Below, one piece after another: positions 1-64,000 of a DNA stretch of 64,000 bases. Position 1 is the first letter of the stretch, and every line of letters starts with the position of its first letter. The translations under genes and the position numbers were made by a program. The DNA is taken from assembly GCF_021401245.1 (NCBI RefSeq), contig NZ_JACBFY010000001.1, positions 1 to 64,000 of the forward strand. Direction: 5' to 3'. A model generated the notes under the pieces. That model was given only the letters and a program-made list of their open reading frames with translations. It was not told the origin of the DNA and searched no databases. This DNA comes from Pseudacidovorax sp. NFM-22 (GTDB lineage: Bacteria > Pseudomonadota > Gammaproteobacteria > Burkholderiales > Burkholderiaceae_C).

Positions 1-161
1 TGACGCCCGAGGCCCAGGCGCAGGATGCGGCCTTCATGCAGGCCAAGGTCGCCACGGCGCGCTTCTATGCCGAACACATCCTGGTGAAGGCTGGCGCCAC
101 GCGCGACGCCATCGTCGGCGGCGCGGCCAGCGTCACGGCCCTGCCGCTCGAGGCCTTCTGA
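1..161 (+). CDS. acyl-CoA dehydrogenase, C-terminal end (partial)
   Basis: Only the last 52 or so codons are in the window, in the frame that starts at base 3 and stops with TGA at 159-161. The peptide has the pattern KVATARFYAEHILVKAGATR followed by a short Ala/Leu-rich tail ending LPLEAF. This is how the C-terminal domain of the long (about 600 residue) acyl-CoA dehydrogenases of the DmdC/FadE type ends in Burkholderiales. These FAD enzymes oxidise acyl-CoA thioesters in beta-oxidation. The flavin and substrate domains lie outside the window, so substrate cannot be judged. Downstream lie remnants of other acyl-CoA genes, which fits a former fatty-acid degradation locus. Confidence 0.7.
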   Translation, partial: TPEAQAQDAAFMQAKVATARFYAEHILVKAGATRDAIVGGAASVTALPLEAF

Positions 162-186
162 CGTCCGACGCGGCGGATACCGGGGT

Positions 187-330
187 TCAGACGTCGATCG
201 GATTCTTCGCGCCGAGTCCCTCGCGCAGCTGGAACTTCTGGATCTTGCCGCCCCATTTCTCATCAACCATGGCAACCACTGCGGCCAGCATCACGGCGGG
301 ATGGCGGTGCAGTGCATCCGCACGGCGGTC
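187..330 (-). pseudogene. remnant of AMP-dependent acyl-CoA ligase, C-terminal domain
   Basis: On the minus strand one frame reads ADALHRHPAVMLAAVVA, then DEKWG, then GKIQKFQLREG and a stop at 187-189. The first part matches the start of the C-terminal lid domain of AMP-forming acyl-CoA ligases (HPAV..AAVV..DEKWGE). The last part is the universal end (TGKIQKFQLR). The roughly 60 residues that normally separate DEKWG from TGKIQK are missing, so this is an internally deleted, 5'-truncated relic. An in-frame ATG at 268-270 would give a 27-residue peptide, but nothing suggests it is functional. Its upstream end runs into the oppositely oriented SDR remnant. Confidence 0.65.
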
Positions 331-471
331 GAACGGCCGCCCGCCCACCTGTTGTTGGGCAGCGATGCACGGTCGCTTGTCACTGGCAAGCTGGACGACC
401 TTCGCGCCTTGTTGCTCCAGTGGGAATCGACCACGCGTTCCACCGACACGGCGCCCGTGGGCGCGTCTTGA
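301..471 (+). pseudogene. remnant of short-chain dehydrogenase/reductase, C-terminus
   Basis: The frame ending with TGA at 469-471 reads AVERPPAHLLLGSDA, then a Leu-rich helix and LQWESTTRSTD. This is the typical C-terminal tail of classical SDR oxidoreductases (ERPPLRLLLGSDA...W...STD). The Rossmann fold with its TGxxxGxG motif and the YxxxK catalytic motif are absent upstream, where the sequence turns into the opposite-strand acyl-CoA ligase relic. So the gene has lost at least four fifths of its length. The ATG at 301 lies in frame but is probably not a real start. Confidence 0.6.
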
Positions 472-513
472 GGGCCGCGCGGCGCAGGTGTGGCGTTCTC
501 TTGCGGCAGGCCC

Positions 514-1236
514 TCAGAGCCCTGACTGACCAACCCGCTGGCCCAGGGCCTGCGCGCTCTCCTTGCGCTCGCTGTAGCGATCGACCAGATAGGGCGCCAC
601 ATCGCGGGTGAGCAGCGTGAACTTCATCAGCTCTTCCATCACGTCGACGATGCGGTCGTGGTAGGCCGATGGATTCATGCGGCCCGCTTCGTCGAACTCC
701 TGGTAGGCCTTGGCGACCGAGGATTGATTGGGGATGGTCAGCATGCGCATCCACCGGCCCAGCACGCGCATCTGGTTCACTGCATTGAAGGACTGCGAGC
801 CGCCCGAGACCTGCATCACGGCCAGCGTCTTGCCCTGCGTCGGGCGCACGGCGCCCACCGACAGCGGGATCCAGTCGATCTGCGTCTTCATCAAGCCCGT
901 CATGGCGCCGTGGCGCTCGGGCGAGCACCACACCATGCCTTCGGCCCACTGGGTGAGTGCGTGCAGCTCCTGCACCTTGGGATGGTCGGCGGGCGCGTCG
1001 TCCACCAGCGGCAGGCCGGACGGATTGAACATCCGTGTCTCGCCGCCGAGCGCGCGCAGGATGCGGCCGGCCTCTTCGGCGGCCAGGCGGCTGTAGGAGC
1101 GCGCACGCAGCGAGCCATACAGCAGCAGAAAGCGCGGCGCATGCGTGCTGCGCTCGGTCGGCATGAGCCGGCGGATGTCGGGCAGTTCGAAATGCGCGCC
1201 ATCGAGCTGCGGCAGATCGTGGATGGTCTCAGACAC
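514..1236 (-). CDS. arsH: ArsH NADPH-dependent FMN oxidoreductase
   Basis: The 240-residue product is a full-length ArsH. The flavodoxin-like FMN phosphate loop [16 protein letters not shown] is near residue 41, and the family signature [20 protein letters not shown] follows near residue 105. Other conserved blocks are [14 protein letters not shown] and [14 protein letters not shown]. ArsH enzymes use NADPH and FMN; members oxidise trivalent organoarsenicals to less toxic pentavalent forms and reduce quinones or metals. It is the last gene of the arsR-acr3-arsC-arsH operon, and its ATG overlaps the 3' end of arsC by 8 bases, which implies translational coupling. Regulation should be by the ArsR encoded at 2758-3087. 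Confidence 0.95.
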
Positions 1237-1651
1237 GGCGGCCCTCCGCGTCGACGACCGGCTGCCCGTCTTCCTTGTCGAAGGCGCCGCGCTGCGGCTG
1301 GGGCAGCAGGTCCAGCACGGTCTCCGACGGGCGGCACAGGCGGGTGCCGAGCGGCGTGACCACGATGGGGCGGTTGATGAGGATGGGGTACTGGCCCATG
1401 AAGTCGATCAGCTGCTCGTCGCTCCATGCCGCGTCGTCGAGACCGAGCTCGGCGTAGGGCGTGCCCTTCTCGCGCAGCAGCGCGCGCACCGGCATGCCCA
1501 GGGCCGCGATCAGGGCGACCAGGGTCTGCCGGTCGGGGGGCGCCTTCAGGTACTCGATGACCAGCGGCTCCTCGCCGCTGTTGCGGATCAGGGCCAGCAC
1601 GTTGCGCGAGGTTCCGCAGTCGGGGTTGTGATAGATCGTGATGTCGCTCAT
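1229..1651 (-). CDS. arsC: arsenate reductase, glutaredoxin/glutathione-dependent ArsC
   Basis: The 140-residue protein starts [17 protein letters not shown]. Cys12 in NPDCGTSRN is the catalytic cysteine of the E. coli R773-type ArsC. The arginine-containing C-terminal blocks ILINRPIVV and [10 protein letters not shown] supply the arsenate-binding Arg residues. The enzyme reduces arsenate to arsenite with glutathione and glutaredoxin in the cytoplasm, feeding the Acr3 pump encoded just upstream. ATG at 1649-1651 was chosen because it matches the family N-terminus; the open frame runs further 5' but into acr3. It overlaps arsH by 8 bases and begins 17 bases after the acr3 stop. Confidence 0.95.
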
Positions 1652-1668
1652 GGGGCAGGGGCAAGGGG

Positions 1669-2748
1669 TCAGGAAGAGGTCGCCGCGCCACGCTCGTACC
1701 AGCCGCGCGAGCGGTTGACCAGACGCACGACCAACAGCATCACGGGCACCTCGATCAGCACACCGACCACGGTGGCCAGGGCCGCGCCGGAATGGAAGCC
1801 GAAGAGGCTGATGGCGGCCGCCACGGCCAGCTCGAAGAAGTTGCTCGCACCGATCAGCGCCGAGGGGCAGGCGATGGCGTGCTTCTCTCCCACGCGCCGG
1901 TTGAGCCAGTAGGCCAGTCCGGAATTGAAGAACACCTGGATCAGGATTGGCACCGCCAGCATGGCGATGACCAGCGGCTGCTCCAGGATGGCGCGGCCCT
2001 GGAAGGCGAACAGCAGCACGAGCGTGAGCAGCAGCGCGGCGATGGAGAGCGGGCCGATGCGCGCCAGGGCGGCATCGAAGCTTGCGTGGCCCCGCCGCAG
2101 CAGCGCGCGTCGCCAGAACTGCGCCACGATGACGGGGACGACGATGTACAGCGCCACGGAGGTCAGCAGCGTGGCCCACGGCACGGTGATCGCCGACAGG
2201 CCCAGCAGCAGCCCGACGATGGGCGCGAAGGCGAACACCATGATGGTGTCGTTCAAGGCCACCTGCGACAGTGTGAAGACCGGATCGCCCCCCGTGAGCC
2301 GGCTCCAGACGAAGACCATCGCCGTGCACGGCGCAGCCGCCAGAAGGATCAGGCCTGCCACGTAGCTGTCGAGCTGGTCGGCCGGCAGCCAGCCGGCAAA
2401 GACATGGCGGATGAAGAGCCAGGCCAGCAAGGCCATCGAGAAGGGCTTGACCGCCCAGTTGATGAACAGGGTCACGCCGATGCCGCGCCAGTGCTGCCGC
2501 ACCTGTCCGAGCGCACGGAAGTCCACCTTGAGCAGCATCGGGATCACCATGGCCCAGATCAGCACGCCTACCGGCAGGTTGACCTGGGCGATTTCCATGC
2601 GACCGATGGCTTCGAACAAGCGCGGCGCGGACTGGCCCAAGGCAATGCCGGCAAGGATGCAGGCCAGGACCCACAAGGTCAGGTAGCGCTCGAAGGTGCT
2701 CATGTCGGCGCCTGGCTGACGGTGGCTGGAAAGAGAGGGCGAGGTCAT
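1669..2748 (-). CDS. acr3: arsenite efflux permease, ACR3 family
   Basis: This is a 359-residue inner-membrane protein with about ten hydrophobic helices. The Acr3-specific block APCTAMVFVWS near residue 140 carries the conserved cysteine needed for As(III) transport, and ALNDTIMVF and GASNFFELAVA are further family blocks. Acr3 exports arsenite using the proton gradient. The first ATG (2748) adds a 15-residue polar leader; the second Met at 2703 (MSTFERYLT) is also a plausible start and looks more like family N-termini. It follows arsR after 9 bases and feeds on arsenite made by ArsC. The order arsR-acr3-arsC-arsH is a common betaproteobacterial arrangement. Confidence 0.95.
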   Translation of the reverse strand: MTSPSLSSHRQPGADMSTFERYLTLWVLACILAGIALGQSAPRLFEAIGRMEIAQVNLPVGVLIWAMVIPMLLKVDFRALGQVRQHWRGIGVTLFINWAVKPFSMALLAWLFIRHVFAGWLPADQLDSYVAGLILLAAAPCTAMVFVWSRLTGGDPVFTLSQVALNDTIMVFAFAPIVGLLLGLSAITVPWATLLTSVALYIVVPVIVAQFWRRALLRRGHASFDAALARIGPLSIAALLLTLVLLFAFQGRAILEQPLVIAMLAVPILIQVFFNSGLAYWLNRRVGEKHAIACPSALIGASNFFELAVAAAISLFGFHSGAALATVVGVLIEVPVMLLVVRLVNRSRGWYERGAATSS

Positions 2749-2757
2749 CGTCGTTAG

Positions 2758-3087
2758 TCAGCAGGCGGTGCACCTGGGCGCTGCGGCGACGACTTCGCAG
2801 GCTTCGCCCTGGCAGCAGTGCTCGGTCATGTAGCCCAGCAGATCGTTCATGCGGGCGAAATCGGCGCGATAGACCAGGTTGCGCCCCTGGGGCTCGATCG
2901 TCACCAGGGCGGCATGGGCCAGTTCTTTCAGATGGAAGGACAGGGTGTTGCGTGCCACATCGAGTTGATCGGCCAGCGTGCTGGGCGTCGATCCCTGGGG
3001 CCCGGCCACGACCAGCGCGCGAAACGCCCGCAGCCTTTGCGGATGGGCCAGGGCGGCGAGGGCGGACACGGCTTCGCTTTCGGTCAT
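2758..3087 (-). CDS. arsR: ArsR-family arsenite-responsive repressor
   Basis: The 109-residue product is a winged-helix ArsR/SmtB repressor (HTH around STLADQLDVARNTLSFHLKE). The As(III) site is not the ELCVCDL type of R773 ArsR. Instead the cysteines lie in the C-terminal tail (HCCQGEAC, then a final CTAC), resembling the Acidithiobacillus-type repressor with a Cys-Cys...Cys site after the last helix. The open frame extends to an ATG at 3117, but I chose 3087 (MTESEAV) because a strong palindrome occupies 3095-3116, where a promoter operator should be. It is the first gene of the ars operon and is expected to repress itself and acr3-arsC-arsH until arsenite binds. Confidence 0.93.
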   Translation of the reverse strand: MTESEAVSALAALAHPQRLRAFRALVVAGPQGSTPSTLADQLDVARNTLSFHLKELAHAALVTIEPQGRNLVYRADFARMNDLLGYMTEHCCQGEACEVVAAAPRCTAC

Positions 3088-3094
3088 TGTTCGA

Positions 3095-3116
3095 TGATAC
3101 AAGGGTTGTTGAATCA
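3095..3116. promoter_or_regulatory. putative ArsR operator
   Basis: TGATACAA (3095-3102) and TTGAATCA (3109-3116) form an 8-bp inverted repeat with one mismatch and a 6-bp spacer. It sits 7 bases before the chosen arsR start. The size and position fit an ArsR dimer site that blocks RNA polymerase. Assignment to ArsR is inference from position. Confidence 0.55.
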
Positions 3117-3407
3117 TTGAGTCCTGATCTTCCGATTAGGGCGCGGCTCCCCCGTGAAAGCGCAGCAGCGTTCGTAGCGGGCGGAGACCGGGTGGGGCCC
3201 CCTCGCGCCAGCGCATTCCGGCGGTCGAGGTAGCCAGCGATTGTTTCCTTCGGCGGAACACCACGTTCGGCAATGCCTCGGGTTTTCCCTAGCTCGGCGG
3301 TCCACAATTCATCTCACGGGCCAGCGATTGAACGCAGACCCGAAGCAGGCGAGGCGGGTGCCTTGCCAGCTCTGTTCAACGCAGTACCTGCCTACAGGAG
3401 AAAAATC

Positions 3408-3761
3408 ATGACCAAGACCTCGAAGATCATCGCCCTCGCCGCCCTGTCGTTCGCCGCCGTTGCCGGCGCCAGCGCCGAGGAATACCAAGGCGTCGTCGCC
3501 CCCGTGTCGGCCTTCAGCCGCGCCGAAGTGAACGCCCAGGGCGTGCAAGCCGCTCGCGCCGAGCAGAACCTGGAATACGTCGGCCAGCAAGTCGCCGTCG
3601 CCCCCGCCGCTCCCCGCAGCCGCGCCGCCGTGCAGGCCGAAGCCGTGGCCGCTGCCCACAACCCGACCGCCAACCTGGACTCCAAGGCCTTCGTGAACAG
3701 CACGATCCCGACGCAATACACCCAGGGCAGCCTGTCGGTCTACCGCAAGGCGGCTCTGTAA
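3408..3761 (+). CDS. small secreted alanine-rich protein (DUF4148-like)
   Basis: The 117-residue product begins MTKTSKIIALAALSF and has a clean signal peptide ending AGASA (cleavage after about residue 23). The mature part is Ala/Val/Glu-rich with two similar segments, SRAEVNAQGVQAARAEQN and SRAAVQAEAVAAAHNP, the second followed by KAFVNSTIPTQYTQGSL. This layout is frequent among small periplasmic proteins of Burkholderiales, sometimes listed under DUF4148. No function is known to me. The start is set by a good ribosome binding site (CAGGAG at 3395-3400). It stands alone between the divergent ars operon and a DUF202 pair. The 320 bases from 3088 to 3407 hold the ars operator and otherwise no gene that I can see. 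Confidence 0.75.
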   Translation: MTKTSKIIALAALSFAAVAGASAEEYQGVVAPVSAFSRAEVNAQGVQAARAEQNLEYVGQQVAVAPAAPRSRAAVQAEAVAAAHNPTANLDSKAFVNSTIPTQYTQGSLSVYRKAAL

Positions 3762-3913
3762 TAGACCCCACCGCCCAGCACGACGCCCGTTGTCAGCGGG
3801 CAAGGGCAGGGCGGACGCCTTCGGGCAATCCGGAAGCCGGTATGCGAAAGCATGCCGACTTTCTGTCTTTGGGGCCGACGCCTGCGCTTGCGCGGCTCCT
3901 GATTCGGGGCGGG

Positions 3914-4243
3914 TCAGCGCCAGTGGCCGAGCAGGATCGAAGCCAGGCCGGTCGCCGTGGCCAGCAGCGTGGCCGCCGTCACAGCCCGCATGGCCAGCGG
4001 ATCGGCCAGGGCTTCGGGCCCATGCTCCGACAACTGGCGGCGCCGCAGTCGGCCGAAGCTGAAGACGGCCGCGGCAGCCACCACCAGCGCGCCGGAGAGC
4101 ACCAGAAGCGGCACCGAGTCGTGCACATAGCCGCTGCGCAGATTGAGCACGGCATTCAGCAGCAGGCCGGCGGCGGTCCGCGTCCAGGACAGCGTGGTGC
4201 GCTCGGGCTGCAGGCCCGGGTCGCGGCTGGCGGCGGTGGACAT
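3914..4243 (-). CDS. DUF202 family inner-membrane protein
   Basis: The 109-residue protein begins with a polar segment containing the family motif QPERTTLSWTRTAAGLLLN, followed by three hydrophobic helices near residues 25-40, 48-65 and 85-105. DUF202 proteins are small membrane proteins (YidG/YidH type) of unknown role. Its ATG directly abuts the stop codon of the upstream DUF202 gene (4244-4663), so the two are probably co-translated and may form a heteromeric membrane complex. The latter is inference. Confidence 0.85.
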   Translation of the reverse strand: MSTAASRDPGLQPERTTLSWTRTAAGLLLNAVLNLRSGYVHDSVPLLVLSGALVVAAAAVFSFGRLRRRQLSEHGPEALADPLAMRAVTAATLLATATGLASILLGHWR

Positions 4244-4663
4244 TCAGGCGCGATGGCTGGCAATGGCCCAGGCCATCAGCACGGCGAGCACCGCGCAGAT
4301 GAGTACCACGGCCACCGTCAGGATGGCCAGCATGCGCGAATGCGGCAGCGCATGGCGGTGACGCATCGAGACCTCGTTGTCCCGCCAGCGCGTGTAGGCC
4401 AGCAAGGCCAGCGTGCCGGCCACCACGCACAGCAGGATGGCGGTGCCGACCACCAGCAGATGGGGCTGCAGCTTGGTGGAGAACTGGTCGAGCAGGACAC
4501 CCGCCGCCAGCACGGCCAGCGCCGTGCGAACCCAGGCCAGGAAGGTGCGCTCGTTGGCGAGCGTGAACCGGTAGTCCGGCTCTTCGCCGCTGGAGCGCCA
4601 TGCCGGCCGGGGCTGGGTGCGAGGGGCGGCGCCTGCCTTGTGTCGTGAGTCGTGTTCGGCCAT
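4244..4663 (-). CDS. DUF202/YidH family inner-membrane protein
   Basis: The 139-residue product has a 30-residue polar N-terminus, then the DUF202 signature RFTLANERTFLAWVRTALAV and three transmembrane helices. It is YidH-like, longer than its downstream partner at 3914-4243, to which it is joined without a gap. Both carry the conserved Arg-Thr-x-Leu-x-Trp-x-Arg-Thr block, so they are paralogues, as in the yidG-yidH pair of enterobacteria. No molecular function is established for the family as far as I know. The gene ends the space to the TctC gene at 4698-5693, which is transcribed in the same direction 34 bases upstream. Confidence 0.85.
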   Translation of the reverse strand: MAEHDSRHKAGAAPRTQPRPAWRSSGEEPDYRFTLANERTFLAWVRTALAVLAAGVLLDQFSTKLQPHLLVVGTAILLCVVAGTLALLAYTRWRDNEVSMRHRHALPHSRMLAILTVAVVLICAVLAVLMAWAIASHRA

Positions 4664-4697
4664 CGCCCGAGTATCCGTGTGCCGGCTGACTGCCGCC

Positions 4698-5693
4698 TCA
4701 GTCGGCCACGAAGCCGGTGGCCTTGACGATGCGCGCCCATCGCGCGGACTCGTCGTTCATCTTCTTGAGGAAGGCGTCGCCGCAGATGTCGGGCGAGGGC
4801 GCGAGGCCCGAGAGCGCCATGCGGCTGCGGAACTCCGGCGAGGCCAGCACCTTGCGGTGCGCCTCGGTCAGCCGTTTGACAATGGGCGCGGGTAGGCCCG
4901 GTGGGCCGTTCAGGCCGAACCACACGGTGGTCTCCAGCTGCGGCAGGCCGAGTTCGCGCACGGTGGGCACATCGGGCAGCTCGGGTGCCCGCGTCGGCGC
5001 GGTGGTGGCGAAGGCGAGCAGCTTGCCGGCCTTGATCTGCGGCGTGGCGGTGGCGATCTGCACGAAACCCAGCGGCGCGATGCCGCCCACCATGTCGGTG
5101 ATCTGCTGCGGGCTGCTGCGGTAGGGCACATGCGTCATGGGCACGTTCAGCGCTTCGCTCAGCTGAAAGCCCAGGAAGTGCGCCGGCGAGCCCGGCGAAT
5201 ACGACGAATAGGTGGGCGGCGTCTTCTCCGCCTTGAGCCACTGCTGCAGGCCCTTGAAGTCCTTCGGCCCCAGCGACGGATGGCTGGCGAGCACGAGGCC
5301 GGCGTCCACGCCCTGGCAGATGGGCGTGAAGTCGGCGGGCGTGTACTTGGCCTTGGGATTGGCGTTGGGCGTGATGGTCAGCATGCCGGCCGTGCTGACC
5401 ATCAGCGTGTAGCCATCGGCGGGCGCGCGCAGCATCTGTTGTGCAGCCACCATGCCGCCGACGGCCGGCGAGTTCTCGACCACGATGGGCTGGCCCAGGT
5501 CGCGCGACATCAGGTCGGCCAGTGCCCGGGCATAGACATCGGGCGGGCCGCCCGGGGTGGAGGGCGCGATCATCTTGATCGTCTTGGTGGGCCAGGCCTG
5601 GGCCTGGGCGCCGACGCCGGCGAAGGCGCCGAATGCCAGGCAGGCGGCGATCGCCGTACGGCGGGCGACGGCCGAGCGGGTTGAAGGGGTCAT
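4698..5693 (-). CDS. Bug/TctC family periplasmic solute-binding protein
   Basis: The 331-residue protein has a twin-Arg-rich N-terminus and a signal peptide ending AQAQA (about residue 32). It then shows the Bug family pattern: WPTKTIKMIAPSTPGGPPDV, VVENSPAVGG, VPYRSSPQQITDMVGG, and PDVPTVRELGLP. Bug proteins bind carboxylates, aromatic acids or similar small anions in the periplasm; most have no cognate TctAB transporter nearby, as here. It lies 35 bases downstream of a sulfatase gene in the same direction, and a LysR gene diverges from that pair. The ligand may therefore be the desulfated product or the sulfate ester itself (inference). Confidence 0.9.
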   Translation of the reverse strand: MTPSTRSAVARRTAIAACLAFGAFAGVGAQAQAWPTKTIKMIAPSTPGGPPDVYARALADLMSRDLGQPIVVENSPAVGGMVAAQQMLRAPADGYTLMVSTAGMLTITPNANPKAKYTPADFTPICQGVDAGLVLASHPSLGPKDFKGLQQWLKAEKTPPTYSSYSPGSPAHFLGFQLSEALNVPMTHVPYRSSPQQITDMVGGIAPLGFVQIATATPQIKAGKLLAFATTAPTRAPELPDVPTVRELGLPQLETTVWFGLNGPPGLPAPIVKRLTEAHRKVLASPEFRSRMALSGLAPSPDICGDAFLKKMNDESARWARIVKATGFVAD

Positions 5694-5728
5694 GGTCTGT
5701 CTCCTTGGATAGCGAGGGGGCGCCACGC

Positions 5729-7057
5729 TCAGCGCTGCGGCATGTCGCGGTACGAATAGCCCAGGCTCACGGCCGCGTCGTCGGGAATGGCGGGCACGGA
5801 TTCGTTCCAGGCCAGCCAGTCCTCGCGCAGCGCCTGGAAGCGTGCGGGTTCGCGCGCCGCCAGGTTGGCGCGCTCGCGCTCGTCGGCGCTCAGGTCGAAG
5901 AGGTATTCGTGCTCGTCGACCTTGAGGTACTTCCACGGCCCGAGGCGCAGCGCGCGCTGGTCGCGGTGGTTCATGCGCCAGTACAGCGGGCGCTCGAAGC
6001 CCTGCGACGGATCGCGCAGCACGGCCGCCAGCGAGACGCCATCCAGCGCGTGGCCGGCAGGCGGCGCGCCGCCGCCCAGTTCCAGCATCGTGGCCGACCA
6101 GTCCATGGTCATGCAGTGCTGGGCGCTGGTGGTGCCAGCGGGAATGGCGGCCGGCCAGTGCGCGATCCAGGGCACGCGGATGCCGCCTTCGGTCAGGTCC
6201 ATCTTGCCGCCGACCAGCGGCCAGTTGTCCGAGAAGCGCTCGCCGCCGTTGTCGCTGGTGAAGACGATCAGCGTGTTCTCCAGCAGGCCTTCTGCGCGCA
6301 GGGCGGCGACCAGCTGGCCGATGCCTTCGTCCATGTGATGGATCATGCGGCGGTAGGTGTGGATGTTGCCGCCGTCCAGGTGGAACAGGTTGGCGGCGGT
6401 CTCGGCGGCCACGTGCTCGTCGTCGCGCGTTTCCCACGGCCAGTGCGGCGCCGTGTAGTGCAGGCTCAGGAAGAAGGGCTTGCCGGCGCGGGCGTCCGCC
6501 GCGCGGGCCTGCACATGGCCCACGGCGCGGGCGGAGAGCAGGTCGGTGAGATAGCCCGTCTCGTGGTGTTCGCTTTCGCCGACGTAGAGGTCGTGGTCGC
6601 CGCGGCCGGAGCAGTGGGTGAAGTAGTCCACACCGCCGGCCATGATCCCGTAGAACTCGTCGTAGCCCGAGCGCAGCGGACCGAAGCTGGGCGGATAGCC
6701 CAGGTGCCACTTGCCGATCAGCGCCGTGGCATAGCCGGCATCGCGCAGCAGCGAGGGCAGGGTGGGCATCTCGGGCGGCAGGCCCAGCGTGGTGCTGCCC
6801 TTGCTGCGGCTGTTGATCGGCTCTTCCATGCCGCCGCGCAGGCGGTACTGGTAGCGCATGGTCATCAGCGCAAAGCGCGTGGGCGAGCAGACGGGCGAGT
6901 TGGCATAGCCCTCGGTGAAGCGCAGGCCGCCTTCGGCCAGGGCGTCGATGTTCGGGGAGACGAGGCCGAAGTCGGCGCTGCGGCCACCGTAGCAGCCGAG
7001 GTCGGCATAGCCCAGGTCGTCGGCGACGATGTAGATGATGTTGGGTCTGGAGGTCAT
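5729..7057 (-). CDS. type I (formylglycine) sulfatase
   Basis: The 442-residue enzyme starts PNIIYIVADDLGYADLGCYG with the metal-binding Asp pair at residues 13-14. Cys57 in SPVCSPTRFALMT is the residue converted to formylglycine; the family consensus is CxPSR, and Thr replaces Ser here. The downstream GKWHLG motif, the metal-site FTSDNGG block and EGGIRVPWIAHWP are all intact. No signal peptide is seen, so it is probably cytoplasmic, where maturation would need a formylglycine-generating enzyme not found in this window. Substrate is unknown. I chose ATG 7057 over one at 7081 because homologues begin a few residues before the beta strand NIIYIVADD. It heads a sulfatase-tctC unit facing a LysR gene. 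Confidence 0.9.
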   Translation of the reverse strand: MTSRPNIIYIVADDLGYADLGCYGGRSADFGLVSPNIDALAEGGLRFTEGYANSPVCSPTRFALMTMRYQYRLRGGMEEPINSRSKGSTTLGLPPEMPTLPSLLRDAGYATALIGKWHLGYPPSFGPLRSGYDEFYGIMAGGVDYFTHCSGRGDHDLYVGESEHHETGYLTDLLSARAVGHVQARAADARAGKPFFLSLHYTAPHWPWETRDDEHVAAETAANLFHLDGGNIHTYRRMIHHMDEGIGQLVAALRAEGLLENTLIVFTSDNGGERFSDNWPLVGGKMDLTEGGIRVPWIAHWPAAIPAGTTSAQHCMTMDWSATMLELGGGAPPAGHALDGVSLAAVLRDPSQGFERPLYWRMNHRDQRALRLGPWKYLKVDEHEYLFDLSADERERANLAAREPARFQALREDWLAWNESVPAIPDDAAVSLGYSYRDMPQR

Positions 7058-7149
7058 GACAGCGTGCACTGCGAGGAGCAACTGCCGAGCTTAGGCAGGA
7101 AGCAGCCATCCGTAAAATTGAAAATCACGCGCCAACCATAAAAATTCCG

Positions 7150-8055
7150 ATGGATCCTCGGCACCTGGTCCAGCTCGCGACCATCCTCGAGAAAGGCTCG
7201 ATCACGCAGGCGAGCCGGCATCTGCACCTCACGCAGCCCACGCTCACCCACAACATGCAGACGCTGGAGATGCAGGCCGGCGGCCAGCTCTTCGAGCGCA
7301 GCCGCTACGGTGTGCGCAGCACGCCCCTGGGCGAGATGCTGGCGCGCGAGGGGCGGGCCATTGCGCGCCGACTCAAGGACGCCGCGGAGGTCAGCGCCCG
7401 GCACCGCGGCGGCATCCGGCGCCAGTTGCGCCTCGGCTCGGGGCCCATGGTGGGCGCCGCGGTGCTCGACGAGGTGACGCGCGCCCTGCTGGCCCGCTTC
7501 GACGACCTGGCCCTGTCGGTGCGCAGCGATCGGCCGCATGTGCTGGTCGAGCAGTTGATCGACGGCCAGCACGACTTCGTCATCGGCCCCTCCTGGCTGG
7601 AGCGACCGCCGCAGGGCATCGAGCGGCGGCTGCTGGTGGCCGACACCCTGGGCGTGTACTGCGGAACGGGCCATGCCTTCGCCGGGCGGACATCGCTGGC
7701 GCACGGCGAGGCCGACGCCGCCGACTGGATCAGCCTGGGGACCGCATCGCCCTTCGACCAGGACGTGCAGGGCATGCTGGTGGGCGGCGGCGTGCAGCAG
7801 ATGCGTGCACAGGTGACGGTGCTGGGCGAGGCCTTCGTGCTGCTGGAGATGCTGGCGCGCGGGCGGCACCTGTCGGTGCTGCCCGACTTTCCCTTGCGGC
7901 GACTGAGCCAGCGCTTCGGGCTGGTGTCCTTGCCGTGGCCGGGACCGCCCGCGGCGCGGCCCATCTACCTGTGGAACCGAACCACGACGACCGAGAACGA
8001 CCTCATGGCGGAAGTGGGAGAGCTGATCCTGTCGCAGGTGCGGGCGCTGGCCTGA
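7150..8055 (+). CDS. LysR-family transcriptional regulator
   Basis: The 301-residue protein has the N-terminal LysR helix-turn-helix (residues 1-60: GSITQASRHLHLTQPTLTHN and the wing GGQLFERSRYGVRSTPLGE), then a periplasmic-binding-like effector domain. It is divergent from the sulfatase-tctC genes across a 92-base gap, the standard arrangement in which a LysR regulator controls its neighbour. The inducer is likely a sulfated or desulfated compound (inference). The promoter gap is AT-rich near 7110-7149 compared with the flanks. RBS quality before ATG 7150 is poor, but the LysR N-terminus fits this start. Confidence 0.9.
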   Translation: MDPRHLVQLATILEKGSITQASRHLHLTQPTLTHNMQTLEMQAGGQLFERSRYGVRSTPLGEMLAREGRAIARRLKDAAEVSARHRGGIRRQLRLGSGPMVGAAVLDEVTRALLARFDDLALSVRSDRPHVLVEQLIDGQHDFVIGPSWLERPPQGIERRLLVADTLGVYCGTGHAFAGRTSLAHGEADAADWISLGTASPFDQDVQGMLVGGGVQQMRAQVTVLGEAFVLLEMLARGRHLSVLPDFPLRRLSQRFGLVSLPWPGPPAARPIYLWNRTTTTENDLMAEVGELILSQVRALA

Positions 8056-8128
8056 GCGGCGCGGTCGAAGCGGACGTCAAGGCCCGGGCAGAGAGCAGCC
8101 TGTGCCGGAGCTGCGCCAAAGACGGACG

Positions 8129-8178
8129 AAAAAAACCGCCCGCGTCGGCCGGGTCCTCGACCCAGCCCTCGCGGGCGG
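8129..8178 (-). terminator. intrinsic terminator for the DUF3309 gene
   Basis: CCGCCCGCG (8136-8144) pairs with CGCGGGCGG (8170-8178), with an inner GGGTC/GACCC stem. Seven A residues at 8129-8135 become the U-tract for leftward transcription from the DUF3309 gene. Rightward transcripts from the LysR gene also meet the hairpin but without a good U-tract. Confidence 0.75.
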
Positions 8179-8202
8179 CTTCTTGGTGGTGCGCGCCGAG
8201 GG

Positions 8203-8361
8203 CTAGATTCGTCCCATGAGCAGCAGCACGATCACGATCACGAGCACCAGACCCAGGCCGCCGCTCGGGCCGTAGCCCCAGCTGCGGCTGTAGCCCCAGC
8301 TGGGCAGGGCGCCGATCAGCAGCAGGATCAGGACGATGAGCAGGATGAAGGAAAGGGACAT
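8203..8361 (-). CDS. DUF3309 family small membrane protein
   Basis: This 52-residue protein starts MSLSFILLIVLILLLIGALP and continues with SWGYSRSWGYGPSGG before a second hydrophobic segment ending LLLMGRI. Two short membrane helices linked by an aromatic, glycine-rich loop match DUF3309 closely over its whole length. These mini-proteins are widespread in Proteobacteria and of unknown function. It is transcribed alone, leftward, and is followed by a strong intrinsic terminator at 8129-8178. The 114 bases upstream (8362-8475) contain no other gene. Confidence 0.88.
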   Translation of the reverse strand: MSLSFILLIVLILLLIGALPSWGYSRSWGYGPSGGLGLVLVIVIVLLLMGRI

Positions 8362-8475
8362 GACGTAGCTCCGAGCTCTGTGAGTTGTTGACAGAGCGGA
8401 TGCTGCGCATGTCCAAGGGGCCGGGCGGACGGCGGTGGGCCCCTTGCGCTGTCAGGTCCTCGCCGCGGGCGGGTG

Positions 8476-9636
8476 TCAGAGTTTTGCCAGCCTCGTCAGC
8501 GCATCGCGCAGCGTCTCGTCGCGCTTGGCATAGCAGAAGCGCACCACGCGCTGGTCGAAGCCATCGCCATAGAAGGCCGACAGCGGGATCGCCGCCACGC
8601 CGATCTCGCGGGTGAGCCACTGGCAGAAGTCGGCCTCCGACAGGTCGCTCACCGCCGAGATGTCCACGCACTGGAAGTAGCTGCCCTCGCTCGGCAGAAG
8701 CCGCAGACGGGTGCGTGCCAGGCCTTCGGCGAACAGGTCGCGCTTGCGCTGGTAGAAGGCCGGCAGGTCTACATAAGGCGCCGCATCGGCCATGTAGTGC
8801 GCCAGCGCATGCTGCATCGGCGTGTTGACCGTGAACACGTTGAACTGGTGCACCTTGCGGAACTCGGCCGTCAGCACCGCCGGCGCGGCCACGTAGCCCA
8901 CCTTCCAGCCGGTGACGTGGTAGGTCTTGCCGAAGCTGCTGACGATCAGGCTGCGCGCTGCCAGGCCCGGGAAGCGGGCCACGCTCTGGTGCAGTGCGCC
9001 GTCGTAGACCATGTGCTCGTAGACCTCGTCGCTGATCAAGAACACGTCGGTGGGTGCGAGCAGGTCTTCGAGCTGGCGCATCTCGTCGGCCGTCCACACG
9101 GTGCCGCTCGGGTTGTGCGGCGTGTTGATCAGGATGGCGCGCGTGCGCGGCGTCAATGCTGCCGCGATGCGGTCGAAGTCGGGCCGGAAGCTGCCCGGCA
9201 CCAGCGGCACGCGCACCACCACGCCGCCGGCCAGCTCGATGTTGGGCACGTAGCTGTCGTAGCAGGGCTCCAGCACGATCACCTCGTCGCCCGGCCGCAC
9301 CAGCGCCAGGATGGCGGTGATGATGGCCTGCGTGGCCCCTGCGGTGACGGTGATCTCGCTGCCGGCGTCGTAGCGGCGGCCGTAGAGCGCCTCGATCTTG
9401 GCCGCGATGCGTTCGCGCAGCAGCGGCACGCCGGTCATCGGTGGGTACTGGTTGTGGCCGGCTGCCATCGCGGTGGTCACGGCGTCCAGCAGCTTAGGGT
9501 CGCAGCCGAAGTCCGGAAAGCCCTGGCCCAGGTTGACGGCGCCGTGCTCGGTCGCCAGGGCCGACATCACGGTGAAGATGGTGGTGCCCACGGCGGGCAG
9601 CTTGGTGCCCGGCTCGGGCGTGCGGGGAGCGGTCAT
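8476..9636 (-). CDS. PLP-dependent aminotransferase, class I/II (methionine aminotransferase-like)
   Basis: The 386-residue enzyme is a fold-type I aminotransferase. Visible features are VNLGQGFPDFGC near residue 34, ITVTAGATQAIITAI (cofactor phosphate region), INTPHNPSG near residue 165 and the PLP lysine in SSFGKTYHVTGWKVGY near residue 230. The sequence resembles E. coli YbdL, a methionine:2-oxo acid aminotransferase, and the kynurenine aminotransferase group. It would act in the cytoplasm in methionine salvage or amino-acid degradation. The neighbour in the same direction downstream is cysB's upstream region; cysB itself lies at 9663-10604, so the gene follows cysB by 26 bases and may be cotranscribed, linking it to sulfur metabolism. 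Confidence 0.9.
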   Translation of the reverse strand: MTAPRTPEPGTKLPAVGTTIFTVMSALATEHGAVNLGQGFPDFGCDPKLLDAVTTAMAAGHNQYPPMTGVPLLRERIAAKIEALYGRRYDAGSEITVTAGATQAIITAILALVRPGDEVIVLEPCYDSYVPNIELAGGVVVRVPLVPGSFRPDFDRIAAALTPRTRAILINTPHNPSGTVWTADEMRQLEDLLAPTDVFLISDEVYEHMVYDGALHQSVARFPGLAARSLIVSSFGKTYHVTGWKVGYVAAPAVLTAEFRKVHQFNVFTVNTPMQHALAHYMADAAPYVDLPAFYQRKRDLFAEGLARTRLRLLPSEGSYFQCVDISAVSDLSEADFCQWLTREIGVAAIPLSAFYGDGFDQRVVRFCYAKRDETLRDALTRLAKL

Positions 9637-9662
9637 GGCAGTGAAGGCGCGAAACGGCAAGG

Positions 9663-10604
9663 TCAGAGTTCGTAGTCGTCGTAGTGGCCGCTCAGGGCCT
9701 TGGCGATCAGGTTGCGGTCCAGGCGGTCCGAGAGCAGCTCGGCAAACTTGAAGACGAAGTTGCGCAGGTAGGCGCCACGCTTGAAGGCGATGCGGGCGAC
9801 GTTCTGGCCGATCACCTGGCCCATGGGCCGCACCACGAGGTCCTCGTTGTTGTCCTCGCGCACGGCCATCTCGGCCACGATGCCCACGCCGAGGCCCAGG
9901 CGCACATAGGTCTTGATGACGTCGGAGTCGATGGCCTCCAGCGCGATGCGTGGCGACAGCTTCTTCTGCGCGAAGGCATGGTCGATGCGCGTGCGGCCGG
10001 TGAAGGAAGGGTGGTAGGTGATGATCGGCTCGGCCGCCAGGTCCTCCAGGTTCACGCGCTCCTTGGCGGCCAGGGGATGGTCTTTGGGCAGCACCAGCAC
10101 GTGCTGCCATTCGTAGCAAGGCAGGGTGACCAGGCCGTCGTAGTCGTCCAGCGATTCGGTCGCCACGCCGACTTCCGCCACCTCGTCGAGCACCATCTGG
10201 GCCACCTGTGCCGGCGAGCCTTGGTGCAGGCTGACGTTCACCTTGGGATAGGCCTCGCGCAGCTTGACCACGGGGACGGGCAGCACGTAGCGGGCCTGGG
10301 TGTGCGTGGTGGCGATGGACAGCGTGCCGCTGTCCTGGGCGCTGAACTGCTCGCCGATGCGGCGAAGGTTGCCCACCTCGCGCATGATCAGCTCGATGCT
10401 GGCGATCACATGCTGGCCGGGTTCGGTCACGCGCTTCAGGCGCTTGCCGTGGCGCGCGAAGATCTCCACGCCCAGCTCTTCTTCCAGTTCGATGATGGCC
10501 TTGGAGACGCCGGGCTGCGAGGTGTGCAGCGCCTTGGCGGCTTCGGTCAGGTTCAGGTTGCGACGGACCGCTTCCTGAACGAACTTGAACTGGTGAAGGT
10601 TCAT
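9663..10604 (-). CDS. cysB: CysB, LysR-type regulator of sulfur assimilation
   Basis: The 313-residue product begins MNLHQFKFVQEAVRRNLNLT and follows CysB through its length. The HTH contains TEAAKALHTSQPGVSKAIIE; the effector domain has the sulfate/N-acetylserine pocket signature TTHTQARYVLP and ITYHPSFTGRTRID. CysB activates cysteine biosynthesis and sulfate or organosulfur uptake genes in response to N-acetylserine or sulfur starvation. It lies upstream of an aminotransferase gene of methionine type and downstream of cbiX. A dyad at 10628-10647 lies 24 bases upstream of the start and may be an autoregulatory site. Confidence 0.95.
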   Translation of the reverse strand: MNLHQFKFVQEAVRRNLNLTEAAKALHTSQPGVSKAIIELEEELGVEIFARHGKRLKRVTEPGQHVIASIELIMREVGNLRRIGEQFSAQDSGTLSIATTHTQARYVLPVPVVKLREAYPKVNVSLHQGSPAQVAQMVLDEVAEVGVATESLDDYDGLVTLPCYEWQHVLVLPKDHPLAAKERVNLEDLAAEPIITYHPSFTGRTRIDHAFAQKKLSPRIALEAIDSDVIKTYVRLGLGVGIVAEMAVREDNNEDLVVRPMGQVIGQNVARIAFKRGAYLRNFVFKFAELLSDRLDRNLIAKALSGHYDDYEL

Positions 10605-10627
10605 AACAAATCCCGATGTTTATCGAG

Positions 10628-10647
10628 ATTCATTATGCCTTATGAAT
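10628..10647. promoter_or_regulatory. inverted repeat in the cysB promoter region
   Basis: ATTCAT (10628-10633) and ATGAAT (10642-10647) form a perfect 6-bp dyad with an 8-bp spacer. It is in the only AT-rich stretch between cysB and cbiX. LysR-type regulators bind such interrupted palindromes and usually regulate themselves, so this is a candidate CysB site. The dyad ends exactly where the cbiX stop codon begins. Confidence 0.4.
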
Positions 10648-11019
10648 CTATTGAGGCGGGTGCAGCGCCAGTTGCGCCAGCAGGTCGATGACGGCCGGAT
10701 CCTGGCCCACGGCCGGGGCCTGGGTGAACTGCACGGCGGGGTGCTGCTGCCGCAGTTCGGCCATGAGCAGCGGCAGGTCTTCCCGCGCATGGCGGCCCAT
10801 GCCCAGGAAGAGCGGCACGACGTGGATGCTGGCCACGCCTTCAGCCACGAGTTCCGCCACCGCCGCCGGCAGGTCGGGCGCCACCAGTTCCAGATAGGCA
10901 CAGCGCACGCGCGCGTCCGCGGCCTGCTCGGCGACGCGACGCGCCACGGCTTCCACCGGCTCGCGCCACTGTGCGTCGCGCGACCCATGCGCAAAGAGGA
11001 CGATGCCGCGCGTCGTCAT
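10648..11019 (-). CDS. cbiX: CbiX/SirB-type chelatase domain protein
   Basis: The 123-residue protein has the short, single-domain CbiX fold. It begins TTRGIVLFAHGSRD with the metal-site His of the AHGSRD motif, and has AYLELVAPDLPAAV and VVPLFLGMGRHAREDLP, whose His is the second ligand. Small CbiX proteins insert Co2+, Ni2+ or Fe2+ into sirohydrochlorin for cobalamin, F430 or siroheme synthesis. Position next to cysB suggests a siroheme role, since sulfite reductase needs siroheme (inference). Its ATG overlaps the lptG stop (ATGA at 11016-11019), so it is the third gene of an lptF-lptG-cbiX unit. Confidence 0.85.
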   Translation of the reverse strand: MTTRGIVLFAHGSRDAQWREPVEAVARRVAEQAADARVRCAYLELVAPDLPAAVAELVAEGVASIHVVPLFLGMGRHAREDLPLLMAELRQQHPAVQFTQAPAVGQDPAVIDLLAQLALHPPQ

Positions 11020-12125
11020 CGCCGCAGCACCAGCCAGCCGAAGGCGCCCAGCGACATCAGCGAATACAGAAGGCCCGGCGCCGCCGCCGTGGCCCAGGGC
11101 CACCAGTCACGCAGATTGCCGATGTAGCCGAATACGTTGTTCAGCAGGAAGAAGCTGATGCCGATCATCACGCCGCCGAACACATAGCCGGCGATGCCGC
11201 TCTGGCGGAAGTGCAGGTAGGCGAAGGGCAGGGCCAGCACCACCATCACCAGGCAGGACAGCGGATAGAACACCTTGCGCCAGAACTCGATCTTGTAGCG
11301 CTGGGTGGCTTGGCCGTTGGCGTCCAGGTGGCGCGTGTACTCGAACAGGTCGACCGTGCGCATGCGCTCCGGCTTGAGCAGCGCGACCGCCACCATGTCG
11401 GTGGTCAGGCCCGTCTGCCAGGCCAGCAGCGGCTGGTGAACATTGATCACCTTGGGCGACGTCGTGCCTGGCGCGGTCTGGAACTCCTGCCGCTGGGCGT
11501 TCTGCAGCACCCACCCGCCCGCGACGATGCGCGCCGTGTCGGCCGTGGTCAGCGAGCGCAGGAAGCCGCGGTCGTCGAACTCGAACACGCGCGGCAGCTT
11601 CAGCGTGCCGTCGCGGTCGATGGACACCACGTTGACGGCGAAGGAATGGTCGCCCTGCCGCTCCTTCAGCCAGCCACCCGTGAGGCCGGCCGTCGCCAGG
11701 TAGCCCTGGTAGCGGGACTTGAGCAGCTGCGCCGCACGGTCGGACAACGGCGCCACGTAGTCGCCCACTGCAAAGGTCAGCACCACGAAGCCGAGGCCCA
11801 GCGTCAGCAGCATGCGCAGGGCTCGCCAGGGACCGAGGCCGCTGGTGCGCAGGATCGTGTATTCCGAGCTGCGCGCCAGATTGGCCATCACGAAGATGCT
11901 GCCGATCAGCACCGCGATCGGCAGCAGCTCGTAGAGATGGCTGGGCACCAGCAGCGCGACGTAGAGCAGGGCCTGCGGCAGGCCGTAGGGCGCGACCGTG
12001 CCCTTGCCCACCGAGGACAGCTCGTCCACGAAGTCGAAGAAGAAGAACAGGCTCAGGAAGCCCAGCGTGACGAAGGCGATCGACTTGATCGCCTCGGCGT
12101 AGATCAGGCGGCGCAGCGTTCTCAT
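11016..12125 (-). CDS. lptG: LPS export ABC transporter permease LptG
   Basis: The 369-residue inner-membrane protein starts MRTLRRLIYAEAIKSIAFVT. It has three N-terminal helices, a periplasmic beta-jellyroll (about residues 140-265, including RYKIEFWRKV at its end) and three C-terminal helices, as in LptF/LptG. With LptF and the LptB ATPase it extracts lipopolysaccharide from the inner membrane and passes it to LptC and LptA. It starts 4 bases after the lptF stop, consistent with a single lptF-lptG transcript diverging from pepA. Confidence 0.94.
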   Translation of the reverse strand: MRTLRRLIYAEAIKSIAFVTLGFLSLFFFFDFVDELSSVGKGTVAPYGLPQALLYVALLVPSHLYELLPIAVLIGSIFVMANLARSSEYTILRTSGLGPWRALRMLLTLGLGFVVLTFAVGDYVAPLSDRAAQLLKSRYQGYLATAGLTGGWLKERQGDHSFAVNVVSIDRDGTLKLPRVFEFDDRGFLRSLTTADTARIVAGGWVLQNAQRQEFQTAPGTTSPKVINVHQPLLAWQTGLTTDMVAVALLKPERMRTVDLFEYTRHLDANGQATQRYKIEFWRKVFYPLSCLVMVVLALPFAYLHFRQSGIAGYVFGGVMIGISFFLLNNVFGYIGNLRDWWPWATAAAPGLLYSLMSLGAFGWLVLRR

Positions 12126-12129
12126 GCGT

Positions 12130-13218
12130 TCAGGATGTGGCGACGCGCGGGCGCGGACGCCGCCAGCTGTTGTGGCGAAGGGCGATCCACAGCAGCATGC
12201 CCACGAGCATGCCGCCGTGCAGCACCACCAGGAAGCCCGGCAGCGAGAAGCGGCCGTTGCCCACCCAGCTCTGGCCCAGGTTCAGCAGGTTGAAGTAGAT
12301 GACGAAGCAGAACAGGGCGAACAGCAGGTTGCCGCTGCGACCCACGCGCGGGTTGACGTTGGACACCACCAGCGCCAGCAGCACGAAGTTCACGGCGGCC
12401 AGCACCATGCCCACGCGCCAGCCGAGCTCGCCCTGGTTGGGCAGCGAAGGCGATGCCATCAGTGCGAGCGTGGACAGCGCCTTCGGCGCTACCTCTTCGC
12501 CCGGCAGGGGGCTGTCGTTGCCCATGCGGGCGCCGTAGGTGCCGAACTCGCTGATCTTCAGGTCGCTGTTGTCGAAGCTGCGCTCCAGCCGCTGGCCGTT
12601 GGACAGGACCAGGTAGCGGCCGCCCATGAGCGTCTCCACCTTGCCGCTCTGGGCCGAGGTGATGATCTGCTGGTTGCGCTCCAGCGAGGAGATGAAGACG
12701 TTGGAGGCCGAGGTGGCGTCCGGCGAGTCCTTGTCGATGTAGAACACGCGGTTGCGTGCCGCCGACTCCTGGAACTGCCCGGGCGCCACGCGGTCGAGGT
12801 CGCCGCGGCGCTCGTACTGGTCACGCATGCCCTGCGTCTGCGAATTGGCCCAGGGCCAGCCGACGAGCGACAGCACGGCGATCAGCAGCAGCACCGGCCA
12901 GGCGAAGCGCAGCAGGGGCGAGATGAAGTCCGCCAGGCCGCGACCCGCCGAGAACCAGATGACCATCTCGCTGTCGCGATACATGCGCGACAGCGTGCCG
13001 ACGATCGAGATGAACAGGCTCAGGCTGAGGATGGTCGGCATGTAGCCGATCACCGTATAGGCCATCACCAGGAACACCTCGGAGGGATTGACGCTGCCAC
13101 GCGAGGCCAGGCCCAGCGTGCGGATCAGGATGATCGTCATCACGATCGCGATCAGCACCACCAGCGTGGCCCCGAAGCTGCGCGACAGCTCCTTGCGCAA
13201 AGTGGAATGGAATAACAT
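12130..13218 (-). CDS. lptF: LPS export ABC transporter permease LptF
   Basis: The 362-residue product begins MLFHSTLRKELSRSFGATLV, the classical LptF N-terminus, and has the conserved TLGLASRGSVNPSEV loop and MYRDSEMVIWFSAG cytoplasmic coupling helix. The periplasmic jellyroll lies around residues 130-260, followed by three helices. Together with LptG it forms the transmembrane part of the LptB2FG exporter. The gene diverges from pepA with only 22 bases between the two start codons, an arrangement common in Proteobacteria, so the two promoters must overlap each other's coding starts. Confidence 0.95.
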   Translation of the reverse strand: MLFHSTLRKELSRSFGATLVVLIAIVMTIILIRTLGLASRGSVNPSEVFLVMAYTVIGYMPTILSLSLFISIVGTLSRMYRDSEMVIWFSAGRGLADFISPLLRFAWPVLLLIAVLSLVGWPWANSQTQGMRDQYERRGDLDRVAPGQFQESAARNRVFYIDKDSPDATSASNVFISSLERNQQIITSAQSGKVETLMGGRYLVLSNGQRLERSFDNSDLKISEFGTYGARMGNDSPLPGEEVAPKALSTLALMASPSLPNQGELGWRVGMVLAAVNFVLLALVVSNVNPRVGRSGNLLFALFCFVIYFNLLNLGQSWVGNGRFSLPGFLVVLHGGMLVGMLLWIALRHNSWRRPRPRVATS

Positions 13219-13240
13219 CGTCCGAGCGAAAAGACGGATT

Positions 13241-14740
13241 ATGGACTTCCAACTCAAGACCCTCGGCCTCGCGCAGGCTGCCTCGGAAAAGGCCGACGCA
13301 CTCGTCGTCCTCGTGCATGACGACTTCAAGGGCGAAGGCAGCGACGGCGTATCGCGGCTGCTGGCCCAGGCCCGCAAGGCCGGCGATCTGAAAGGCAAGC
13401 CGGGCAAGCTGGTCGCGGCCTATGGGGCGGCCGACGTTTCGGCGACGCGGCTCGTGCTGTGCTCTGCCGGTGATCTTTCGTCCACGGCTGTTCGCAGTGC
13501 CGTCGGCGCGGCCCTGCAGGCGGTCAAGTCCGCCGCGCCCAAGAAGCTGGCGATGGTCTTCGCAGGCGCCGTCGATGCCCGGGCCCTGCATGCGGCGGTG
13601 CTCGCCGCCGCCGACGCGAGCTACGTCTACACCACCACACAGTCCAAGCCCGAGCCGCGCACCATCCGCCAGCTCGTGCTGGGCGTGGCCGATGCCTCCG
13701 GCCTGCAGGCCGGCTTCGACATCGCCCGCGCCACGGTGCGGGGCGTCGAATTCGCCAAGGAATGGGCCAACCGTCCGGGCAACCACTCCACGCCGACGAT
13801 GCTGGCCGAGGCGGCGCAGTCGCTGGCCCGCGGCCCCAAGCTCAAGGTCGAGGTGCTGGGACCGCGCGAGGTGGCCAAGCTCGGCATGGGCGCTTTCATG
13901 GCCGTGGCCCAGGGCTCCGAGCAGCCGCTGCGCTTCATCGTGCTGCGGTACCAGGGCGCGGCCAAGGACGTGGCGCCGCAGGTGCTAGTTGGCAAGGGCA
14001 TCACCTTCGACACCGGCGGCGTGTCGCTCAAGCCCGCAGCCGAGATGGACGAGATGAAGTTCGACATGGGCGGCGCGGCCAGCGTGCTCGGCGTCTTCCG
14101 TGCGCTGGGCGAGATCCAGCCTGCCATCAACGTCGTCGGCCTCATTCCCAGCTGCGAGAACATGAACGATGGCCGTGCGGTCAAGCCCGGCGACGTGGTC
14201 ACCAGCATGGACGGCCAGACCATCGAGATCCTCAACACCGACGCCGAAGGCCGGCTCATCCTGTGCGATGCGCTGACCTATGCCAAGCGCTTCGCGCCCA
14301 AGGCGGTCATCGACATCGCGACTTTGACGGGCGCCTGCGTGGTGGCCCTGGGCGGCGTGCGCAGCGGCCTGTTCTCCAGCGACGATGCCCTGGCCGAGGC
14401 CCTGCAGCGTGCCGGCGAGAACGCGCAGGACCGTTGCTGGCGCATGCCGCTGGATGACGAGTACGCCGAAGGGCTGAAGACGCGCTTCGCCGACGTCGCC
14501 AACGTGGCCGGCCGCGCGGGCGGCGCCATCACGGCGGCCAAATTCCTTCAGCGTTTCACCGCCGACTTCGCCTGGGCGCACCTGGACATCGCCGGCACCG
14601 CCTGGAAGAGTGGCGGCGCCAAGGGCGCGACGGGCCGTCCCGTGGGCCTGCTGCTGGACTACCTGCTGTCGCAGGCTGCCGCAGGCGCCGTGCCGACGGC
14701 GCCGCGCAAGCGCGCCCGCAAGACGCCCGCGTCGGCCTGA
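13241..14740 (+). CDS. pepA: leucyl aminopeptidase PepA (M17)
   Basis: The 499-residue protein is a full-length M17 zinc aminopeptidase. The N-terminal alpha/beta domain occupies about residues 1-170. The catalytic domain has VGKGITFDTGGVSLKPA (Lys and Asp ligands), MKFDMGGAASVLG and the family signature NTDAEGRLILCDAL. The C-terminus is extended by a basic Ala/Arg/Lys tail. It removes N-terminal leucine and other residues in the cytoplasm; some homologues also bind DNA. ATG 13241 gives the usual MDFQLK start, and holC follows 19 bases later in the same direction. Confidence 0.95.
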   Translation: MDFQLKTLGLAQAASEKADALVVLVHDDFKGEGSDGVSRLLAQARKAGDLKGKPGKLVAAYGAADVSATRLVLCSAGDLSSTAVRSAVGAALQAVKSAAPKKLAMVFAGAVDARALHAAVLAAADASYVYTTTQSKPEPRTIRQLVLGVADASGLQAGFDIARATVRGVEFAKEWANRPGNHSTPTMLAEAAQSLARGPKLKVEVLGPREVAKLGMGAFMAVAQGSEQPLRFIVLRYQGAAKDVAPQVLVGKGITFDTGGVSLKPAAEMDEMKFDMGGAASVLGVFRALGEIQPAINVVGLIPSCENMNDGRAVKPGDVVTSMDGQTIEILNTDAEGRLILCDALTYAKRFAPKAVIDIATLTGACVVALGGVRSGLFSSDDALAEALQRAGENAQDRCWRMPLDDEYAEGLKTRFADVANVAGRAGGAITAAKFLQRFTADFAWAHLDIAGTAWKSGGAKGATGRPVGLLLDYLLSQAAAGAVPTAPRKRARKTPASA

Positions 14741-14759
14741 GGCCGAGCGCAACGCACCC

Positions 14760-15197
14760 GTGACCGAGATCGACGTCCACTACAACACGGCCGACAAGCT
14801 GCAGCATGCCTGCCGGCTCCTGCGCAAGGCCGTGCTCGGTGCCGATGCGCAGGTCGTGGTGCAAGGGCCCGGCGAACTGCTCGACGCGCTGGACGAAGCC
14901 TTGTGGCGCTTCTCGCCGGCGGACTTCATCCCGCACTGCAAGGCCGATGCGCCAGTGCATGTGCGCGGGCGCTCCGCCGTGCTGCTGGGCCTGGCCGAAG
15001 GCGAACCACCGTCCCACCGGCAGGTGATGCTCAACCTGGGCCTGGCCCTGCCGCAGGGCTTCGAGCGCTTCGATCGCCTGATCGACGTGGTGGGCCTCGA
15101 CGACGACGAGCGGCTGGCCGGGCGCTCGCGCTGGCGCCACTATTCGGATCGCGGCTACGCCATCACGCGGCACGACGTGGGATCGCGCAGCGCATGA
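14760..15197 (+). CDS. holC: DNA polymerase III chi subunit HolC
   Basis: The 145-residue product, from GTG 14760, reads TEIDVHYNTADKLQHACRLL with the HolC pattern of an HYN..DKL.HACRLLRKA start, then LWRFSPADFIPHC and LINL-type core (VMLNLGLALPQGFERFDRLI). Chi links the clamp loader to single-stranded DNA-binding protein at the fork. The open frame extends upstream into pepA, but homology begins at the GTG. pepA-holC adjacency is conserved across beta- and gammaproteobacteria. The stop overlaps the next ATG (ATGA at 15194-15197). Confidence 0.92.
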   Translation: MTEIDVHYNTADKLQHACRLLRKAVLGADAQVVVQGPGELLDALDEALWRFSPADFIPHCKADAPVHVRGRSAVLLGLAEGEPPSHRQVMLNLGLALPQGFERFDRLIDVVGLDDDERLAGRSRWRHYSDRGYAITRHDVGSRSA

Positions 15198-15673
15198 GCG
15201 TGCCGCCCCGCACCCCGCCGCGCTTCGTGCCGACCCTCACCGCGGTGGTCGACCTCGACGCGCCGTCGGTGGTGGGCCCCGAGCTGGTCTGGCCCGAGAC
15301 GCCCGCTCCGGTGCCCCAGGCCGATGCACCCGCCGCTACGGTCCCGCCGGCCGCCGAAGCCATGCCTGTGGCGCAGGCCTCTGCCGAGCCGGCGCCCACC
15401 GCCTCCATGGTGGCCATCCGTCCCGAGGACATCTTCGAGATCGAGGAAGAGCTGCTGCACCGTGTGCTCCAGCGCGTCGACCTGCGGCTGGAGGAGGCGC
15501 TGACCGATGTCGTCTCGCAAGCCGTCCAGCAGCAACTCGACGCCATGATCCCGGTGCTTCGCAACCGTCTCGAAGACCAGTTGCGGCAGCTCATTTCGAA
15601 CGCCCTGGCCGAGGAGCTTTCGGCCGCCCAACCCCGTGTTTCCGCCGGGGTTCGTGCACCATCGTTGGGCTAA
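15194..15673 (+). CDS. hypothetical protein, proline/alanine-rich with C-terminal helix
   Basis: The 159-residue protein starts MSVPPRTPPRFVPTLTAVVD, coupled to holC by an ATGA overlap. Residues 30-75 are a low-complexity Pro/Ala linker. Residues 80-140 form an amphipathic, probably coiled-coil helix (EDIFEIEEELLHRVLQRVDL and on). Proteins of this shape often follow holC in Burkholderiales, but I know of no function. The position suggests a replisome- or chromosome-related role at most; no catalytic motif is visible. Confidence 0.7.
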   Translation: MSVPPRTPPRFVPTLTAVVDLDAPSVVGPELVWPETPAPVPQADAPAATVPPAAEAMPVAQASAEPAPTASMVAIRPEDIFEIEEELLHRVLQRVDLRLEEALTDVVSQAVQQQLDAMIPVLRNRLEDQLRQLISNALAEELSAAQPRVSAGVRAPSLG

Positions 15674-15809
15674 ACTGACTTGCAGGTCGGAGGGCGCGCG
15701 GGTGCCGCCAGCCGGTGCGTCGGCCTGGAACTTGCTCCAGCATGGCGCGCCGGTTGCATCGACCGGTAGACCAACATCAATCCTGTCTTCATCGTTCTGG
15801 AGGTTTCTC

Positions 15810-17021
15810 ATGCAATTGAAATGGACCGCGGTCGCCCTGGCTGCACTCTCGGTGGTGGCCTGTGGCAAGAAGGAAGAAGCCGCAGCACCCGCAGCGAGCC
15901 CGGCAGCCACGGCGGCGGCGCCCGCACCTGCTGCGCCTCCGGCGGGTGAAACCCTCACGGTCAAGATCGGCCACGTGGCGCCCACCAGCGGTGCCATCGC
16001 CCACCTGGGCAAGGACAACGAACTCGGCGCCAAGATGGCCATCGAGGACCTGAATGCCCAGGGCATGAAGATCGGCGACAAGACGGCCAAGTTCGAGCTG
16101 ATCGCCGAAGACGATGCGGGCGATCCGAAGCAGGGCACGGCCGTGGCCCAGAAGCTGGTGGACAGCCAGGTCAACGGCGTGGTCGGCCACCTGAACTCGG
16201 GCACCACCATTCCCGCCTCCAAGATCTACAGCGACGCCGGCATCCCGCAGATCTCCCCTTCCGCCACGAACCCCAAGTACACCCGCCAGGGCTTCAAGAC
16301 CACCTTCCGCGTGGTGGCTGACGACACCCAGCTGGGCGGCACCCTGGGCAAGTACGCCGTCGAGACCCTCAAGGGCAAGAACATCGCCGTGATCGACGAC
16401 CGCACGGCCTACGGCCAGGGCGTCGCCGACGAGTTCGAGAAGGCCGCCAAGGCCGCCGGCGGCACGATCGTGGGCCGCGAGTTCACCACCGACAAGTCCA
16501 CCGACTTCAACGCCATCCTGACGAAGCTCAAGGGCGCCAAGCCCGACATCCTGTTCTTCGGCGGCATGGACGCCGTCGGCGGCCCGATGCTCAAGCAGGT
16601 CAAGCAGCTGGGCCTGAACGTCAAGTTCATGGGCGGCGACGGCCTGTGCACGGGCGAGCTGGCCAAGCTGGCCGGCGATGCCATCGGCGAAGAGATGGTC
16701 TACTGCGCCGAAGCCGGCGGCGTGGACGGCGACTTCAAGGCGCCGCTGGACGCCTGGAAGGCCAAGTTCAAGGAAAAGAACGGCGTGGACGTGCAGATCT
16801 ACGCGCCGTACGTCTACGACGCCGTGCAGGTGCTGGCTGCCGCCATGGCCAAGGCCGGTTCGGCCGACCCCGCCAAGTACCTGCCCGAAGTCGGCAAGAT
16901 TGAATACAAGGGCCTGACCGGCCCCATCGCCTTCGACGAGAAGGGCGACATCAAGAACGGCGCGCTGACGCTCTACACCTACAAGGGTGGCGCGCGCACG
17001 CAGATCGCCGTGGTGCGCTGA
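15810..17021 (+). CDS. branched-chain amino acid ABC transporter substrate-binding lipoprotein (LivK-like)
   Basis: The 403-residue protein is a type I periplasmic binding protein. The N-terminus has a lipobox (SVVACGKK, Cys at about residue 18), so it is probably a lipoprotein, followed by a 35-residue Ala/Pro tether. The binding fold starts TVKIGHVAPTSGAIAHLGKD and includes VVGHLNSGTTIPASKIY and FFGGMDAVGGPMLKQ, the LivJ/LivK pattern. It would bind leucine, isoleucine, valine or a related compound and deliver it to a LivHMGF permease that is not in this window. ATG 15810 is preceded by TGGAGG. A strong intrinsic terminator follows at 17046-17070, so it is monocistronic. Confidence 0.9.
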   Translation: MQLKWTAVALAALSVVACGKKEEAAAPAASPAATAAAPAPAAPPAGETLTVKIGHVAPTSGAIAHLGKDNELGAKMAIEDLNAQGMKIGDKTAKFELIAEDDAGDPKQGTAVAQKLVDSQVNGVVGHLNSGTTIPASKIYSDAGIPQISPSATNPKYTRQGFKTTFRVVADDTQLGGTLGKYAVETLKGKNIAVIDDRTAYGQGVADEFEKAAKAAGGTIVGREFTTDKSTDFNAILTKLKGAKPDILFFGGMDAVGGPMLKQVKQLGLNVKFMGGDGLCTGELAKLAGDAIGEEMVYCAEAGGVDGDFKAPLDAWKAKFKEKNGVDVQIYAPYVYDAVQVLAAAMAKAGSADPAKYLPEVGKIEYKGLTGPIAFDEKGDIKNGALTLYTYKGGARTQIAVVR

Positions 17022-17045
17022 GCACCTCCGGCGCATCGCCAGACC

Positions 17046-17070
17046 AAAGGGGCCTTCGGGCCCCTTTTCC
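17046..17070 (+). terminator. intrinsic terminator of the LivK-like gene
   Basis: AAAGGGGCC (17046-17054), loop TTCG, GGCCCCTTT (17059-17067) and a following T-rich stretch through 17076. It lies 25 bases after the stop codon. The A/T outer pairs make it work in both directions. Confidence 0.85.
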
Positions 17071-17093
17071 GTTTTCAAGCGGCGGCGCGCGCC

Positions 17094-17157
17094 TCGGAAG
17101 GTGTGAATGAATCCGGCGTGGCCGAGCGGGCATGACGGACCCGTTCACACCTTCTCA
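17094..17157 (-). repeat. 64-bp dispersed palindromic repeat, copy A
   Basis: Read on the minus strand it begins TGAGAAGGTGTGAACG and ends TTCATTCACACCTTCCGA. The ends are inverted copies (GAAGGTGTGAA / TTCACACCTTC), so the transcript can fold. It matches 27377-27440 at 55 of 64 positions with no gaps. Its first three bases are the TGA stop codon of the TctC gene at 17155-18126. It lies between convergent genes. Confidence 0.8.
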
Positions 17158-18126
17158 GTCGAGGCTGAGGTTGATCGAGCGGATGAGCCCGCGCCAGTCC
17201 TGGAGATCCTGCCGGATCACCGCGCCGAACTGCGCAGGCGTGGTCTGCGGGAGATCGTCGAAGTTGAGTTCCCGCATGCGCCGCACCACCTCGGGGTCGA
17301 CCAGGGCCTTCTGCACGGCCGCGTTGAGGCGTTCGATGATCTCCGGCGGCGTGCGCGCGGGTGCCAGCAGGCCATACCAGCTGTAGGTGGTGAAGGGATA
17401 GCCAGCCTCCGTCATCGTGGGCACGTCGGGCAGCATCGGCAGCCGCTTGGGGCCGCTGTTGGCCAGGGCGCGCACGCGCCCCGCCTTGACCAGTTCGATG
17501 GTCGACGAGGTGTCGCCGAAGGCGGCGTCCACCTGCCGGCCCGCCAGGTCCTGCACGCAGGGGCTGGTGCCCTTGTAGGGCACATGCAGCATGTCGATGC
17601 CGGCCTGCTTCTTCAGGCTTTCCATGGCCAGGTGGCCACCCGATCCCGCGCCCCAGGAGCAGTAGCTGTACTTGCCCGGATGCGCCTTCACCTCGCGCAC
17701 GAACTCGTCGAGCGTGCGGGCCGGAAAGTCGGGCCGCACCAGCAGCAGGTTGCCGCCGCGGCCGATCTGGGCGATGGGCGCCAGGTCCTTGACCGGGTCG
17801 TAGGGCAGCTTCCGGTAGAGGCCGGGGTTGACCACCACCGACGCCGCATAGGTGAACAGCAGCCGGTAGCCGTCCGGCGCCGCCCGGGCGCCGGCCTCGA
17901 CGCCGAGCACGCCGTTGGCGCCCGGCTTGTTCTCGACCACGAAGGGCTGGCCGAGCTGCTTGCCCAGGGCGTCCGCCATCAGGCGCGCGATGGTGTCCGT
18001 GCCACCCGCTGCGGCGGTGGGGACGATCAGCGTCACCGGCCGTTGCGGGTACGGCTCGGCGGCCTGGCCGGCGGTGCAGACGGCGGCGGCGAGGAGGAGG
18101 GCGCCGGGGCGCAGGAAGGGGGGCAT
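17155..18126 (-). CDS. Bug/TctC family periplasmic solute-binding protein
   Basis: The 323-residue protein has a signal peptide ending AGQAA (about residue 22). Family blocks are YPQRPVTLIVPTAAAGGTDT, VVENKPGANGVLG, YCSWGAGSGGHLAME, HVPYKGTSPCVQDLAG and PDVPTMTEAGYPF. It is the last gene of the leftward operon 17155-26528, which also carries another TctC gene, at 22218-23300. The two are diverged, so they probably differ in ligand. Its stop codon is part of the dispersed repeat 17094-17157. No TctA/TctB transporter genes are present, as is usual for Bug proteins. Confidence 0.9.
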   Translation of the reverse strand: MPPFLRPGALLLAAAVCTAGQAAEPYPQRPVTLIVPTAAAGGTDTIARLMADALGKQLGQPFVVENKPGANGVLGVEAGARAAPDGYRLLFTYAASVVVNPGLYRKLPYDPVKDLAPIAQIGRGGNLLLVRPDFPARTLDEFVREVKAHPGKYSYCSWGAGSGGHLAMESLKKQAGIDMLHVPYKGTSPCVQDLAGRQVDAAFGDTSSTIELVKAGRVRALANSGPKRLPMLPDVPTMTEAGYPFTTYSWYGLLAPARTPPEIIERLNAAVQKALVDPEVVRRMRELNFDDLPQTTPAQFGAVIRQDLQDWRGLIRSINLSLD

Positions 18127-18188
18127 GGGTGTCTCCGTGATCGCGATATTGCAGGGGGCGGGCGGGTGGGTGGCGGGCACGGATGCCG

Positions 18189-19463
18189 TCAGCCAGCGCC
18201 CGGCTGAGGGGGCAGGCTGGCGTCGAGGCGCTCGGCACTGCCAAGAAGAAGGTTGCGCGACACGTAGCTGCGCACCTGGCCGGCGCGCTCGCGCAGCCAC
18301 GTGGCCTTGAGCCGGCGGGCCTCGGCGAACTCGGGGGCCTCGCCCTCGGCGGTGGCCAGCAGGTCGATCACGTGCAGCGCCAGTTGCCATTCGCCCCGCG
18401 AGGCGAGTACGGTCGCGCGGGCCAGCACGCTGGCCTTGTCCGTGATGGCGGCGCCGATCTCCCGCGCGACCCGGTCGGGCGGGGCGGGATGCAGGCTGGT
18501 CGGGTTGCGGTCCCACCAGCCGTTCTCGGCGCGGTAGATGTCCCGCACCACATAGCTCGGCTCGCCATAGGTGGGCTTGAGCCAGTCGACGCCGAAGATC
18601 TCCTCGGGATAGTCCAGCCGCGCGAGGATCTGGCGCTCGTCCAGCCCCTCGTTCATCAGCGCGACGGTCCGCTCCCGAAGCCAGCGCAGGGCGCGCGCCG
18701 TGTGCAACAGCACATGCTGCACGCGGTCTGCGCCACGCAGCGTGGGGCCGAACTCGCGCACGGCGACCTCCGGGCGCAGCGCGGCGAGCTGCTCCAGCGT
18801 GCGCGCCCAGCGGACCGGGTCGCGCAGCGTGCGCAGCGGTGTGCCGACATTGGGCATGGAATCGATCAGCGCCGCGCCGCCGTAGAGCACCCGCTGGGCG
18901 GGCGACCACAGCACGATGGCATCGTCCGTCTCCGACGGGGCCCACCTCAGCTCGACGCGCCGCTCGTCGTGCCCGATCGTCAGCCGGTCCTCGAAGGTCT
19001 CGTCGGGGTCGTGCAGCGCCAGGTGGCGTTCGAAGAAGGCGGCGGGCCGTCGGAACTGCATCTCCGCCAGCCGGTGCTGCAGGCCGGCCGTCTCGCGGTA
19101 GCGCGCGTGACGGCGCAGGACGCCGGCATGCGCGATCACCCGGGGCCGCCGATCGCCGCGCTGCGCGGCATGGGTCAGCCACTGGTCCACGCCGGCGTTG
19201 TAGCCCAGGTGCCCATGGCTGAAGCACAGGGCGTGCAGCGGGGCATCGCTCAGCGCGCGCAGCGCATCGATCATGCCCGCGGTGACCCGGCCGCCGGGCC
19301 CGGCGTCCATCACCACCAGGCCCACATCGGTTTCGGCCGCGAAGGAATGGCCCTGGCCGCGCAGCAGATGCAGCCCGGGTCCGACGGTCTCGCTGCCTTC
19401 GCCGACGATGAGGAAGGGCTTTTCGGCGCCGGCGCCGGCCTGCGTGGGTTGCGGCAGGGTCAT
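18189..19463 (-). CDS. alkylsulfatase-like MBL-fold protein with degenerate metal site
   Basis: The 424-residue protein resembles the SdsA1/Yjcs group: an MBL-like N-terminal domain (VVMDAGPGGRV near residue 51) and an alkylsulfatase dimerisation domain (GWWDRNPTSLHP onward, about residues 290-410). The C-terminal SCP2-like domain of SdsA1 (about 650 residues) is absent. The MBL motif HxHxDH reads HGHLGY (His83, His85; Gly87 and Tyr88 replace Asp and His), and the later Glu and His ligands are also not evident. It may bind one metal, act differently or be inactive. ATG overlaps the upstream DUF1254 stop (ATGA), so it is translationally coupled in the 17155-26528 operon. Confidence 0.75.
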   Translation of the reverse strand: MTLPQPTQAGAGAEKPFLIVGEGSETVGPGLHLLRGQGHSFAAETDVGLVVMDAGPGGRVTAGMIDALRALSDAPLHALCFSHGHLGYNAGVDQWLTHAAQRGDRRPRVIAHAGVLRRHARYRETAGLQHRLAEMQFRRPAAFFERHLALHDPDETFEDRLTIGHDERRVELRWAPSETDDAIVLWSPAQRVLYGGAALIDSMPNVGTPLRTLRDPVRWARTLEQLAALRPEVAVREFGPTLRGADRVQHVLLHTARALRWLRERTVALMNEGLDERQILARLDYPEEIFGVDWLKPTYGEPSYVVRDIYRAENGWWDRNPTSLHPAPPDRVAREIGAAITDKASVLARATVLASRGEWQLALHVIDLLATAEGEAPEFAEARRLKATWLRERAGQVRSYVSRNLLLGSAERLDASLPPQPGAG

Positions 19464-20821
19464 GCGCGTGGCTCCGGACCCGGGGTGTCCGCCGTCCCCG
19501 CGGGCCGGCCGGTCACGCGCAGCGCGGGCGGACGCCAGCGGTCCTCCAGCAGGGCCGGCCGCGGGATGTAGGCCCGCAGGCAGAGGTAGAACTCGCCGGC
19601 CGGCGCAGGCAGCCAGTTGGCGCGCGCGTCCGGCTCCTGCGGTGCCTCGTGCGCGATGTGGATCGTGAGGCTGCCGTCGGCCGCCCAGGCCAGCCCGGCG
19701 CTGCGGTCGCCGATGGCGTAGCGGTCGATGGGGTTGGCGACCAGCATGTAGTCGCGGGCGTCGTAGAGCGTGATCGACCAGAAGGCGTCCACGGGCGGGG
19801 TGGCACCGGGCGCGAAGTGCAGGGCGTACACGCGGCGGCCGGTGAGCGGCTGGCCGTCCTCATCCTTCCAGGCCAGGGGGTAGTAGGCCTCGGCGCTTTC
19901 GAGCATGCCGATGTACTTGAGCGCCACGAGGGCGCGGGCCCGGTGGTCGTCGCCGAAGCTGCCTTCCACGAGGGGCGGCAGCGTCCAGCCCTCGGCCGTC
20001 TGCCGTCCCGTCTCGGTGTTGCGCAACAGGGCCAGCGCCTCGTCGAGGGCCTGGTCCAGGCGGCGCAGGGCCTCGTCCGCCGGCGGTGGCCCGGCGGGAT
20101 CGAGCCCCAGCGCCGCCAGCGCGGCGATCTGCGGCAGGTCGGACGCGGGCGGCGGGTTCTCGCCGAGCGCCGCCCGTACCTGGTGGGCAAAGTGCGCCGG
20201 CCCGGCGGGCGCCGACGGATCGCAGTCGGGGTTGAAGGCCCGCGGCCTGGGCGGGCGGCCGGCGACCCAGTCGCCGAGGCGGTGCACCCGCAGTCCGTCC
20301 TGCACGGCATGGGCGCCCGGCAGGTCGTGCTCGCCGTCCACCAGGATGCGGCCGATGACCCAGACCCAGGGCGTGGGGCAGGGCACGCGGGTGCCGGCCG
20401 ACTGCAGTTCCTCCGGCAGCTCGCCCTGCCAGCCCGGCGGCGTGAGCACGAAGCGCCGCGCGGCATTGCCGGTCAGCCGCGTGCCCAGATGCGCGAAGGG
20501 ATTGGTGAAGAAGTCGAGCAGGCCCAGCACGTAGTAGCGGCCCTGTGTGTCGGGCACCTCGACGACCAGCGGTTCGTCGTCGACATGCAGCCAGGCCGTC
20601 GAGTAGAGCGTGTCGTTGTTGGGCGTGACCACGCGGCTGCGCCCGGGCGCGAGCAGGCTGCGACTGTGGGTGAAGACGTTGCACCATCGCTGGCCTTCGG
20701 GCGCCTCGCCGTGCGCCGCCAACCGCCTGGGGCAGGTCGCGGCTCGCATGCGGCGCATTTCGTAGAGCGGATAGGCGTAGACGACGGCCTCGCGGTCGGC
20801 GGTGCTGGTCGCGGGGCTCAT
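19460..20821 (-). CDS. DUF1254/DUF1214 domain protein, paralogue 2
   Basis: The 453-residue protein has the DUF1254 N-terminal pattern (AYPLYEMRRMRA, VVTPNNDTLYSTAWLHV, DTQGRYYVLGLLDFFTNPF) and the DUF1214 C-terminal pattern (AFWSITLYDARDYMLVANPI, YAIGDRS, ANWLPAPAGEFYLCLRAY). The function of this family is not established; genes of this type occur near lipid, steroid or xenobiotic catabolic genes. No signal peptide is visible. It overlaps both its operon neighbours by ATGA junctions, and its upstream neighbour at 20818-22188 is a paralogue of the same architecture. Confidence 0.85.
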   Translation of the reverse strand: MSPATSTADREAVVYAYPLYEMRRMRAATCPRRLAAHGEAPEGQRWCNVFTHSRSLLAPGRSRVVTPNNDTLYSTAWLHVDDEPLVVEVPDTQGRYYVLGLLDFFTNPFAHLGTRLTGNAARRFVLTPPGWQGELPEELQSAGTRVPCPTPWVWVIGRILVDGEHDLPGAHAVQDGLRVHRLGDWVAGRPPRPRAFNPDCDPSAPAGPAHFAHQVRAALGENPPPASDLPQIAALAALGLDPAGPPPADEALRRLDQALDEALALLRNTETGRQTAEGWTLPPLVEGSFGDDHRARALVALKYIGMLESAEAYYPLAWKDEDGQPLTGRRVYALHFAPGATPPVDAFWSITLYDARDYMLVANPIDRYAIGDRSAGLAWAADGSLTIHIAHEAPQEPDARANWLPAPAGEFYLCLRAYIPRPALLEDRWRPPALRVTGRPAGTADTPGPEPRA

Positions 20822-22188
20822 GCCGTCGCTCCCCAGGCCAGCAGGGCGGGTATGCGCCATGCGCGGGCCTCCTCGCGCGGATGGTAGAGGCGCAGGATCA
20901 GGTAGAAGCGGCCCGCCGGCGTCGGCAGCCAGTTGGCGTCGTCGGCCGGGCGGTCGTGGCTGAAGACCAGCCGCAGGCCGCCGTCCGCATCGCGCCGCAG
21001 GCCCGGCGTGCGGTCGCCGATGGCATGGCGGCCGAGGGCGTTGGGATGGAGGAAGCGGTCCGCGCCGTACAGCGTGACTGACCAGAAGGCGTCGGCCGGC
21101 GGCAGGGCATCGGCCTCGAAGCGCATCGTGTAGCGGCGGCTGCCGTCCAGGGCCTCGCCGGCGGCATCGAAATGGCCCGCCGCGTAGAGCGCTTCGGTGG
21201 TGGCCAGCGCACCCAGGCCGATGTAGGCCGTCAGCGCACGGGTCAGGTGGTCGTTGCCATAGCGCCCGGCCCGGCCGGCCAGCACCCAAGGCTTGCGACG
21301 TCGGCTGCGTGCCGCTTCGCCGACCAGCCGGGTCGCCTCGGCCAGCCCTTGCTGCAGACCCTCGCGCGTGGGCGCGTCCAGGGCCGCCCAGTCGAAGCCG
21401 GCGCCCGGCCGCAGCCCGGCCTGGCCCAGCCATGCGACCAGCCCCACGTCCTCGGGCCGGCCGGGGGCATCGGCCAGCGCGCGGCAGAGGTTGCCGAAGA
21501 AGCGCCGGGCCACGTCCTGCGCGGGCACGCCGGCCTGCATGTCGGCCATGGCGTCCACGGGCTCGCCCTCCCAGGCGGCCACGCAGGCCGGCACACGACT
21601 CGGGCCGGTGCCCTCGGCCGGCGCGAGCCGGATGCCGGCCTGCAGGGCGCGGGCCGCGGGCCAGTCGGCCTCGTCGCCGACCAGGATGCGGCCGATCAGC
21701 CACACCAGCGTGGTGGGGCAGGACACCTGCCGCAGGTGCGCGAGCGCCGCCGGGGCGCGCTGGCCGGGTCCGAGCAGCAGCACCTGCTCGCCCTGGGCGC
21801 TGCAGTTGCGCGGGCCGAGGTTCTCGAAGTTCTCGGTGTAGGCGTCGTAGAGCGCCAGCACGAAGTAGCGGCCGGGATGCTCGGCCGCCGCCGGCACCGT
21901 CAGCACGCAGGGGCCGTCGCCCAGGTGGATCCATGCCGTGGTGTAGAGCAGGTCGTTGGCCGGCGTGACGATGTCGCGGTCCTGGTCGGTGGAAGGTCGG
22001 GTGATGGCATGCAGCGCGTTGATGGGGGCCCGCGGCGCCAGGCCCGGATGGCCGGTCTGCAGGCGGCAGGTGCGCACCGATTCGACCAGGGGATAGCCGT
22101 GCACGAAGGCGGTCAGGCCCACGGCGCGGGCCAGGTCGCGGCGGCCGGCGTCCAGGCCGGTGAAGGTGTCAGGGGAGGTCATGGTCAT
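20818..22188 (-). CDS. DUF1254/DUF1214 domain protein, paralogue 1
   Basis: The roughly 456-residue product has the same two-domain layout as its downstream neighbour: FVHGYPLVESVRTC, DIVTPANDLLYTTAWIHLGD, GRYFVLALYDAYTENFENLG, then AFWSVTLYGADRFLHPNALG, AIGDRTPG and ANWLPTPAGRFYLILRLYHP. The two share this motif order but are clearly diverged, so the duplication is old and a heterodimer is conceivable (inference). Start codons at 22188 (MTMTSPD) and 22182 (MTSPD) are both possible. The stop overlaps the next ATG. It follows a TctC gene after 29 bases. Confidence 0.85.
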   Translation of the reverse strand: MTMTSPDTFTGLDAGRRDLARAVGLTAFVHGYPLVESVRTCRLQTGHPGLAPRAPINALHAITRPSTDQDRDIVTPANDLLYTTAWIHLGDGPCVLTVPAAAEHPGRYFVLALYDAYTENFENLGPRNCSAQGEQVLLLGPGQRAPAALAHLRQVSCPTTLVWLIGRILVGDEADWPAARALQAGIRLAPAEGTGPSRVPACVAAWEGEPVDAMADMQAGVPAQDVARRFFGNLCRALADAPGRPEDVGLVAWLGQAGLRPGAGFDWAALDAPTREGLQQGLAEATRLVGEAARSRRRKPWVLAGRAGRYGNDHLTRALTAYIGLGALATTEALYAAGHFDAAGEALDGSRRYTMRFEADALPPADAFWSVTLYGADRFLHPNALGRHAIGDRTPGLRRDADGGLRLVFSHDRPADDANWLPTPAGRFYLILRLYHPREEARAWRIPALLAWGATA

Positions 22189-22217
22189 GGGCGGATGCAA
22201 AGGGGTTGATGGGCGGC

Positions 22218-23300
22218 TCAGTCCAGCCGCGCGCCCGTGGCTTCGACCAGGCGCATCGACACGGGCAGGAAGCGGCGGTAGTTGTCGGCCGCCTGCGCCG
22301 GCAGGTTGCCGATGGGCTCGGCGCCGAGGGCGGCGATGCGGGCGCGCAGTGCGGGGTTCTGGAGCGCGGCCTGGACTTCCCGGCCCAGCCGCTCGACCAC
22401 CGCGTGGGGCACCCGGGCGGGCGCCATCAGCGAGATGGGGCCGGTCAGCGCATAGACCTCATCCGCGAAGCCCTGCTCGGCGAAGGTGGGCACCTCGGGC
22501 AGCACCTGCGCGCGCGTGGTGCCGGCGGTGGCAAGCGCACGGAGGCGGCCCGCCTGGATGTAGGGCGCCAGCGTGGTGGTCGAGCCCACGGTCATCTGGA
22601 CCGTGCCGGCCACGAGGTCCATGGCCATCGGCGCCTCGCCCTTGTAGGCCACGTGCAGCGTATGCAGGCCATAGTGCCGGTCCATGAAGACCTGGATCTG
22701 GTGCGGCTGCGTGCCGGCGCCCCAGGAGCCCATGGCGAAGCGCCCCGGCTGGGCACGGATGCGCTCGATCAGCCCGGCGAAGTCGCGCGCCTGCACCGAC
22801 GGATGCACCGCCAGCACCGTGCGGGGCGTCGCCACGTCCGAGACCATGCGCAGATCCGTGCGCGGGTCGTAGGGCAGGCGCTTGTAGAGCACCAGGTTGG
22901 CGGCGATCGGTCCCGGCACGGTCAGCAGCAGCGTGAGGCCGTCGGGCGCACTCTTGGCCACCGCATCGGTGCCGATGATGCCGCCCGCGCCGGCGCGGTT
23001 CTCCACGATCACGGGCTGGCCCAGGCGGGGCGACAGTGCCTCGGCCAGGAGCCGGGCCAGCGTGTCCGTGGAGCCGCCGGGCGCGTACTGCACCACGATG
23101 CGCAGCGCACGGCTGGGCCAGCCGTCGGTGGCCGGGGTGGAGGCCTGCGTCGTGCGCAGCGGCAGGGCGCCCGCGGCCAGGGCGGACAGGCCCGCCAGAA
23201 GGCGTCGCCGTCCGGCATCGGCGGGCTGCGCGCCATCCGCCGACCGATTGGGCATGCCTGCGGCGCCCGCAGAGGGCGAAGGGCGCGTCGGGCCGTTCAT
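22218..23300 (-). CDS. Bug/TctC family periplasmic solute-binding protein
   Basis: The 360-residue protein has a long N-terminus containing RRRLLAGLSALAAGALPL, a probable signal segment with an Arg-rich n-region, after about 30 polar residues. The mature part shows the Bug blocks WPSRALRIVVQYAPGGSTDT, VIVENRAGAGGIIGTDAVAK, SWGAGTQPHQIQVFMDRHYG, HVAYKGEAPMAMDLVAG and PEVPTFAEQGF. An internal Met 15 residues in (MPNRSADG) would give a more usual signal peptide. It overlaps the ligase gene upstream by ATGA (23297-23300), directly coupling uptake and CoA activation of the ligand (inference). Confidence 0.88.
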   Translation of the reverse strand: MNGPTRPSPSAGAAGMPNRSADGAQPADAGRRRLLAGLSALAAGALPLRTTQASTPATDGWPSRALRIVVQYAPGGSTDTLARLLAEALSPRLGQPVIVENRAGAGGIIGTDAVAKSAPDGLTLLLTVPGPIAANLVLYKRLPYDPRTDLRMVSDVATPRTVLAVHPSVQARDFAGLIERIRAQPGRFAMGSWGAGTQPHQIQVFMDRHYGLHTLHVAYKGEAPMAMDLVAGTVQMTVGSTTTLAPYIQAGRLRALATAGTTRAQVLPEVPTFAEQGFADEVYALTGPISLMAPARVPHAVVERLGREVQAALQNPALRARIAALGAEPIGNLPAQAADNYRRFLPVSMRLVEATGARLD

Positions 23301-25462
23301 GCCTGGCCTTCCGTGCCGATGGCATGCGCGGCGCCGGCCGCGGGCGGTGACGGCGACCGGCCGACCACGAGCGCATCCACCGCCACGCAGCCGCCTTCGC
23401 TTCGCGGGCGGACGATCAGGGGATTGATCTCGGCGCTCTCCAGGGTGTCGCCGGCCCGGCGGGCCAGATCGGCCAGGGCGCACAGGGTGTCGGCCAGGCC
23501 GTCCAGGTCGGCCGGCGGCCGGCCGCGCGCGCCGTCGAGCACGGCGAAGGCGCGCAGCTCGCGCACCATCGCCAGTGCTTCCTCTCGGTCCACCGGCAGC
23601 ACCCGCACGGCCACGTCGCGCAGCACCTCGGCGTGGATGCCGCCCAGGCCGACGAGCAGCACCGGCCCGAAGACCGGGTCCTGCCGCACGCCGGCGATGC
23701 ATTCGGTGCCGCCTTGCACCATGCGCGCCACCAGGGCGCCGTCCTGCGTCGCATCGGGGCGGCGCTGCGCCACGCGGGCCTGCAGTTCGCGGTAGGCGGC
23801 CTGGACGGCGGTGGCGCCCTCCAGCCCCAGCATCACCCCACCGGCCTCGGTCTTGTGCGGCAGGTCGGCGCTGACCACCTTCAGGGCCACGGCGCCGCCC
23901 ACCGACTGCGCGGCATCGGCCGCCTCCGCCGCGCCGTGCACCCAGCGGTGCGCGACCACCGGCACGCCGCATTCGGCCAGCAGCCCCAGGGCGGCCGGCT
24001 CGCTCATGGCGCCGGACGCCAGGCGGATCGGCGCCCCGCGGGAGGCGGGCTCGGCCACCACCCGAGGCGCCTGCCCGGCGAGGCGGGCGATCGTGCGGAT
24101 GCCGTCGGACGGATCGGCGAAGACCAGGCAGCGCATGGCCTCGAGCTCGGCCCGGCGCGCAGCCGGCATCAGCGTGCTGATGGCCAGCAGGGTGTCGGGG
24201 AAGGCCTCGCGCAGCGAGGCGACCAGCGAGCGCAGCACCGGCCAGAACGCCTCGGACGCGCCGGCCGCCGCGAGGAAGCCCATCCACGACGCGAAGCCCT
24301 GGTCCTGCAGCATCAGGCGGGCGCTGCGCTCCATCAGGCTGAAGTCGTTCGTCACCTGGCCGGTGATGTCCACGGGATTGCGCGGCGCCGCGAAGGGCAC
24401 CCATTCGCGCAGCGTGGCCTGGGCCTGCGGGCTGAGGGGGCGCACGTCCAGGCCCTGGGCGTGCGCGGCGTCGGCCATCAGCGCGCCCACGCCGCCCGAC
24501 AGGGTGAACAGGCCCAGGCTGCGGTCGCGCGGCCGGCCGGCCACTGCCGCGCTGTGGGCCAGGTCGAAGAACTCGGTGAGGGTGTGGGCGCGCATCACGC
24601 CATGCCGGCGCATCACGGCCTCGTACACCGCATCGTCGCCGGCCAGCGCGGCCGTGTGCGAGGCCGCGGCCTCGGCGCCCAGCGCGGTCTGGCCGACCTT
24701 GACCATGACCACCGGCTTGCCCGCCGCCTGCGCCAGGGCCAGGGCCTCGCGCAGCCGCTCGCCGTCGCGGCAGCCTTCCATGTAGCCCATGATCACGTCG
24801 GTGCCGGGGTCGCGGGCCAGCCAGGCCAGGCAGTCGGCGAACTGCACGTCGGCCTCGTTGCCGGTGGTGGCCCACAGCGACAGGCCCACGCCCCGCTCTC
24901 GCGCCATGGCATAGGCATAGGCGCCGAAGGCGCCGGACTGGCTCACCAGCCCGATGCGCCCCGGCGTCACGCGGCCCACGCCGGGCGCCGGCGAGAAGGT
25001 GGCGTACACCTGGGTGCGCAGGTTCATGAAGCCGAGGCAATTGGGGCCGATGAGCCGGATGCCCGCCTCGCGCACGCGCCGGCCGAGCCGCGCCTGCGCG
25101 GCGACGCCGTCGCCGCCGATCTCGGCATAGCCCGACGAGAACAGCACCAGCCCGCGCACGCCGGCCGCGATGGCGTCTTCCACCGCGTCCTCGACGCGGG
25201 CGGCGGGCACCGACAGGACGGCCAGGTCCACCGGCGCGCCGATGGACTGCAGGCTGGCATGGGCGGGCAGGCCCTGGACCTGGTCGGTGGTCGGATTGAC
25301 CGCATAGAGGCGGCCTTCGTAGCCGAAGCGCCGCAGGTAGTCCACCGGGATGCCGCCGATCTTCTGCGGGTTGGCCGAGGCGCCGACCACGGCGATCGCG
25401 CGCGGGTTGAAGAGGGCCGACAGGCTGTCGAGCCGGCTCTGGAGGGAGTGCAGGGTGTCCAT
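23297..25462 (-). CDS. acyl-CoA synthetase, ADP-forming (acetate-CoA ligase type)
   Basis: The 721-residue protein is a single-chain ADP-forming acyl-CoA synthetase. Residues 12-140 are the CoA-binding domain (FNPRAIAVVGASANPQKIGG). Residues 150-470 are the ligase CoA domains with GPNCLGFMN, LVSQSGAFGAYAYAMAR and the phospho-His candidate in ASHTAALAGDD. Residues 490-715 are the ATP-grasp domain (ALKVVSADLPHKTEAGGVML, ESAEINPLIV). Such enzymes activate acetate, propionate, pimelate, feruloyl or other acids to CoA thioesters. It is the second gene after the porin and is coupled to a TctC gene, so it may activate the acid that the TctC binds. ATG 25462 was chosen over frame extension because homology starts there. 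Confidence 0.88.
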   Translation of the reverse strand: MDTLHSLQSRLDSLSALFNPRAIAVVGASANPQKIGGIPVDYLRRFGYEGRLYAVNPTTDQVQGLPAHASLQSIGAPVDLAVLSVPAARVEDAVEDAIAAGVRGLVLFSSGYAEIGGDGVAAQARLGRRVREAGIRLIGPNCLGFMNLRTQVYATFSPAPGVGRVTPGRIGLVSQSGAFGAYAYAMARERGVGLSLWATTGNEADVQFADCLAWLARDPGTDVIMGYMEGCRDGERLREALALAQAAGKPVVMVKVGQTALGAEAAASHTAALAGDDAVYEAVMRRHGVMRAHTLTEFFDLAHSAAVAGRPRDRSLGLFTLSGGVGALMADAAHAQGLDVRPLSPQAQATLREWVPFAAPRNPVDITGQVTNDFSLMERSARLMLQDQGFASWMGFLAAAGASEAFWPVLRSLVASLREAFPDTLLAISTLMPAARRAELEAMRCLVFADPSDGIRTIARLAGQAPRVVAEPASRGAPIRLASGAMSEPAALGLLAECGVPVVAHRWVHGAAEAADAAQSVGGAVALKVVSADLPHKTEAGGVMLGLEGATAVQAAYRELQARVAQRRPDATQDGALVARMVQGGTECIAGVRQDPVFGPVLLVGLGGIHAEVLRDVAVRVLPVDREEALAMVRELRAFAVLDGARGRPPADLDGLADTLCALADLARRAGDTLESAEINPLIVRPRSEGGCVAVDALVVGRSPSPPAAGAAHAIGTEGQA

Positions 25463-25475
25463 GGGCAAAGCGGGC

Positions 25476-26528
25476 TCAGAAGTTGTGCCGGATGCCGGCG
25501 GCCAGCACGCGCACGGCGTCGCCGCTGTTGGCGGCCACCGTGACACCGGCCAGCGTGGCCGAGGCGTCGGCATGGTTGCCCAGGCCCAGCCAGCGGGCGT
25601 AGAGCGTGGTCCGCCGGCTGAGGTGGTGGTCGTAGCCCAGCGTCCAGCCCAGCTGGCGGCGCGCGCTGCCGTCCACCCGGCGGTCCACCGCCTCGACCAT
25701 CAGCTGCGACATCGCGGTGAAGCTGTAGCGCGCGCCCAGGCTGGTCAACCGGGCCTGCGGCACGCCCGCCAGGCTGGAGCGCACGCGCACGTGGTTGGCG
25801 TACAGGTCGAGGTCGCCGAGCTTGTAGGTGGCGCTCAGTGCCTGGTAGGTGGTGCGGGGTGGGTCGGCCAGGGGCGCGGTGGCGCTGCCGCCATGCGCGC
25901 GCTGGAAGGCATAGGCCAGCGTCAGCCGCTCGCCCGTCCAGCCCGCCGCTGCGCCCTCGAACTGGCCGCTGCGCCGGCTGGCCTGCGCGGCCTCGCCGAA
26001 GCCGAAGGCCGCATCGAGCCAGAAGCCGTCGCCCTGCGGCGTCCGGTAGCGCACCATGTTGCTGGCCCGCCCGGCGAAGGCCTGCGCGCCCGGCTGCGCG
26101 TCGGTCGCCGCCACCAGGTTGAGCGGCGAGAACACGGCGTTGAGGCCGTAGGGATCGGCCCGGAACAGCGTGTAGAACATCGGCGTGTACATGCGCCCCA
26201 GGTCCACCTGGCCCCAGGCGCCGGCCAGGCTCACGAAGGACTGGCGCGTGAAGCTCAGTTCCGGGCCGGGCAGGTTGCCCAGCCCGGTGTCGGGCGAGAT
26301 GCCGCTTTCGAGCACGAAGCCGGCGCGCAGCCCGCCGCCCAGGTCCTCGGTGCCGCGAAAGCCCAGGCGCGAGGCGGTGTGGCCGCCGTCCTGCATCCGC
26401 GTCCACGAGCTGCCGCCGCTGCGGGCGTGGGCCACGTACAGGTCCACCGTGCCGTACATCGTGACGCCTTGCGCCCACGCGCCGGCGCCCGCCGCCAGCC
26501 CGAGGCCGGCTGCCAGGAAAGTCTTCAT
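25476..26528 (-). CDS. Gram-negative general porin (OmpC/Omp32-like)
   Basis: The 350-residue outer-membrane protein has a signal peptide MKTFLAAGLGLAAGAGAWAQ and then the betaproteobacterial porin start GVTMYGTVDLYVAH. Further porin marks are SRLGFRGTEDLGGGLRAGFV, GRMYTPMFYTLF in the constriction loop region and a C-terminal strand ending AAGIRHNF with terminal Phe for Bam recognition. It is expected to form a trimer of 16-stranded barrels. It is the first gene of the leftward operon and faces a Crp/Fnr gene, so the operon has its own outer-membrane entry route, probably for an anionic compound (inference). Confidence 0.92.
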   Translation of the reverse strand: MKTFLAAGLGLAAGAGAWAQGVTMYGTVDLYVAHARSGGSSWTRMQDGGHTASRLGFRGTEDLGGGLRAGFVLESGISPDTGLGNLPGPELSFTRQSFVSLAGAWGQVDLGRMYTPMFYTLFRADPYGLNAVFSPLNLVAATDAQPGAQAFAGRASNMVRYRTPQGDGFWLDAAFGFGEAAQASRRSGQFEGAAAGWTGERLTLAYAFQRAHGGSATAPLADPPRTTYQALSATYKLGDLDLYANHVRVRSSLAGVPQARLTSLGARYSFTAMSQLMVEAVDRRVDGSARRQLGWTLGYDHHLSRRTTLYARWLGLGNHADASATLAGVTVAANSGDAVRVLAAGIRHNF

Positions 26529-26644
26529 GCTTGCTTGTCTCCGTGGGGCCGTCCGGCCCTTGTCGTGGTTTGAACGGGTTCCACGATAGGCAGGCGAAAG
26601 CCCAAAATCTGTCAATCCACCGACACAAATACGGAGAGCACCCC

Positions 26645-27379
26645 CTGGCGAACCCGAAAACGGGCTCCATCCGGCCGGCCTCGCAGGCGGCGCTCATCGA
26701 GCGCGGTCTGCGCTGGTGCGAGCTGTTTTCCACCTGGCCGGCGCATTGCCTCCAGCGGCTGATCCCGGCCGTGCGGCTGCGGCGCTACCGCCGTGGTGCG
26801 CAGGTGCTCGGGCATGACAGCGCGCGGCGCGAACTGCTGGTCGTGGTGTCGGGCAGCCTGGAGGTGGCCGCGGTCAACGAGTCCGGCCGGCGCTATGTCA
26901 ACTCACTGCTGGGACCGCGCCATGTGGTCCCGCTGGTGCGCTTGCTCGACGACGTGCCGCTGAGCTACGGCTACGACGCGCACGAGGATTCGGTGGTGCT
27001 GCACATCCCGGCCGACGCCGTGATCGAGGTGCTGGACGCCGACCCGGGCCTGTGGCGCGAGGTGGCGCGGCTGGCGCTGTACCGGCAGCGGCTGAGCGTG
27101 GGCTCGCTGCGCGCGCAGATGGTGGGCTCGATCCAGCGACGGCTGGCGGCCACCCTGCTGAACATGGAGATGGGCTATCACCTGTCGGGCCAGCCTGCCC
27201 GCGAGGGCCTCCTGCAGGTGTCGCAGGCCGACCTGGCCGCGATGCTCGGCCTGTCGCGCCAGACGATCAACAAGGAGCTCGCCCACCTGCGCGACCTGGG
27301 CCTGGTCGACTACGGGGGCGGCTACAAGCGCCTGCGCATCGTCGATCTGCCGGCCCTGCAGCGGCTTGTCGAGACCTGA
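26645..27379 (+). CDS. Crp/Fnr-family transcriptional regulator
   Basis: The product of about 244 residues has an N-terminal cyclic-nucleotide-binding-like jellyroll (about residues 30-140, with SARRELLVVVSGSLEVAAVN) and a C-terminal winged helix with SQADLAAMLGLSRQTINKEL. The Fe-S cysteines of Fnr are absent. The start is uncertain: CTG 26645 has a good ribosome site (GGAGAG at 26633-26638), while the only in-frame ATG (26531) would nearly touch the porin start and leave no promoter room. A TGTC-N8-GACA dyad at 26610-26625 may be its operator. It diverges from the porin operon, which it probably controls. Its TGA is the first codon of dispersed repeat copy B. Confidence 0.85.
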   Translation: MANPKTGSIRPASQAALIERGLRWCELFSTWPAHCLQRLIPAVRLRRYRRGAQVLGHDSARRELLVVVSGSLEVAAVNESGRRYVNSLLGPRHVVPLVRLLDDVPLSYGYDAHEDSVVLHIPADAVIEVLDADPGLWREVARLALYRQRLSVGSLRAQMVGSIQRRLAATLLNMEMGYHLSGQPAREGLLQVSQADLAAMLGLSRQTINKELAHLRDLGLVDYGGGYKRLRIVDLPALQRLVET

Positions 27380-27440
27380 GAAGGTGTGACCGAGGCCGCC
27401 GTGGCCGCTCGGCCGCGCCGGCTTCATTCACACCGTCCGA
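27377..27440 (+). repeat. 64-bp dispersed palindromic repeat, copy B
   Basis: It begins TGAGAAGGTGTGACCG and ends TTCATTCACACCGTCCGA, matching copy A (17094-17157, other strand) at 55 of 64 positions without gaps. The core GCTCGGCC.CGCCGG is conserved. As in copy A, the TGA at its start is the stop codon of the preceding gene (Crp/Fnr), and it lies between convergent genes. Confidence 0.8.
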
Positions 27441-27479
27441 AGGCGCAGCCTGGCGCGGCGCAAGCCCCCGCGCCGCTGC

Positions 27480-28724
27480 TCAGCGGCCGTGCTCGAAGAC
27501 GTAGAGCCCGACGTCGATCCGCCCCTCGCGGAAGCCCGCCTCGCAATAGGCCAGGTAGTACTCCCACACGCGGTGGAAGCGCTCGTCGAAGCCCAGCGGC
27601 TGGATCGACGCCCATTGCGCCATGAAGCGGCGGCGCCACTCCGCCAGGGTCAGCGCATAGCTGTGGCCGAAGCGCTGCACCTCGGCCAGCCGCAGGCCCA
27701 CCCGTTCGCCGTGCTCGCGCATCAGGGTCGGCGTGGGCAGCATTCCGCCCGGGAAGATGAAGCGCTGGATGAAGTCGGCACCGGCGCGGTAGCGCGCGAA
27801 GGCCGATTCGTCGATGGTGATCGCCTGCACCACGACGCGCCCGCCGGCTGCCAGCCGGTCCTTCAGCACCTGGAAGTAGGTCGGCCACCAGGTCTCGCCC
27901 ACGGCCTCGATCATCTCGATGGAGACGATGCGGTCGAATTGGCCCTGCACGTCCCGGTAGTCCTGCAGCCGCAGGTCGACGCGCTCGTGCAGGCCGGCCT
28001 GCGCCGCGCGGTCCTGCGCGCAGCGCAACTGCTCGGTGGACAGCGTGAGGCCGGTGACGCGGGCACCGGCCTGGGCGATCTGGCGCGCCAGGCCACCCCA
28101 GCCGCAGCCGATCTCCAGCACCGATTGCTCGGGCGCCACGTCGAGCAGCTCGACGATGCGACCGAGCTTGCGGGCCTGTGCGGCTTCGAGCGTCTCGTGG
28201 TCGTGGGCGTAGATGGCGCTGGAGTACTGCAGGCCCGGGTCGAGCCAGCGCTCGTAGAAGGCATTGCCCAGGTCGTAATGGAAGGCGATGTTGTCGCGGC
28301 TGCCGCTGCGGCTGTTGTCGCGGCGCAGGTGGGCCAGCCGGGCCAGCCAGCGGGCCGGCCGCATGCCGTCGATGGCACCTTGCCACGCGGCCTCGTTGGC
28401 GGCGCCGAGTTCCAGCACGGCCAGCAGGTCGGGCGTGGACCATTCGCCGTCGCGGTAGGCGACGGCCAGGCCCAGGTCGCCCTGCGCCAGCAGGCGCAGC
28501 AGCGGACGCCAGCGGTGCAGCCGGATCAGCGCCTGCGGACCGGGCAGGGCGCCGCGCGCCTCCAGCCGCTCGCCATGGGGCAACTGCACGATCAGGTGCC
28601 CGGCCTTCAGTTGCCTGAGCAGGGGCCGGATGCAGCGACGGGCCAGCAGCGCCGCCAGCAGGCCGGGCCGTCGCGAGTCGGGCGGCGGTGTCAGGTCGCA
28701 GGAGGGATCGAGGGGAGCGGTCAT
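27480..28724 (-). CDS. cfa: cyclopropane-fatty-acyl-phospholipid synthase family methyltransferase
   Basis: The 414-residue protein has the CFA synthase layout. An N-terminal lipid-binding domain spans about residues 1-130; the catalytic part has NIAFHYDLGNAFYERWLD, YSSAIYAHDHETLEAAQ, the SAM loop VLEIGCGWGGLA, SIEMIEAVGETWWPTYFQ and the bicarbonate/active-site region FIQRFIFPGGMLPT. Such enzymes add a methylene or methyl group from SAM to double bonds of membrane lipid acyl chains. It is the last gene of a FAD oxidoreductase-DUF1365-cfa operon driven from the sigma-E-type promoter at 31007-31036. Coupling to DUF1365 is by an ATGA overlap at 28721-28724. A related product such as furan or methylated fatty acids is possible. 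Confidence 0.9.
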   Translation of the reverse strand: MTAPLDPSCDLTPPPDSRRPGLLAALLARRCIRPLLRQLKAGHLIVQLPHGERLEARGALPGPQALIRLHRWRPLLRLLAQGDLGLAVAYRDGEWSTPDLLAVLELGAANEAAWQGAIDGMRPARWLARLAHLRRDNSRSGSRDNIAFHYDLGNAFYERWLDPGLQYSSAIYAHDHETLEAAQARKLGRIVELLDVAPEQSVLEIGCGWGGLARQIAQAGARVTGLTLSTEQLRCAQDRAAQAGLHERVDLRLQDYRDVQGQFDRIVSIEMIEAVGETWWPTYFQVLKDRLAAGGRVVVQAITIDESAFARYRAGADFIQRFIFPGGMLPTPTLMREHGERVGLRLAEVQRFGHSYALTLAEWRRRFMAQWASIQPLGFDERFHRVWEYYLAYCEAGFREGRIDVGLYVFEHGR

Positions 28725-29602
28725 GGCGTGGGGCGCAAGGTGGCGGACGGGCCGGAGGGCAGGGCCGGAGACTCTGCCGGCGACACGGTAACCGGATTCT
28801 GGGGAGGCGCCGGCCGCGCCACCAGGCCGACGCCCTTGAGCCATAGCTGCAGCGCCTCCCAGTGGATGGCGCCGATCACCTTGAGCGTGAGCAGCGGGTG
28901 GCTGAAGAAGGCCCGCAGCAGCGCGGCGTCGCCCAGCGGACGGGCCTGCGCGTCCAGCCGGGCCACCAGCAGCGGGCCCTGGGCGTCCACCGCATCCACG
29001 CCCACCGCCAGCGGGCTGTCGGCGCTGGCGTTCTCCTCGGGCGGGCGGATGCGGAAGCGGTAGTGCATGTCCAGCCCCAGGAAGGGCGAGACGTACAGCT
29101 GCTTGTCGCAGCGCTGCTCGATGACGCCGGCGTGGTCCGCCGCGACGGGCAGCAGGTAACTGTGGCGCTGGCCGAAGGTGTTGTTGACCTCGTAGAGGAT
29201 GGCCTGCAGGCCGCCCGTGGGCGCATCGCAGAAGTACACGCTCAGCGGATTGAAGGCATAGCCGAGGATGCGCGGCATGGTCAGCAGGCGGATGCGCCCG
29301 CCCGTCGGCAGGCCGGCGGCCTGCAGCTGCTGCTCCACATGCGCGCGAGGCCCCTGCGCATCGCCGGCGCCGTAGTCCGGCCAGTGCAGGCTGAACAGGT
29401 TGAAGCGGCCGAGCGAAAAGAGCCGGCTGCGCGCCGCAAGGGCCGGCACGCGGTCGATGTCCAGCAGCAGCGAATACACGCGGTAGCCCAGCCGGTGGCG
29501 CCGCGGCCGCAGGCGCTGGTGCATCACGCGGCCGAGGTACAGCGCCTGTCCGTCGCCCTGTGCGGCGTCGGGCGCGCCAGCGGCCGCCGGACGCCCGCTC
29601 AC
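28721..29602 (-). CDS. DUF1365 family protein
   Basis: The product of 293 residues from GTG 29602 contains ALYLGRVMHQRLRPRRHRLG, DYGAGDAQGP, LLTMPRILGYAFNPLSVYFC, YEVNNTFGQRHSYL and KQLYVSPFLGLDMHYRFRI, the DUF1365 pattern. No biochemical activity is settled for the family, but it is nearly always found between a FAD oxidoreductase and a CFA-type methyltransferase, which suggests a step in fatty-acid modification. The GTG overlaps the stop of the FAD gene (29599-29602), and the 3' end overlaps cfa. An internal ATG (MHQRLRP) 24 residues later is the alternative start. Confidence 0.87.
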   Translation of the reverse strand: MSGRPAAAGAPDAAQGDGQALYLGRVMHQRLRPRRHRLGYRVYSLLLDIDRVPALAARSRLFSLGRFNLFSLHWPDYGAGDAQGPRAHVEQQLQAAGLPTGGRIRLLTMPRILGYAFNPLSVYFCDAPTGGLQAILYEVNNTFGQRHSYLLPVAADHAGVIEQRCDKQLYVSPFLGLDMHYRFRIRPPEENASADSPLAVGVDAVDAQGPLLVARLDAQARPLGDAALLRAFFSHPLLTLKVIGAIHWEALQLWLKGVGLVARPAPPQNPVTVSPAESPALPSGPSATLRPTP

Positions 29603-30984
29603 GCGGCCACCTCGGCCGGCCGGGCGCCGAGGTGGATGCGGCCCGACTCGTTCGCGACCTGCCAGGGCCGGCGCACGCCGCCCAGCGCTTCGGCCACGGC
29701 CAGGCCCGATTGCAGGCCGTCCTCGTGGAAGCCCGAGCCGAAGTAGGCGCCGCAGTACCACACGCGCCGCTGGCCCTGGATCGACCACAGCGACCGTTGC
29801 GCCTCGATGGCGCGCGCGTCGAACAGCGGATGCTCGTAGACCTGCGTGCGGATCAGGTGGTCGCCATGGGGCTCGACGATGGGGTTGAGCGTGACGAACA
29901 GGGGCGTCTTCTCGTCGATGCCCTGCAGGCGGTTCATCCAGTAGGTGACGCAGGGGGCGCCGTCGGTCTGGCGCCGGTCGGACAGGTAGTTCCAGCTCGA
30001 CCAGACGGCGCGGCGCCGCGGCATCAGCGCCGGATCGCTGTGCAGCACCGTGTGGTTGCGCGAATAGCGGAAGGCGCCCAGCAGGCGGCTCTCGTCCCCG
30101 CTCGGGTCCTGCAGCATGCCCAGGGCCTGGTCAGCATGGGCGCCGACGACGATGGCGTCGAAGCGCTCGGGCCACCAGCCCGCGGCCGTGCGGACCCAGG
30201 CGCCTTCGTCGTCGCGGCGCAGCGCCATCACCGGCTGATCGAGGTACAGGCGATCCCGGAAGCCCGCCGTCAGCCGCTGCACGTAGGCGCGGCTGCCGCC
30301 CTTGACGGTGCGCCAGACCGGCCGGCCGTTGACCTGCAGCAGGTGATGGTTCTCGCAGAAGCGGATGAAGGCCTCGGTCGGGTAGCGGCCCACCTGGCCG
30401 GCGGGCGTAGACCAGATCGCCGCCGCCATCGGATAGAGGTGGTCCTCCCGGAAGGCGCGGCCGTAGCCATGGGCGTCCAGAAATTCCTCCAGCGGCTGCA
30501 GGCCGGCCTGGGCCGCGAGCGGCGGTGCCTCGCGGTAGAAGCGCATCAGGTCGCGCAGCATGGCCCAGAAGCGCGGGCGCAGTAGGTTGCGTGGCTGCGC
30601 GAACAGGCCCTGCAGGTCGGTGCCGGCGTATTCGAGCGCGCCGCCGTCCTGGCTGACGGCGAAGGACATGTCCGAGGCCACCGTCGGCACCTCGAGGTGC
30701 GCGAACAGGGCGGTCAGATTGGGGTACGACGGCTCGTTGTAGACGATGAAGCCCGTGTCGACGGGCACATGGCCGCCGCCGGCGGCGGGCGCATCGACCG
30801 TGTGGCTATGGCCGCCGGGGCGCGGTTCGCTTTCGAAGACCGTCACGCGGTGGCGCTGGTTGAGCAGCCAGGCGGCGGACAGGCCGGCGATGCCGCCGCC
30901 GACCACCGCGATGTTCAGCGGCGCGTCCCCGGAGGCGACGGGCGCGGGCGGCAGGCCGGGGGCGACAGGGGTGGTCAGGCTCAT
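29599..30984 (-). CDS. FAD-dependent oxidoreductase (flavin amine oxidase/desaturase-like)
   Basis: The 461-residue protein has the dinucleotide fold NIAVVGGGIAGLSAAWLLNQ near residue 24 and FESEPRPGGHSHTVD. It continues VDTGFIVYNEPSYPNLTALF, WRTVKGGSRAYVQRL and ends with the FAD motif YCGAYFGSGFHEDGLQSGLA. It belongs to the COG2907 group paired with DUF1365 and CFA synthase. A role in oxidising or desaturating a methylated acyl chain is inferred. ATG 30984 was preferred to 31002 because it has GGAGTT upstream and because the promoter -10 is at 31007-31012. It is the first gene of the operon. Confidence 0.88.
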   Translation of the reverse strand: MSLTTPVAPGLPPAPVASGDAPLNIAVVGGGIAGLSAAWLLNQRHRVTVFESEPRPGGHSHTVDAPAAGGGHVPVDTGFIVYNEPSYPNLTALFAHLEVPTVASDMSFAVSQDGGALEYAGTDLQGLFAQPRNLLRPRFWAMLRDLMRFYREAPPLAAQAGLQPLEEFLDAHGYGRAFREDHLYPMAAAIWSTPAGQVGRYPTEAFIRFCENHHLLQVNGRPVWRTVKGGSRAYVQRLTAGFRDRLYLDQPVMALRRDDEGAWVRTAAGWWPERFDAIVVGAHADQALGMLQDPSGDESRLLGAFRYSRNHTVLHSDPALMPRRRAVWSSWNYLSDRRQTDGAPCVTYWMNRLQGIDEKTPLFVTLNPIVEPHGDHLIRTQVYEHPLFDARAIEAQRSLWSIQGQRRVWYCGAYFGSGFHEDGLQSGLAVAEALGGVRRPWQVANESGRIHLGARPAEVAA

Positions 30985-31006
30985 CGGAACTCCAGGGTGC
31001 ATGTCG

Positions 31007-31036
31007 CCTATACGGCTGGCGGCGGATTTTGGATTC
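31007..31036 (-). promoter_or_regulatory. sigma-E (RpoE/ChrR-type) promoter of the FAD oxidoreductase operon
   Basis: On the minus strand GAATCC (31036-31031), an 18-base spacer and TATAGG (31012-31007) match the TGATCC-N18-TAA-type consensus known for RpoE of Rhodobacter. The same spacing occurs in the promoters at 31069-31097 and 40929-40958. The start codon at 30984 lies about 15 bases past the expected transcription start. Confidence 0.65.
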
Positions 31037-31068
31037 GTCCTGTCCTACAGGCGATGCAGCGGATGCCG

Positions 31069-31097
31069 TGATCCAATCCGCCGGCGGCAGCGTAAAG
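31069..31097 (+). promoter_or_regulatory. sigma-E (RpoE/ChrR-type) autoregulatory promoter
   Basis: TGATCC (31069-31074), an 18-base spacer and TAAAG (31093-31097) reproduce the RpoE/ChrR consensus exactly in the -35 element. It drives the sigma factor gene itself and chrR, as expected of positive autoregulation. It is back to back with the 31007-31036 promoter. Confidence 0.7.
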
Positions 31098-31106
31098 GCC
31101 TTCATC

Positions 31107-31763
31107 ATGGAAGCCCGGTACCAGCCGTCGAACGTCCCCCCGCCACGGAAGCGTCTGCTGCCCGTGTCCATCGTGAATCTCGCCGACGCCCAAGCCGTAC
31201 TCCCCACCTCTGCCGAACTGTGCGACCTGGTTCGCGCCGTGGCCGAGCGCCAGGACCGTACGGCCTTCGCGGTGCTGTTCAAGCACTTCGCGCCGCGCGT
31301 CAAGACCTACCTCATGCGCGCCGGGGCCGACCCGGATGCCGCCGAGGACCTGGCGCAGGAGACCATGGTGGCGCTCTGGCGCAAGGCCGCGCTCTTCGAT
31401 GCGCGGCAGGCCGGCGTGTCGACCTGGGTCTTCACCATCGCGCGCAACCTGCGCGTGGACCGCTACCGCCGGCAGGGCGGGGCGGTGGAGGTGCTCTCGG
31501 CCGAGCAGGCCGACCTGGATTCCATGCCCGAGGATGCCCCCGCACCGGACGAGCGCCTGCACGCCCGCCGCTGCGAGCACCGGTTGCGCGAGGCGCTGCG
31601 GCGCCTGCCGCCCGACCAGGTGCGGGTGCTCCACCTGTCTTATTTCGAGGACCAGCCGCATGCGCGGATCGCCGACGAACTCGGCATCCCCCTGGGCACG
31701 GTCAAGTCGCGCGTGCGGCTGGCCGTGGCGCATCTGCGCAAGCTGCTGGACGGCCTGGCATGA
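31107..31763 (+). CDS. rpoE: ECF RNA polymerase sigma factor, RpoE (ChrR-partner) type
   Basis: The 218-residue product contains sigma region 2 (AFAVLFKHFAPRVKTYLMRA, AEDLAQETMVALWRKAALFD, ASTW-like VSTWVFTIARNLRVDRYRR) and region 4 (LREALRRLPPDQVRVLHLSY, IADELGIPLGTVKSRVRLAV). It matches the ECF group whose anti-sigma is ChrR, which responds to singlet oxygen in Rhodobacter. ATG 31107 is the only ATG but lies about 3 bases from the expected transcription start; GTG 31164 would give 199 residues and a normal leader. The stop overlaps the chrR ATG (ATGA at 31760-31763). Its probable targets are itself and the two lipid operons. Confidence 0.9.
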   Translation: MEARYQPSNVPPPRKRLLPVSIVNLADAQAVLPTSAELCDLVRAVAERQDRTAFAVLFKHFAPRVKTYLMRAGADPDAAEDLAQETMVALWRKAALFDARQAGVSTWVFTIARNLRVDRYRRQGGAVEVLSAEQADLDSMPEDAPAPDERLHARRCEHRLREALRRLPPDQVRVLHLSYFEDQPHARIADELGIPLGTVKSRVRLAVAHLRKLLDGLA

Positions 31764-32443
31764 CGACGATCCGACATCACCCGACCGACGACATGTTGGT
31801 CGCACTTGCCGCGGGCACGCTGCCCGCCGGCCCGGCGGCCGTGCTGGCCTGCCACGTGGAAACCTGCCCGGCCTGCGCCGGGCGCCTGATGGACCTCGAA
31901 GCCCTGGGCGGCGCCCTGCTGGAGGAACTGCCGGATGCCGGTCTGGCGCCCGAGGCGCTGGCCCTCACCCTGGCCGCCATCGACGCGCCCGCGGCGCCGC
32001 GCGTCGCCCCAGCCTCTCCTGCGCGGCGGGCGCGCGGTCACCGGCTCTCCCGTCCTGAGCTTCCGGCCGGCGCGCACTGGCCGCGTGCCCTGGACGGCTG
32101 CAGCGCCACGCCCTGGCGCTGGATCGGCCCTGGCATGCGGTGGAGCCGCCTGCATCTGCCGCAGGATCCGGCGGCCAACGTCTTCCTGCTGCGCATCGGG
32201 GCCGGCAAGTTCCTGCCGCCGCACACGCACAGCGAACTGGAGCTCACCCAGGTGCTGTGGGGCAGCTTCCACGACGGCCGGGCCCTCTTCGGTCCGGGCG
32301 ATTTCGATGCGGCGGACGGCGATATCCACCACCAGCCGGTGGTGCAGGCCGGCAGCGAATGCATCTGCCTCGCGTCGGTCGACGGCCGGGTGGTGTTCGA
32401 CAGCTTCCTCGCGCGCACGCTGGGATCGCTCGTCGGCATGTGA
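31760..32443 (+). CDS. chrR: ChrR-type zinc anti-sigma factor with cupin domain
   Basis: The 227-residue protein has an N-terminal zinc anti-sigma domain with the HxxxCxxC motif HVETCPAC (around residue 32) and an earlier His (His6 or His7). A linker follows, and then a C-terminal cupin with PPHTHSELELTQVLWG and DGDIHHQP metal-binding histidines. In Rhodobacter, ChrR holds sigma-E inactive and releases it on singlet oxygen or organic peroxide stress, the cupin being needed for singlet oxygen sensing. Coupling to the sigma gene by ATGA fits stoichiometric synthesis. Confidence 0.92.
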   Translation: MTTIRHHPTDDMLVALAAGTLPAGPAAVLACHVETCPACAGRLMDLEALGGALLEELPDAGLAPEALALTLAAIDAPAAPRVAPASPARRARGHRLSRPELPAGAHWPRALDGCSATPWRWIGPGMRWSRLHLPQDPAANVFLLRIGAGKFLPPHTHSELELTQVLWGSFHDGRALFGPGDFDAADGDIHHQPVVQAGSECICLASVDGRVVFDSFLARTLGSLVGM

Positions 32444-32538
32444 CCGGGCGGCACCGGCCGTCCGTTGGGGACGTGCCGGTCGCCGGGGCTTGGCACTTTC
32501 GGCAGGTTCGCCACATCCAGCGGGCAGCTGGATGAAGA

Positions 32539-32553
32539 TGAGAACCACTATCG
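32539..32553. promoter_or_regulatory. putative Fur box upstream of fecI
   Basis: TGAGAACCACTATCG matches the 7-1-7 Fur consensus TGATAATNATTATCA at 10 of 14 informative positions. It lies 115 bases before the fecI-like start, in an AT-richer patch (32530-32570). Iron repression of the fecI-fecR-receptor genes is the expected role. Confidence 0.5.
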
Positions 32554-32667
32554 TTTAAGATGGCAACCCTCCGACACTGCGTGGCAGGGCGGGGCGCGGG
32601 GGCCGTCGTGCCATGGCGTCCGGGGCCTGCCGCGCCATGCCCGCCGACCGTTCTCGCCTCGTTTCTC

Positions 32668-33174
32668 ATGCCTGCCGTCTCCGACTCCGTGCAGCGCCAC
32701 CTCGTGGGCGCGATGTATGTCGAACACCAGGGCTGGCTCCAGGGCTGGCTTCGCCGCAAGCTGGGCAATGCCTTCGACGCCGCCGACCTGACGCACGACA
32801 CCTTCGTGCGGGTGCTCAGCCGCGACGACGCCCCCCACATCCGCGAGCCCCGCGCCTTCCTGGGCACCATCGCCCATGGCTTGATGGTCAACCTGCTGCG
32901 CCGGCGCAGCCTCGAAGCGGCCTACCTGGAGGCGCTGGCCTGCCATGGCGAGGCGGCCTCGCCGTCGCCGGAGGAGCGCGCGCTGGTCGTCGACGCCCTG
33001 GTCCAGATCGATGCGCTGCTCGACGGCCTGCCGGCCAAGGTGCGCCGCGCCTTCCTGCTGCTGCAGCTCGAAGGCCTGACGCATGCCGAGATCGCCGCGC
33101 AACTCGGCGTCTCGGTCAGCTCGGTGCGGCAGTACATCGCCCGGGCCATGCAGAACTGCCTGCTGCTGCGATGA
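32668..33174 (+). CDS. FecI-type ECF sigma factor (iron starvation)
   Basis: The 168-residue protein has FecI features: YVEHQGWLQGWLRRKLGNAF (the HH.WL..WL.RKL.N signature), DAADLTHDTFVRVLSRD, EPRAFLGTIAHGLMVNLLRR, and region 4 AFLLLQLEGLTHAEIAAQLG with SVSSVRQYIARAM. It would direct RNA polymerase to the siderophore receptor gene when the FecR-like partner passes on the signal. ATG 32668 fits the family N-terminus. It overlaps fecR by ATGA at 33171-33174, and a Fur-like box lies upstream. Confidence 0.9.
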   Translation: MPAVSDSVQRHLVGAMYVEHQGWLQGWLRRKLGNAFDAADLTHDTFVRVLSRDDAPHIREPRAFLGTIAHGLMVNLLRRRSLEAAYLEALACHGEAASPSPEERALVVDALVQIDALLDGLPAKVRRAFLLLQLEGLTHAEIAAQLGVSVSSVRQYIARAMQNCLLLR

Positions 33175-34124
33175 CGACGTCGCTCGACCCCGAGGTGGCC
33201 CGGGCGGCGGCGCTGTGGTTCTCCCGCGCCACCTCGGGCGAGTTCGCGGATTCCGACCGCGCGGCCTGGCTGGCCTGGCGGCGCAGCGATCCGGCCCATG
33301 AACAGGCCTGGGCGCAGGTCGAGGCGATCAGCCAGCGTTTCGGCCTGCTGCTGCCGGCGGCCGGCATGGCGGCACTGGCGCGTCCGCGCCCCGAGGCGCG
33401 TCGGCGGGCGCTGCGCGCCATCGCGGCCTTGGGCGTGACGGGCGGTGCCGGCTGGCTGGCGTGGGAGCAGGCCCCATGGCGCGGCGAGCCGGGCCGCTAC
33501 CAGACGGCGACGGGCGAGCGGCGCTCGCTCACGCTCGAGGACGGCACCGCGCTGATGCTGAACACCGCCACGGAGGTGGCCGTCCACATCGACGGGCAAC
33601 TGCGCCGCGTGACGCTGCGCCGGGGCGAGATCCAGGTCCGCACCGCGCGCGACCCGCAGCAGCGGCCCTTCGTGGTGGCGACGCGCTTCGGCGAACTGCG
33701 CCCCATCGGCACGCGCTTCGTGGTGCGGCAGGAGGACGAGGCCGTGCAACTGACCGTGCTGGAAGGCGCGGTGCAGGCGCAGCCCACCCCGGCCGCGGCC
33801 ACGCCGCCGGTACGGGTGGACGCCGGCCGCAGCGTCCGGCTGGACCGCCACGGCGTCGGCCCCGTGCAGCCCGCGCCGGAGAGTGTCGATGCCTGGACCC
33901 AGGGCCTGCTGATGGCCGACGGCATGCGGCTGGCGGACTTCACCGCCGAGCTCTCGCGCTACCGGCCCGGCTTGCTGTCCTGCGACCCGGCCGTCGGCGC
34001 GCTGCGGCTGTCGGGCGCCTTTCCGCTGGACGACACCGACCGCGCCCTGGCGGCGGCCACGCGCGCGCTGCCGGTGCGGGTGCATCGCCTGACGCGCTGG
34101 TGGGTGCGCATCGGTCCCGCCTGA
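33171..34124 (+). CDS. FecR-type sigma regulator/anti-sigma protein
   Basis: The 317-residue protein has an N-terminal DUF4880-type anti-sigma domain (residues 8-55: AAALWFSRATSGEFADSDR, WLAWRRSDPAHEQAWAQVE), one transmembrane helix near residues 83-97 (AIAALGVTGGAGWLAW) and a periplasmic FecR domain (about 105-205: YQTATGERRSLTLEDGTALM). The end contains an STN-like segment. It relays the signal from the receptor's N-terminal domain to the FecI-like sigma. Gene order fecI-fecR-receptor is canonical. Confidence 0.9.
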   Translation: MTTSLDPEVARAAALWFSRATSGEFADSDRAAWLAWRRSDPAHEQAWAQVEAISQRFGLLLPAAGMAALARPRPEARRRALRAIAALGVTGGAGWLAWEQAPWRGEPGRYQTATGERRSLTLEDGTALMLNTATEVAVHIDGQLRRVTLRRGEIQVRTARDPQQRPFVVATRFGELRPIGTRFVVRQEDEAVQLTVLEGAVQAQPTPAAATPPVRVDAGRSVRLDRHGVGPVQPAPESVDAWTQGLLMADGMRLADFTAELSRYRPGLLSCDPAVGALRLSGAFPLDDTDRALAAATRALPVRVHRLTRWWVRIGPA

Positions 34125-34132
34125 TCGGCCCG

Positions 34133-34144
34133 TTTTTTTTTTTT
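34133..34144. repeat. 12-base poly-T tract between fecR and the receptor gene
   Basis: Twelve consecutive T bases lie 8 bases after the fecR stop in otherwise very GC-rich DNA. No stable GC hairpin precedes it, so it is not a normal intrinsic terminator. Such tracts are prone to slippage. Confidence 0.6.
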
Positions 34145-34214
34145 CGACGGGGCCTGTCACTTTCGGCGTTTCGATTGGCAAGGAGGTGAACGACATCATC
34201 TCCAGGAGAAGCCC

Positions 34215-36728
34215 ATGGCCCAGCGCCACCGCCGACCGCGCTCTTGCGCGCCCTCTCGATCCCTGCTGCGCCCGACGGCCCAGGCCGTCATGGCCGCGCT
34301 GGCCCTGCAACTGGCAGGCACCGCCGTCGCCTGGGCGCAGGCGGGGCCCGTCGGCGCGGCGGTGGCCATGCAGCGGGACATTCCTGCCGGCCCGCTGGGC
34401 CGTGCGCTGTCGCTCCATGCAGCGCAGGCGGGCGTCGTACTGTCCTTCGACGCTGCACTCACCGACGGCCTGAGCACCCGCGGGCTCTCCGGCCGCTACA
34501 CCGTGCAGCAGGGCTTCGACGCGCTGCTGGCCGGCACCGGGCTGGAAGCCCTGCGCGCCGCCGACGGCAGCTACGCGCTGCGCAGGTCGCCCACGGCCGC
34601 CCGCAACGGCGCGCAGCAGCAGGCTGGGGCCGCCGCCTCGCTGCCGCCGCTGACCGTCAGCGCCGAGGCGCACAGCGCCGGATCGACCTTCGGCCCCCAG
34701 GCCCGGCGCACTACGACGGCCACCAAGACCGACACGCCCAACATCGAGGTCGCCCAGGCCATCAGCGTGGTCACGCGCGACCAGATGGACGAGCAGGGCG
34801 CCGCGCCCGCGCTGCAGGACGCCCTGCGCTACACGCCGGGCCTGATCGGCACGCGCGGCGTCAACCTCACCGACGACTCGTTCAATGTGCGGGGCTTCGC
34901 GGCAGGGCTGGCCACGTCGTCGAACACACCGGTGTTCCGCGACGGGCTGCGCCAGGCGCCGGCCATGTATGCCTCGACCGTCGAGCCCTATGGACTGGAG
35001 CGCATCGACGTGCTGCGCGGGCCGGGCTCGGTGCTGTTCGGGCAGGTCACGCCGGGCGGGCTGGTCAACGTGGTCTCCAAGCGGCCGACCGCCGACACCC
35101 TGCGCGAAGTCGACCTGCAGGCCGGCAGCCACAACCACCGCCAGCTCGGCCTGGACCTGGGCGGCAAGCTCGACGACGCGGGCGAGTGGACCTACCGCCT
35201 GACGGCCATGGTGCGCGACGCCGACACGCAGACCCATTACATCCCCAACGACCGGCAGTACGTCGCGCCGGCCATCACCTGGCGGCCCTCGGCCCGCACC
35301 TCGCTCACGCTGCTGGCCAGCTACCAGAACACCGACACGGCCTACAACTGGGGCCTGCCGGTCAGCGGCACGCTGCTGCCCAACCGCAACGGCCAGCTGT
35401 CGCGCAGCACCTTCACCGGCGAGCCGGGCTTCGACCGCTACAACACCCGCACCTGGACGCTGGGCTACCTGTTCGAGCACCAGTTCGACGACACCTGGAC
35501 CGTGCGGCAGAACGCCCGCTGGTACCAGTCGGACATGACCTGGGACTCGGCCTATGGCTCGGGCCTGCAGGCGGCCAACCAGCGCCGCCTCAACCGCTTC
35601 GCCTTCATCCGCTCGGACGACTACAAGTCCTTCAACATCGACACGCAGGTGCAAGCCAAATGGCGCCACGGCGTCTTCGAGCACACCACACTGGCGGGCA
35701 TCGACTATGCCGACGTGCCCTGGGTGCGCAACGAGCGCCGCGGCACGGTCGGGGCGCTCGACCTCTATGCGCCGGTGTACGGCTCGGCCATCGTCCCGAA
35801 CTTCCAGCCGAGCCGTGTGCTCAAGACCGATTCGAGCCAGCTCGGCGTCTACCTGCAGGAGCAGGTCAAGATCGACCGCCAGTGGGTGCTGATGGCCGGC
35901 GTGCGGCACGACAGCGCCCGCAGCGACATCACCGGCCGCGTGACCAACGGCACGGCCACCAGCCCGATCACGCCGGTCAACATCCGCGACAACGTCTCGG
36001 CCACCACGGGCCGCGTCGGCGCGGTCTACCTGATGGACAGCGGCTGGGCGCCATACGTGAGCGCTGCCACTTCCTTCGAGCCCGAGGCCGGTGCGCTCGA
36101 CTACAACAACAACGCCTTCAAGCCCACCCGCGGGCGGCAGTACGAGGCGGGCATCAAGTACGAATCGCCGGACAGCCCGGTGTCGATGACGGCGGCGGTC
36201 TTCGACCTGCGGCGCACCAACGTGCTCACCACCGATCCGGACCATCCCGGCTATTCGGTGCAGGCGGGCGAGATCAAGTCCCGCGGCCTGGAGCTGGAGG
36301 CCAAGGCGCGCATCGGCCGCGCCTTCGAGCTGATGGGCGCCTACAGCTACACCGACGCCGAGATCACCCGCAGCAACAACGGCGACCAGGGCACCGCGCC
36401 GCCCGGCGTGCCCCGGCACAACCTGTCGGTGTGGGCCAGCTACCGCCTGCCGCAGGACATCCTGCCCGGCGTGAAGGTCGGCCTGGGCGTGCGCCGCATC
36501 GTCGGCACCAGCGGCTATGTGCTGGGCAGCACGCCCACGCCCGCCGAGCTGCCGGCCTACACGGTGGTCGATGCGCTGATCGGCTATGACCGCGGGCCGT
36601 GGAGCATCACGCTCAACGTGGGCAACCTGTTCGACAAGACCTACGTGCAGTCCTGCTACTACGCGACCACCACCTGCTTCTACGGCGACGGCCGCAACGC
36701 CATCGTGCGCGCCACCTACCGCTGGTGA
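34215..36728 (+). CDS. TonB-dependent siderophore receptor with STN signalling domain (FhuE/FoxA-like)
   Basis: The 837-residue outer-membrane protein has a long signal peptide ending TAVAWAQA (about residue 42). Residues 53-125 form an STN signalling domain (DIPAGPLGRALSLHAAQAGV). The plug follows (about 165-290: VAQAISVVTRDQMDEQGA, FNVRGF, YGLERIDVLRGPGSVLFGQ, PGGLVNVVSKRP), then a 22-strand barrel ending ATYRW. The late cysteine pair in QSCYYATTTCFYGDGRN is typical of hydroxamate (ferrioxamine, coprogen, ferrichrome) receptors. The STN domain implies signalling through the fecR-fecI pair just upstream. A good ribosome site (CAGGAGAAGCCC) precedes ATG. Confidence 0.92.
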   Translation: MAQRHRRPRSCAPSRSLLRPTAQAVMAALALQLAGTAVAWAQAGPVGAAVAMQRDIPAGPLGRALSLHAAQAGVVLSFDAALTDGLSTRGLSGRYTVQQGFDALLAGTGLEALRAADGSYALRRSPTAARNGAQQQAGAAASLPPLTVSAEAHSAGSTFGPQARRTTTATKTDTPNIEVAQAISVVTRDQMDEQGAAPALQDALRYTPGLIGTRGVNLTDDSFNVRGFAAGLATSSNTPVFRDGLRQAPAMYASTVEPYGLERIDVLRGPGSVLFGQVTPGGLVNVVSKRPTADTLREVDLQAGSHNHRQLGLDLGGKLDDAGEWTYRLTAMVRDADTQTHYIPNDRQYVAPAITWRPSARTSLTLLASYQNTDTAYNWGLPVSGTLLPNRNGQLSRSTFTGEPGFDRYNTRTWTLGYLFEHQFDDTWTVRQNARWYQSDMTWDSAYGSGLQAANQRRLNRFAFIRSDDYKSFNIDTQVQAKWRHGVFEHTTLAGIDYADVPWVRNERRGTVGALDLYAPVYGSAIVPNFQPSRVLKTDSSQLGVYLQEQVKIDRQWVLMAGVRHDSARSDITGRVTNGTATSPITPVNIRDNVSATTGRVGAVYLMDSGWAPYVSAATSFEPEAGALDYNNNAFKPTRGRQYEAGIKYESPDSPVSMTAAVFDLRRTNVLTTDPDHPGYSVQAGEIKSRGLELEAKARIGRAFELMGAYSYTDAEITRSNNGDQGTAPPGVPRHNLSVWASYRLPQDILPGVKVGLGVRRIVGTSGYVLGSTPTPAELPAYTVVDALIGYDRGPWSITLNVGNLFDKTYVQSCYYATTTCFYGDGRNAIVRATYRW

Positions 36729-37945
36729 CCGGCGTGCGTCGCCTCGGGCGCGCGCACGTCGTGGCGCTGCACCGGTACGTCGGGCTGCTGATGGCGGCCT
36801 TCCTGGTCGTGGCCGCCGCCACGGGCAGCGTGCTGGCCTTCCGGGACGAGCTGGACGAATGGCTCGCGCCCGAGCTGTTCGTCGCCCGTTCGGCGGCCTC
36901 GGCGCCGCTGCTGGATCCTTTCGCGCTGCGCGCCCGCGTGGCGCAGCAGGTGGCGCCGCAGGGCCGGGTGGATGCCGTGGTGCTCGACCTTCGTCCGGGC
37001 CGGACCGCCCGCTTTCCCGTCGCGCCCAATCCCGACGGCCCCGGTGGCTTTTACCGGCTGGGCTACGACGAGGTGTTCGTGGACCCGCACACCGGCGAGA
37101 TCCAGGGCCGTCGCGCCCGCGAGGCCATCGCCTTCACGGCGCAGCAGGCCGTGCCGCTGCTCTACAAGGTGCACCACAGCCTGGCGTTGCCGGGCATCTG
37201 GGGCACGCTGCTGCTGGGCGTGATCTCGTTGCTGTGGACGCTGGACTGCTTCGTCGGCGCCTGGCTGACCTTTCCCAAGGGCCGGCCCTTCCTGCCCAGA
37301 TGGAAGCCGGCCTGGCAGGTGAAGTGGCGTGCGGGTGCACACCGCGCCACGCTGGACCTGCACCGCGCAGGCGGCCTGTGGCTGTGGGCGGTGCTGCTGC
37401 TGTTCGCCTGGTCGAGCGTGATGTTCAACCTGCGCGAGCCGGTGTTCCGGCCGGTGATGGGCGTGGTGTTTCCCTTCGACGACTCCTGGCGCACCGTGCC
37501 GCTGCGGCCGAAGCCCGTCCTCGCGCCGCGGCTGGACTGGCCGGCGGCCCATGCCGCCGCACGCCGGGCCATGCAGGACATGGCGACCGAAGTCGGCTTC
37601 ACCGTCGACCGGGAGGATCGCCTGCAGCTCGACCGCCGCCGCGGCGTCTATGCCTACCTGGTGCATTCGACGGTGGACCTGCGCAGCGACGCCGGCAACA
37701 CCGCGATCCTGATCGACGCCGACACGGGCGTGCCGATGGGCCGCTGGCTGCCCACCGGCGGCCCCTCGGGCAACACGGTCAGCAACTGGATGGGCGCGCT
37801 GCACATGGCGCAGGTCTTCGGTCGGCCCTACCAGGTCTTCGTCTTCGTGTTGGGCATCGCCGTGGTCGTCATCACCATCACCGGCGTGATGGTGTGGCAG
37901 AAGAAGCGCCGGGCGCGCGCCCTCAGCCGCGCCAGGCGAGCGTGA
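36725..37945 (+). CDS. PepSY-associated membrane protein (siderophore reductase-like)
   Basis: The 406-residue product begins at GTG 36725, overlapping the receptor stop (GTGA). It has the PepSY_TM pattern: LHRYVGLLMAAFLVVAAATG (first helix), periplasmic PepSY segments (DEVFVDPHTGEIQGRRAR), KVHHSLALPGIWGTLLLG, LDLHRAGGLWLWAVLLLFAW, and a last helix before WQKKRRARA. Conserved membrane histidines could bind heme. Such proteins next to ferrioxamine or pyoverdine receptors (FoxB, FpvG type) reduce or release iron from siderophores in the periplasm or membrane. Its 3' end overlaps the convergent DUF2177 gene by 23 bases. Confidence 0.88.
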   Translation: MTGVRRLGRAHVVALHRYVGLLMAAFLVVAAATGSVLAFRDELDEWLAPELFVARSAASAPLLDPFALRARVAQQVAPQGRVDAVVLDLRPGRTARFPVAPNPDGPGGFYRLGYDEVFVDPHTGEIQGRRAREAIAFTAQQAVPLLYKVHHSLALPGIWGTLLLGVISLLWTLDCFVGAWLTFPKGRPFLPRWKPAWQVKWRAGAHRATLDLHRAGGLWLWAVLLLFAWSSVMFNLREPVFRPVMGVVFPFDDSWRTVPLRPKPVLAPRLDWPAAHAAARRAMQDMATEVGFTVDREDRLQLDRRRGVYAYLVHSTVDLRSDAGNTAILIDADTGVPMGRWLPTGGPSGNTVSNWMGALHMAQVFGRPYQVFVFVLGIAVVVITITGVMVWQKKRRARALSRARRA

Positions 37946-38339
37946 GCCGCGTGGCCACGGCCGAGGCCACGCCGGTCACGAAGGTGCCCCAGATCAGGTC
38001 GGCCACGGTCACCTTCCAGGGCCAGTCCTTGAGCGTGGCCTGGTTGGTGAGGTCGTAGGTGGCGTAGCAGATCAGGCCCAGCAGCGCGCCCATGGCCAGC
38101 GCCTGCAGGGGCTTGCGCGCCTCCAGGGCCGGGCCGATGGCGAAGACCACCATGCCCACCAGGTACAGCAGGTAGAAGATGACCGCAGGCGCCACCGAGA
38201 AGCCGTCCGCCATCAGGTGGCCGATGGACGGCCGGTACAGGCGCGAGGCCATGGTGCCCAGCCAGATGGCGTCCAGGCCCAGGAAGACGACGGCCGCGAT
38301 GCCATAAGCGGTGAGGTAGTGGGAGAAGGGCAGGGTCAT
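37923..38339 (-). CDS. DUF2177 family membrane protein
   Basis: The 138-residue protein has four transmembrane helices and the DUF2177 marks FLGLDAIWLGTMASRLYRP, IGHLMAD and GLICYATYDLTNQATLKDWP. Function is unknown; it commonly accompanies the sigma-E/ChrR lipid genes. ATG 38339 (MTLPFSHYLT) was chosen over 38381. It is the last gene of the operon starting at 40886. The last 23 bases overlap antisense with the PepSY gene, so transcripts from the two operons converge through each other's ends. Confidence 0.85.
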   Translation of the reverse strand: MTLPFSHYLTAYGIAAVVFLGLDAIWLGTMASRLYRPSIGHLMADGFSVAPAVIFYLLYLVGMVVFAIGPALEARKPLQALAMGALLGLICYATYDLTNQATLKDWPWKVTVADLIWGTFVTGVASAVATRLTLAWRG

Positions 38340-38377
38340 GGTCGGCGGGCGGCAGAGGGTGGATGAATGGGGGGCGC

Positions 38378-39040
38378 TCAACGCAGGCGATAGCTCAGCA
38401 GCTTGCCGCCTTCGAGCGTGCCGTCCAGGCCCACCCAGCGGCCGCTGCCGTCGTACCAGAGGTCGATGCGCTGCTTGAGCGCCACGATGCGCCAGCGCTG
38501 GGCTTCGACCGGCTGGCCGCGCACGTCGATGCTGGCAGGCGGCAGCGGCTCGATGCGCACCGCCTCCCGCTTGCCGGTCTGGGCGTTGAGCAGTTCACGC
38601 TGCTTCAGGATCGCGCGGTTCCAGTAGGCGAAGCTCATGGCGCAGCCGGCCAGCAGCGGATCGCCCGGCTCCAGCCGCACGGCGAGCTTGTCGCCGTTGT
38701 CGTCGGTGTCCGCGGTGAGCGACTGGAGGCAGTCGCCCTGCCAGCGCTCCTGCGCCTGGTGGCGGTAGCGGTAGACGGGGATGCCCAGCAGCTTGACGTC
38801 GAAGCGGGCCTCGCTGCGCAGGCTGCGGGCGCCGCCGTCCTGCGTCTCCAGCGTGAAGACATGCTGGCCGATGGGCTTGCCGTCGAGGGATGCTTCGAAG
38901 GACCAGACCTGCTGCGCCCAGGCGCCCAGGGGCAGCAAGAAGGCCAGCAGCCCTGCCAGCGCCGTGCGACTGCGCAGCAAGGATGCGCTGCCGCTGCGTC
39001 CGGGAAGTACCCGATCAGTCGCGGCCATCGCCGTGTTCAT
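38378..39040 (-). CDS. DUF6134-like periplasmic protein
   Basis: The 220-residue protein has an N-terminal signal segment (LLAFLLPLGAWAQ, cleavage near residue 42) and a beta-rich mature domain: WSFEASLDGKPIGQHVFTLE, RSEARFDVKLLGIPVYRYRH, ERWQGDCLQSLTADTDDNGD. This matches the DUF6134 (older DUF3108-like) group of periplasmic proteins found with DUF1295 and CFA-type genes. A lipocalin-like lipid-carrier role is possible but unproven. The ATG overlaps the stop of the DUF1295 gene (39037-39040). Confidence 0.78.
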   Translation of the reverse strand: MNTAMAATDRVLPGRSGSASLLRSRTALAGLLAFLLPLGAWAQQVWSFEASLDGKPIGQHVFTLETQDGGARSLRSEARFDVKLLGIPVYRYRHQAQERWQGDCLQSLTADTDDNGDKLAVRLEPGDPLLAGCAMSFAYWNRAILKQRELLNAQTGKREAVRIEPLPPASIDVRGQPVEAQRWRIVALKQRIDLWYDGSGRWVGLDGTLEGGKLLSYRLR

Positions 39041-39825
39041 GCCGCACGCCGCCGGGGCGGCCAGGGAATGAAGGCGCTGGTGCGCGCCACGTAGTCGCGG
39101 TAGGCCGGCCGCCGGGCGCTCAGGTCCTTTTCGAGCAGCGTCACGCCCGACACGCGCAGCAGCAGGAAGGTGATCAGCACCGGCGAGACGAAGCACCAGA
39201 GCGCGCCCGCGCCGCCGGCCTCCAGCGTCATCAGCGCCAGGCCCCACCAGACGCAGCTCTCGCCAAAGTAGTTGGGATGGCGGGTGTAGTGCCACAGGCC
39301 CTGGTCCATGACGGCATGGCCGCCCCGGCGCCGGGCGCGGAAGCCGGCCATCTGGGCATCGGCCACCGCCTCGAACACGATGCCGAAGAGCGCCAGCGCG
39401 GCACCCAGCAGGTCGAGTGCGCCGAAGGGGCGGGTGCCCGCCAGCCCGGCAAGCAGCGGGGCCGAGAGGATCCAGCCCAGCACCCACTGGAGGCCGAACA
39501 CGATGACCAGGCTCTTCCAAGCGAAGGCCGCGCCGTGGCGCTCGCGCATCTCGGCATAGCGCCGGTCCTCGCCATGGCCCCAGTTGCGCCAGCTGATGTA
39601 GACGCACAGCCGCAGCGCCCAGGCCAGGGCCAGGCCCAGCATCACGAGGCGGCGGGTCGGGTCGGCGGCCGGCGTGCCCGCGGCATAGGCCAGCGCCGGC
39701 ATCGTGATCAGCCAGGGCCAGATGCGGTCGGCCAGGCTGGCGTCGCGCTTCCACAGGCTGGCCAGCCAGCCGGCCAGCGCGATCGGCAGCGACACCAGCA
39801 GGCCCAGAAGCGCGGCATGCACCAT
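39037..39825 (-). CDS. DUF1295 family membrane oxidoreductase-like protein
   Basis: The 262-residue protein has six or seven helices and the steroid-5-alpha-reductase/DUF1295 signature: SLADRIWPWLI, LALAWALRLCVYISWRNWGH, FGIVFEAVADAQMAGFR and WHYTRHPNYFGESCVWWGLA (residues about 170-190), the NADPH-binding-type region. Relatives reduce enone double bonds or methylate isoprenylcysteine. In this operon it probably acts on an acyl-chain double bond (inference). It follows the CFA-like gene after 14 bases and overlaps the DUF6134-like gene. Confidence 0.87.
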   Translation of the reverse strand: MVHAALLGLLVSLPIALAGWLASLWKRDASLADRIWPWLITMPALAYAAGTPAADPTRRLVMLGLALAWALRLCVYISWRNWGHGEDRRYAEMRERHGAAFAWKSLVIVFGLQWVLGWILSAPLLAGLAGTRPFGALDLLGAALALFGIVFEAVADAQMAGFRARRRGGHAVMDQGLWHYTRHPNYFGESCVWWGLALMTLEAGGAGALWCFVSPVLITFLLLRVSGVTLLEKDLSARRPAYRDYVARTSAFIPWPPRRRAA

Positions 39826-39839
39826 GGCGGCAGTCCTTC

Positions 39840-40886
39840 TCAGCGCTTCTGGAACAGGTAGTGGCCCACCCACCAGCGCTGGCCTTCGTCCCAGCCGAAG
39901 AGCTCCTCGACCGACAGGAAGAACAGGCGCCAGCGCATCCACCAGCGGTCGGCCTCGTTGGCGCCGTAGGCGGCCGCGATGACGGGCAGCAGTTCGGGCC
40001 GGTGGGCGTCCATGTTGTCCAGCCAGGCGCGGGCGGTGCGGGCGTAGTGCCGGCCGTCCCAGCGCCAGCGGTCCACCAGCCGAAGGTCGTCCTGGCACTG
40101 CATCGCCAGGTCGTCGCTGGGCATCATGCCGCCGGCGAAGAAGTAGCGCGTCATCCAGTCGCTGGCGTCGCGCTCGACGAAGGGGTAGGGCGCCTCCTTG
40201 TGCACGAACACATGCATGAAGAAGCGGCCCTCGGGCGACAGCCAGTTGGCCACGCGGGCGAAGGCGGCCGGCCAGTTGCGCAGGTGCTCGAACATCTCCA
40301 CCGACACGATGCGGTCGAAGCGCTCGTCGGTGTCGAAGGCGTTGACGTCGCAGGTGATGACCTTGAGGTTGCACAGATGCCGCCGCGCGGCCTGGCCCTC
40401 GATGTAGGCCCGCTGCGAGTGCGAATTGGAGACCACCGTGATCGGGCTGGCGGGGTAGCGCGCCGCCATCCACAGCGACAGCGAGCCCCATCCGCAGCCC
40501 AGCTCCAGGATGCGCTGGCCGTTGACCAGTCCGGCGCGCTCGCAGGTGGTGGTCAGGGCGGCGGCTTCGGCGGCGTCCAGGTCCTCGATGCCCGGGCCCC
40601 ATTCGCAGCAGCTGTACTTGCGGTGGGCGCCCAGCACGCCGCCGAAGAAATCGGCCGGCACTTCGTAGTGCTGCTCGTTGGCCTTCTCGGGCAGCGGCGC
40701 GAGCGGGGCGGTGCGCATGCTGGCAAGGAAGTCGCGGGTCTGCCGGGCCACGGCCTCGGCGTCGCCGCACTGCAGCTCCTCGATGCGCTCGCGCAGCAGG
40801 CGGCGGATGCCGAGGCGGATCACGCTGTCGGGCACATAGCCCTGTTCGACCCAGCGGATGGCGGTGGCGGTGTTGTCACGGGGCAT
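39840..40886 (-). CDS. CFA synthase-family SAM methyltransferase, second paralogue
   Basis: The 348-residue protein has the CFA-like catalytic core with SAM loop ILELGCGWGSLSLWMAARYP, YEVPADFFGGVLGAHRKYSC in place of the usual YDLGN motif, VSVEMFEHLRNWPAAFARVA and a region TRYFFAGGMMPSDDL. It lacks the long N-terminal lipid-binding domain and is closer to the coclaurine N-methyltransferase-like branch than to the cfa gene at 27480-28724. It is the first gene of the operon 37923-40886, whose promoter (40929-40958) has the same sigma-E pattern as the other lipid operon. Substrate is unknown; an unsaturated acyl chain is the best guess. Confidence 0.88.
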   Translation of the reverse strand: MPRDNTATAIRWVEQGYVPDSVIRLGIRRLLRERIEELQCGDAEAVARQTRDFLASMRTAPLAPLPEKANEQHYEVPADFFGGVLGAHRKYSCCEWGPGIEDLDAAEAAALTTTCERAGLVNGQRILELGCGWGSLSLWMAARYPASPITVVSNSHSQRAYIEGQAARRHLCNLKVITCDVNAFDTDERFDRIVSVEMFEHLRNWPAAFARVANWLSPEGRFFMHVFVHKEAPYPFVERDASDWMTRYFFAGGMMPSDDLAMQCQDDLRLVDRWRWDGRHYARTARAWLDNMDAHRPELLPVIAAAYGANEADRWWMRWRLFFLSVEELFGWDEGQRWWVGHYLFQKR

Positions 40887-40928
40887 GGCGGTGTTCGTGT
40901 CGCGGTGGGACGAAAGCGGGTGTGTCCG

Positions 40929-40958
40929 TCTGTACGCAGGCTGCGGGCTTTTGGATTT
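40929..40958 (-). promoter_or_regulatory. sigma-E (RpoE/ChrR-type) promoter of the second lipid operon
   Basis: On the minus strand AAATCC (40958-40953), an 18-base spacer and TACAGA (40934-40929). The flank AATCCAAAA is shared with the promoter at 31007-31036. The start codon of the CFA-like gene is about 35 bases beyond the expected transcription start. Confidence 0.55.
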
Positions 40959-40990
40959 GCGGAGGGTGGGCGCCGGGGCGGCTGTGGACA

Positions 40991-42334
40991 ATGGTCCGGA
41001 TGCTCCTGCGCCTCTCGAACCGCCATGCCCCCCGCGTCTGCGCGCTGGTGGGTGCCCTTCTCCTGGCCGGCTGCGCGTCGGCGCCCTCGACCGTGCCGGT
41101 ACCCACGACGCCGGGCCTGCCCCGGGCGCCCGGTGTGGGCGCGGCGACGACGCCGGCCGCCGTGGCCCCGCCCGCGCCGGGCCGTGCCGCATCTGCCCAG
41201 GCCGATGACCGAGGTCCGGCATTTGCGGCGTGGTTGTCGCAGTTCCGCCAACAGGCGCTGGCAGCGGGCATCCAGGAGTCCACGCTCCGTGCCGCGCTCG
41301 ACGGTGCGCACTACCTGCCGGCCGTGGTCGAGCGCGACCGCAGCCAGCCCGAATTCACCCGCAGCGTGTGGGACTACCTGGACAGTGCCGTCTCTCCCCA
41401 GCGCGTGACGCGCGGCCAGGCCAAGCGGCAGGAAGCGGCGGCCGCCGCCGATGCCGCCGCAGCCCGCTACGGCGTGCCGGCGGAGGTGCTGGTGGCCGTC
41501 TGGGGCATGGAAAGCAACTTCGGCAGCAATTACGGCGACATCGCCACCATCGACGCGCTGGCCACGCTGGGCTTCGACGGCCGGCGTGCCGACTGGGCGC
41601 GCCAGCAGCTGATCGCCGCCCTGCGCATCGTGCAGAACGGCGACATCGACGCCGCCCACATGATCGGCTCCTGGGCCGGCGCCATGGGGCAGACCCAGTT
41701 CCTGCCGACCAACTTCCTGGCCTATGCGGTCGATGCCGACGGCGATGGCCGGCGCGACATCTGGGGCAGCATGGCCGACGTGATGGCCTCCACCGGCAAC
41801 TTCCTGATGCGCGAAGGCTGGCAGCGCGGCCAGACCTGGGGCGCGGAGGTGCGACTGCCGGCCGGCTTCGACCTGGCGCGGGCCGATCCATCGGTGCGGC
41901 AGTCCTCCGCGCAATGGACGGCCGAGGGCGTGAGCGCCGCGACGGGCGGTCCGCTGCCCGAGCTGGGCGACGCGTATGTGCTGCTGCCGGCCGGCGCGCG
42001 GGGGCCGGCCTTCCTGGTCGGGCCCAACTTCCGGGCACTGCTTCGCTACAACAACGCGACCAGCTACGCCCTGGGCGTGGGCCTGCTGGCCCAGCGCATC
42101 GCGGGCGGGCCGGGCGTGATCGCCGAATGGCCGCGCGACCTGCAGCCCCTGGGCCGCAGCGACATGCTGGCGCTGCAGCAGGCGCTGGCCGCCCGCGGCT
42201 TCGACCCCGGCACGCCGGACGGCCTGCTCGGCCCGGCCACCCGCGGCGCCATCCGCGCCTGGCAGCGCAGCAGCGGCCAGCCGGCCGACGGCTATCCCAC
42301 CCAGCAGATGCTGCAGCAACTGCGCGGGCACTGA
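40991..42334 (+). CDS. lytic murein transglycosylase, MltB family lipoprotein
   Basis: The 447-residue product has a lipobox LLLAGCAS (Cys near residue 28) and then a Pro/Ala tether. The MltB/SLT domain shows FAAWLSQFRQQALAAGIQES, YGVPAEVLVAVWGMESNFGS with the catalytic Glu in MESNFG, and GSWAGAMGQTQFLPTNFLAY. A C-terminal peptidoglycan-binding domain (about residues 385-445) has LQQALAARGFDPGTPDGLLG. It cleaves peptidoglycan with 1,6-anhydro product formation at the outer membrane's inner face. ATG 40991 and 41000 are both possible. Confidence 0.9.
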   Translation: MVRMLLRLSNRHAPRVCALVGALLLAGCASAPSTVPVPTTPGLPRAPGVGAATTPAAVAPPAPGRAASAQADDRGPAFAAWLSQFRQQALAAGIQESTLRAALDGAHYLPAVVERDRSQPEFTRSVWDYLDSAVSPQRVTRGQAKRQEAAAAADAAAARYGVPAEVLVAVWGMESNFGSNYGDIATIDALATLGFDGRRADWARQQLIAALRIVQNGDIDAAHMIGSWAGAMGQTQFLPTNFLAYAVDADGDGRRDIWGSMADVMASTGNFLMREGWQRGQTWGAEVRLPAGFDLARADPSVRQSSAQWTAEGVSAATGGPLPELGDAYVLLPAGARGPAFLVGPNFRALLRYNNATSYALGVGLLAQRIAGGPGVIAEWPRDLQPLGRSDMLALQQALAARGFDPGTPDGLLGPATRGAIRAWQRSSGQPADGYPTQQMLQQLRGH

Positions 42335-42354
42335 ACCTGCATGCCCCCTTGCCG

Positions 42355-43551
42355 ATGAAGGACCTGAGCCCCGAAGACCGCGCCCTCATTGCCCAGTGCG
42401 AGCAGGCCTCGCTGGACCTGCTGGTGCGCAACCTGTCGCCGCACGGCATCCTGGCGGCCAGCCGCACCGAGGCGGCGGTGGCGCGGCGCTACACCCGCAT
42501 CTTTGGCCGCGATGCGGCCATCTGCATCATGGCCATGGCCGGCAGCGGCGTGCCGGCGCTGGAGGAAGGCGCCGTCGCCAGCGTGCAGGCCCTGGCGGAC
42601 CAACAGGCCGCCAACGGTCAGATCCCGAAGTACGTGGACCCCGAAGGCCAGGACGCCGACTTCTGGTACCTGGGCTGCATCGACGCGACGCTGTGGTGGC
42701 TGATCGCCATCGACCATCTGCGCGGCCTGGGCCGCGTGCCGGGCGGCCGGTGGGCGGCCGGCGAGGCGCTGGCCATCCAGTGGCTGCTGGCGCAGGAGCA
42801 CCAGCACTTCCGGCTGCTGCAGCAGAACGAGGCCAGCGACTGGGCGGACATCATGCCGCGCTCGGGCTTCGTGCTCTACACCAATGCGCTGTGGTACGAG
42901 GTCAAGCGCCGCTTCGGCCTGGCGAACGCGGACGAGACGAAGCACCACTTCAACCACCTCTTCAACCCCTTCCAGCAGGACCTGCCCGAGTACCACCGTG
43001 CCCGCCTGCTGCGCCACTATGCGCGGCGCGGCCGGCGCGACCCGGGCATGTACCTGAGCTTCGTCAACTTGTCGGTGGTGGGCGACGAGGGCGATGTGTT
43101 CGGCAATGTGCTGGCGATCCAGAGCGGCCTGGCCGATGCGGACATGGCGTCCAGCATCGTGCAGCGCATCGGCGAGGCGGCGGCGAGCGAGCCCTGGCCG
43201 GTGCGGGTGGTGCTGCATCCGCTGTCGCAGCAGCATCCGCTGTGGCGGCCCTACATGGGGCGCCACCAGCAGAACTACCTGCACCAGTACCACAACGGCG
43301 GCATCTGGCCCTTCGTCGGCGGCTTCTGGGTCATGGTGCTGGCGCAGCTCGGTCTGCACGACCAGGCGAGCGCCGAGCTGGTGAAGCTGGCCCGCGCCAA
43401 CGCGCACGACGACTGGCGCTTCACCGAGTGGTTCCACGGCAAGACGCTGGCGCCCATGGGCATGGCGGGCCAGAGCTGGAATGCAGCGGCGTTCCTTATG
43501 GCATCGAAGGCGTTGAGGGAATCGACGCTGTCTCCAGGCCGGGCGGGCTGA
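42355..43551 (+). CDS. six-hairpin glycosidase-like protein (amylo-1,6-glucosidase/invertase type)
   Basis: The 398-residue protein has an (alpha/alpha)6-barrel look, with TRIFGRDAAICIMAM near residue 44 (the iFxRD block of neutral invertase and debranching-type glycosidases), DADFWYLGCIDATLWWLIAI, DWADIMPRSGFVLYTNALWY and NGGIWPFVGGFWVMVLAQLG. The Asp in DWADIMP is the likely acid catalyst and a Glu in the last third the base. No signal peptide is seen, so it is likely cytoplasmic. The substrate, perhaps sucrose, trehalose or a glycogen-like glucan, cannot be told. It follows the transglycosylase by 20 bases in the same direction. Confidence 0.78.
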   Translation: MKDLSPEDRALIAQCEQASLDLLVRNLSPHGILAASRTEAAVARRYTRIFGRDAAICIMAMAGSGVPALEEGAVASVQALADQQAANGQIPKYVDPEGQDADFWYLGCIDATLWWLIAIDHLRGLGRVPGGRWAAGEALAIQWLLAQEHQHFRLLQQNEASDWADIMPRSGFVLYTNALWYEVKRRFGLANADETKHHFNHLFNPFQQDLPEYHRARLLRHYARRGRRDPGMYLSFVNLSVVGDEGDVFGNVLAIQSGLADADMASSIVQRIGEAAASEPWPVRVVLHPLSQQHPLWRPYMGRHQQNYLHQYHNGGIWPFVGGFWVMVLAQLGLHDQASAELVKLARANAHDDWRFTEWFHGKTLAPMGMAGQSWNAAAFLMASKALRESTLSPGRAG

Positions 43552-43595
43552 CCGCGCCGCGCGACGCCATCACGCCGCACACGGGCGGCGGTGGT

Positions 43596-44060
43596 TCAGC
43601 GGGTTGCGGCGCCGCAGTCGGCGCAGACGCCGTACAGCGTCAGCTCGTGCGCCTCGACCGCGAAGCCCGCGGGCGCCAGTCCCGACAGGTCCCCGGGACA
43701 GGCGTGGATGTCGAACACCCGGTCGCAGCGCCGGCACTGGAAGTGGTGGTGGTGCGCATGCCGCGCCGATTCGTAGCGGGCCACCGCGCCGGGCAGTTCG
43801 ACGGTGCGGATGGCGCCGCTTTCCAGCAGCAGCTTGAGGTTGCGGTAGATGGTGGCCATGCCCAGCGCCGGCACCTCCTGCTGGGCCACGGCCAGGATCT
43901 CGGCCGGCAGCAGCGGCCGTAGCGACTCGTCGATCACCCGCCGGATGGCGGCCCGCTGGCGGGTGCCGCGCGTGCCGATGGCGCCGTCCGGCACCATGCC
44001 TTCGTCGGACGCCGGGGCGTCGTCCTCGTGGTCATGCGAATGGCGATGGGCGGCGCTCAT
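43596..44060 (-). CDS. zur: Zur, Fur-family zinc uptake regulator
   Basis: The 154-residue protein starts with a His/Asp-rich leader (SAAHRHSHDHEDD) and has the Fur winged helix (TRQRAAIRRVIDES, LGMATIYRNLKLLLESGAI) and the dimer domain with HAHHHHFQCRRCDRVFDIHA and VCADCG, giving two CxxC pairs for structural zinc. Location in a znu operon marks it as Zur, the zinc-dependent repressor. It is the last gene of smallORF-znuC-znuB-znuA-zur and is thus probably autoregulated through the operator at 47062-47081. ATG 44060 (MSAAHRH) was chosen over 44117, which would overlap znuA. Confidence 0.9.
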   Translation of the reverse strand: MSAAHRHSHDHEDDAPASDEGMVPDGAIGTRGTRQRAAIRRVIDESLRPLLPAEILAVAQQEVPALGMATIYRNLKLLLESGAIRTVELPGAVARYESARHAHHHHFQCRRCDRVFDIHACPGDLSGLAPAGFAVEAHELTLYGVCADCGAATR

Positions 44061-44113
44061 GGCGGGCAGTCTATCGAGTCGGTCGGCCGGCCCGGCGCAG
44101 GACGGCACCGCCT

Positions 44114-45058
44114 TCACCGCGCCTTGGGGGTCAGTGCCGTCGCGATGGCGTCGGCATTGAAGCGGAACAGCTGCAGGTAGCTGGCGGCCTCGGTGCCCGG
44201 CGCAGACAGGGCGTCCGAGTACAGCTTGCCGCCGACCGCCACGCCCGATTCGCGGGCGATGCGCTCCACCAGGCGCGGGCTGGAGATGTTCTCCATGAAC
44301 ACGGCGCTCACCTGGCCCTTGCGGATCTGCCGGATCAGCTGGGCCACGCCGGCGGCCGAAGGCTCGGCATCGGTGTTGATGCCTTGCGGCGAAAGCAGCG
44401 TCACGCCATAGGCCGCGCCGAAGTAGCCGAAAGCGTCGTGCGACGTGAGGATGCGGCGGCGCTGGGCCGGGATGGCGGCGAAGCGCGCACGGACCTCGCG
44501 GTCCAGCGCCTGGAGCTTGGCGGTGTAGGCGGCCGCCCGTTCGCCAATGGCGGCGGCATGGGCCGGCCGCAACTGGGCCAAGGCGTCGCGGATGTTGGCG
44601 ACATAACGCACGGCATTGCGCAGGTCCTGCCAGGCATGCGGATCGGTGCCTTCGCCGTGGCCATGGTCGTGGCCGTGTTCGGCCTCGTCGTCGTCGGCCT
44701 TGCGCGGCGTGACGCCGGCGCTGGCCACCACCACGCTCCCGCGGTAGCCGGAGGTCTTCACCAGCCGGTCGATCCAGCCTTCGAAGCCCAATCCGTTGAC
44801 CACCACCAGGTCGGCGGCGGCCAGGGCGCGCGCGTCGGCGGGCGTGGGCTGGAACACATGCGCGTCGGCATCGGGGCCGACCAGCGCCTGCACCTGCACA
44901 TCGGGGCCGCCCACCTCGCGCACCAGGTCGGCCAGGATCGAGAAGCTGGCGACGACCTGGAGGGGCTTGTCCTGGGCATGGGCCGCACTGCCCGCCACGG
45001 CGGCCATGGCGAGCAGGCAGGTCAGGAAGGGGCGGCGGGAGATCAGCAGGGACGGCAT
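44114..45058 (-). CDS. znuA: zinc ABC transporter substrate-binding protein ZnuA
   Basis: The 314-residue protein has a signal peptide ending AAHAQ (about residue 29). The cluster A-I binding fold shows VVASFSILADLVREVGG, the metal His in DADAHVFQPTPADARA, VVVNGLGFEGWIDRL, a His-rich loop HGHDHGHGEGTDPHAW typical of zinc proteins, HDAFGYFGAAYGV and a final Asp-containing YSDALSA. It captures Zn2+ in the periplasm for ZnuBC. A 154-base gap separates it from znuB; I see no convincing gene in that gap. Confidence 0.92.
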   Translation of the reverse strand: MPSLLISRRPFLTCLLAMAAVAGSAAHAQDKPLQVVASFSILADLVREVGGPDVQVQALVGPDADAHVFQPTPADARALAAADLVVVNGLGFEGWIDRLVKTSGYRGSVVVASAGVTPRKADDDEAEHGHDHGHGEGTDPHAWQDLRNAVRYVANIRDALAQLRPAHAAAIGERAAAYTAKLQALDREVRARFAAIPAQRRRILTSHDAFGYFGAAYGVTLLSPQGINTDAEPSAAGVAQLIRQIRKGQVSAVFMENISSPRLVERIARESGVAVGGKLYSDALSAPGTEAASYLQLFRFNADAIATALTPKAR

Positions 45059-45212
45059 GGTGCGGGAAGAAGCGAGGGGGAATTGAACGTGCACGAGGCG
45101 CCCGGTTTGCGCGTCGCCAAGGTCGACGCGCTGTTCTGCCCTGCGACGGGCTGAGGGCGGACGGTTGGGGTCGTCGTGCTGGATCGCATGGCTACTGCGC
45201 CACGGCGCGTGC

Positions 45213-46085
45213 TCATGCCAGCCGGTGCGGGCGCCGCAGCCGCTGCCAAAGCACGCCTTCGCGGCTGCCCACGAACAGCGACAGCAGGTAGATGGCGCCG
45301 GCCACCAGCACGATGGCCGGCCCGGACGGCCACTGCGCGTGGTACGACAGCAGCAGCCCCGCAAAGCCGGAGAAGGCGGCGATCAGCGCCGCCACCGCGA
45401 TCAGCCCGCCGACCTGGCCCACCCAGAAGCGGGCGGCGGTGGCGGGCAGCATCATCAGCCCGACCGCCATCAATGTGCCCATGGCCTGGAAGCCCGCCAC
45501 CAGGTTGGCCACCGTGAGCACCAGGAAGGCCAGGTGCACCCAGCGCCCCGGCCCGCCCACGCTGCGCAGGAAGCCCGGGTCCACGCATTCGGCGATCAGC
45601 GGCCGCCAGAGCAGGGCCAGCACGGCCAGCGTGACGCCGGTCGTGCCGCAGATCAGCAGCAGCGCGCCGTCGTCCACCGCGAGGATGGTGCCGAAGAGCA
45701 GGTGCATCAGGTCGACGCTGGTGCCGCGCAGCGACACCAGCATCACGCCCAGCGCCAGGGCGATCAGGTAGAAGGCGGCGAAGCTGGCGTCCTCGCGCTG
45801 CGCCGTGGCCCGCGCCACCACGCCGGCACCCAGCGCCACGCCGATGGCGGCCAGGAAGCTGCCGATGCTCATTGCCGCGAGCGACGGACCGGCGATCAGG
45901 AAGCCCAGGGCCGCGCCGGGCAGCAGCGCGTGGCCGGTGGCGTCGCCCATCAGGCTCATGCGGCGCAGCACCAGCAGCGTGCCCATGGGCGCGCTGCCCA
46001 GGGCCAGCGCCAGGGCGCCGACCAGGGCCCGGCGCATGAAGCCGAAATCGACGAAGGGCTGGATCAGCAGCTCATGCAGCGTCAT
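45213..46085 (-). CDS. znuB: zinc ABC transporter permease ZnuB
   Basis: The 290-residue membrane protein begins MTLHELLIQPFVDFGFMRRA and has eight or nine helices with the metal ABC-3 permease signature RRMSLMGDATGHALLPGAAL and LMAVGLMMLPATAARFW. It forms the transmembrane channel of the Zn2+ importer with ZnuA and ZnuC. The ATG overlaps the znuC stop (ATGA at 46082-46085). Confidence 0.92.
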   Translation of the reverse strand: MTLHELLIQPFVDFGFMRRALVGALALALGSAPMGTLLVLRRMSLMGDATGHALLPGAALGFLIAGPSLAAMSIGSFLAAIGVALGAGVVARATAQREDASFAAFYLIALALGVMLVSLRGTSVDLMHLLFGTILAVDDGALLLICGTTGVTLAVLALLWRPLIAECVDPGFLRSVGGPGRWVHLAFLVLTVANLVAGFQAMGTLMAVGLMMLPATAARFWVGQVGGLIAVAALIAAFSGFAGLLLSYHAQWPSGPAIVLVAGAIYLLSLFVGSREGVLWQRLRRPHRLA

Positions 46086-46918
46086 GGCGCGGCGCTCCCG
46101 ACCCGATGCAGCGCCGGCGGGCCTTCGCACACCTGCGCCTGTTCGTCCCAGGCCTGGGCCATGTGCCGCGCCGAGGCCAGGTGCGCGGGCTGCAGCACCT
46201 CGGCCACGGGCCCCCAGGCCACGCAGCGCCGGGCCAGCAGCAGCGCCTCGTCGAAATGCGCCCGGACCTGGGCCATGTCGTGCAGCACGGCGATGACCGT
46301 GCGGCCCTCGGCCCGCCAGCCCTGGACCACGGCGAGCAGGTCGTCGGTGGTTCGGGCGTCCACGGCGTTGAAGGGTTCGTCCAGCAGGATGACTGGCGCG
46401 TCCTGCAGCAGCGTGCGGGCGAAGAGTACGCGCTGGAACTGGCCTGCCGAAAGCTCGCCGATGTTGCGCCGCTCGAAGCCGCCCAGGCCGACGGTCTGGA
46501 GCGCTGCGACGATGGCCTCCCGGTGGGTGGCGCGCAGCCGGCCGAAGCTGCCGATCTGCCGCCACAGTCCCATGGCCACCAGGTCGAAGACCTGCAGCGG
46601 AAAGGCGCGGTCGATCACGGCCTGCTGCGGCAGCCACGCGATGCGGCCGGCGCAGTGCGCGGCCAGCTCGACCCGGCCGGTGCTCGGCCGCAACCGGCCC
46701 ATGATGGCGTTGAGCAGGGTGGTCTTGCCGGCGCCGTTGGGGCCGACGATGGCGGTGAGGGCGCCGGCCGTGAAATCGCCCGACACATGGTGCACCGCCG
46801 GATGGCCCCGGTACGCCACCGTCAGGTCCTGAAGGCGGATGGGACAGGTCTGGGCTGCCTGAACGGGCGACGCCGCGGTTTGCGTGCTCGACGCGGGGGA
46901 AGGGCGGAGCGCGCTCAT
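46082..46918 (-). CDS. znuC: zinc ABC transporter ATP-binding protein ZnuC
   Basis: The 278-residue ATPase has Walker A IVGPNGAGKTTLLNAI, Q-loop WLPQQAVIDRAFPL, the signature ELSAGQFQRVLFAR (LSGGQ variant with Ala), Walker B PVILLDEPFNAVD and the switch His in AVLHDM. The first 28 residues are a polar extension. It powers ZnuB. The ATG overlaps the stop of a 48-codon ORF upstream (ATGA), implying that ORF is translated. Expression should be repressed by Zur at 47062-47081. Confidence 0.92.
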   Translation of the reverse strand: MSALRPSPASSTQTAASPVQAAQTCPIRLQDLTVAYRGHPAVHHVSGDFTAGALTAIVGPNGAGKTTLLNAIMGRLRPSTGRVELAAHCAGRIAWLPQQAVIDRAFPLQVFDLVAMGLWRQIGSFGRLRATHREAIVAALQTVGLGGFERRNIGELSAGQFQRVLFARTLLQDAPVILLDEPFNAVDARTTDDLLAVVQGWRAEGRTVIAVLHDMAQVRAHFDEALLLARRCVAWGPVAEVLQPAHLASARHMAQAWDEQAQVCEGPPALHRVGSAAP

Positions 46919-47061
46919 TCCAGCATCGCCCACCAGGCCGCCAGCCCCAGCGCCGCCATGAGGAGCGCGGCCAGCGCCAGACGCACGCCTGCGCTGAGGC
47001 TCAGCAGGCTGGTGGGCGAAGGGGCCCGGGTTGAGATGGCGTCACGAAGCGGGGAGAACAC
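46915..47061 (-). CDS. small membrane protein ORF heading the zinc operon
   Basis: From GTG 47061 the frame encodes 48 residues: a polar start (FSPLRDAISTRAPSPTSLLS) and one hydrophobic helix (VRLALAALLMAALGLAAWWA) ending MLE. The TGA overlaps the znuC ATG, which argues for real translation and coupling. The GTG is directly next to the Zur palindrome, so either the message is nearly leaderless or translation begins at an internal codon such as the ATG in LLMAAL. I do not know a family. It could be a small subunit or leader of the Zn importer. Confidence 0.45.
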   Translation of the reverse strand: MFSPLRDAISTRAPSPTSLLSLSAGVRLALAALLMAALGLAAWWAMLE

Positions 47062-47081
47062 GATAACGATTGTACGTTATC
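47062..47081. promoter_or_regulatory. Zur operator of the zinc uptake operon
   Basis: GATAACG (47062-47068), ATTGTA and CGTTATC (47075-47081) make a perfect 7-bp-arm palindrome, close to Zur sites of the GTTAT-ATAAC type. It lies directly upstream of the operon containing znuCBA and zur. No other operator-like palindrome is near. Confidence 0.75.
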
Positions 47082-47130
47082 AATAGTGGGCGGCGCTCGG
47101 CTGATCGAACGGCGCTTTTTGGATTCCCGT

Positions 47131-47156
47131 AAAAAGGCCCGCGCAGTGCGCGGGCC
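47131..47156 (-). terminator. intrinsic terminator of the lipoprotein gene
   Basis: GGCCCGCGC (47136-47144), loop AGT, GCGCGGGCC (47148-47156) with A5 at 47131-47135 acting as a U-tract for leftward transcripts. It lies 43 bases past the stop codon of the lipoprotein gene. Confidence 0.85.
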
Positions 47157-47198
47157 GGTTCAACGATCGGCAGCGACAAGGACTGCCGCTGCAGGGGC

Positions 47199-48098
47199 TC
47201 AGCTTGGCGAATAGTCGAGCGTCACCACATCCCAGATGGCACCGCTCTTCTTTTGGCGGAGCAGTTGGCCGCGATAAGGCCCTTCGGCAGCGACCCAAGT
47301 GTCCTGGGTCGTCTGCAGGGATGCGCCGGACTGGGTCGTGGTCAACTGGTACGTGAACTTGCAGCTGTCGAACGTGCCCAGGGGTGTGCTGATGCGCTCG
47401 CGGCCCTGGTAGGTCAGGTCGAACCTTCCCTCGTCCGTGGAAGTGGAGGCCGGAGCGGACAGCATGCCTGTGGTGAGGCGGGTGGTCGTCCGGATCGTGC
47501 GCTGGCTGGCCACGTCGCCCGGTTGCATGTTGGCTGGGTAGGCCAGGGGTGGGTCGAAGGTGCGTTGGGTCGTTGCGGTCGTCGTGCCGCCAACAGCCCC
47601 AGACGTCGCATTGGAGAACACGGTGTCCGCGACGGACTTGTCCCCGTAGATAAGAACCTTGCCGCCGGCCAGTTCGCGGTACTCCTTGCGCACATCCGTC
47701 GTCGTCAGCGTGATGCTCGTGTTGGGGTCTGCCCCGCTCATGGTGCTCTGGCGGACATCGGCGGCCAATACGAAGCCTACCGGATTGGCATTGGCGAAGC
47801 TTTCGCGCGGCCCCGTCACGCTGCGTCGCTGGAATCCCGCTGTGCTGCCCGGTGCGTCGGCGATCGCAGCCTTGAACGAGACGGTCGTGCCTTCCCGGTA
47901 GTCCGCTTCGTTGGTGCAGGGCCCGGAGCCCTGATCCGCTGCAGGCGGGTCTGGGGGTGCTGGTGCGGGCGCGGGTGCGTTGGCCAGTGGCGCGAAGGTT
48001 GGGGAATCGTTTCCCCCTCCGCAGGCGGCTATGGTGGCCGCGATGGCGGCCAGGACGAGCGTGCTTGCGCGCACGCCGTGGTGCTTCTTGTCGAACAT
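47199..48098 (-). CDS. hypothetical lipoprotein
   Basis: The 299-residue protein starts MFDKKHHGVRASTLVLAAI and has a lipobox IAACGGG (Cys near residue 26), followed by a Pro/Ala linker. The mature part is beta-rich, Thr-rich and lower in Ala than its neighbours, with no motif that I recognise. The C-terminal half (FDLTYQGRERISTPLGTFDS, KFTYQLTTTQ) resembles repeat-containing outer-membrane lipoproteins of Burkholderiales. ATG 48098 has TAAGGGAGGAATC upstream, a strong ribosome site. It is monocistronic with its own terminator and diverges from tex. Confidence 0.75.
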   Translation of the reverse strand: MFDKKHHGVRASTLVLAAIAATIAACGGGNDSPTFAPLANAPAPAPAPPDPPAADQGSGPCTNEADYREGTTVSFKAAIADAPGSTAGFQRRSVTGPRESFANANPVGFVLAADVRQSTMSGADPNTSITLTTTDVRKEYRELAGGKVLIYGDKSVADTVFSNATSGAVGGTTTATTQRTFDPPLAYPANMQPGDVASQRTIRTTTRLTTGMLSAPASTSTDEGRFDLTYQGRERISTPLGTFDSCKFTYQLTTTQSGASLQTTQDTWVAAEGPYRGQLLRQKKSGAIWDVVTLDYSPS

Positions 48099-48250
48099 GA
48101 TTCCTCCCTTATGACAAATCGGCTGCGCCGTGGGCTGCAGCCGCGGCCGATGGTAGGCAGGTCCGTTGGCCGCGCAGCCCGGCCTTGCCAGAAATACCGG
48201 CCCTCTATGGCAAACTGCCGCCCTTTTTCCCTGGGTAGAACCAAGCAAGC

Positions 48251-50716
48251 ATGCAGAAGATCATTCGCCAGATCGCCGCCGAGCTGAAGGTGGGCGAGCA
48301 CCAGGTCCAGGCCGCGACCGACCTGCTGGATGGCGGCGCCACGGTGCCGTTCATCGCCCGCTACCGCAAGGAGGCCACCGGCGGCCTGGACGATGCGCAA
48401 CTGCGCGAACTGGAAGTGCGCCTCACCTACCTGCGTGAGCTGGAGGAGCGCCGCGGCGCGGTGCTCAAGGCCATCGACGAGCAGGGCAAGCTGACCGACG
48501 CCCTGCGCCTGGCCATCGCTGGCGCGCCGACCAAGCAGGAGCTGGAGGACATCTACCTGCCCTTCAAGCAGAAGCGTCGCACCAAGGGCCAGATCGCCCG
48601 GGAATTCGGCCTCGAGCCGCTGGCCGACAAGCTGCTGGCCGACCCCACGCTGGACCCGGTGGCCGAGGCCCAGGCCTTCCTCAAGCCGCCGACCACGCTG
48701 GACGACGGCAAGCCGGGCCCCGATTTCTCGACCACCATGGCGGTGCTCGACGGCGTGCGCGACATCCTCTCCGAGCGCTGGGCCGAAGACCCGGCGCTGG
48801 TGCAGTCGCTGCGTGAATGGCTGTGGGCCGAGGGCCTGCTCAAGTCCTCGCTGGTGTCGGGCAAGAACGAGAACGACCCCGAGGTCGCCAAGTTCCGCGA
48901 CTACTTCGCGTACGACGAGCCCATCGGCCGCGTGCCCTCGCACCGGGCGCTGGCCGTGTTCCGTGGCCGGCAGCTGGAGATCCTGGACGCCAAGCTGGTG
49001 TTGCCCGTCGAGCCCGAGCCGGGAAAGCCCAGCATCGCCGAAGGCCGCATCGCCCTGCACCTGGGCTGGAGCCACCAGGGCCGCAAGGCCGACGACCTGA
49101 TCCGCAAGTGCGTGGCCTGGACCTGGCGCGTCAAGCTCAGCCTGTCGAGCGAGCGCGACCTGTTCTCGCGCCTGCGCGAAGAGGCCGAGAAGGTCGCCAT
49201 CAAGGTCTTCGCCGACAACCTGCGCGACCTGCTGCTGGCCGCGCCGGCCGGCCCGCGCGTGGTGATGGGACTGGACCCGGGCATCCGCACCGGCGTGAAG
49301 GTGGCGGTGGTCGACGCCACCGGCAAGCTGGTGGACACGGCCACCGTGTTCCCGCACGAGCCGCGCAAGGACTGGGAAGGCTCGCTGCACACCCTGGGCA
49401 AGCTGTGCGCCAAACATGGCGTCAACCTGATCGCCATCGGCAACGGCACGGCGAGCCGGGAGACGGACAAGCTGGCGGCCGACCTGATCAAGCTGCTGGG
49501 CAAGATGCAGGCGCAGGTGGCTCAGCCTTCTCCGGCCGTTCGGGCTGAGCCCGCCACCGTTCGGGCTGAGCCTGTCGAAGCCGGGGCCGGCACTTCGACA
49601 AGCTCAGTGCGAACGGTTGGGGTTGAGATCCAGAAGGTCGTCGTCAGCGAGGCCGGCGCCTCGGTCTACAGCGCCAGCGAATACGCCAGCCAGGAAATGC
49701 CCGACGTGGACGTGAGCCTGCGCGGCGCCGCCAGCATCGCCCGCCGGCTGCAGGACCCGCTGGCCGAGCTGGTCAAGATCGATCCCAAGAGCATCGGCGT
49801 GGGCCAGTACCAGCACGACGTCAACCAGAGCGAGCTGGCGCGCACCCTGAGCGCCGTGGTCGAGGACTGCGTGAACGGCGTGGGTGTGGACCTGAACACT
49901 GCCAGCGTGCCGCTGCTCAGCCGCGTCTCGGGCCTGACGCCCAGCGTGGCCAAGGCGGTGGTGCGCTGGCGCGAGGCCAACGGTGCCTTCTCCACGCGCC
50001 GCCAGTTGCTGGAGGTGAGCGGCTTCGGCCCCAAGGCCTTCGAGCAGAGCGCGGGCTTCCTGCGCATCCGCGGCGGCGCCGATCCGCTGGACATGACCGG
50101 CGTGCACCCCGAGACCTATCCGCTGGTGCAGAAGATCATGGAAAAGACCGGCAAGCCGGTGGCCGAGCTGATGGGCCGCGCCGACATGCTCAAGACGCTG
50201 CGGCCGGAGCTCTTCGCCAACGAAAAATTCGGCGTCATCACCGTCAAGGACATCCTGTCCGAGTTGGAGAAGCCCGGCCGCGACCCGCGTCCCGACTTCA
50301 AGGTGGCCCGCTTCAACGAGGGCGTCGAGGACATCGCCGACCTCAAGGAAGGCATGGTGCTCGAAGGCACGGTCAGCAATGTGGCCCAGTTCGGCGCCTT
50401 CGTGGACCTGGGCGTGCACCAGGACGGGCTGGTGCACGTGAGCCAGCTCTCTCACAAGTTCGTCAACGACGCGCGCGAGGTGGTCAAGACCGGCGACATC
50501 GTGCGCGTGAAGGTGATGGAGGTGGACGTGGTGCGCAAGCGCATCGGCCTGACCATGAAGCTGGATGCACCCACCGGCGGCCGTCGCGAGGGCGCGCGGG
50601 ACGGTAACCGCTTCGAGCCCGCTGGCCGGGGGCAGGGGCCCCGGCGCGACTCGGCGCCACAGGCCGGCGGGCAGATGGCCGCGGCCTTTGCCAAGCTGCA
50701 GAGCCTCAAGCGCTGA
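48251..50716 (+). CDS. tex: Tex-family RNA-binding transcription accessory protein, with in-frame repeat insertion
   Basis: The 821-residue protein has the Tex order: N-terminal helical domain (QIAAELKVGEHQVQAATDLL, TVPFIARYRKEATGGLDD), YqgF/RNase H-like domain near residue 335 (VVMGLDPGIRTGVKVAVVDA), HhH domains (VGVDLNTASVPLLSRVSGL) and a C-terminal S1 domain near residue 700 (EGTVSNVAQFGAFVDLGVHQ). Tex binds RNA and affects transcription and stress or toxin expression. About 36 residues (430-465, QPSPAVRAEPATVRAEPVEA onward) between YqgF halves derive from a REP-like palindrome at 49536-49616; homologues go straight from the LIKLLGKM-like helix to VQKVVVSEAGASVYSAS. Confidence 0.94.
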   Translation: MQKIIRQIAAELKVGEHQVQAATDLLDGGATVPFIARYRKEATGGLDDAQLRELEVRLTYLRELEERRGAVLKAIDEQGKLTDALRLAIAGAPTKQELEDIYLPFKQKRRTKGQIAREFGLEPLADKLLADPTLDPVAEAQAFLKPPTTLDDGKPGPDFSTTMAVLDGVRDILSERWAEDPALVQSLREWLWAEGLLKSSLVSGKNENDPEVAKFRDYFAYDEPIGRVPSHRALAVFRGRQLEILDAKLVLPVEPEPGKPSIAEGRIALHLGWSHQGRKADDLIRKCVAWTWRVKLSLSSERDLFSRLREEAEKVAIKVFADNLRDLLLAAPAGPRVVMGLDPGIRTGVKVAVVDATGKLVDTATVFPHEPRKDWEGSLHTLGKLCAKHGVNLIAIGNGTASRETDKLAADLIKLLGKMQAQVAQPSPAVRAEPATVRAEPVEAGAGTSTSSVRTVGVEIQKVVVSEAGASVYSASEYASQEMPDVDVSLRGAASIARRLQDPLAELVKIDPKSIGVGQYQHDVNQSELARTLSAVVEDCVNGVGVDLNTASVPLLSRVSGLTPSVAKAVVRWREANGAFSTRRQLLEVSGFGPKAFEQSAGFLRIRGGADPLDMTGVHPETYPLVQKIMEKTGKPVAELMGRADMLKTLRPELFANEKFGVITVKDILSELEKPGRDPRPDFKVARFNEGVEDIADLKEGMVLEGTVSNVAQFGAFVDLGVHQDGLVHVSQLSHKFVNDAREVVKTGDIVRVKVMEVDVVRKRIGLTMKLDAPTGGRREGARDGNRFEPAGRGQGPRRDSAPQAGGQMAAAFAKLQSLKR
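49536..49616. repeat. REP-like palindrome inserted in the tex coding sequence
   Basis: Arms CCGTTCGGGCTGAGCCTG...AAG (49557-49580) and the inverse (49593-49616) match at 21 of 24 positions across a 12-base spacer. A truncated direct copy of the left arm (CCGTTCGGGCTGAGCC) precedes at 49536-49551. The pattern GGCTGAGCCTGTCGAAG is a well-known dispersed repeat of Proteobacteria. It keeps the tex frame open. Confidence 0.85.
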
Positions 50717-50721
50717 TCATT

Positions 50722-50760
50722 TTGGGAATCTTCTCGGAATACGGGCTTGAAGATTCCCAA
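50722..50760. promoter_or_regulatory. long inverted repeat between tex and the HipA-like gene
   Basis: TTGGGAATCTTC (50722-50733) and GAAGATTCCCAA (50749-50760) are perfect 12-bp inverted arms around 15 bases. It starts 6 bases after the tex stop and could act as a terminator hairpin, but there is no T-run. It could equally be an operator for the HipA/YjjJ gene 58 bases downstream. Confidence 0.55.
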
Positions 50761-50779
50761 GTGGCTGATTGAAAAAGGA

Positions 50780-50806
50780 ATTTCTGAATAAAATCATTTC
50801 AGAAAT
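50780..50806. promoter_or_regulatory. AT-rich inverted repeat upstream of the HipA-like gene
   Basis: ATTTCTGA (50780-50787) and TCAGAAAT (50799-50806) are perfect 8-bp inverted arms around 11 AT-rich bases. It ends 12 bases before ATG 50819, covering the place of a promoter -10 region or leader. Autorepression by the encoded HTH protein is a likely role. Confidence 0.5.
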
Positions 50807-50818
50807 CGTTTCATAACC

Positions 50819-52201
50819 ATGCGGCCCGTTCAACTCAGCCCGGAAGCCTTGCGGCAGCAGCTGGCGCGCCAGCCGGCGCAGGCGGCGCCCGAGCTGGCGG
50901 CGGCGCTCGGCGTCAGCGTCCCGACCCTGCATCGGCAGATGGCCCGTCTGCCGGCGGGCGAGCTGATCAGCGCCGGGCGTGCCCGGCGCACGCGGCATGC
51001 CCTCGCGCGCCGGCTGCGGGGGGGGCCGTCGCAGTTGCCCGTGTTTGCTGTCGACCGGGAGGGCCGGCTGCACACCGTCGGCCCGCTCACGCTCACCCAG
51101 CCCGAGGGCAGCCACCTTCTGCTGGCGGACGCCGGCTGGCCCGTGCCGGAAGAAGCACGCGACGGCTGGTGGCCCGGCCTGCCGTACCCCCTTCACCAGA
51201 TGCGGCCGCAGGGCTACATGGGCCGGCAGTTCGCGCGCCTGTCCCACCGCCGGCTGCAGGTGCCCGAGGATGTCGCCCGCTGGAGCGACGACGACGCGCT
51301 CTTCGTCATGAGCGTGGCCGGCAGTGATCTGAGCGGCAACCTGATCGTGGGCGAGGCCGCCTGCCAGCAATGGCTGGCCGAGCGGGCGCAGCCCCAGGCG
51401 CCCGTGGCCGAGGCGGAGTTGGTGGCGCATTACCTGCAACGCGCCGACGAGGCCGTGGCGGCCGGGGTGGCGGGCTCCAGTGCGGCGGGCGAGTTCCCCA
51501 AGTTCACGGCGGCGCGGGCGCTGGCGGGCGCGGCCACGCCGCATGTCATCGTCAAGTTCTCGGGCGCCGACGATTCCGCCACCGTGCGCCGCTGGGCCGA
51601 CCTGCTGGTCTGCGAGCACCTGGCGCTCGAAGCGGCGGCCACGCTGCCGGGCCTGCGGGCCGCACGCAGCCGCATCCTGGTGGGGGGCGGGCGCACCTTC
51701 CTGGAGGTCGAGCGCTTCGACCGGCACGCCGAGGCCGGCCGCAGCGCCCTATGCGCGCTCGATGTACTGGACGCCGCCTTCCTGGGCCGCGGCGGCAGCC
51801 AATGGCCTGCGTTGACGGCCGCGATGGACGGGCTGGGCCTGCTCGCCGAGGGCGTCGCGCCCGCGGTGCAGCGGCTCTGGTGGTTCGGCCGCCTCATCGC
51901 CAACAGCGACATGCACACCGGCAACCTGGCCTTCGCGCCGCACGAGGGTCGCCTGGCGCTCGCGCCGGCCTACGACATGCTGCCCATGCGCCTGGCGCCG
52001 CTGGCCGGCGGCGAGCTGCCGGTGCGCACCCCCGAATTCGCCCTGCCGCTGCCCGAGGAGCGGACCGCCTGGCACGAAGCCTGCACCGCAGCGCTCGGCT
52101 TCTGGGACGCCGCCGCGGCCGACCTGCGCATCAGCGATGGCTTCCGGGCGCTCTGCGGCCAGCATGCGCAGGCGCTGCGGTCGCTTGCCGAACGGGCCTG
52201 A
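50819..52201 (+). CDS. yjjJ: HipA-family kinase toxin, YjjJ/HipH type with fused HTH
   Basis: The 460-residue protein has an N-terminal winged HTH (residues 8-60, ELAAALGVSVPTLHRQMARL), then the HipA kinase fold: N-subdomain with HVIVKFSG near residue 240 (ATP lysine), EHLALEAAATLPGLRAARSR, FLEVERFDRH, the catalytic loop IANSDMHTGNLAF near residue 360 (Asp and Asn) and PAYDMLPMRLAP (metal Asp). YjjJ-type HipA proteins carry the DNA-binding part in the same chain instead of using a HipB antitoxin, and E. coli YjjJ is toxic. No separate antitoxin gene is seen. Two palindromes at 50722-50760 and 50780-50806 probably serve autoregulation. Confidence 0.88.
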   Translation: MRPVQLSPEALRQQLARQPAQAAPELAAALGVSVPTLHRQMARLPAGELISAGRARRTRHALARRLRGGPSQLPVFAVDREGRLHTVGPLTLTQPEGSHLLLADAGWPVPEEARDGWWPGLPYPLHQMRPQGYMGRQFARLSHRRLQVPEDVARWSDDDALFVMSVAGSDLSGNLIVGEAACQQWLAERAQPQAPVAEAELVAHYLQRADEAVAAGVAGSSAAGEFPKFTAARALAGAATPHVIVKFSGADDSATVRRWADLLVCEHLALEAAATLPGLRAARSRILVGGGRTFLEVERFDRHAEAGRSALCALDVLDAAFLGRGGSQWPALTAAMDGLGLLAEGVAPAVQRLWWFGRLIANSDMHTGNLAFAPHEGRLALAPAYDMLPMRLAPLAGGELPVRTPEFALPLPEERTAWHEACTAALGFWDAAAADLRISDGFRALCGQHAQALRSLAERA

Positions 52202-52293
52202 ATGGCCGGCATCCCCCACGGCGCTGCCTGAACCAGCCTGCTGAACGACGCTCCCACCAGGCTCCCGCACAACCCGCCGCCTTTCCCGATCCC

Positions 52294-53364
52294 ATGAACG
52301 CCCTGCGCATCCACGCCGGCCCCGCGGCCCGCGCCCACATCGAGAAGCACGGCCTCGCGCCCGAGCACATCCGCGTGATCCCCGGCGCCGCCGGCGGGCC
52401 CAAGGGCCTGATCCTCGGCCCGCTGGACCGCTTCATCTTCGGCGAATGGCTACCGCAGTCGGGCCAGCCGGTGGACCTGGTCGGCGCCTCCATCGGCGCC
52501 TGGCGCCTCGCCACGGCCTGCCTCCACGACCCGGCCGAGGCCTTCGCCCGCTTCGAACGCGACTACATCGCCCAGCGTTTCGATCCGCCGGCGGGCGCGC
52601 GCCGCATGACGGCGCAGCAGGTCAGCGAGCGCTTCAATGCCGACCTGTGCGGCTTCTTCGGCCCGCGGGCCGCCGAGGTGCTGGCCCATCCGCGCTACCG
52701 GCTGCACGTCGTCACCGCGCGCGGCCGCCATCTGCTGGGCCGCGAGGGCGGCGCGCGCACGGTGGCCGGCTACCTGGGCGCCTTCGTGGCCAATGGCGTG
52801 CACCGGCGCGGACTGGGCGCCTGGCTGGAGCGCTGCGTGTTCTCGGCCGGCGGTGCCGAACTGCCCTTCGACACCCAGGACTTCCGCACCCGGCGGGTGG
52901 CACTGGACGCGGCCAACTTCCATCCCGCGCTGCAGGCCTCCTGCTCCATCCCCTTCGTGCTCAAGGCCGTGCACGACATCCCGGGCGCGCCGCCGGGCGC
53001 CTACTGGGACGGCGGCATCACCGACTATCACCTGCACCTGCGTTACCGGGCCGACGACGGCCTCGTGCTCTATCCGCATTTCCAGCAGGCGGTGGTGCCG
53101 GGCTGGCTGGACAAGGGCCTCAAGTGGCGGCATCGGTCCACGCCCGCGCTCGACCGCATGGTGCTGATCGCGCCCGATCCGGACTGGGTGCGCAGCCTGC
53201 CGCGCGGCAAGCTGCCCGACCGCACCGATTTCACCGACCCCCAGCTGGACCCGGCCGCGCGCATGCGTGCCTGGGGCACCGCCGTGGCCGAGGCGCGCCG
53301 GCTGGCCGATGAATGGGCGCAATGGCTGCACCGGCCCGATCCGGCGCGGCTCCTGCCGCTCTAG
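52294..53364 (+). CDS. patatin-like phospholipase
   Basis: The 356-residue protein has the patatin catalytic set: oxyanion loop GAAGGPKGLILGPLD near residue 30, nucleophile serine in GASIGAWRLA near residue 63 (GxSxG) and the catalytic Asp in YWDGGITDYHLHL near residue 237 (DGG). There is no signal peptide. Such enzymes hydrolyse phospholipids or storage lipids. It follows the HipA-like gene by 92 bases; no functional link is obvious. Confidence 0.88.
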   Translation: MNALRIHAGPAARAHIEKHGLAPEHIRVIPGAAGGPKGLILGPLDRFIFGEWLPQSGQPVDLVGASIGAWRLATACLHDPAEAFARFERDYIAQRFDPPAGARRMTAQQVSERFNADLCGFFGPRAAEVLAHPRYRLHVVTARGRHLLGREGGARTVAGYLGAFVANGVHRRGLGAWLERCVFSAGGAELPFDTQDFRTRRVALDAANFHPALQASCSIPFVLKAVHDIPGAPPGAYWDGGITDYHLHLRYRADDGLVLYPHFQQAVVPGWLDKGLKWRHRSTPALDRMVLIAPDPDWVRSLPRGKLPDRTDFTDPQLDPAARMRAWGTAVAEARRLADEWAQWLHRPDPARLLPL

Positions 53365-53548
53365 CCCCAGGCCGGTGGCGCCTGGCCTGCTTCTCGGCCA
53401 CTCGATCCTTCCCGCCGCATAAGTTCATGCCGCGCGCGTGCCAGGCCGCGTCGTGGCGAACTACTGCGAAATTGAATCCTTTGGATTTAATAAATGCCGA
53501 AATTTGTCCGGCACTGTGTTAAATCAAGAAGATTTTTCTTGAAAAAGC

Positions 53549-53575
53549 TAAAGACGGGGGTGACGCTGCCGATAT
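53549..53575 (+). promoter_or_regulatory. sigma-28 (FliA) promoter
   Basis: TAAAGACG (53549-53556), 11 bases, GCCGATAT (53568-53575) against the FliA consensus TAAAGTTT-N11-GCCGATAA. The -35 core TAAA(G), exact N11 spacer and GCCGATA match. It lies 34 bases before the HDOD gene start. The preceding 180 bases (53365-53548) contain no gene, only an AT-rich patch at 53460-53550. Confidence 0.7.
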
Positions 53576-53609
53576 CGCGCTAAGGGATCAGTCCCATGGA
53601 AGGCTTGCC

Positions 53610-54854
53610 ATGCTCAACACCCAATCGCCCTCGCTGCCCGTGCCCGGTGACGAAACCGGCGTCCTGGCGCAGGACGGTGCAAGGCCTTCGCTGGGCCGGC
53701 GCGTGATCGTCGATGCGCACCGGCGCCTGGGCGGCTACCAGGCGGTGCCGCTGCGCGGCCGGCCTTCCGAACGGCTGATGGACCCGAGCCTGCGGGAGCC
53801 GCACGACGGCTCGCTGCCGGCGCTCAAGAGCCCCACCTTCCTCGCCTGCAGCTGCGACGACATCGCCGCGGGTGCGCTCGACGGCCTGGACACCGAGCAT
53901 GTCGTGCTGCAGATCGCCGGCGGCGGGGCGCAGCGTGGCCTCGACACCGACCTGCTGCAGGCCGCGCGTGCGCGCGGCTTCAAGCTCGCCTTCGACGTGC
54001 GGCTGCTCAAGGAATACGAGGCCTCGGTGCCGCTGGCCTCCTACGTCATCCTGGAGATGGGCGTGCTGCCGCTGGACCTGGCCTCGATGATGGCGCGGGC
54101 CATCCAGAAGACCACGCAGGCCATTCCGCTGGCGGTGCATGTGCGCACGCCGGTGCAGTTCAAGCAACTGGCCGCCGCCGGCGTGCGCCTGTTCGAGGGG
54201 CGCTGGTACCTGCAGCCGCCCACCGTCGCCGACCGCAGCGTGCAGCTGTCCTATGCCTCGCTCATCAAGCTGCTGAACCTGGTGGCGCGCGAGGCCGAGA
54301 TCTTCGAGATCGAGGCCCTGCTCAAGCACGAGCCCACGCTGGCCTACAAGCTGATGAGCCACCTCAACACGGCCGGCATCGGCTTCGGCCACAAGATCGA
54401 GTCCTTCCGCCATGCCGTGATGGCCGTCGGCATGAAGCCGCTGCTGCGCTGGTCGGCCCTGCTGCTGGCGGGCAGCGCGCCCGGCAGCGTGGCGCCCGCG
54501 GCTGGCACCACGGCGGTCGTGCGCGGGCGCCTGATGGAGTTGCTGGCGCTGCAGGAGATGTCGCCGGGCGATGCCGACCAGGCCTTCATGGCCGGCCTGT
54601 TCTCGATGCTCGACGTGCTGATGTCCACGCCGCTGCGCGAGGCCCTGGCGCTGATGCCGCTGCCCGACGCGGTGCGCGAGGCCATCGTGCAGGGCAGCGG
54701 GCCGTTCGCCGGCCTGCTGGAGCTGGCCAAGGCCTGCGAGAGCGCGGACGCCGGGCTGCTGGAGATCGTCTCGCAGCGCTACCGCGTGCCGGTGGACCGG
54801 CTGCTGGCCATGCATGTCGAGGCCCTGGGCTGGGCCGAGCAACTGGGCGTCTGA
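53610..54854 (+). CDS. EAL-like/HDOD domain signalling protein
   Basis: The 414-residue protein has the YuxH-type layout. Residues 25-190 form a degenerate EAL domain (GRRVIVDAHRRLGGYQAVPL, HVVLQIAGGGAQRG) without the EAL and other metal residues, so it is unlikely to cleave c-di-GMP. Residues 205-400 form an HDOD domain (YASLIKLLNLVAREAEIFEI, LLKHEPTLAYKLMSHLNTAG). Such proteins affect flagella, twitching or c-di-GMP output. The ribosome site GGAAGG precedes ATG 53610. A near-consensus sigma-28 promoter directly upstream places it in the late flagellar regulon, though no flagellar genes are in the window. Confidence 0.88.
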   Translation: MLNTQSPSLPVPGDETGVLAQDGARPSLGRRVIVDAHRRLGGYQAVPLRGRPSERLMDPSLREPHDGSLPALKSPTFLACSCDDIAAGALDGLDTEHVVLQIAGGGAQRGLDTDLLQAARARGFKLAFDVRLLKEYEASVPLASYVILEMGVLPLDLASMMARAIQKTTQAIPLAVHVRTPVQFKQLAAAGVRLFEGRWYLQPPTVADRSVQLSYASLIKLLNLVAREAEIFEIEALLKHEPTLAYKLMSHLNTAGIGFGHKIESFRHAVMAVGMKPLLRWSALLLAGSAPGSVAPAAGTTAVVRGRLMELLALQEMSPGDADQAFMAGLFSMLDVLMSTPLREALALMPLPDAVREAIVQGSGPFAGLLELAKACESADAGLLEIVSQRYRVPVDRLLAMHVEALGWAEQLGV

Positions 54855-54942
54855 GCCGGCCGCGTCCGGCGCCTGCGCGAAGGGGCCGGGCGCCGCGCGG
54901 CAGATCGCCCGGGTGGGCGACCCGCCCGGCCGGTGCCGCGCC

Positions 54943-56079
54943 TCACATCGACGTGGCCAGCATCTCCCGGTAATCCTCGCGCGTCGCCAGCCGCGGATTG
55001 GTCTTGTGGCAGTGGTCGGCCATGGCGCCGTCGATGACCTTGTCGAACATCGCCTCGGTGACGCCGACCTCGGCCAGGCCCTTGGGCAGGCCGAGGCGGG
55101 CATTCATGTCGCGGATCGCCTCGCCGATGTCGCCCGGCTGGTCGAGGTGCATGGCGCGGGCCATGCGCTGCAGGCGCAGTTCCTTCTGGACCGACTCGGC
55201 GCCCGCGTTGAAGCGCACCACGGCGGGCAGGAAGAGGGCGTTGAGGGTGCCGTGGTGCAGGCGCGGATCCACGCCGCCCAGGCTGTGGCTCAGGCTGTGC
55301 ACGCAGCCCAGGCCCTTCTGGAAAGCCATCGCGCCCTGCATCGAGGCGCTCATGAGGTTCAGGCGGGCCTCGCGGTCGCTGCCGTCCTTGGTGGCGCGCT
55401 CGATGTGGTTCCAGGCGCGCTCCAGGCCGTCGAGTGCGATGCCGTCGGCCGGCGGATTGAAGGCGCCGGCCATGAAGGTCTCCATGCAGTGGGCGATGGC
55501 GTCCATGCCCGTGGCGGCCGTCAGCCTGGCGGGCAGGCCGAGGGTGAGTTCGGGGTCGCAGATCGCGGCCTTGGGCATCAGATGCCAGCTGTGGAAGCCC
55601 AGCTTGCGGTGGTCGTCCACGATGATGATGGCGCCGCGGGCCACTTCGCTGCCGGTGCCGGCCGTGGTGGGCACGGCGATCAGCGGCGCCACCTGCTCGG
55701 TGATCTTCGGCGAGCCGCCTTCGATGGTGGCGTAGGTCTTGAGCGGCCCCTCGTGCGTGGCGGCGATGGCCACGCCCTTGGCACAGTCGATGGCCGAGCC
55801 GCCGCCCACGGCGATCAGCCCGTCGCAGCGGCCCTGGCGGTACACCTCGACGGCGGCGCGCACGGCGGCCTCCGTGGGGTTGGAGGGCGTCTGGTCGAAG
55901 ACCGAGGCCTGCAGCCCGCCGAGTGCGGCGAGCGTCCTGTCCAGCAGGCCGGCGGCACGCACGCCGGCGTCGGTCACGACCAGCGGGCGTTCGATGCCGA
56001 TGCGCCGGCATTCGTCGGCTAGCAGGCGCAGCGCGCCGAACTCGAACTGGATCTGGGTGAGGTAGTTGATGAGCGCCAT
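54943..56079 (-). CDS. iron-containing alcohol dehydrogenase
   Basis: The 378-residue enzyme has the group III ADH pattern: NAD-binding GGGSAIDCAKGVAI, AVPTTAGTGSEVARGAII, and metal ligands in CDPELTLGLPA, GMDAIAHCMETFMAGAFNPP and HSLSHSLGGVDPRLHHGTLN. It oxidises or reduces short alcohols, lactaldehyde or 4-hydroxybutyrate-type compounds with NAD(P). The substrate is open. The gene stands alone; it is convergent with the HDOD gene and divergent from the esterase gene at 56268. Confidence 0.9.
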   Translation of the reverse strand: MALINYLTQIQFEFGALRLLADECRRIGIERPLVVTDAGVRAAGLLDRTLAALGGLQASVFDQTPSNPTEAAVRAAVEVYRQGRCDGLIAVGGGSAIDCAKGVAIAATHEGPLKTYATIEGGSPKITEQVAPLIAVPTTAGTGSEVARGAIIIVDDHRKLGFHSWHLMPKAAICDPELTLGLPARLTAATGMDAIAHCMETFMAGAFNPPADGIALDGLERAWNHIERATKDGSDREARLNLMSASMQGAMAFQKGLGCVHSLSHSLGGVDPRLHHGTLNALFLPAVVRFNAGAESVQKELRLQRMARAMHLDQPGDIGEAIRDMNARLGLPKGLAEVGVTEAMFDKVIDGAMADHCHKTNPRLATREDYREMLATSM

Positions 56080-56267
56080 CGTCGGTTGTCTCCGCGTTGA
56101 GGATTCGCCCGCATCCTAAAGCGAAGCCCCGCCGCGGCCATTCAACCCGGAGACAGGCTGCAGGTCCTCGGCCCCATCGCTGCGCGCTGTTGCCCCCGCG
56201 ACCGGGGCCGCGCGCGACCGTCCACTACGATGGCGCACCGTTTCGCTGACCCTTTTCCCCACTTCGC

Positions 56268-57224
56268 ATGCCTCCCGAATCCTCGGCCATGGCCGGCCTC
56301 ACGCCCCGCATGGCGGGCGTGGTCGAGCGCATGGCCCGCGCCGGCCACCCGCCCCTCAACGCCCTCACGCCCGCCCAGGCCAAGCAGGCCTACGAAAAGG
56401 GCGCCGCCGTGCTCGAAGTGCCCCGGCCAGAGCTGGCGCGCATCGAAGACCTGCACATCCCTGCGCGCGACGGCACGCTGCTGCCCGCCCGGCTGTATGC
56501 GCCCTCCGCGGGGCGCCTGCCGGTGCTGCTGTACTTCCATGGCGGCGGATTCGTGGTCGGCAGCGTCGCCACCCACGACACGCTGTGCCGCGTGCTGGCG
56601 CAGCGCTCGGGCTGCGCGGTGCTGTCGGTCGACTACCGCCTGGCGCCGGAACACCGCTTTCCCACCGCCGCGAACGATGCCTGGGACGCCTTCCAGTACA
56701 TCGCCGGCCATGGCGCCGAGGCCCTGGGCCTGGACGGCGCGCGCCTGGCCGTGGGCGGCGACAGCGCCGGCGGCACGCTGGCCGCGGTCTGCGCCATCCT
56801 GGCCCGTGACGCGGGGTTGCCGCTGGCCCTGCAACTGCTCTTCTACCCGGGCACCGGGCCGTCGGCCGACACTGATTCGTACCGCCGCTTCGCCGAGGGG
56901 CCGGTGCTCACCAAGGCGCTGGTGGACTGGTTCTTCGCCCAGTACATCGACGCCGCGGACCGCCACGACTGGCGCTTCGCGCCGCTGCTGGCCGAAGACC
57001 TGGACGGCGTCGCGCCGGCCTGGATCGGGCTGGCCGAGCACGACCCCGTGGTCGACGAGGGTGTGGCCTATGCCGACCGGCTGCGGCTGGCGGGCGTGCC
57101 GGTCTCGCTCGAGATCTACCGCGGCGTCATCCACGAATTCATCAAGATGGGCCGCACCCTCCCCGAGGCGCAGCAGGCCCATGCCGATGCCGCGCATGCC
57201 CTGGCGGCCGCGCTGCAGCCCTGA
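56268..57224 (+). CDS. alpha/beta hydrolase, hormone-sensitive-lipase type esterase
   Basis: The 318-residue protein has the HSL family motifs: oxyanion HGGG in LLYFHGGGFVVGSVATHD (near residue 90), VDYRLAPEHRFPTAANDA, nucleophile GGDSAGGTLAAVCA (Ser near 166), the acid in LAEHDPVVDEG and the His in YRGVIHEFIKMG. It is a cytoplasmic carboxylesterase for short or medium acyl esters. It is followed after 40 bases by the thioesterase-GNAT fusion in the same direction. The start may alternatively be Met8 (MAGLTPRM). Confidence 0.9.
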   Translation: MPPESSAMAGLTPRMAGVVERMARAGHPPLNALTPAQAKQAYEKGAAVLEVPRPELARIEDLHIPARDGTLLPARLYAPSAGRLPVLLYFHGGGFVVGSVATHDTLCRVLAQRSGCAVLSVDYRLAPEHRFPTAANDAWDAFQYIAGHGAEALGLDGARLAVGGDSAGGTLAAVCAILARDAGLPLALQLLFYPGTGPSADTDSYRRFAEGPVLTKALVDWFFAQYIDAADRHDWRFAPLLAEDLDGVAPAWIGLAEHDPVVDEGVAYADRLRLAGVPVSLEIYRGVIHEFIKMGRTLPEAQQAHADAAHALAAALQP

Positions 57225-57264
57225 TTCCCATGCCGGCCCGGCCGGACCTTCCCATTCCAGGACC

Positions 57265-58143
57265 ATGAGCACCGAGACATTGCCCCGCCGCGCAGACTTC
57301 CGTTTCTTCCACCGCCTGCGCGTGCGCTGGGCCGAGGTGGACATGCAGAAGATCGTCTTCAACGCCCACTACCTGATGTACTTCGACACGGCCATCGCCG
57401 ACTACTGGCGGGCGCTGGCCATGGCCTACGAGTCGTCGATGCATGCGCTCGGCGGCGACCTGTACGTGCGCAAGGCCACGGTCGACTACCGCGCCTCGGC
57501 CCGCGTGGACGACGTGGTCGACGTGGCCATGAAGTGCGTGCGCATCGGCAATTCGTCGCTCGTGTTCGAGGGCGCGCTGTTCCGCCAGGACCAGTACCTG
57601 GTCGGCTGCGAGCTGGTCTATGTGTATGCCGACCCGGCGACGCAGACTTCGAAGCCGGTGCCGCCCGTCCTGCGGGAGATCCTTCTTGGCTACGAAGCCG
57701 GCGAGCCTGTGTCGGAGGTGCTCACCGGCGACTGGGCCACGCTCGGCGAGGCGGCCGGCGCGCTGCGCCGTGCGGTCTTCGTGCAGGAGCAGGGCATTCC
57801 CGAGGCGCTCGAATGGGATGACGACGACGCCACCAGCCTCCACGGCGTGGCGCGCAACCGCCTCGGCCACGCCATCGCGACCGGCCGGCTGCTGCCGGCG
57901 GATACGCAGGGCGTCGCGCGCATCGGCCGCATGGCCGTCGAGCGCGTGCTGCGCGGCCAGGGCCATGGCGAGCGGGTGCTGCGTGCGCTCGAAGACGCCG
58001 CCCGCGCCCGCGGCGACAAGGCGGTGGCGCTGCATGCCCAGCGCAGCGCCGAGCGTTTCTATGCGCGCTTGGGCTACGAGCCCGTGGGCGAGCCCTTCGA
58101 GGAGGCGGGGATCGCGCACATCACGATGCAGCGGGCCCTGTAG
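57265..58143 (+). CDS. fusion of YbgC/FadM-type acyl-CoA thioesterase and GNAT acetyltransferase
   Basis: The 292-residue protein has two domains. Residues 12-145 form a 4HBT hotdog thioesterase (RVRWAEVDMQKIVFNAHYLM with the catalytic Asp, YRASARVDDVVDVAMKCVRI). Residues 155-290 are an ElaA-like GNAT domain (AAGALRRAVFVQEQGIPEAL, ATGRLLPADTQGVARIGRMA, acetyl-CoA loop RGQGHGERVLRALEDAA). The frame is continuous with no gap. A single chain that both uses acetyl-CoA and cleaves acyl-CoA is unusual. It lies 40 bases after an esterase and converges with ygfZ. Confidence 0.87.
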   Translation: MSTETLPRRADFRFFHRLRVRWAEVDMQKIVFNAHYLMYFDTAIADYWRALAMAYESSMHALGGDLYVRKATVDYRASARVDDVVDVAMKCVRIGNSSLVFEGALFRQDQYLVGCELVYVYADPATQTSKPVPPVLREILLGYEAGEPVSEVLTGDWATLGEAAGALRRAVFVQEQGIPEALEWDDDDATSLHGVARNRLGHAIATGRLLPADTQGVARIGRMAVERVLRGQGHGERVLRALEDAARARGDKAVALHAQRSAERFYARLGYEPVGEPFEEAGIAHITMQRAL

Positions 58144-58193
58144 TCCATCCACGCGCGGCGGCGCACGGGCCCGCATCCGGCCCGTTCACCTTT

Positions 58194-59111
58194 TCAGATG
58201 TCTTCCAGCAGCGGATAGGGCAGGGGCTGGACGGTCAGCGGCGCATCGCCCGCGCGCAGGGGGCCGGCCTCCAGGGCCGCGGTCTGCATCGACACGAACG
58301 CCGCCCAGCCGCCGCCCGGTGCCGGGGCCGCCGCCGCCACGGTGCCGACGGGCTGCTCGGGGTCGGTGCCGAAGACCTCCTGGCCGGCCGCCAGGGGCGC
58401 CTCGGCCGTCATCACATAGCCGCGCCGCTTGAGCGTGCCGCGGAACTGGCTGCGGGCCACCACCTCCTGGCCGGGGTAGCAGCCCTTCTTGAAGTTGACG
58501 CCGCCCACGGACTCGTAATTGAGCATCTGCGGCACGAAGGCATCGACCACCGGCGCGCTGATGGCCACCACGCCGCTCCTCACCTCGCTCCAGGCCCAGG
58601 TCTCGGGGCTCAGCGCGGTGCCGGCCGGGGCGGGCGTGCCCGCCGGGGCCAGCCACAGGGCACGCGGCACGCCTTCGCAGCCGTGCAGGGCCACGACGCT
58701 CAGGCCCTCGGCGGGCGCCAGGCGCTGGCCGGGCGCCGCGGCAGGGTCGGCGCCGGCCGCCGCGATGGCCGCACCGGCCAGGCCGCGTACATCGAAGTCG
58801 GCCGTGGCGTCGCTCAGCTTGACCTTGGCGCGCAGCACGAACATCGACAGCCGCTTGAGCGTGGGCGCCAGCAGGTCGCGCGCGCAGACCAGCAGGAACT
58901 GATCCGGCGCCTGCCGCCAGGCGACGAAGCTGGCCAGCATGCGGCCCTTGGGCGAGCACAGCGCCGCCAGGCGGGCCGTGTCGTCCTTGAGCAGCAGGAA
59001 GTCCTGCGTGAGCTGGCCATGCAGGAAGGCCGCCGCATCGGCGCCCTCCGCGCGGATCACGCCCAGCGCCGCAAGCGGGGGCGTCACACCTTGAAAAAGG
59101 GGAGAGGTCAT
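58194..59111 (-). CDS. ygfZ: YgfZ/IbaG-type folate-binding Fe-S assembly factor
   Basis: The 305-residue protein has the GcvT-like fold of YgfZ with the signature KGCYPGQEVVARSQFRGTLK near residue 210 and ALGVIRAEGADAAAFLHGQLTQDF near residue 16. YgfZ binds tetrahydrofolate and supports repair or assembly of certain Fe-S enzymes such as MiaB. It diverges from mltG; the start codon at 59111 is 13 bases from a possible mltG ATG. Its last bases form part of a possible third, degenerate copy of the dispersed repeat. Confidence 0.92.
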   Translation of the reverse strand: MTSPLFQGVTPPLAALGVIRAEGADAAAFLHGQLTQDFLLLKDDTARLAALCSPKGRMLASFVAWRQAPDQFLLVCARDLLAPTLKRLSMFVLRAKVKLSDATADFDVRGLAGAAIAAAGADPAAAPGQRLAPAEGLSVVALHGCEGVPRALWLAPAGTPAPAGTALSPETWAWSEVRSGVVAISAPVVDAFVPQMLNYESVGGVNFKKGCYPGQEVVARSQFRGTLKRRGYVMTAEAPLAAGQEVFGTDPEQPVGTVAAAAPAPGGGWAAFVSMQTAALEAGPLRAGDAPLTVQPLPYPLLEDI

Positions 59112-59234
59112 GCCTGAATTATCATGGCCGGCTTTTGGCGGCGCCTTGCGCGGGACACTCGCTCCAGCCCGCGCCGCCGGCCCCGGCGGCCCGCCGATCC
59201 CGCCCTTCGGCCGTTCCCGATCCACCCATCCGCC

Positions 59235-60233
59235 GTGCGTCGCTTCTTCGCCTCCCTGTTCCTGCTGGTCTTGCTGTCGGTGCTGGCCGTGGGCGGCTGG
59301 GCGCTCTGGTGGCTGCACCAGCCCCTGCGTCTGCCAGCGGCCAGCGTCGACCTCTCGGTCGAGCCCGGCACCACGCCGCGCGGCGTGGCGCAGGCGGTGG
59401 CTGATGCGGGCGTGGCGGTCGATCCGCGGCTGCTCTATGCCTGGTTCCGTGTCTCGGGCAAGGACAGGCAGATCCGCGCCGGCAGCTACGAGATGGACGC
59501 CGGCGTCACGCCGCGCCTGCTGCTGGAGATCCTGGTGCGCGGCCGCGAGGCCACGCGCAGCGTGGTGCTGGTCGAGGGCTGGAACATCCGCCAGGTGCGC
59601 GCGGCGCTGGCCAAGGCCGAGATGCTCAAGCCCGAGACTGCCGCACTCTCCGATGCCGACCTGATGGCGCGCCTGGGCCGGCCGGGCCAGCATCCGGAAG
59701 GCCGCTTCTTCCCCGACACCTACACGTATTCCAAGAACTCGACCGACGTGGCGCTGCTGCAGCGCGCCCTGCGCGCCATGGACCGCAAGCTCGACGCCGC
59801 CTGGGCCGCCCGCGCGCCCGACCTGCCGCTCAAGTCGCCCGAGGAGGCGCTGATCCTCGCCAGCATCGTCGAGAAGGAAACCGGCAAGGCCAGCGACCGC
59901 GCCGAGGTGGCCGGCGTCTTCATCAACCGGCTGCGCATCGGCATGCCGCTGCAGACCGACCCGACCGTGATCTACGGCCTGGGCGATGCCTTCGACGGCA
60001 ACCTGCGCAAGCGCGACCTGCAGACCGACACGCCCTGGAACACCTACACGCGCCAGGGCCTGCCACCCACGCCCATCGCGATGCCGGGCAAGGCCTCGCT
60101 GCTGGCGGCCGTGCAGCCGGCGCGTACCAAGTCGCTGTACTTCGTGTCGCGCGGCGACGGCACCAGCCAGTTCAGCGAGACGCTCGACGCGCACAACCGT
60201 GCGGTCAACCAATACCAGCGGGGAGGGCGGTGA
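59235..60233 (+). CDS. mltG: endolytic murein transglycosylase MltG
   Basis: The 332-residue protein from GTG 59235 starts [20 protein letters not shown] (one membrane anchor) and has the YceG domain: [37 protein letters not shown], the catalytic Glu in [20 protein letters not shown] and [20 protein letters not shown]. It cuts nascent glycan strands. An ATG at 59124 would add 37 Arg/Pro-rich residues but would leave 12 bases between it and ygfZ, so I prefer the GTG. The tmk gene follows immediately. Confidence 0.9.
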
Positions 60234-60235
60234 GC

Positions 60236-60886
60236 ATGGATCAGCAGGCGGGCCGGGGACGCTTCATCAGCCTGGAGGGCATCGACGGCGCCGGCAAGTC
60301 CAGCCACCTCGATGCGATCGAGCGGCTGTTCGCTGAGGCCGGTCGCGAGGTCGTGCGCACGCGCGAGCCCGGCGGCACGCCGCTGGCGGAGTCGCTGCGC
60401 GCGCTGGTGCTGAACGAAGCCATGGACCCGCTCACGGAGTCGCTGCTGGTCTTCGCGGCCCGGCGCGACCACGTCGTGCAGGTGATCCAGCCGGCCCTGG
60501 CGCGCGGTGCCGTGGTGCTGTGCGACCGCTTCACCGATGCCACCTTCGCCTACCAGGGCGCGGGCCGCGGCTTCGACCTTGCGGTGCTGCAGACGCTGGA
60601 GCGCTGGGTGCAGCAGCAGGAAGCCGGCGCCGCCTTGCTGCAGCCCGAACTCACGCTGTGGTTCGACCTGGCGCCCGAGGTGGCCGCCGAGCGCCTGGCC
60701 GGCGCCCGCATGCCCGACCGCTTCGAGGCCCAGCCGGCCGAGTTCTTCCGCCGCGTGCGCGAGGGATACGCCAGGCGCGCCGCGGAAGAGCCCGGCCGCT
60801 TCGCCCGCATCGACGCCGACACGCATCGCGAGGCGGTCTGGGCGCAGGTCGAAGCCGCCCTGCAGGAGCGCGGATGGCTGAAGTGA
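60236..60886 (+). CDS. tmk: thymidylate kinase
   Basis: The 216-residue enzyme has the P-loop in [20 protein letters not shown], the [14 protein letters not shown] dTMP-binding block, the DR motif in [19 protein letters not shown] and a LID region. It phosphorylates dTMP to dTDP. ATG 60236 has GGGAGGG nine bases upstream; GTG 60230, overlapping the mltG stop, is less likely. It overlaps holB by 13 bases. Confidence 0.95.
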
Positions 60887-61899
60887 ACGAGGCGCCCGCG
60901 CTCTCGCCCTGGCTGGCCCGGGCCCGCGACCAACTGCTGCGCCAGCGCGGCCATGCGCTGCTGCTGCAGGGGCCGTCGGGTCTCGGCCAGTACGACCTGG
61001 CGCTGGCCCTGGCCGCCGCGTGGCTGTGCGAGCAGCCCACGTCCGAGGGCGCCTGCGGCCACTGCCCGAGCTGCCATGCCATCGCCGTGCGTACCCATGC
61101 CGACCTGGCGGTGCTGATGCCCGAGGTCGCCATGATGGAGCTGGGCTGGCCCATCGACGAAAAGGCCCAGGCCGAGATCGACGACAAGAAGCGCAAGCCC
61201 AGCCGCGAGATCCGCGTCGAGGCCATGCGCGATGCCGTGGGCTTTGCCCAGCGCACCAGCGGCCGCGGGCGCGGCAAGGTGGTGCTGGTCTATCCGGCCG
61301 AGCGCATGAATGCCATCTCCGCCAATGCGCTGCTCAAGACGCTGGAGGAACCCGTCGGCGACGTGCGCTTCGTGCTCGCCACCGAAGCCGCCTGGCAACT
61401 GCTGCCCACCATCCGCAGCCGCTGCCAGGCCTTCACGCTGCCCTGGCCGGCCGAAGGCGAATCGGAAGCCTGGCTGGCGACGCAGGGCGTGCCGGCGGCC
61501 GAGGCCCATGCGCTCCTGCGGGCGGCAGGCGGCCGGCCCTCCGACGCGCTGCGCCTGGCGCGCGGCGGCACCTCGGCCAAGGGCTGGTCGCTGCTGCCGC
61601 AGGCCATGCGCCGCGGCGACGTGACGGCGCTGGCCGACCAACCGCCCCCCGCCGCCATCGACACGCTGCAGAAGCTCTGCCACGACCTGATGGCCGTGGC
61701 CGGCGGCGGGCAGCCCCGTTTCTTCGAGGCCGCCTCGCTGCCGGCACCGCCGTCGGCGCCGGTGCTGGCGCGCTGGTCGGCGTCGCTGCTCAAGGCGGCC
61801 CGCACGGCCGAGCATCCGTTCAACGCGGGGCTGATGATCGAGGCCCTGGTGAGCGAGGCGCAGGCCGCCCTAAACTCCCGCAGCCCCGAACGCCCATGA
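60874..61899 (+). CDS. holB: DNA polymerase III delta-prime subunit HolB
   Basis: The 341-residue clamp-loader subunit has the P-loop-like [18 protein letters not shown], the zinc site with four cysteines in [36 protein letters not shown] (sensor region) and [13 protein letters not shown] (the SRC motif arginine for partner ATP). The P-loop lacks the usual GKT, as in other delta-prime subunits, which do not hydrolyse ATP. It overlaps tmk by 13 bases and pilZ by ATGA at 61896-61899. Confidence 0.93.
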
Positions 61900-62267
61900 A
61901 CGCGACCGCCGCCCCGTCCGCCCCGATCCCGCGGCCCAGCGTCATCCAGCTGGCCATCAAGGAGAAGGGCGCGCTGTACGCGGCCTACATCCCGCTGTTC
62001 GCCGATGGCGGCATCTTCATTCCCACCGCGCGCGAGTACCGCCTTGGCGACGATGTCTACGTGCTGCTGACCCTGCCGGAGGATCCGCAGCGCTACCCGG
62101 TGGCGGGCAAAGTGGCGTGGATCACGCCGCCACAGGCCGCGGGCAACCGCTCGCCGGGCATCGGCATCCGCTTTCCGGGCGACGAGAAGTCGCGCCAGCT
62201 CAAGGCCCGCATCGAGGAGATCCTCGGCGCCAGCCTGGCCTCCGACCGGCCCACCCAGACCCTCTGA
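61896..62267 (+). CDS. pilZ: PilZ domain protein (type IV pilus assembly type)
   Basis: The 123-residue protein matches the PilZ of the holB-pilZ-tatD locus: LAIKEKGALYAAYIPLFADG, GIFIPTAREYRLGDDVYVLL and RSPGIGIRFPGDEKSR. The canonical RxxxR and D/NxSxxG c-di-GMP motifs are not seen, as is usual for this type, which acts in type IV pilus biogenesis by binding PilB and FimX-like partners. It is coupled to holB by ATGA and followed by tatD after 54 bases. Confidence 0.9.
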   Translation: MNATAAPSAPIPRPSVIQLAIKEKGALYAAYIPLFADGGIFIPTAREYRLGDDVYVLLTLPEDPQRYPVAGKVAWITPPQAAGNRSPGIGIRFPGDEKSRQLKARIEEILGASLASDRPTQTL

Positions 62268-62321
62268 CGCGCCGGCCTCGCACGAGGCGCCGCGTCCCTT
62301 GCCTTCTTCTTTGCTTCGCCC

Positions 62322-63128
62322 ATGTTCGTCGACTCCCACTGCCACCTCACCGAGCCCTCGCTGCTGCACGACATCGACCGCATCCGCGCCGACATGGCAC
62401 AGGCGCAGGTCGACCGCGCGCTGTGCATCTGCACCACGCTGGAGGAGTTCGAGGCCGTGCAGGGCCTGGCCGCGCGCTTCGACAACTTCTGGGCCAGCGT
62501 GGGCGTGCATCCGGACAACGAGGACGTGCGCGAGCCCGACGTGGACCTGCTGGTCGCGCTGTCGGCGCAGCCCAAGGTGGTGGCCATCGGCGAGACCGGC
62601 CTGGACTACTACCAGATGGACGCCCGCAAGGGCGGTCGCACCGTGGCCGACCTGGACTGGCAGCGCGAGCGCTTCCGCGTGCACATCCGCGCCGCGCAGC
62701 GGGTGGCCAAGCCGCTGGTGATCCACACGCGCGAGGCCTCGGCCGACACGTTGGCCATCCTGCGCGAGGAGGGTGAGGACGGCCGCGAGGGCGCCGCTGG
62801 TGGGGTCTTCCATTGCTTCACCGAGACGGCCGAGGTGGCCCGCGCCGCGCTCGACCTGGGCTTCTACATCTCCTTCTCGGGCATCCTGACCTTCAAGAAC
62901 GCCCAGCACCTGCGCGATGTGGCCGCCTTCGTGCCCATGGACCGCGTGCTGATCGAGACCGACAGCCCCTACCTGGCGCCCGTGCCCTATCGCGGCAAGA
63001 CCAACAACCCGTCGTACGTGCCCTATGTGGCCCGGCAGATCGCCGAACTGCGCGCCATGACGGTCGAGGCGGTGGCCGAGGTCACCAGCCGCAACTTCGA
63101 ACAGCTTTTCAAGGTCCACGCCCAATGA
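62322..63128 (+). CDS. tatD: TatD-family metal-dependent deoxyribonuclease
   Basis: The 268-residue protein has the TIM-barrel hydrolase motifs: metal His pair in MFVDSHCHLTEPS, VVAIGETGLDYYQMDARKGG (Glu ligand), KPLVIHTREASADTLAIL (His), FHCFTETAEVARAALD and RVLIETDSPYLAPVP (Asp). TatD enzymes act on DNA 3' ends or D-aminoacyl substrates. The ATGA at 63125-63128 couples it to the ankyrin gene. Confidence 0.93.
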   Translation: MFVDSHCHLTEPSLLHDIDRIRADMAQAQVDRALCICTTLEEFEAVQGLAARFDNFWASVGVHPDNEDVREPDVDLLVALSAQPKVVAIGETGLDYYQMDARKGGRTVADLDWQRERFRVHIRAAQRVAKPLVIHTREASADTLAILREEGEDGREGAAGGVFHCFTETAEVARAALDLGFYISFSGILTFKNAQHLRDVAAFVPMDRVLIETDSPYLAPVPYRGKTNNPSYVPYVARQIAELRAMTVEAVAEVTSRNFEQLFKVHAQ

Positions 63129-63814
63129 GCCTTCCTGCCCGCGCCTCCATCGCCCGCCGCACCCTGTTCGCCTTCGCGGCTGCCCTTGCCGCGGCCTCCT
63201 GCGCCACGGCCAGCCCCAGCGACGACTTCTTCCGCGCCGTCATCAGCGACAACCCCGGCGCAGTGGAGCGGCTGCTCAAGCAGGGCTTTGACCCGAACGG
63301 CCGCGATCCCAAGGGCCAGACCGGCCTGCTCCTGGCGCTGCGCGAGCCTTCGCCGCGCGTGGCCAAGGTGCTCATCGCCTCGCCGCGCGTCAACGTCGAC
63401 GCCACCAACGCCAGCGACGAGACGCCGCTGATGATGGCGGCCCTCAAGGGCCAGAAGGAATACGTCGACCTGCTGCTGGCCCGCGACGCGGCCGTCAACA
63501 AGCCGGGCTGGGCGCCGCTGCACTACGCGGCCACCAACGGCCACATCTCGATCATGAAGCAGCTGCTGGAGCAGCATGCCTTCATCGATGCGCAGTCGCC
63601 CAACGGCACCACGCCGCTCATGATGGCCGCCATGTACGGCTCGGCCGAGGCCGTGAAGCTGCTGCTGGACGAGGGCGCCGACATCGCCATGAAGAACCAG
63701 CTGGGCATGACGGCGCTGGATTTCGCCAAGCGGGGCAACCGTCCCGACGCAGTCGAAATGCTTACCCGCGCGCAGCAGCTCAAGCCCCGTCCAGCGGGCG
63801 CCGGCAAGTGGTGA
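63125..63814 (+). CDS. periplasmic ankyrin-repeat protein
   Basis: The 229-residue protein has a signal peptide (RRTLFAFAAALAAASCATAS, with Cys near 26 as a possible lipobox but unusual ASC context) and about five ankyrin repeats (PNGRDPKGQTGLLLALREPS, NASDETPLMMAALKGQKEYV, GWAPLHYAATNGHISIMKQL, PNGTTPLMMAAMYGSAEAVK, NQLGMTALDFAKRG). It is the last gene of mltG-tmk-holB-pilZ-tatD-ankyrin, an order common in Comamonadaceae. The partner it binds is unknown. Confidence 0.9.
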   Translation: MSLPARASIARRTLFAFAAALAAASCATASPSDDFFRAVISDNPGAVERLLKQGFDPNGRDPKGQTGLLLALREPSPRVAKVLIASPRVNVDATNASDETPLMMAALKGQKEYVDLLLARDAAVNKPGWAPLHYAATNGHISIMKQLLEQHAFIDAQSPNGTTPLMMAAMYGSAEAVKLLLDEGADIAMKNQLGMTALDFAKRGNRPDAVEMLTRAQQLKPRPAGAGKW

Positions 63815-63829
63815 AAGGCCGCTCCTAGA

Positions 63830-63877
63830 ACTTTCGGATTCAACGCTTCGCCGGGCTGACAAGCCCGGTTCGAAAGT
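63830..63877. terminator. nested palindrome after the ankyrin gene
   Basis: An outer pair ACTTTCG (63830-63836) / CGAAAGT (63871-63877) encloses an inner stem CCGGGCT (63851-63857), GACA, AGCCCGG (63862-63868). It lies 16 bases past the stop codon and probably ends the operon, although there is no long T-run. The remaining bases to 64000 show no gene. Confidence 0.5.
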
Positions 63878-64000
63878 GCTTGCAAGCGTGCGGCAAGCGA
63901 TGGCCCAATGCCCGCGTAACGTCCCGTTTCAAGGTGATATCGGGCGTGCGGCTTGACGGCCGTGCCGCCACGATGCCGCCCTGTCCTGCGGCCCGGGCGT

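Follow-up and report, generated by a model that had tools for sequence, protein, structure and literature searches.

A probable, conserved ECF11 (RpoE-ChrR type) regulon with two lipid-modification operons in Pseudacidovorax

A sigma-ChrR pair flanked by two lipid-modification operons

The window, the whole stretch of 64,000 nucleotides of Pseudacidovorax sp. NFM-22 DNA that we analysed, carries a sigma-ChrR gene pair on the plus strand. The sigma gene (31107..31763) encodes an RpoE/ECF11-like ECF factor of group IV, in which regions 2 and 4 are present (Pfam Sigma70_r2/r4_2) and whose best solved relative is Rhodobacter RpoE (2q1z, E 2.6e-37). Its start is uncertain because ATG 31107 lies only 10 nt past the -10 box, and GTG 31164 is possible. 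The adjacent gene (31760..32443) encodes a ChrR anti-sigma factor that passes the TIGR02451 cut-off (178.8 vs 124.5 bits). The ChrR zinc ligands listed in a review are His6, His31, Cys35 and Cys38, and His141, His143, Glu147 and His177 (PMC6852236). Their equivalents, read by eye from an alignment to 2z2s, are kept in the window. The protein scores 158.6 of 300 bits against the strict NCBIfam equivalog NF051881 (cadmium/peroxide/UV responsive ChrR), a miss that concerns this sub-family only, so that the window ChrR is not filed there.

Both lipid operons are on the minus strand. The first encodes a UfaD-like FAD amine-oxidase-type protein (29599..30984; Pfam Amino_oxidase, NAD_binding_8), a UfaO-like DUF1365 protein (28721..29524; Pfam DUF1365, E 6.7e-76; start estimated) and a UfaM-like CMAS-type methyltransferase (27480..28724; Pfam CMAS, E 9.5e-83). 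The likeness is drawn from Pfam domains and gene order: the three genes stand in the same order as RPA2571-2570-2569, which in Rhodopseudomonas palustris are ufaD-ufaO-ufaM, that is, FAD oxidase, DUF1365 protein and methyltransferase (PMC7380195).

The second operon begins with a methyltransferase of the coclaurine-N-methyltransferase type (39840..40886; PDB 6gkv, E 1.2e-66; family alignment of 17 sequences). It is followed by genes for a DUF1295 protein (39073..39825; Pfam E 2.1e-64), a DUF6134 protein (38378..39040; Pfam E 1.2e-45) and a DUF2177 predicted membrane protein (37923..38339; Pfam E 8.7e-48), all three with estimated starts. We take AT4G33110 to be a coclaurine-N-methyltransferase-type enzyme. 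FufM shares 37.87% identity with AT4G33110 (PMC10940516), and from the enzyme type we infer that the product of 39840..40886 is FufM-like. The DUF6134 protein is probably exported, and its predicted model (pLDDT 89.2) resembles lipid-carrier half-barrels in its fold.

An inserted FecI-FecR-TonB receptor-PepSY cassette (32444..37922, plus strand), present in relative loci L055 and L056 and absent from L057, L058 and L059, separates the methyltransferase operon from sigma-chrR and is outside the regulon. The sequence-only reading had counted ten controlled genes; two, three and four genes make nine.

Three promoter sites share one element

That reading had placed promoter sites at 31069-31097 (plus), 31036-31007 (minus) and 40958-40929 (minus), before the sigma gene and each of the two lipid operons, with a common 18-base gap. 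All three are found there, and the gap is exact with the boxes as drawn. The positions thus stand, but the drawing of the -10 box does not, as the real -10 starts two bases earlier. After this correction, the sigma-chrR promoter P1 (31069..31096, plus) reads TGATCC-N16-CGTAAA, the ufaD-ufaO-ufaM-like operon promoter P2 (31009..31036, minus) reads GAATCC-AAA-N13-CGTATA, and the promoter of the methyltransferase-DUF1295-DUF6134-DUF2177 operon, P3 (40931..40958, minus), reads AAATCC-AAA-N13-CGTACA. Common to them is ATCC-N16-CGTA-N-A, and ATCC-N16-CGTA is the published RpoE-ChrR (ECF11) promoter form. P2 and P3 have a second -35 type, which lacks TG and carries AAA after ATCC; AATCCAAAA, rightly noted earlier as common to both minus-strand sites, is part of it.

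Could these sites be look-alikes that arose by chance? The first pattern of the sequence-only reading, at ≤3 mismatches, barely exceeds chance (35.6 window matches expected vs 51 obtained, a count that 2 of 100 shuffles attain) and is weak evidence. ATCC-N16-CGTANA, a pattern drawn up only after the sites had been seen, has three matches in the window vs 0.06 expected, and none of 100 shuffles reaches three. With a matrix of all 23 published sites used, from Shewanella (5) and Pseudomonas syringae (18), the three sites rank 1st (19.4 of 19.4), 2nd (16.3) and 3rd (16.0), and the next position scores 12.5. These ranks and the conservation of the sites in relatives already contradict a chance origin, which we consider hardly credible. 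The sites themselves are genuine and far exceed what chance would give.

A narrower matrix of 16 published RpoE-ChrR-type promoters (5/5 Shewanella and 11/18 P. syringae rows, the poorest motif matches being excluded) places the sites 1st (20.3, the maximum being 21.0), 3rd (12.9) and 5th (12.1) among 127,946 window positions. Here P2 and P3, which lack the TG of TGATCC, reach 12-13 of 21, the level of chance window positions. Because TGATCC is missing there, P2 and P3 might be assigned to another ECF sigma factor of the genome or a housekeeping sigma factor, leaving only P1 to the window sigma. We regard this as improbable: P2 and P3 rank 2nd and 3rd with the 23-site matrix, and the distribution of both motif and -35 type among relatives, given below, also speaks for a single sigma factor at all three sites.

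The promoter motif accompanies ChrR in relatives

In the first 28 relative loci, the motif lies upstream of sigma in 25, of ufaD in 20/24 and of the methyltransferase in 21 of the 22 mapped, the single exception being truncated by the end of its stretch. The main set comprises 139 loci (L055-L193); from one search with 580 confirmed loci, the best 80 were kept. Within the main set, L113 and L130 are, judged by length and site, the same contigs as L063 and L064, and L060 and L178 belong to one genome; L060 and L109 (methyltransferase) and L160 (ufaD) were excluded, with <60 nt upstream.

The methyltransferase motif is present at 42 of the 44 loci with ChrR in the stretch vs 8/68 without ChrR in view, and the ufaD motif at 43/58 vs 0/39, the latter counts arguing against a sigma factor specific to P1. 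The eight methyltransferase loci that have the motif but no ChrR in view include L178; its genome does have ChrR, at L060. Where both ChrR and a mapped sigma gene are present, 59 of 68 loci have the sigma motif. Among the nine without it, L075, L077, L082, L170 and L171 have no mapped lipid gene, and L183, L187, L188 and L191 carry some.

Plasmids of Mesorhizobium, Shinella and Rhizobium hold sigma-ChrR and most of the window lipid genes in partly rearranged order, with motifs upstream of sigma and the FAD gene. The lipid genes form one cluster in some bacteria without ChrR in view.

The proposal that one ChrR-type sigma factor would control all three operons is strongly supported, as the motif is conserved in relatives and rare where lipid genes occur without ChrR in view. 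Calling the regulon local, however, is too narrow: the distant tspO has the same promoter, TGATCC-N16-CGTAAG at -65 to -67, in 6/6 genus genomes having tspO.

A second -35 type at the lipid promoters

In the whole 6.4-Mb genome there are two matches to ATCCAAA-N13-CGTA, those at P2 and P3. Within the genus, 16 such sites are found in seven sigma-bearing genomes vs one in eight without the sigma factor, and a reversed-pattern control gives none. The second -35 type therefore tracks the sigma factor, and some relatives have TGATCC at the equivalent lipid promoters; both observations count against P2 and P3 belonging to another sigma factor.

A possible trade-off between TG and AAA at the lipid promoters has a raw Fisher P of 1.9e-19 that is inflated by kinship and approximate P values of 0.006 (ufaD) and 0.0016 (methyltransferase) in a Pagel-type test with bounded rates. 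The sigma promoters do not follow this trade-off, as four lack TG and none of these has AAA. In six plasmid stretches (L266-L271) separate from the trade-off set, AAA follows 1/11 TG sites and 1/6 non-TG sites. Since these counts do not follow the rule, it may hold in this group of relatives only, and we give less weight to a reading that combines two kinds of -35 with a shared pathway. Some of the non-TG sites in these stretches are perhaps not promoters.

A model for the regulon and its product

The best explanation, which we hold with good confidence, is a conserved ECF11 (RpoE-ChrR type) regulon with two lipid operons in one probable pathway. Without stress, the sigma factor would be bound by ChrR. 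A damaging oxidant would cause ChrR to free it, and the freed sigma would take RNA polymerase to ATCC-N16-CGTA promoters. As one such promoter, TGATCC-N16-CGTA, stands before the sigma factor's own gene, autoregulation via P1 is predicted and would amplify the response. Transcription of ufaD-ufaO-ufaM from P2, of the methyltransferase operon from P3 and of at least one distant gene (tspO) would be switched on as well.

The inducing signal had been described as singlet-oxygen type, an assignment made through family resemblance only. That the true signal is superoxide, organic peroxide or lipid damage is a distinct possibility: in Stenotrophomonas maltophilia, rpoEc-chrR alters superoxide but not singlet-oxygen tolerance (PMC11832516), whereas P. 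syringae PSPTO_1043 answers to tert-butyl hydroperoxide as well as singlet oxygen (PMC5507510), and the Rhodobacter sphaeroides system to singlet oxygen (PMC6852236, a review).

The two lipid operons probably feed one pathway, and the data suggest that both contribute to one protective lipid. On membrane phospholipids, UfaM, UfaD and UfaO would make a monomethyl furan fatty acid, to which the coclaurine-N-methyltransferase-type enzyme would add another methyl in the manner of FufM; proteins of the DUF1295, DUF6134 and DUF2177 families might provide further steps or act as lipid carriers. An ordinary cyclopropane or other branched lipid is a rather unlikely product. Pfam does label both methyltransferases CMAS, but the gene order matches that of R. 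palustris, and the UfaM-like protein scores well under the CFA synthase equivalog cut-offs (266 of 600 and 237 of 400 bits).

A broader reading is tentative. Here, the sigma factor would read TGATCC and nnATCC-AAA interchangeably, the two swapping repeatedly at the same promoter and leaving the enzyme promoters tunable apart from the sigma factor's own. CFA/UfaM, UfaD, DUF1365, the coclaurine-type methyltransferase, DUF1295 and DUF2177 would form one ancient oxidant-response pathway of bacteria and green algae that makes (dimethyl) furan fatty acids, and DUF6134 would carry lipids in the periplasm. If true, the -35 trade-off would allow the promoters of ECF11 sigma factors to be predicted more sharply; these factors also serve as parts of engineered switches.

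Relation to known systems

The window system belongs to a known kind of bacterial oxidative-stress response and is conserved. A sequence hunch has become a regulon that is shared by relatives and follows a precise promoter rule, two lipid operons are joined into one likely pathway, and testable roles are offered for DUF1295, DUF6134 and DUF2177.

R. sphaeroides resembles the window in its RpoE-ChrR (ECF11) pair, whose zinc-ligand positions are conserved, and in having furan fatty acid genes within the core regulon (PMC6852236, PMC7380195). There, ufaM (RSP2144) lies apart from ufaD-ufaO (RSP1091-1090) at a separate locus, whereas in the window sigma is flanked by the ufaD-O-M-like and FufM-like genes together with three DUF genes, and the nnATCC-AAA variant is found at two lipid promoters.

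The counterpart in S. maltophilia pairs rpoEc-chrR-chrA with the sigma-driven, divergent smlt2375-2367 cluster for lipid modification, which encodes two CFA-type enzymes and a FAD oxidoreductase. Its nine genes rise 165-697-fold without chrR, a response lost without rpoEc (PMC11832516). Unlike the window, this is a single nine-gene operon that includes a desaturase and a lipocalin. P. syringae PSPTO_1043/1042 shares the promoter form, backed in that species by ChIP-Seq and qRT-PCR, and the genome has orthologues of cfa, RSP_1090, RSP_1091 and phrB; in contrast to the window, the lipid genes are away from sigma and a photolyase operon is in the regulon (PMC5507510).

Finally, the SAK1-dependent singlet-oxygen set of the green alga Chlamydomonas includes CFA1, CFA2, DUF1365, DUF1295 and DUF2177 genes, all induced, and CFA2 also appears as CPLD27, coclaurine N-methyltransferase (PMC4067076). 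The likeness to the window gene set thus extends to a eukaryote, in which the regulator is SAK1 rather than a sigma factor.

Three predicted promoters of one type in the window

The sequence-only reading had placed three matching sigma-factor promoters in the window, and all three lie where it put them: P1 (31069..31096, + strand) before the sigma-chrR genes, P2 (31009..31036, - strand) before the ufaD-ufaO-ufaM-like operon and P3 (40931..40958, - strand) before the methyltransferase-DUF1295-DUF6134-DUF2177 operon. The boxes are better read as a -35 nnATCC and a -10 CGTA(N)A separated by 16 bases; the pattern as first written is hardly above chance in the window when up to three mismatches are allowed. 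ATCC-N16-CGTANA occurs three times in the window against 0.06 expected, a number reached by 0 of 100 shuffles, and nine times in the whole 6.42-Mb genome. As this pattern was drawn after the sites had been seen, published RpoE-ChrR-type promoters were used as well. A matrix of 16 sites, taken from two papers (5 of 5 Shewanella sites, PMC4336711; 11 of 18 P. syringae rows, PMC5507510, the poorest matches omitted), places P1 at rank 1, P3 at rank 3 and P2 at rank 5 among 127,946 positions in the window. With all 23 sites the ranks are first (P1), second (P3) and third (P2), with a clear gap between the third score (16.0) and the fourth (12.5). The three-site observation is right and stands well above chance.

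To the right of P1, the sigma gene (31107) is followed by chrR. The best solved relative of the sigma factor is Rhodobacter RpoE; ChrR scores above its family cut-off and, aligned with 2z2s, keeps the zinc-ligand positions (as listed in PMC6852236). P1 ends only 10 nt from the ATG at 31107, which leaves room for no more than a very short leader unless translation starts downstream, for example at GTG 31164. To the left, P2 ends 24 nt before divergent FAD amine-oxidase-type (ufaD-like), DUF1365 (ufaO-like) and CMAS-type methyltransferase (ufaM-like) genes. P3 ends 44 nt before a coclaurine-N-methyltransferase-type gene (39840..40886, - strand; PDB 6gkv, E 1.2e-66; hereafter the methyltransferase), followed by DUF1295, DUF6134 and DUF2177. 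The genes number nine, not ten as first counted. The present distance of 10 kb between P3 and the sigma gene is due to a 5.5 kb FecI-FecR-TonB receptor-PepSY cassette (32444-37922) inserted between chrR and DUF2177; the cassette is shared with the close relatives L055 and L056, and is absent after chrR in L057, L058 and L059. At 32534 a Fur-box-like stretch matches 14 of 19 positions of a Fur-box consensus, a score equalled once elsewhere in the window.

The motif follows ChrR across relatives

The sigma factor (E 1e-60) is found in 7 of 15 genus genomes, and ChrR above cut-off in 22 of 250 family genomes. Among the 28 loci fetched first, 18 share a block of ufaM-ufaO-ufaD, divergent sigma-chrR and then facing DUF2177-(DUF6134)-DUF1295-methyltransferase (DUF6134 undetected in three; one cut by a contig end). 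In four the ufa genes instead come after the methyltransferase and DUF1295, two are without the methyltransferase, and four have sigma-chrR with none of the mapped lipid genes. The motif precedes sigma in 25/28, ufaD in 20/24 and the methyltransferase in 21/22, the single miss being cut by the end of the stretch.

We then scored 139 loci (L055-L193; a few duplicates slightly inflate the counts) for NNATCY-N16-CGTA from 300 nt upstream of each gene to 60 nt into it. The motif precedes the methyltransferase in 42/44 loci with ChrR in the stretch vs 8/68 without (Fisher P 3e-20), ufaD in 43/58 vs 0/39, and sigma in 59/68. Of the 15 loci that lack it before ufaD, 10 have this gene downstream of the methyltransferase and DUF1295, where a promoter of its own may not be needed. 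With ChrR in the stretch, the motif is missing before the methyltransferase in two loci, L185 and L190; before sigma it is missing in nine: L075, L077, L082, L170, L171, L183, L187, L188 and L191. L075, L077, L170 and L171 each hold an additional ChrR-sigma pair, the same genomes having a lipid-linked pair as well; these stretches show no mapped lipid genes and no such promoter before sigma. Eight methyltransferase loci have the motif and no ChrR in view. Six of them carry the labels Variovorax (four), Pseudorhodoferax (one) and Rhizobacter (one), and may have their sigma elsewhere; L178 comes from a genome in which sigma-ChrR is known to be present, and L145 lies on a contig labelled Flavobacteriaceae. 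Named relatives nearest to the methyltransferase, judged from the best 80 of 580 loci, belong to Variovorax, Pseudorhodoferax and Rhizobacter; those in Roseateles are only a little further off. Loci of Methylophilaceae, Nitrospira and Planctomycetes hold the lipid genes together without ChrR in view, and no motif was found there. In eight relatives (L071, L076, L078, L087, L164, L165, L166, L172) DUF2177 has its own TGATCY-N16-CGTA site near its start.

Plasmids of Mesorhizobium, Shinella and Rhizobium carry sigma-ChrR with FAD, DUF1365, methyltransferase, DUF1295 and DUF2177 genes, an intact UfaM-type gene being annotated only in the Mesorhizobium stretch. Here DUF1295 and the methyltransferase come after sigma-chrR on the same strand, and the motif precedes sigma and the FAD gene. 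Beside the Mesorhizobium cluster it also lies upstream of lipocalin and fasciclin genes (L266:2047-2074 and 11585-11612). On a Caballeronia plasmid, sigma and an anti-sigma factor come before the lipid genes; sites precede DUF1295 and the FAD gene, and none was found before sigma. An Acinetobacter plasmid with lipid genes and no sigma in view has a single match with a 15-base spacer, away from those genes.

Two kinds of -35

The first reading had also noted a shared AATCCAAAA, which proves to be a real -35 sub-type here, since ATCCAAA-N13-CGTA occurs in this genome only at P2 and P3, and in the genus at 16 sites in seven genomes with the sigma vs one in eight without. The exception (L224:1501) adjoins a different ECF sigma gene and points away from it. 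The reversed pattern gave no match in the genus genomes. Among 153 distinct promoters (57 sigma, 47 methyltransferase, 41 ufaD, 8 DUF2177), AAA follows the -35 in 6/99 with TG vs 41/54 without (ufaD 1/9 vs 28/32; methyltransferase 3/29 vs 13/18). Two phylogeny-aware tests give approximate P values of 0.006 (ufaD) and 0.0016 (methyltransferase). The split is absent from sigma promoters, where four are without TG and none of these has AAA. In six plasmid stretches from outside the set the split is not seen (AAA in 1/11 with TG, 1/6 without); it may thus be limited to this group of relatives. The parts consulted of PMC4336711, PMC5507510 and PMC3817407, and titles and abstract openings on ECF11 promoter motifs, contain no description of a second -35 type, which would be a fresh point.

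Beyond the locus and comparison with known systems

In our genome, tspO (Pfam TspO_MBR; contig C14, L243:947-1468) has a TGATCC-N16-CGTAAG promoter site. The site lies at -65 to -67 in 6/6 genus genomes holding tspO (E 1e-20), with constant boxes and varying spacers, and all six have the sigma. At this threshold tspO was found neither in the seventh sigma-bearing genome (G002) nor in the eight sigma-less ones; the co-occurrence may simply reflect kinship. A sigma-type promoter at tspO would be a second fresh point. As judged from site matrices, motif conservation and the link with ChrR, the proposal that one sigma factor controls three operons is mostly right, apart from the gene count and the extension to tspO.

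The system in the window belongs to the known RpoE-ChrR kind. The sigma factor of P. syringae reacts to singlet oxygen as well as to an organic peroxide, and also drives a diguanylate cyclase (PMC5507510), while that of S. maltophilia affects superoxide but not singlet-oxygen tolerance (PMC11832516). An MHYT-GGDEF gene has a strong site in two relatives (L255, L256) and a weaker one in our genome (L246, contig C18). The S. maltophilia lipid cluster rises 165-697-fold without chrR and falls again without sigma (PMC11832516). A further fresh point is that both lipid operons of the window are likely joined in one predicted furan fatty acid pathway.
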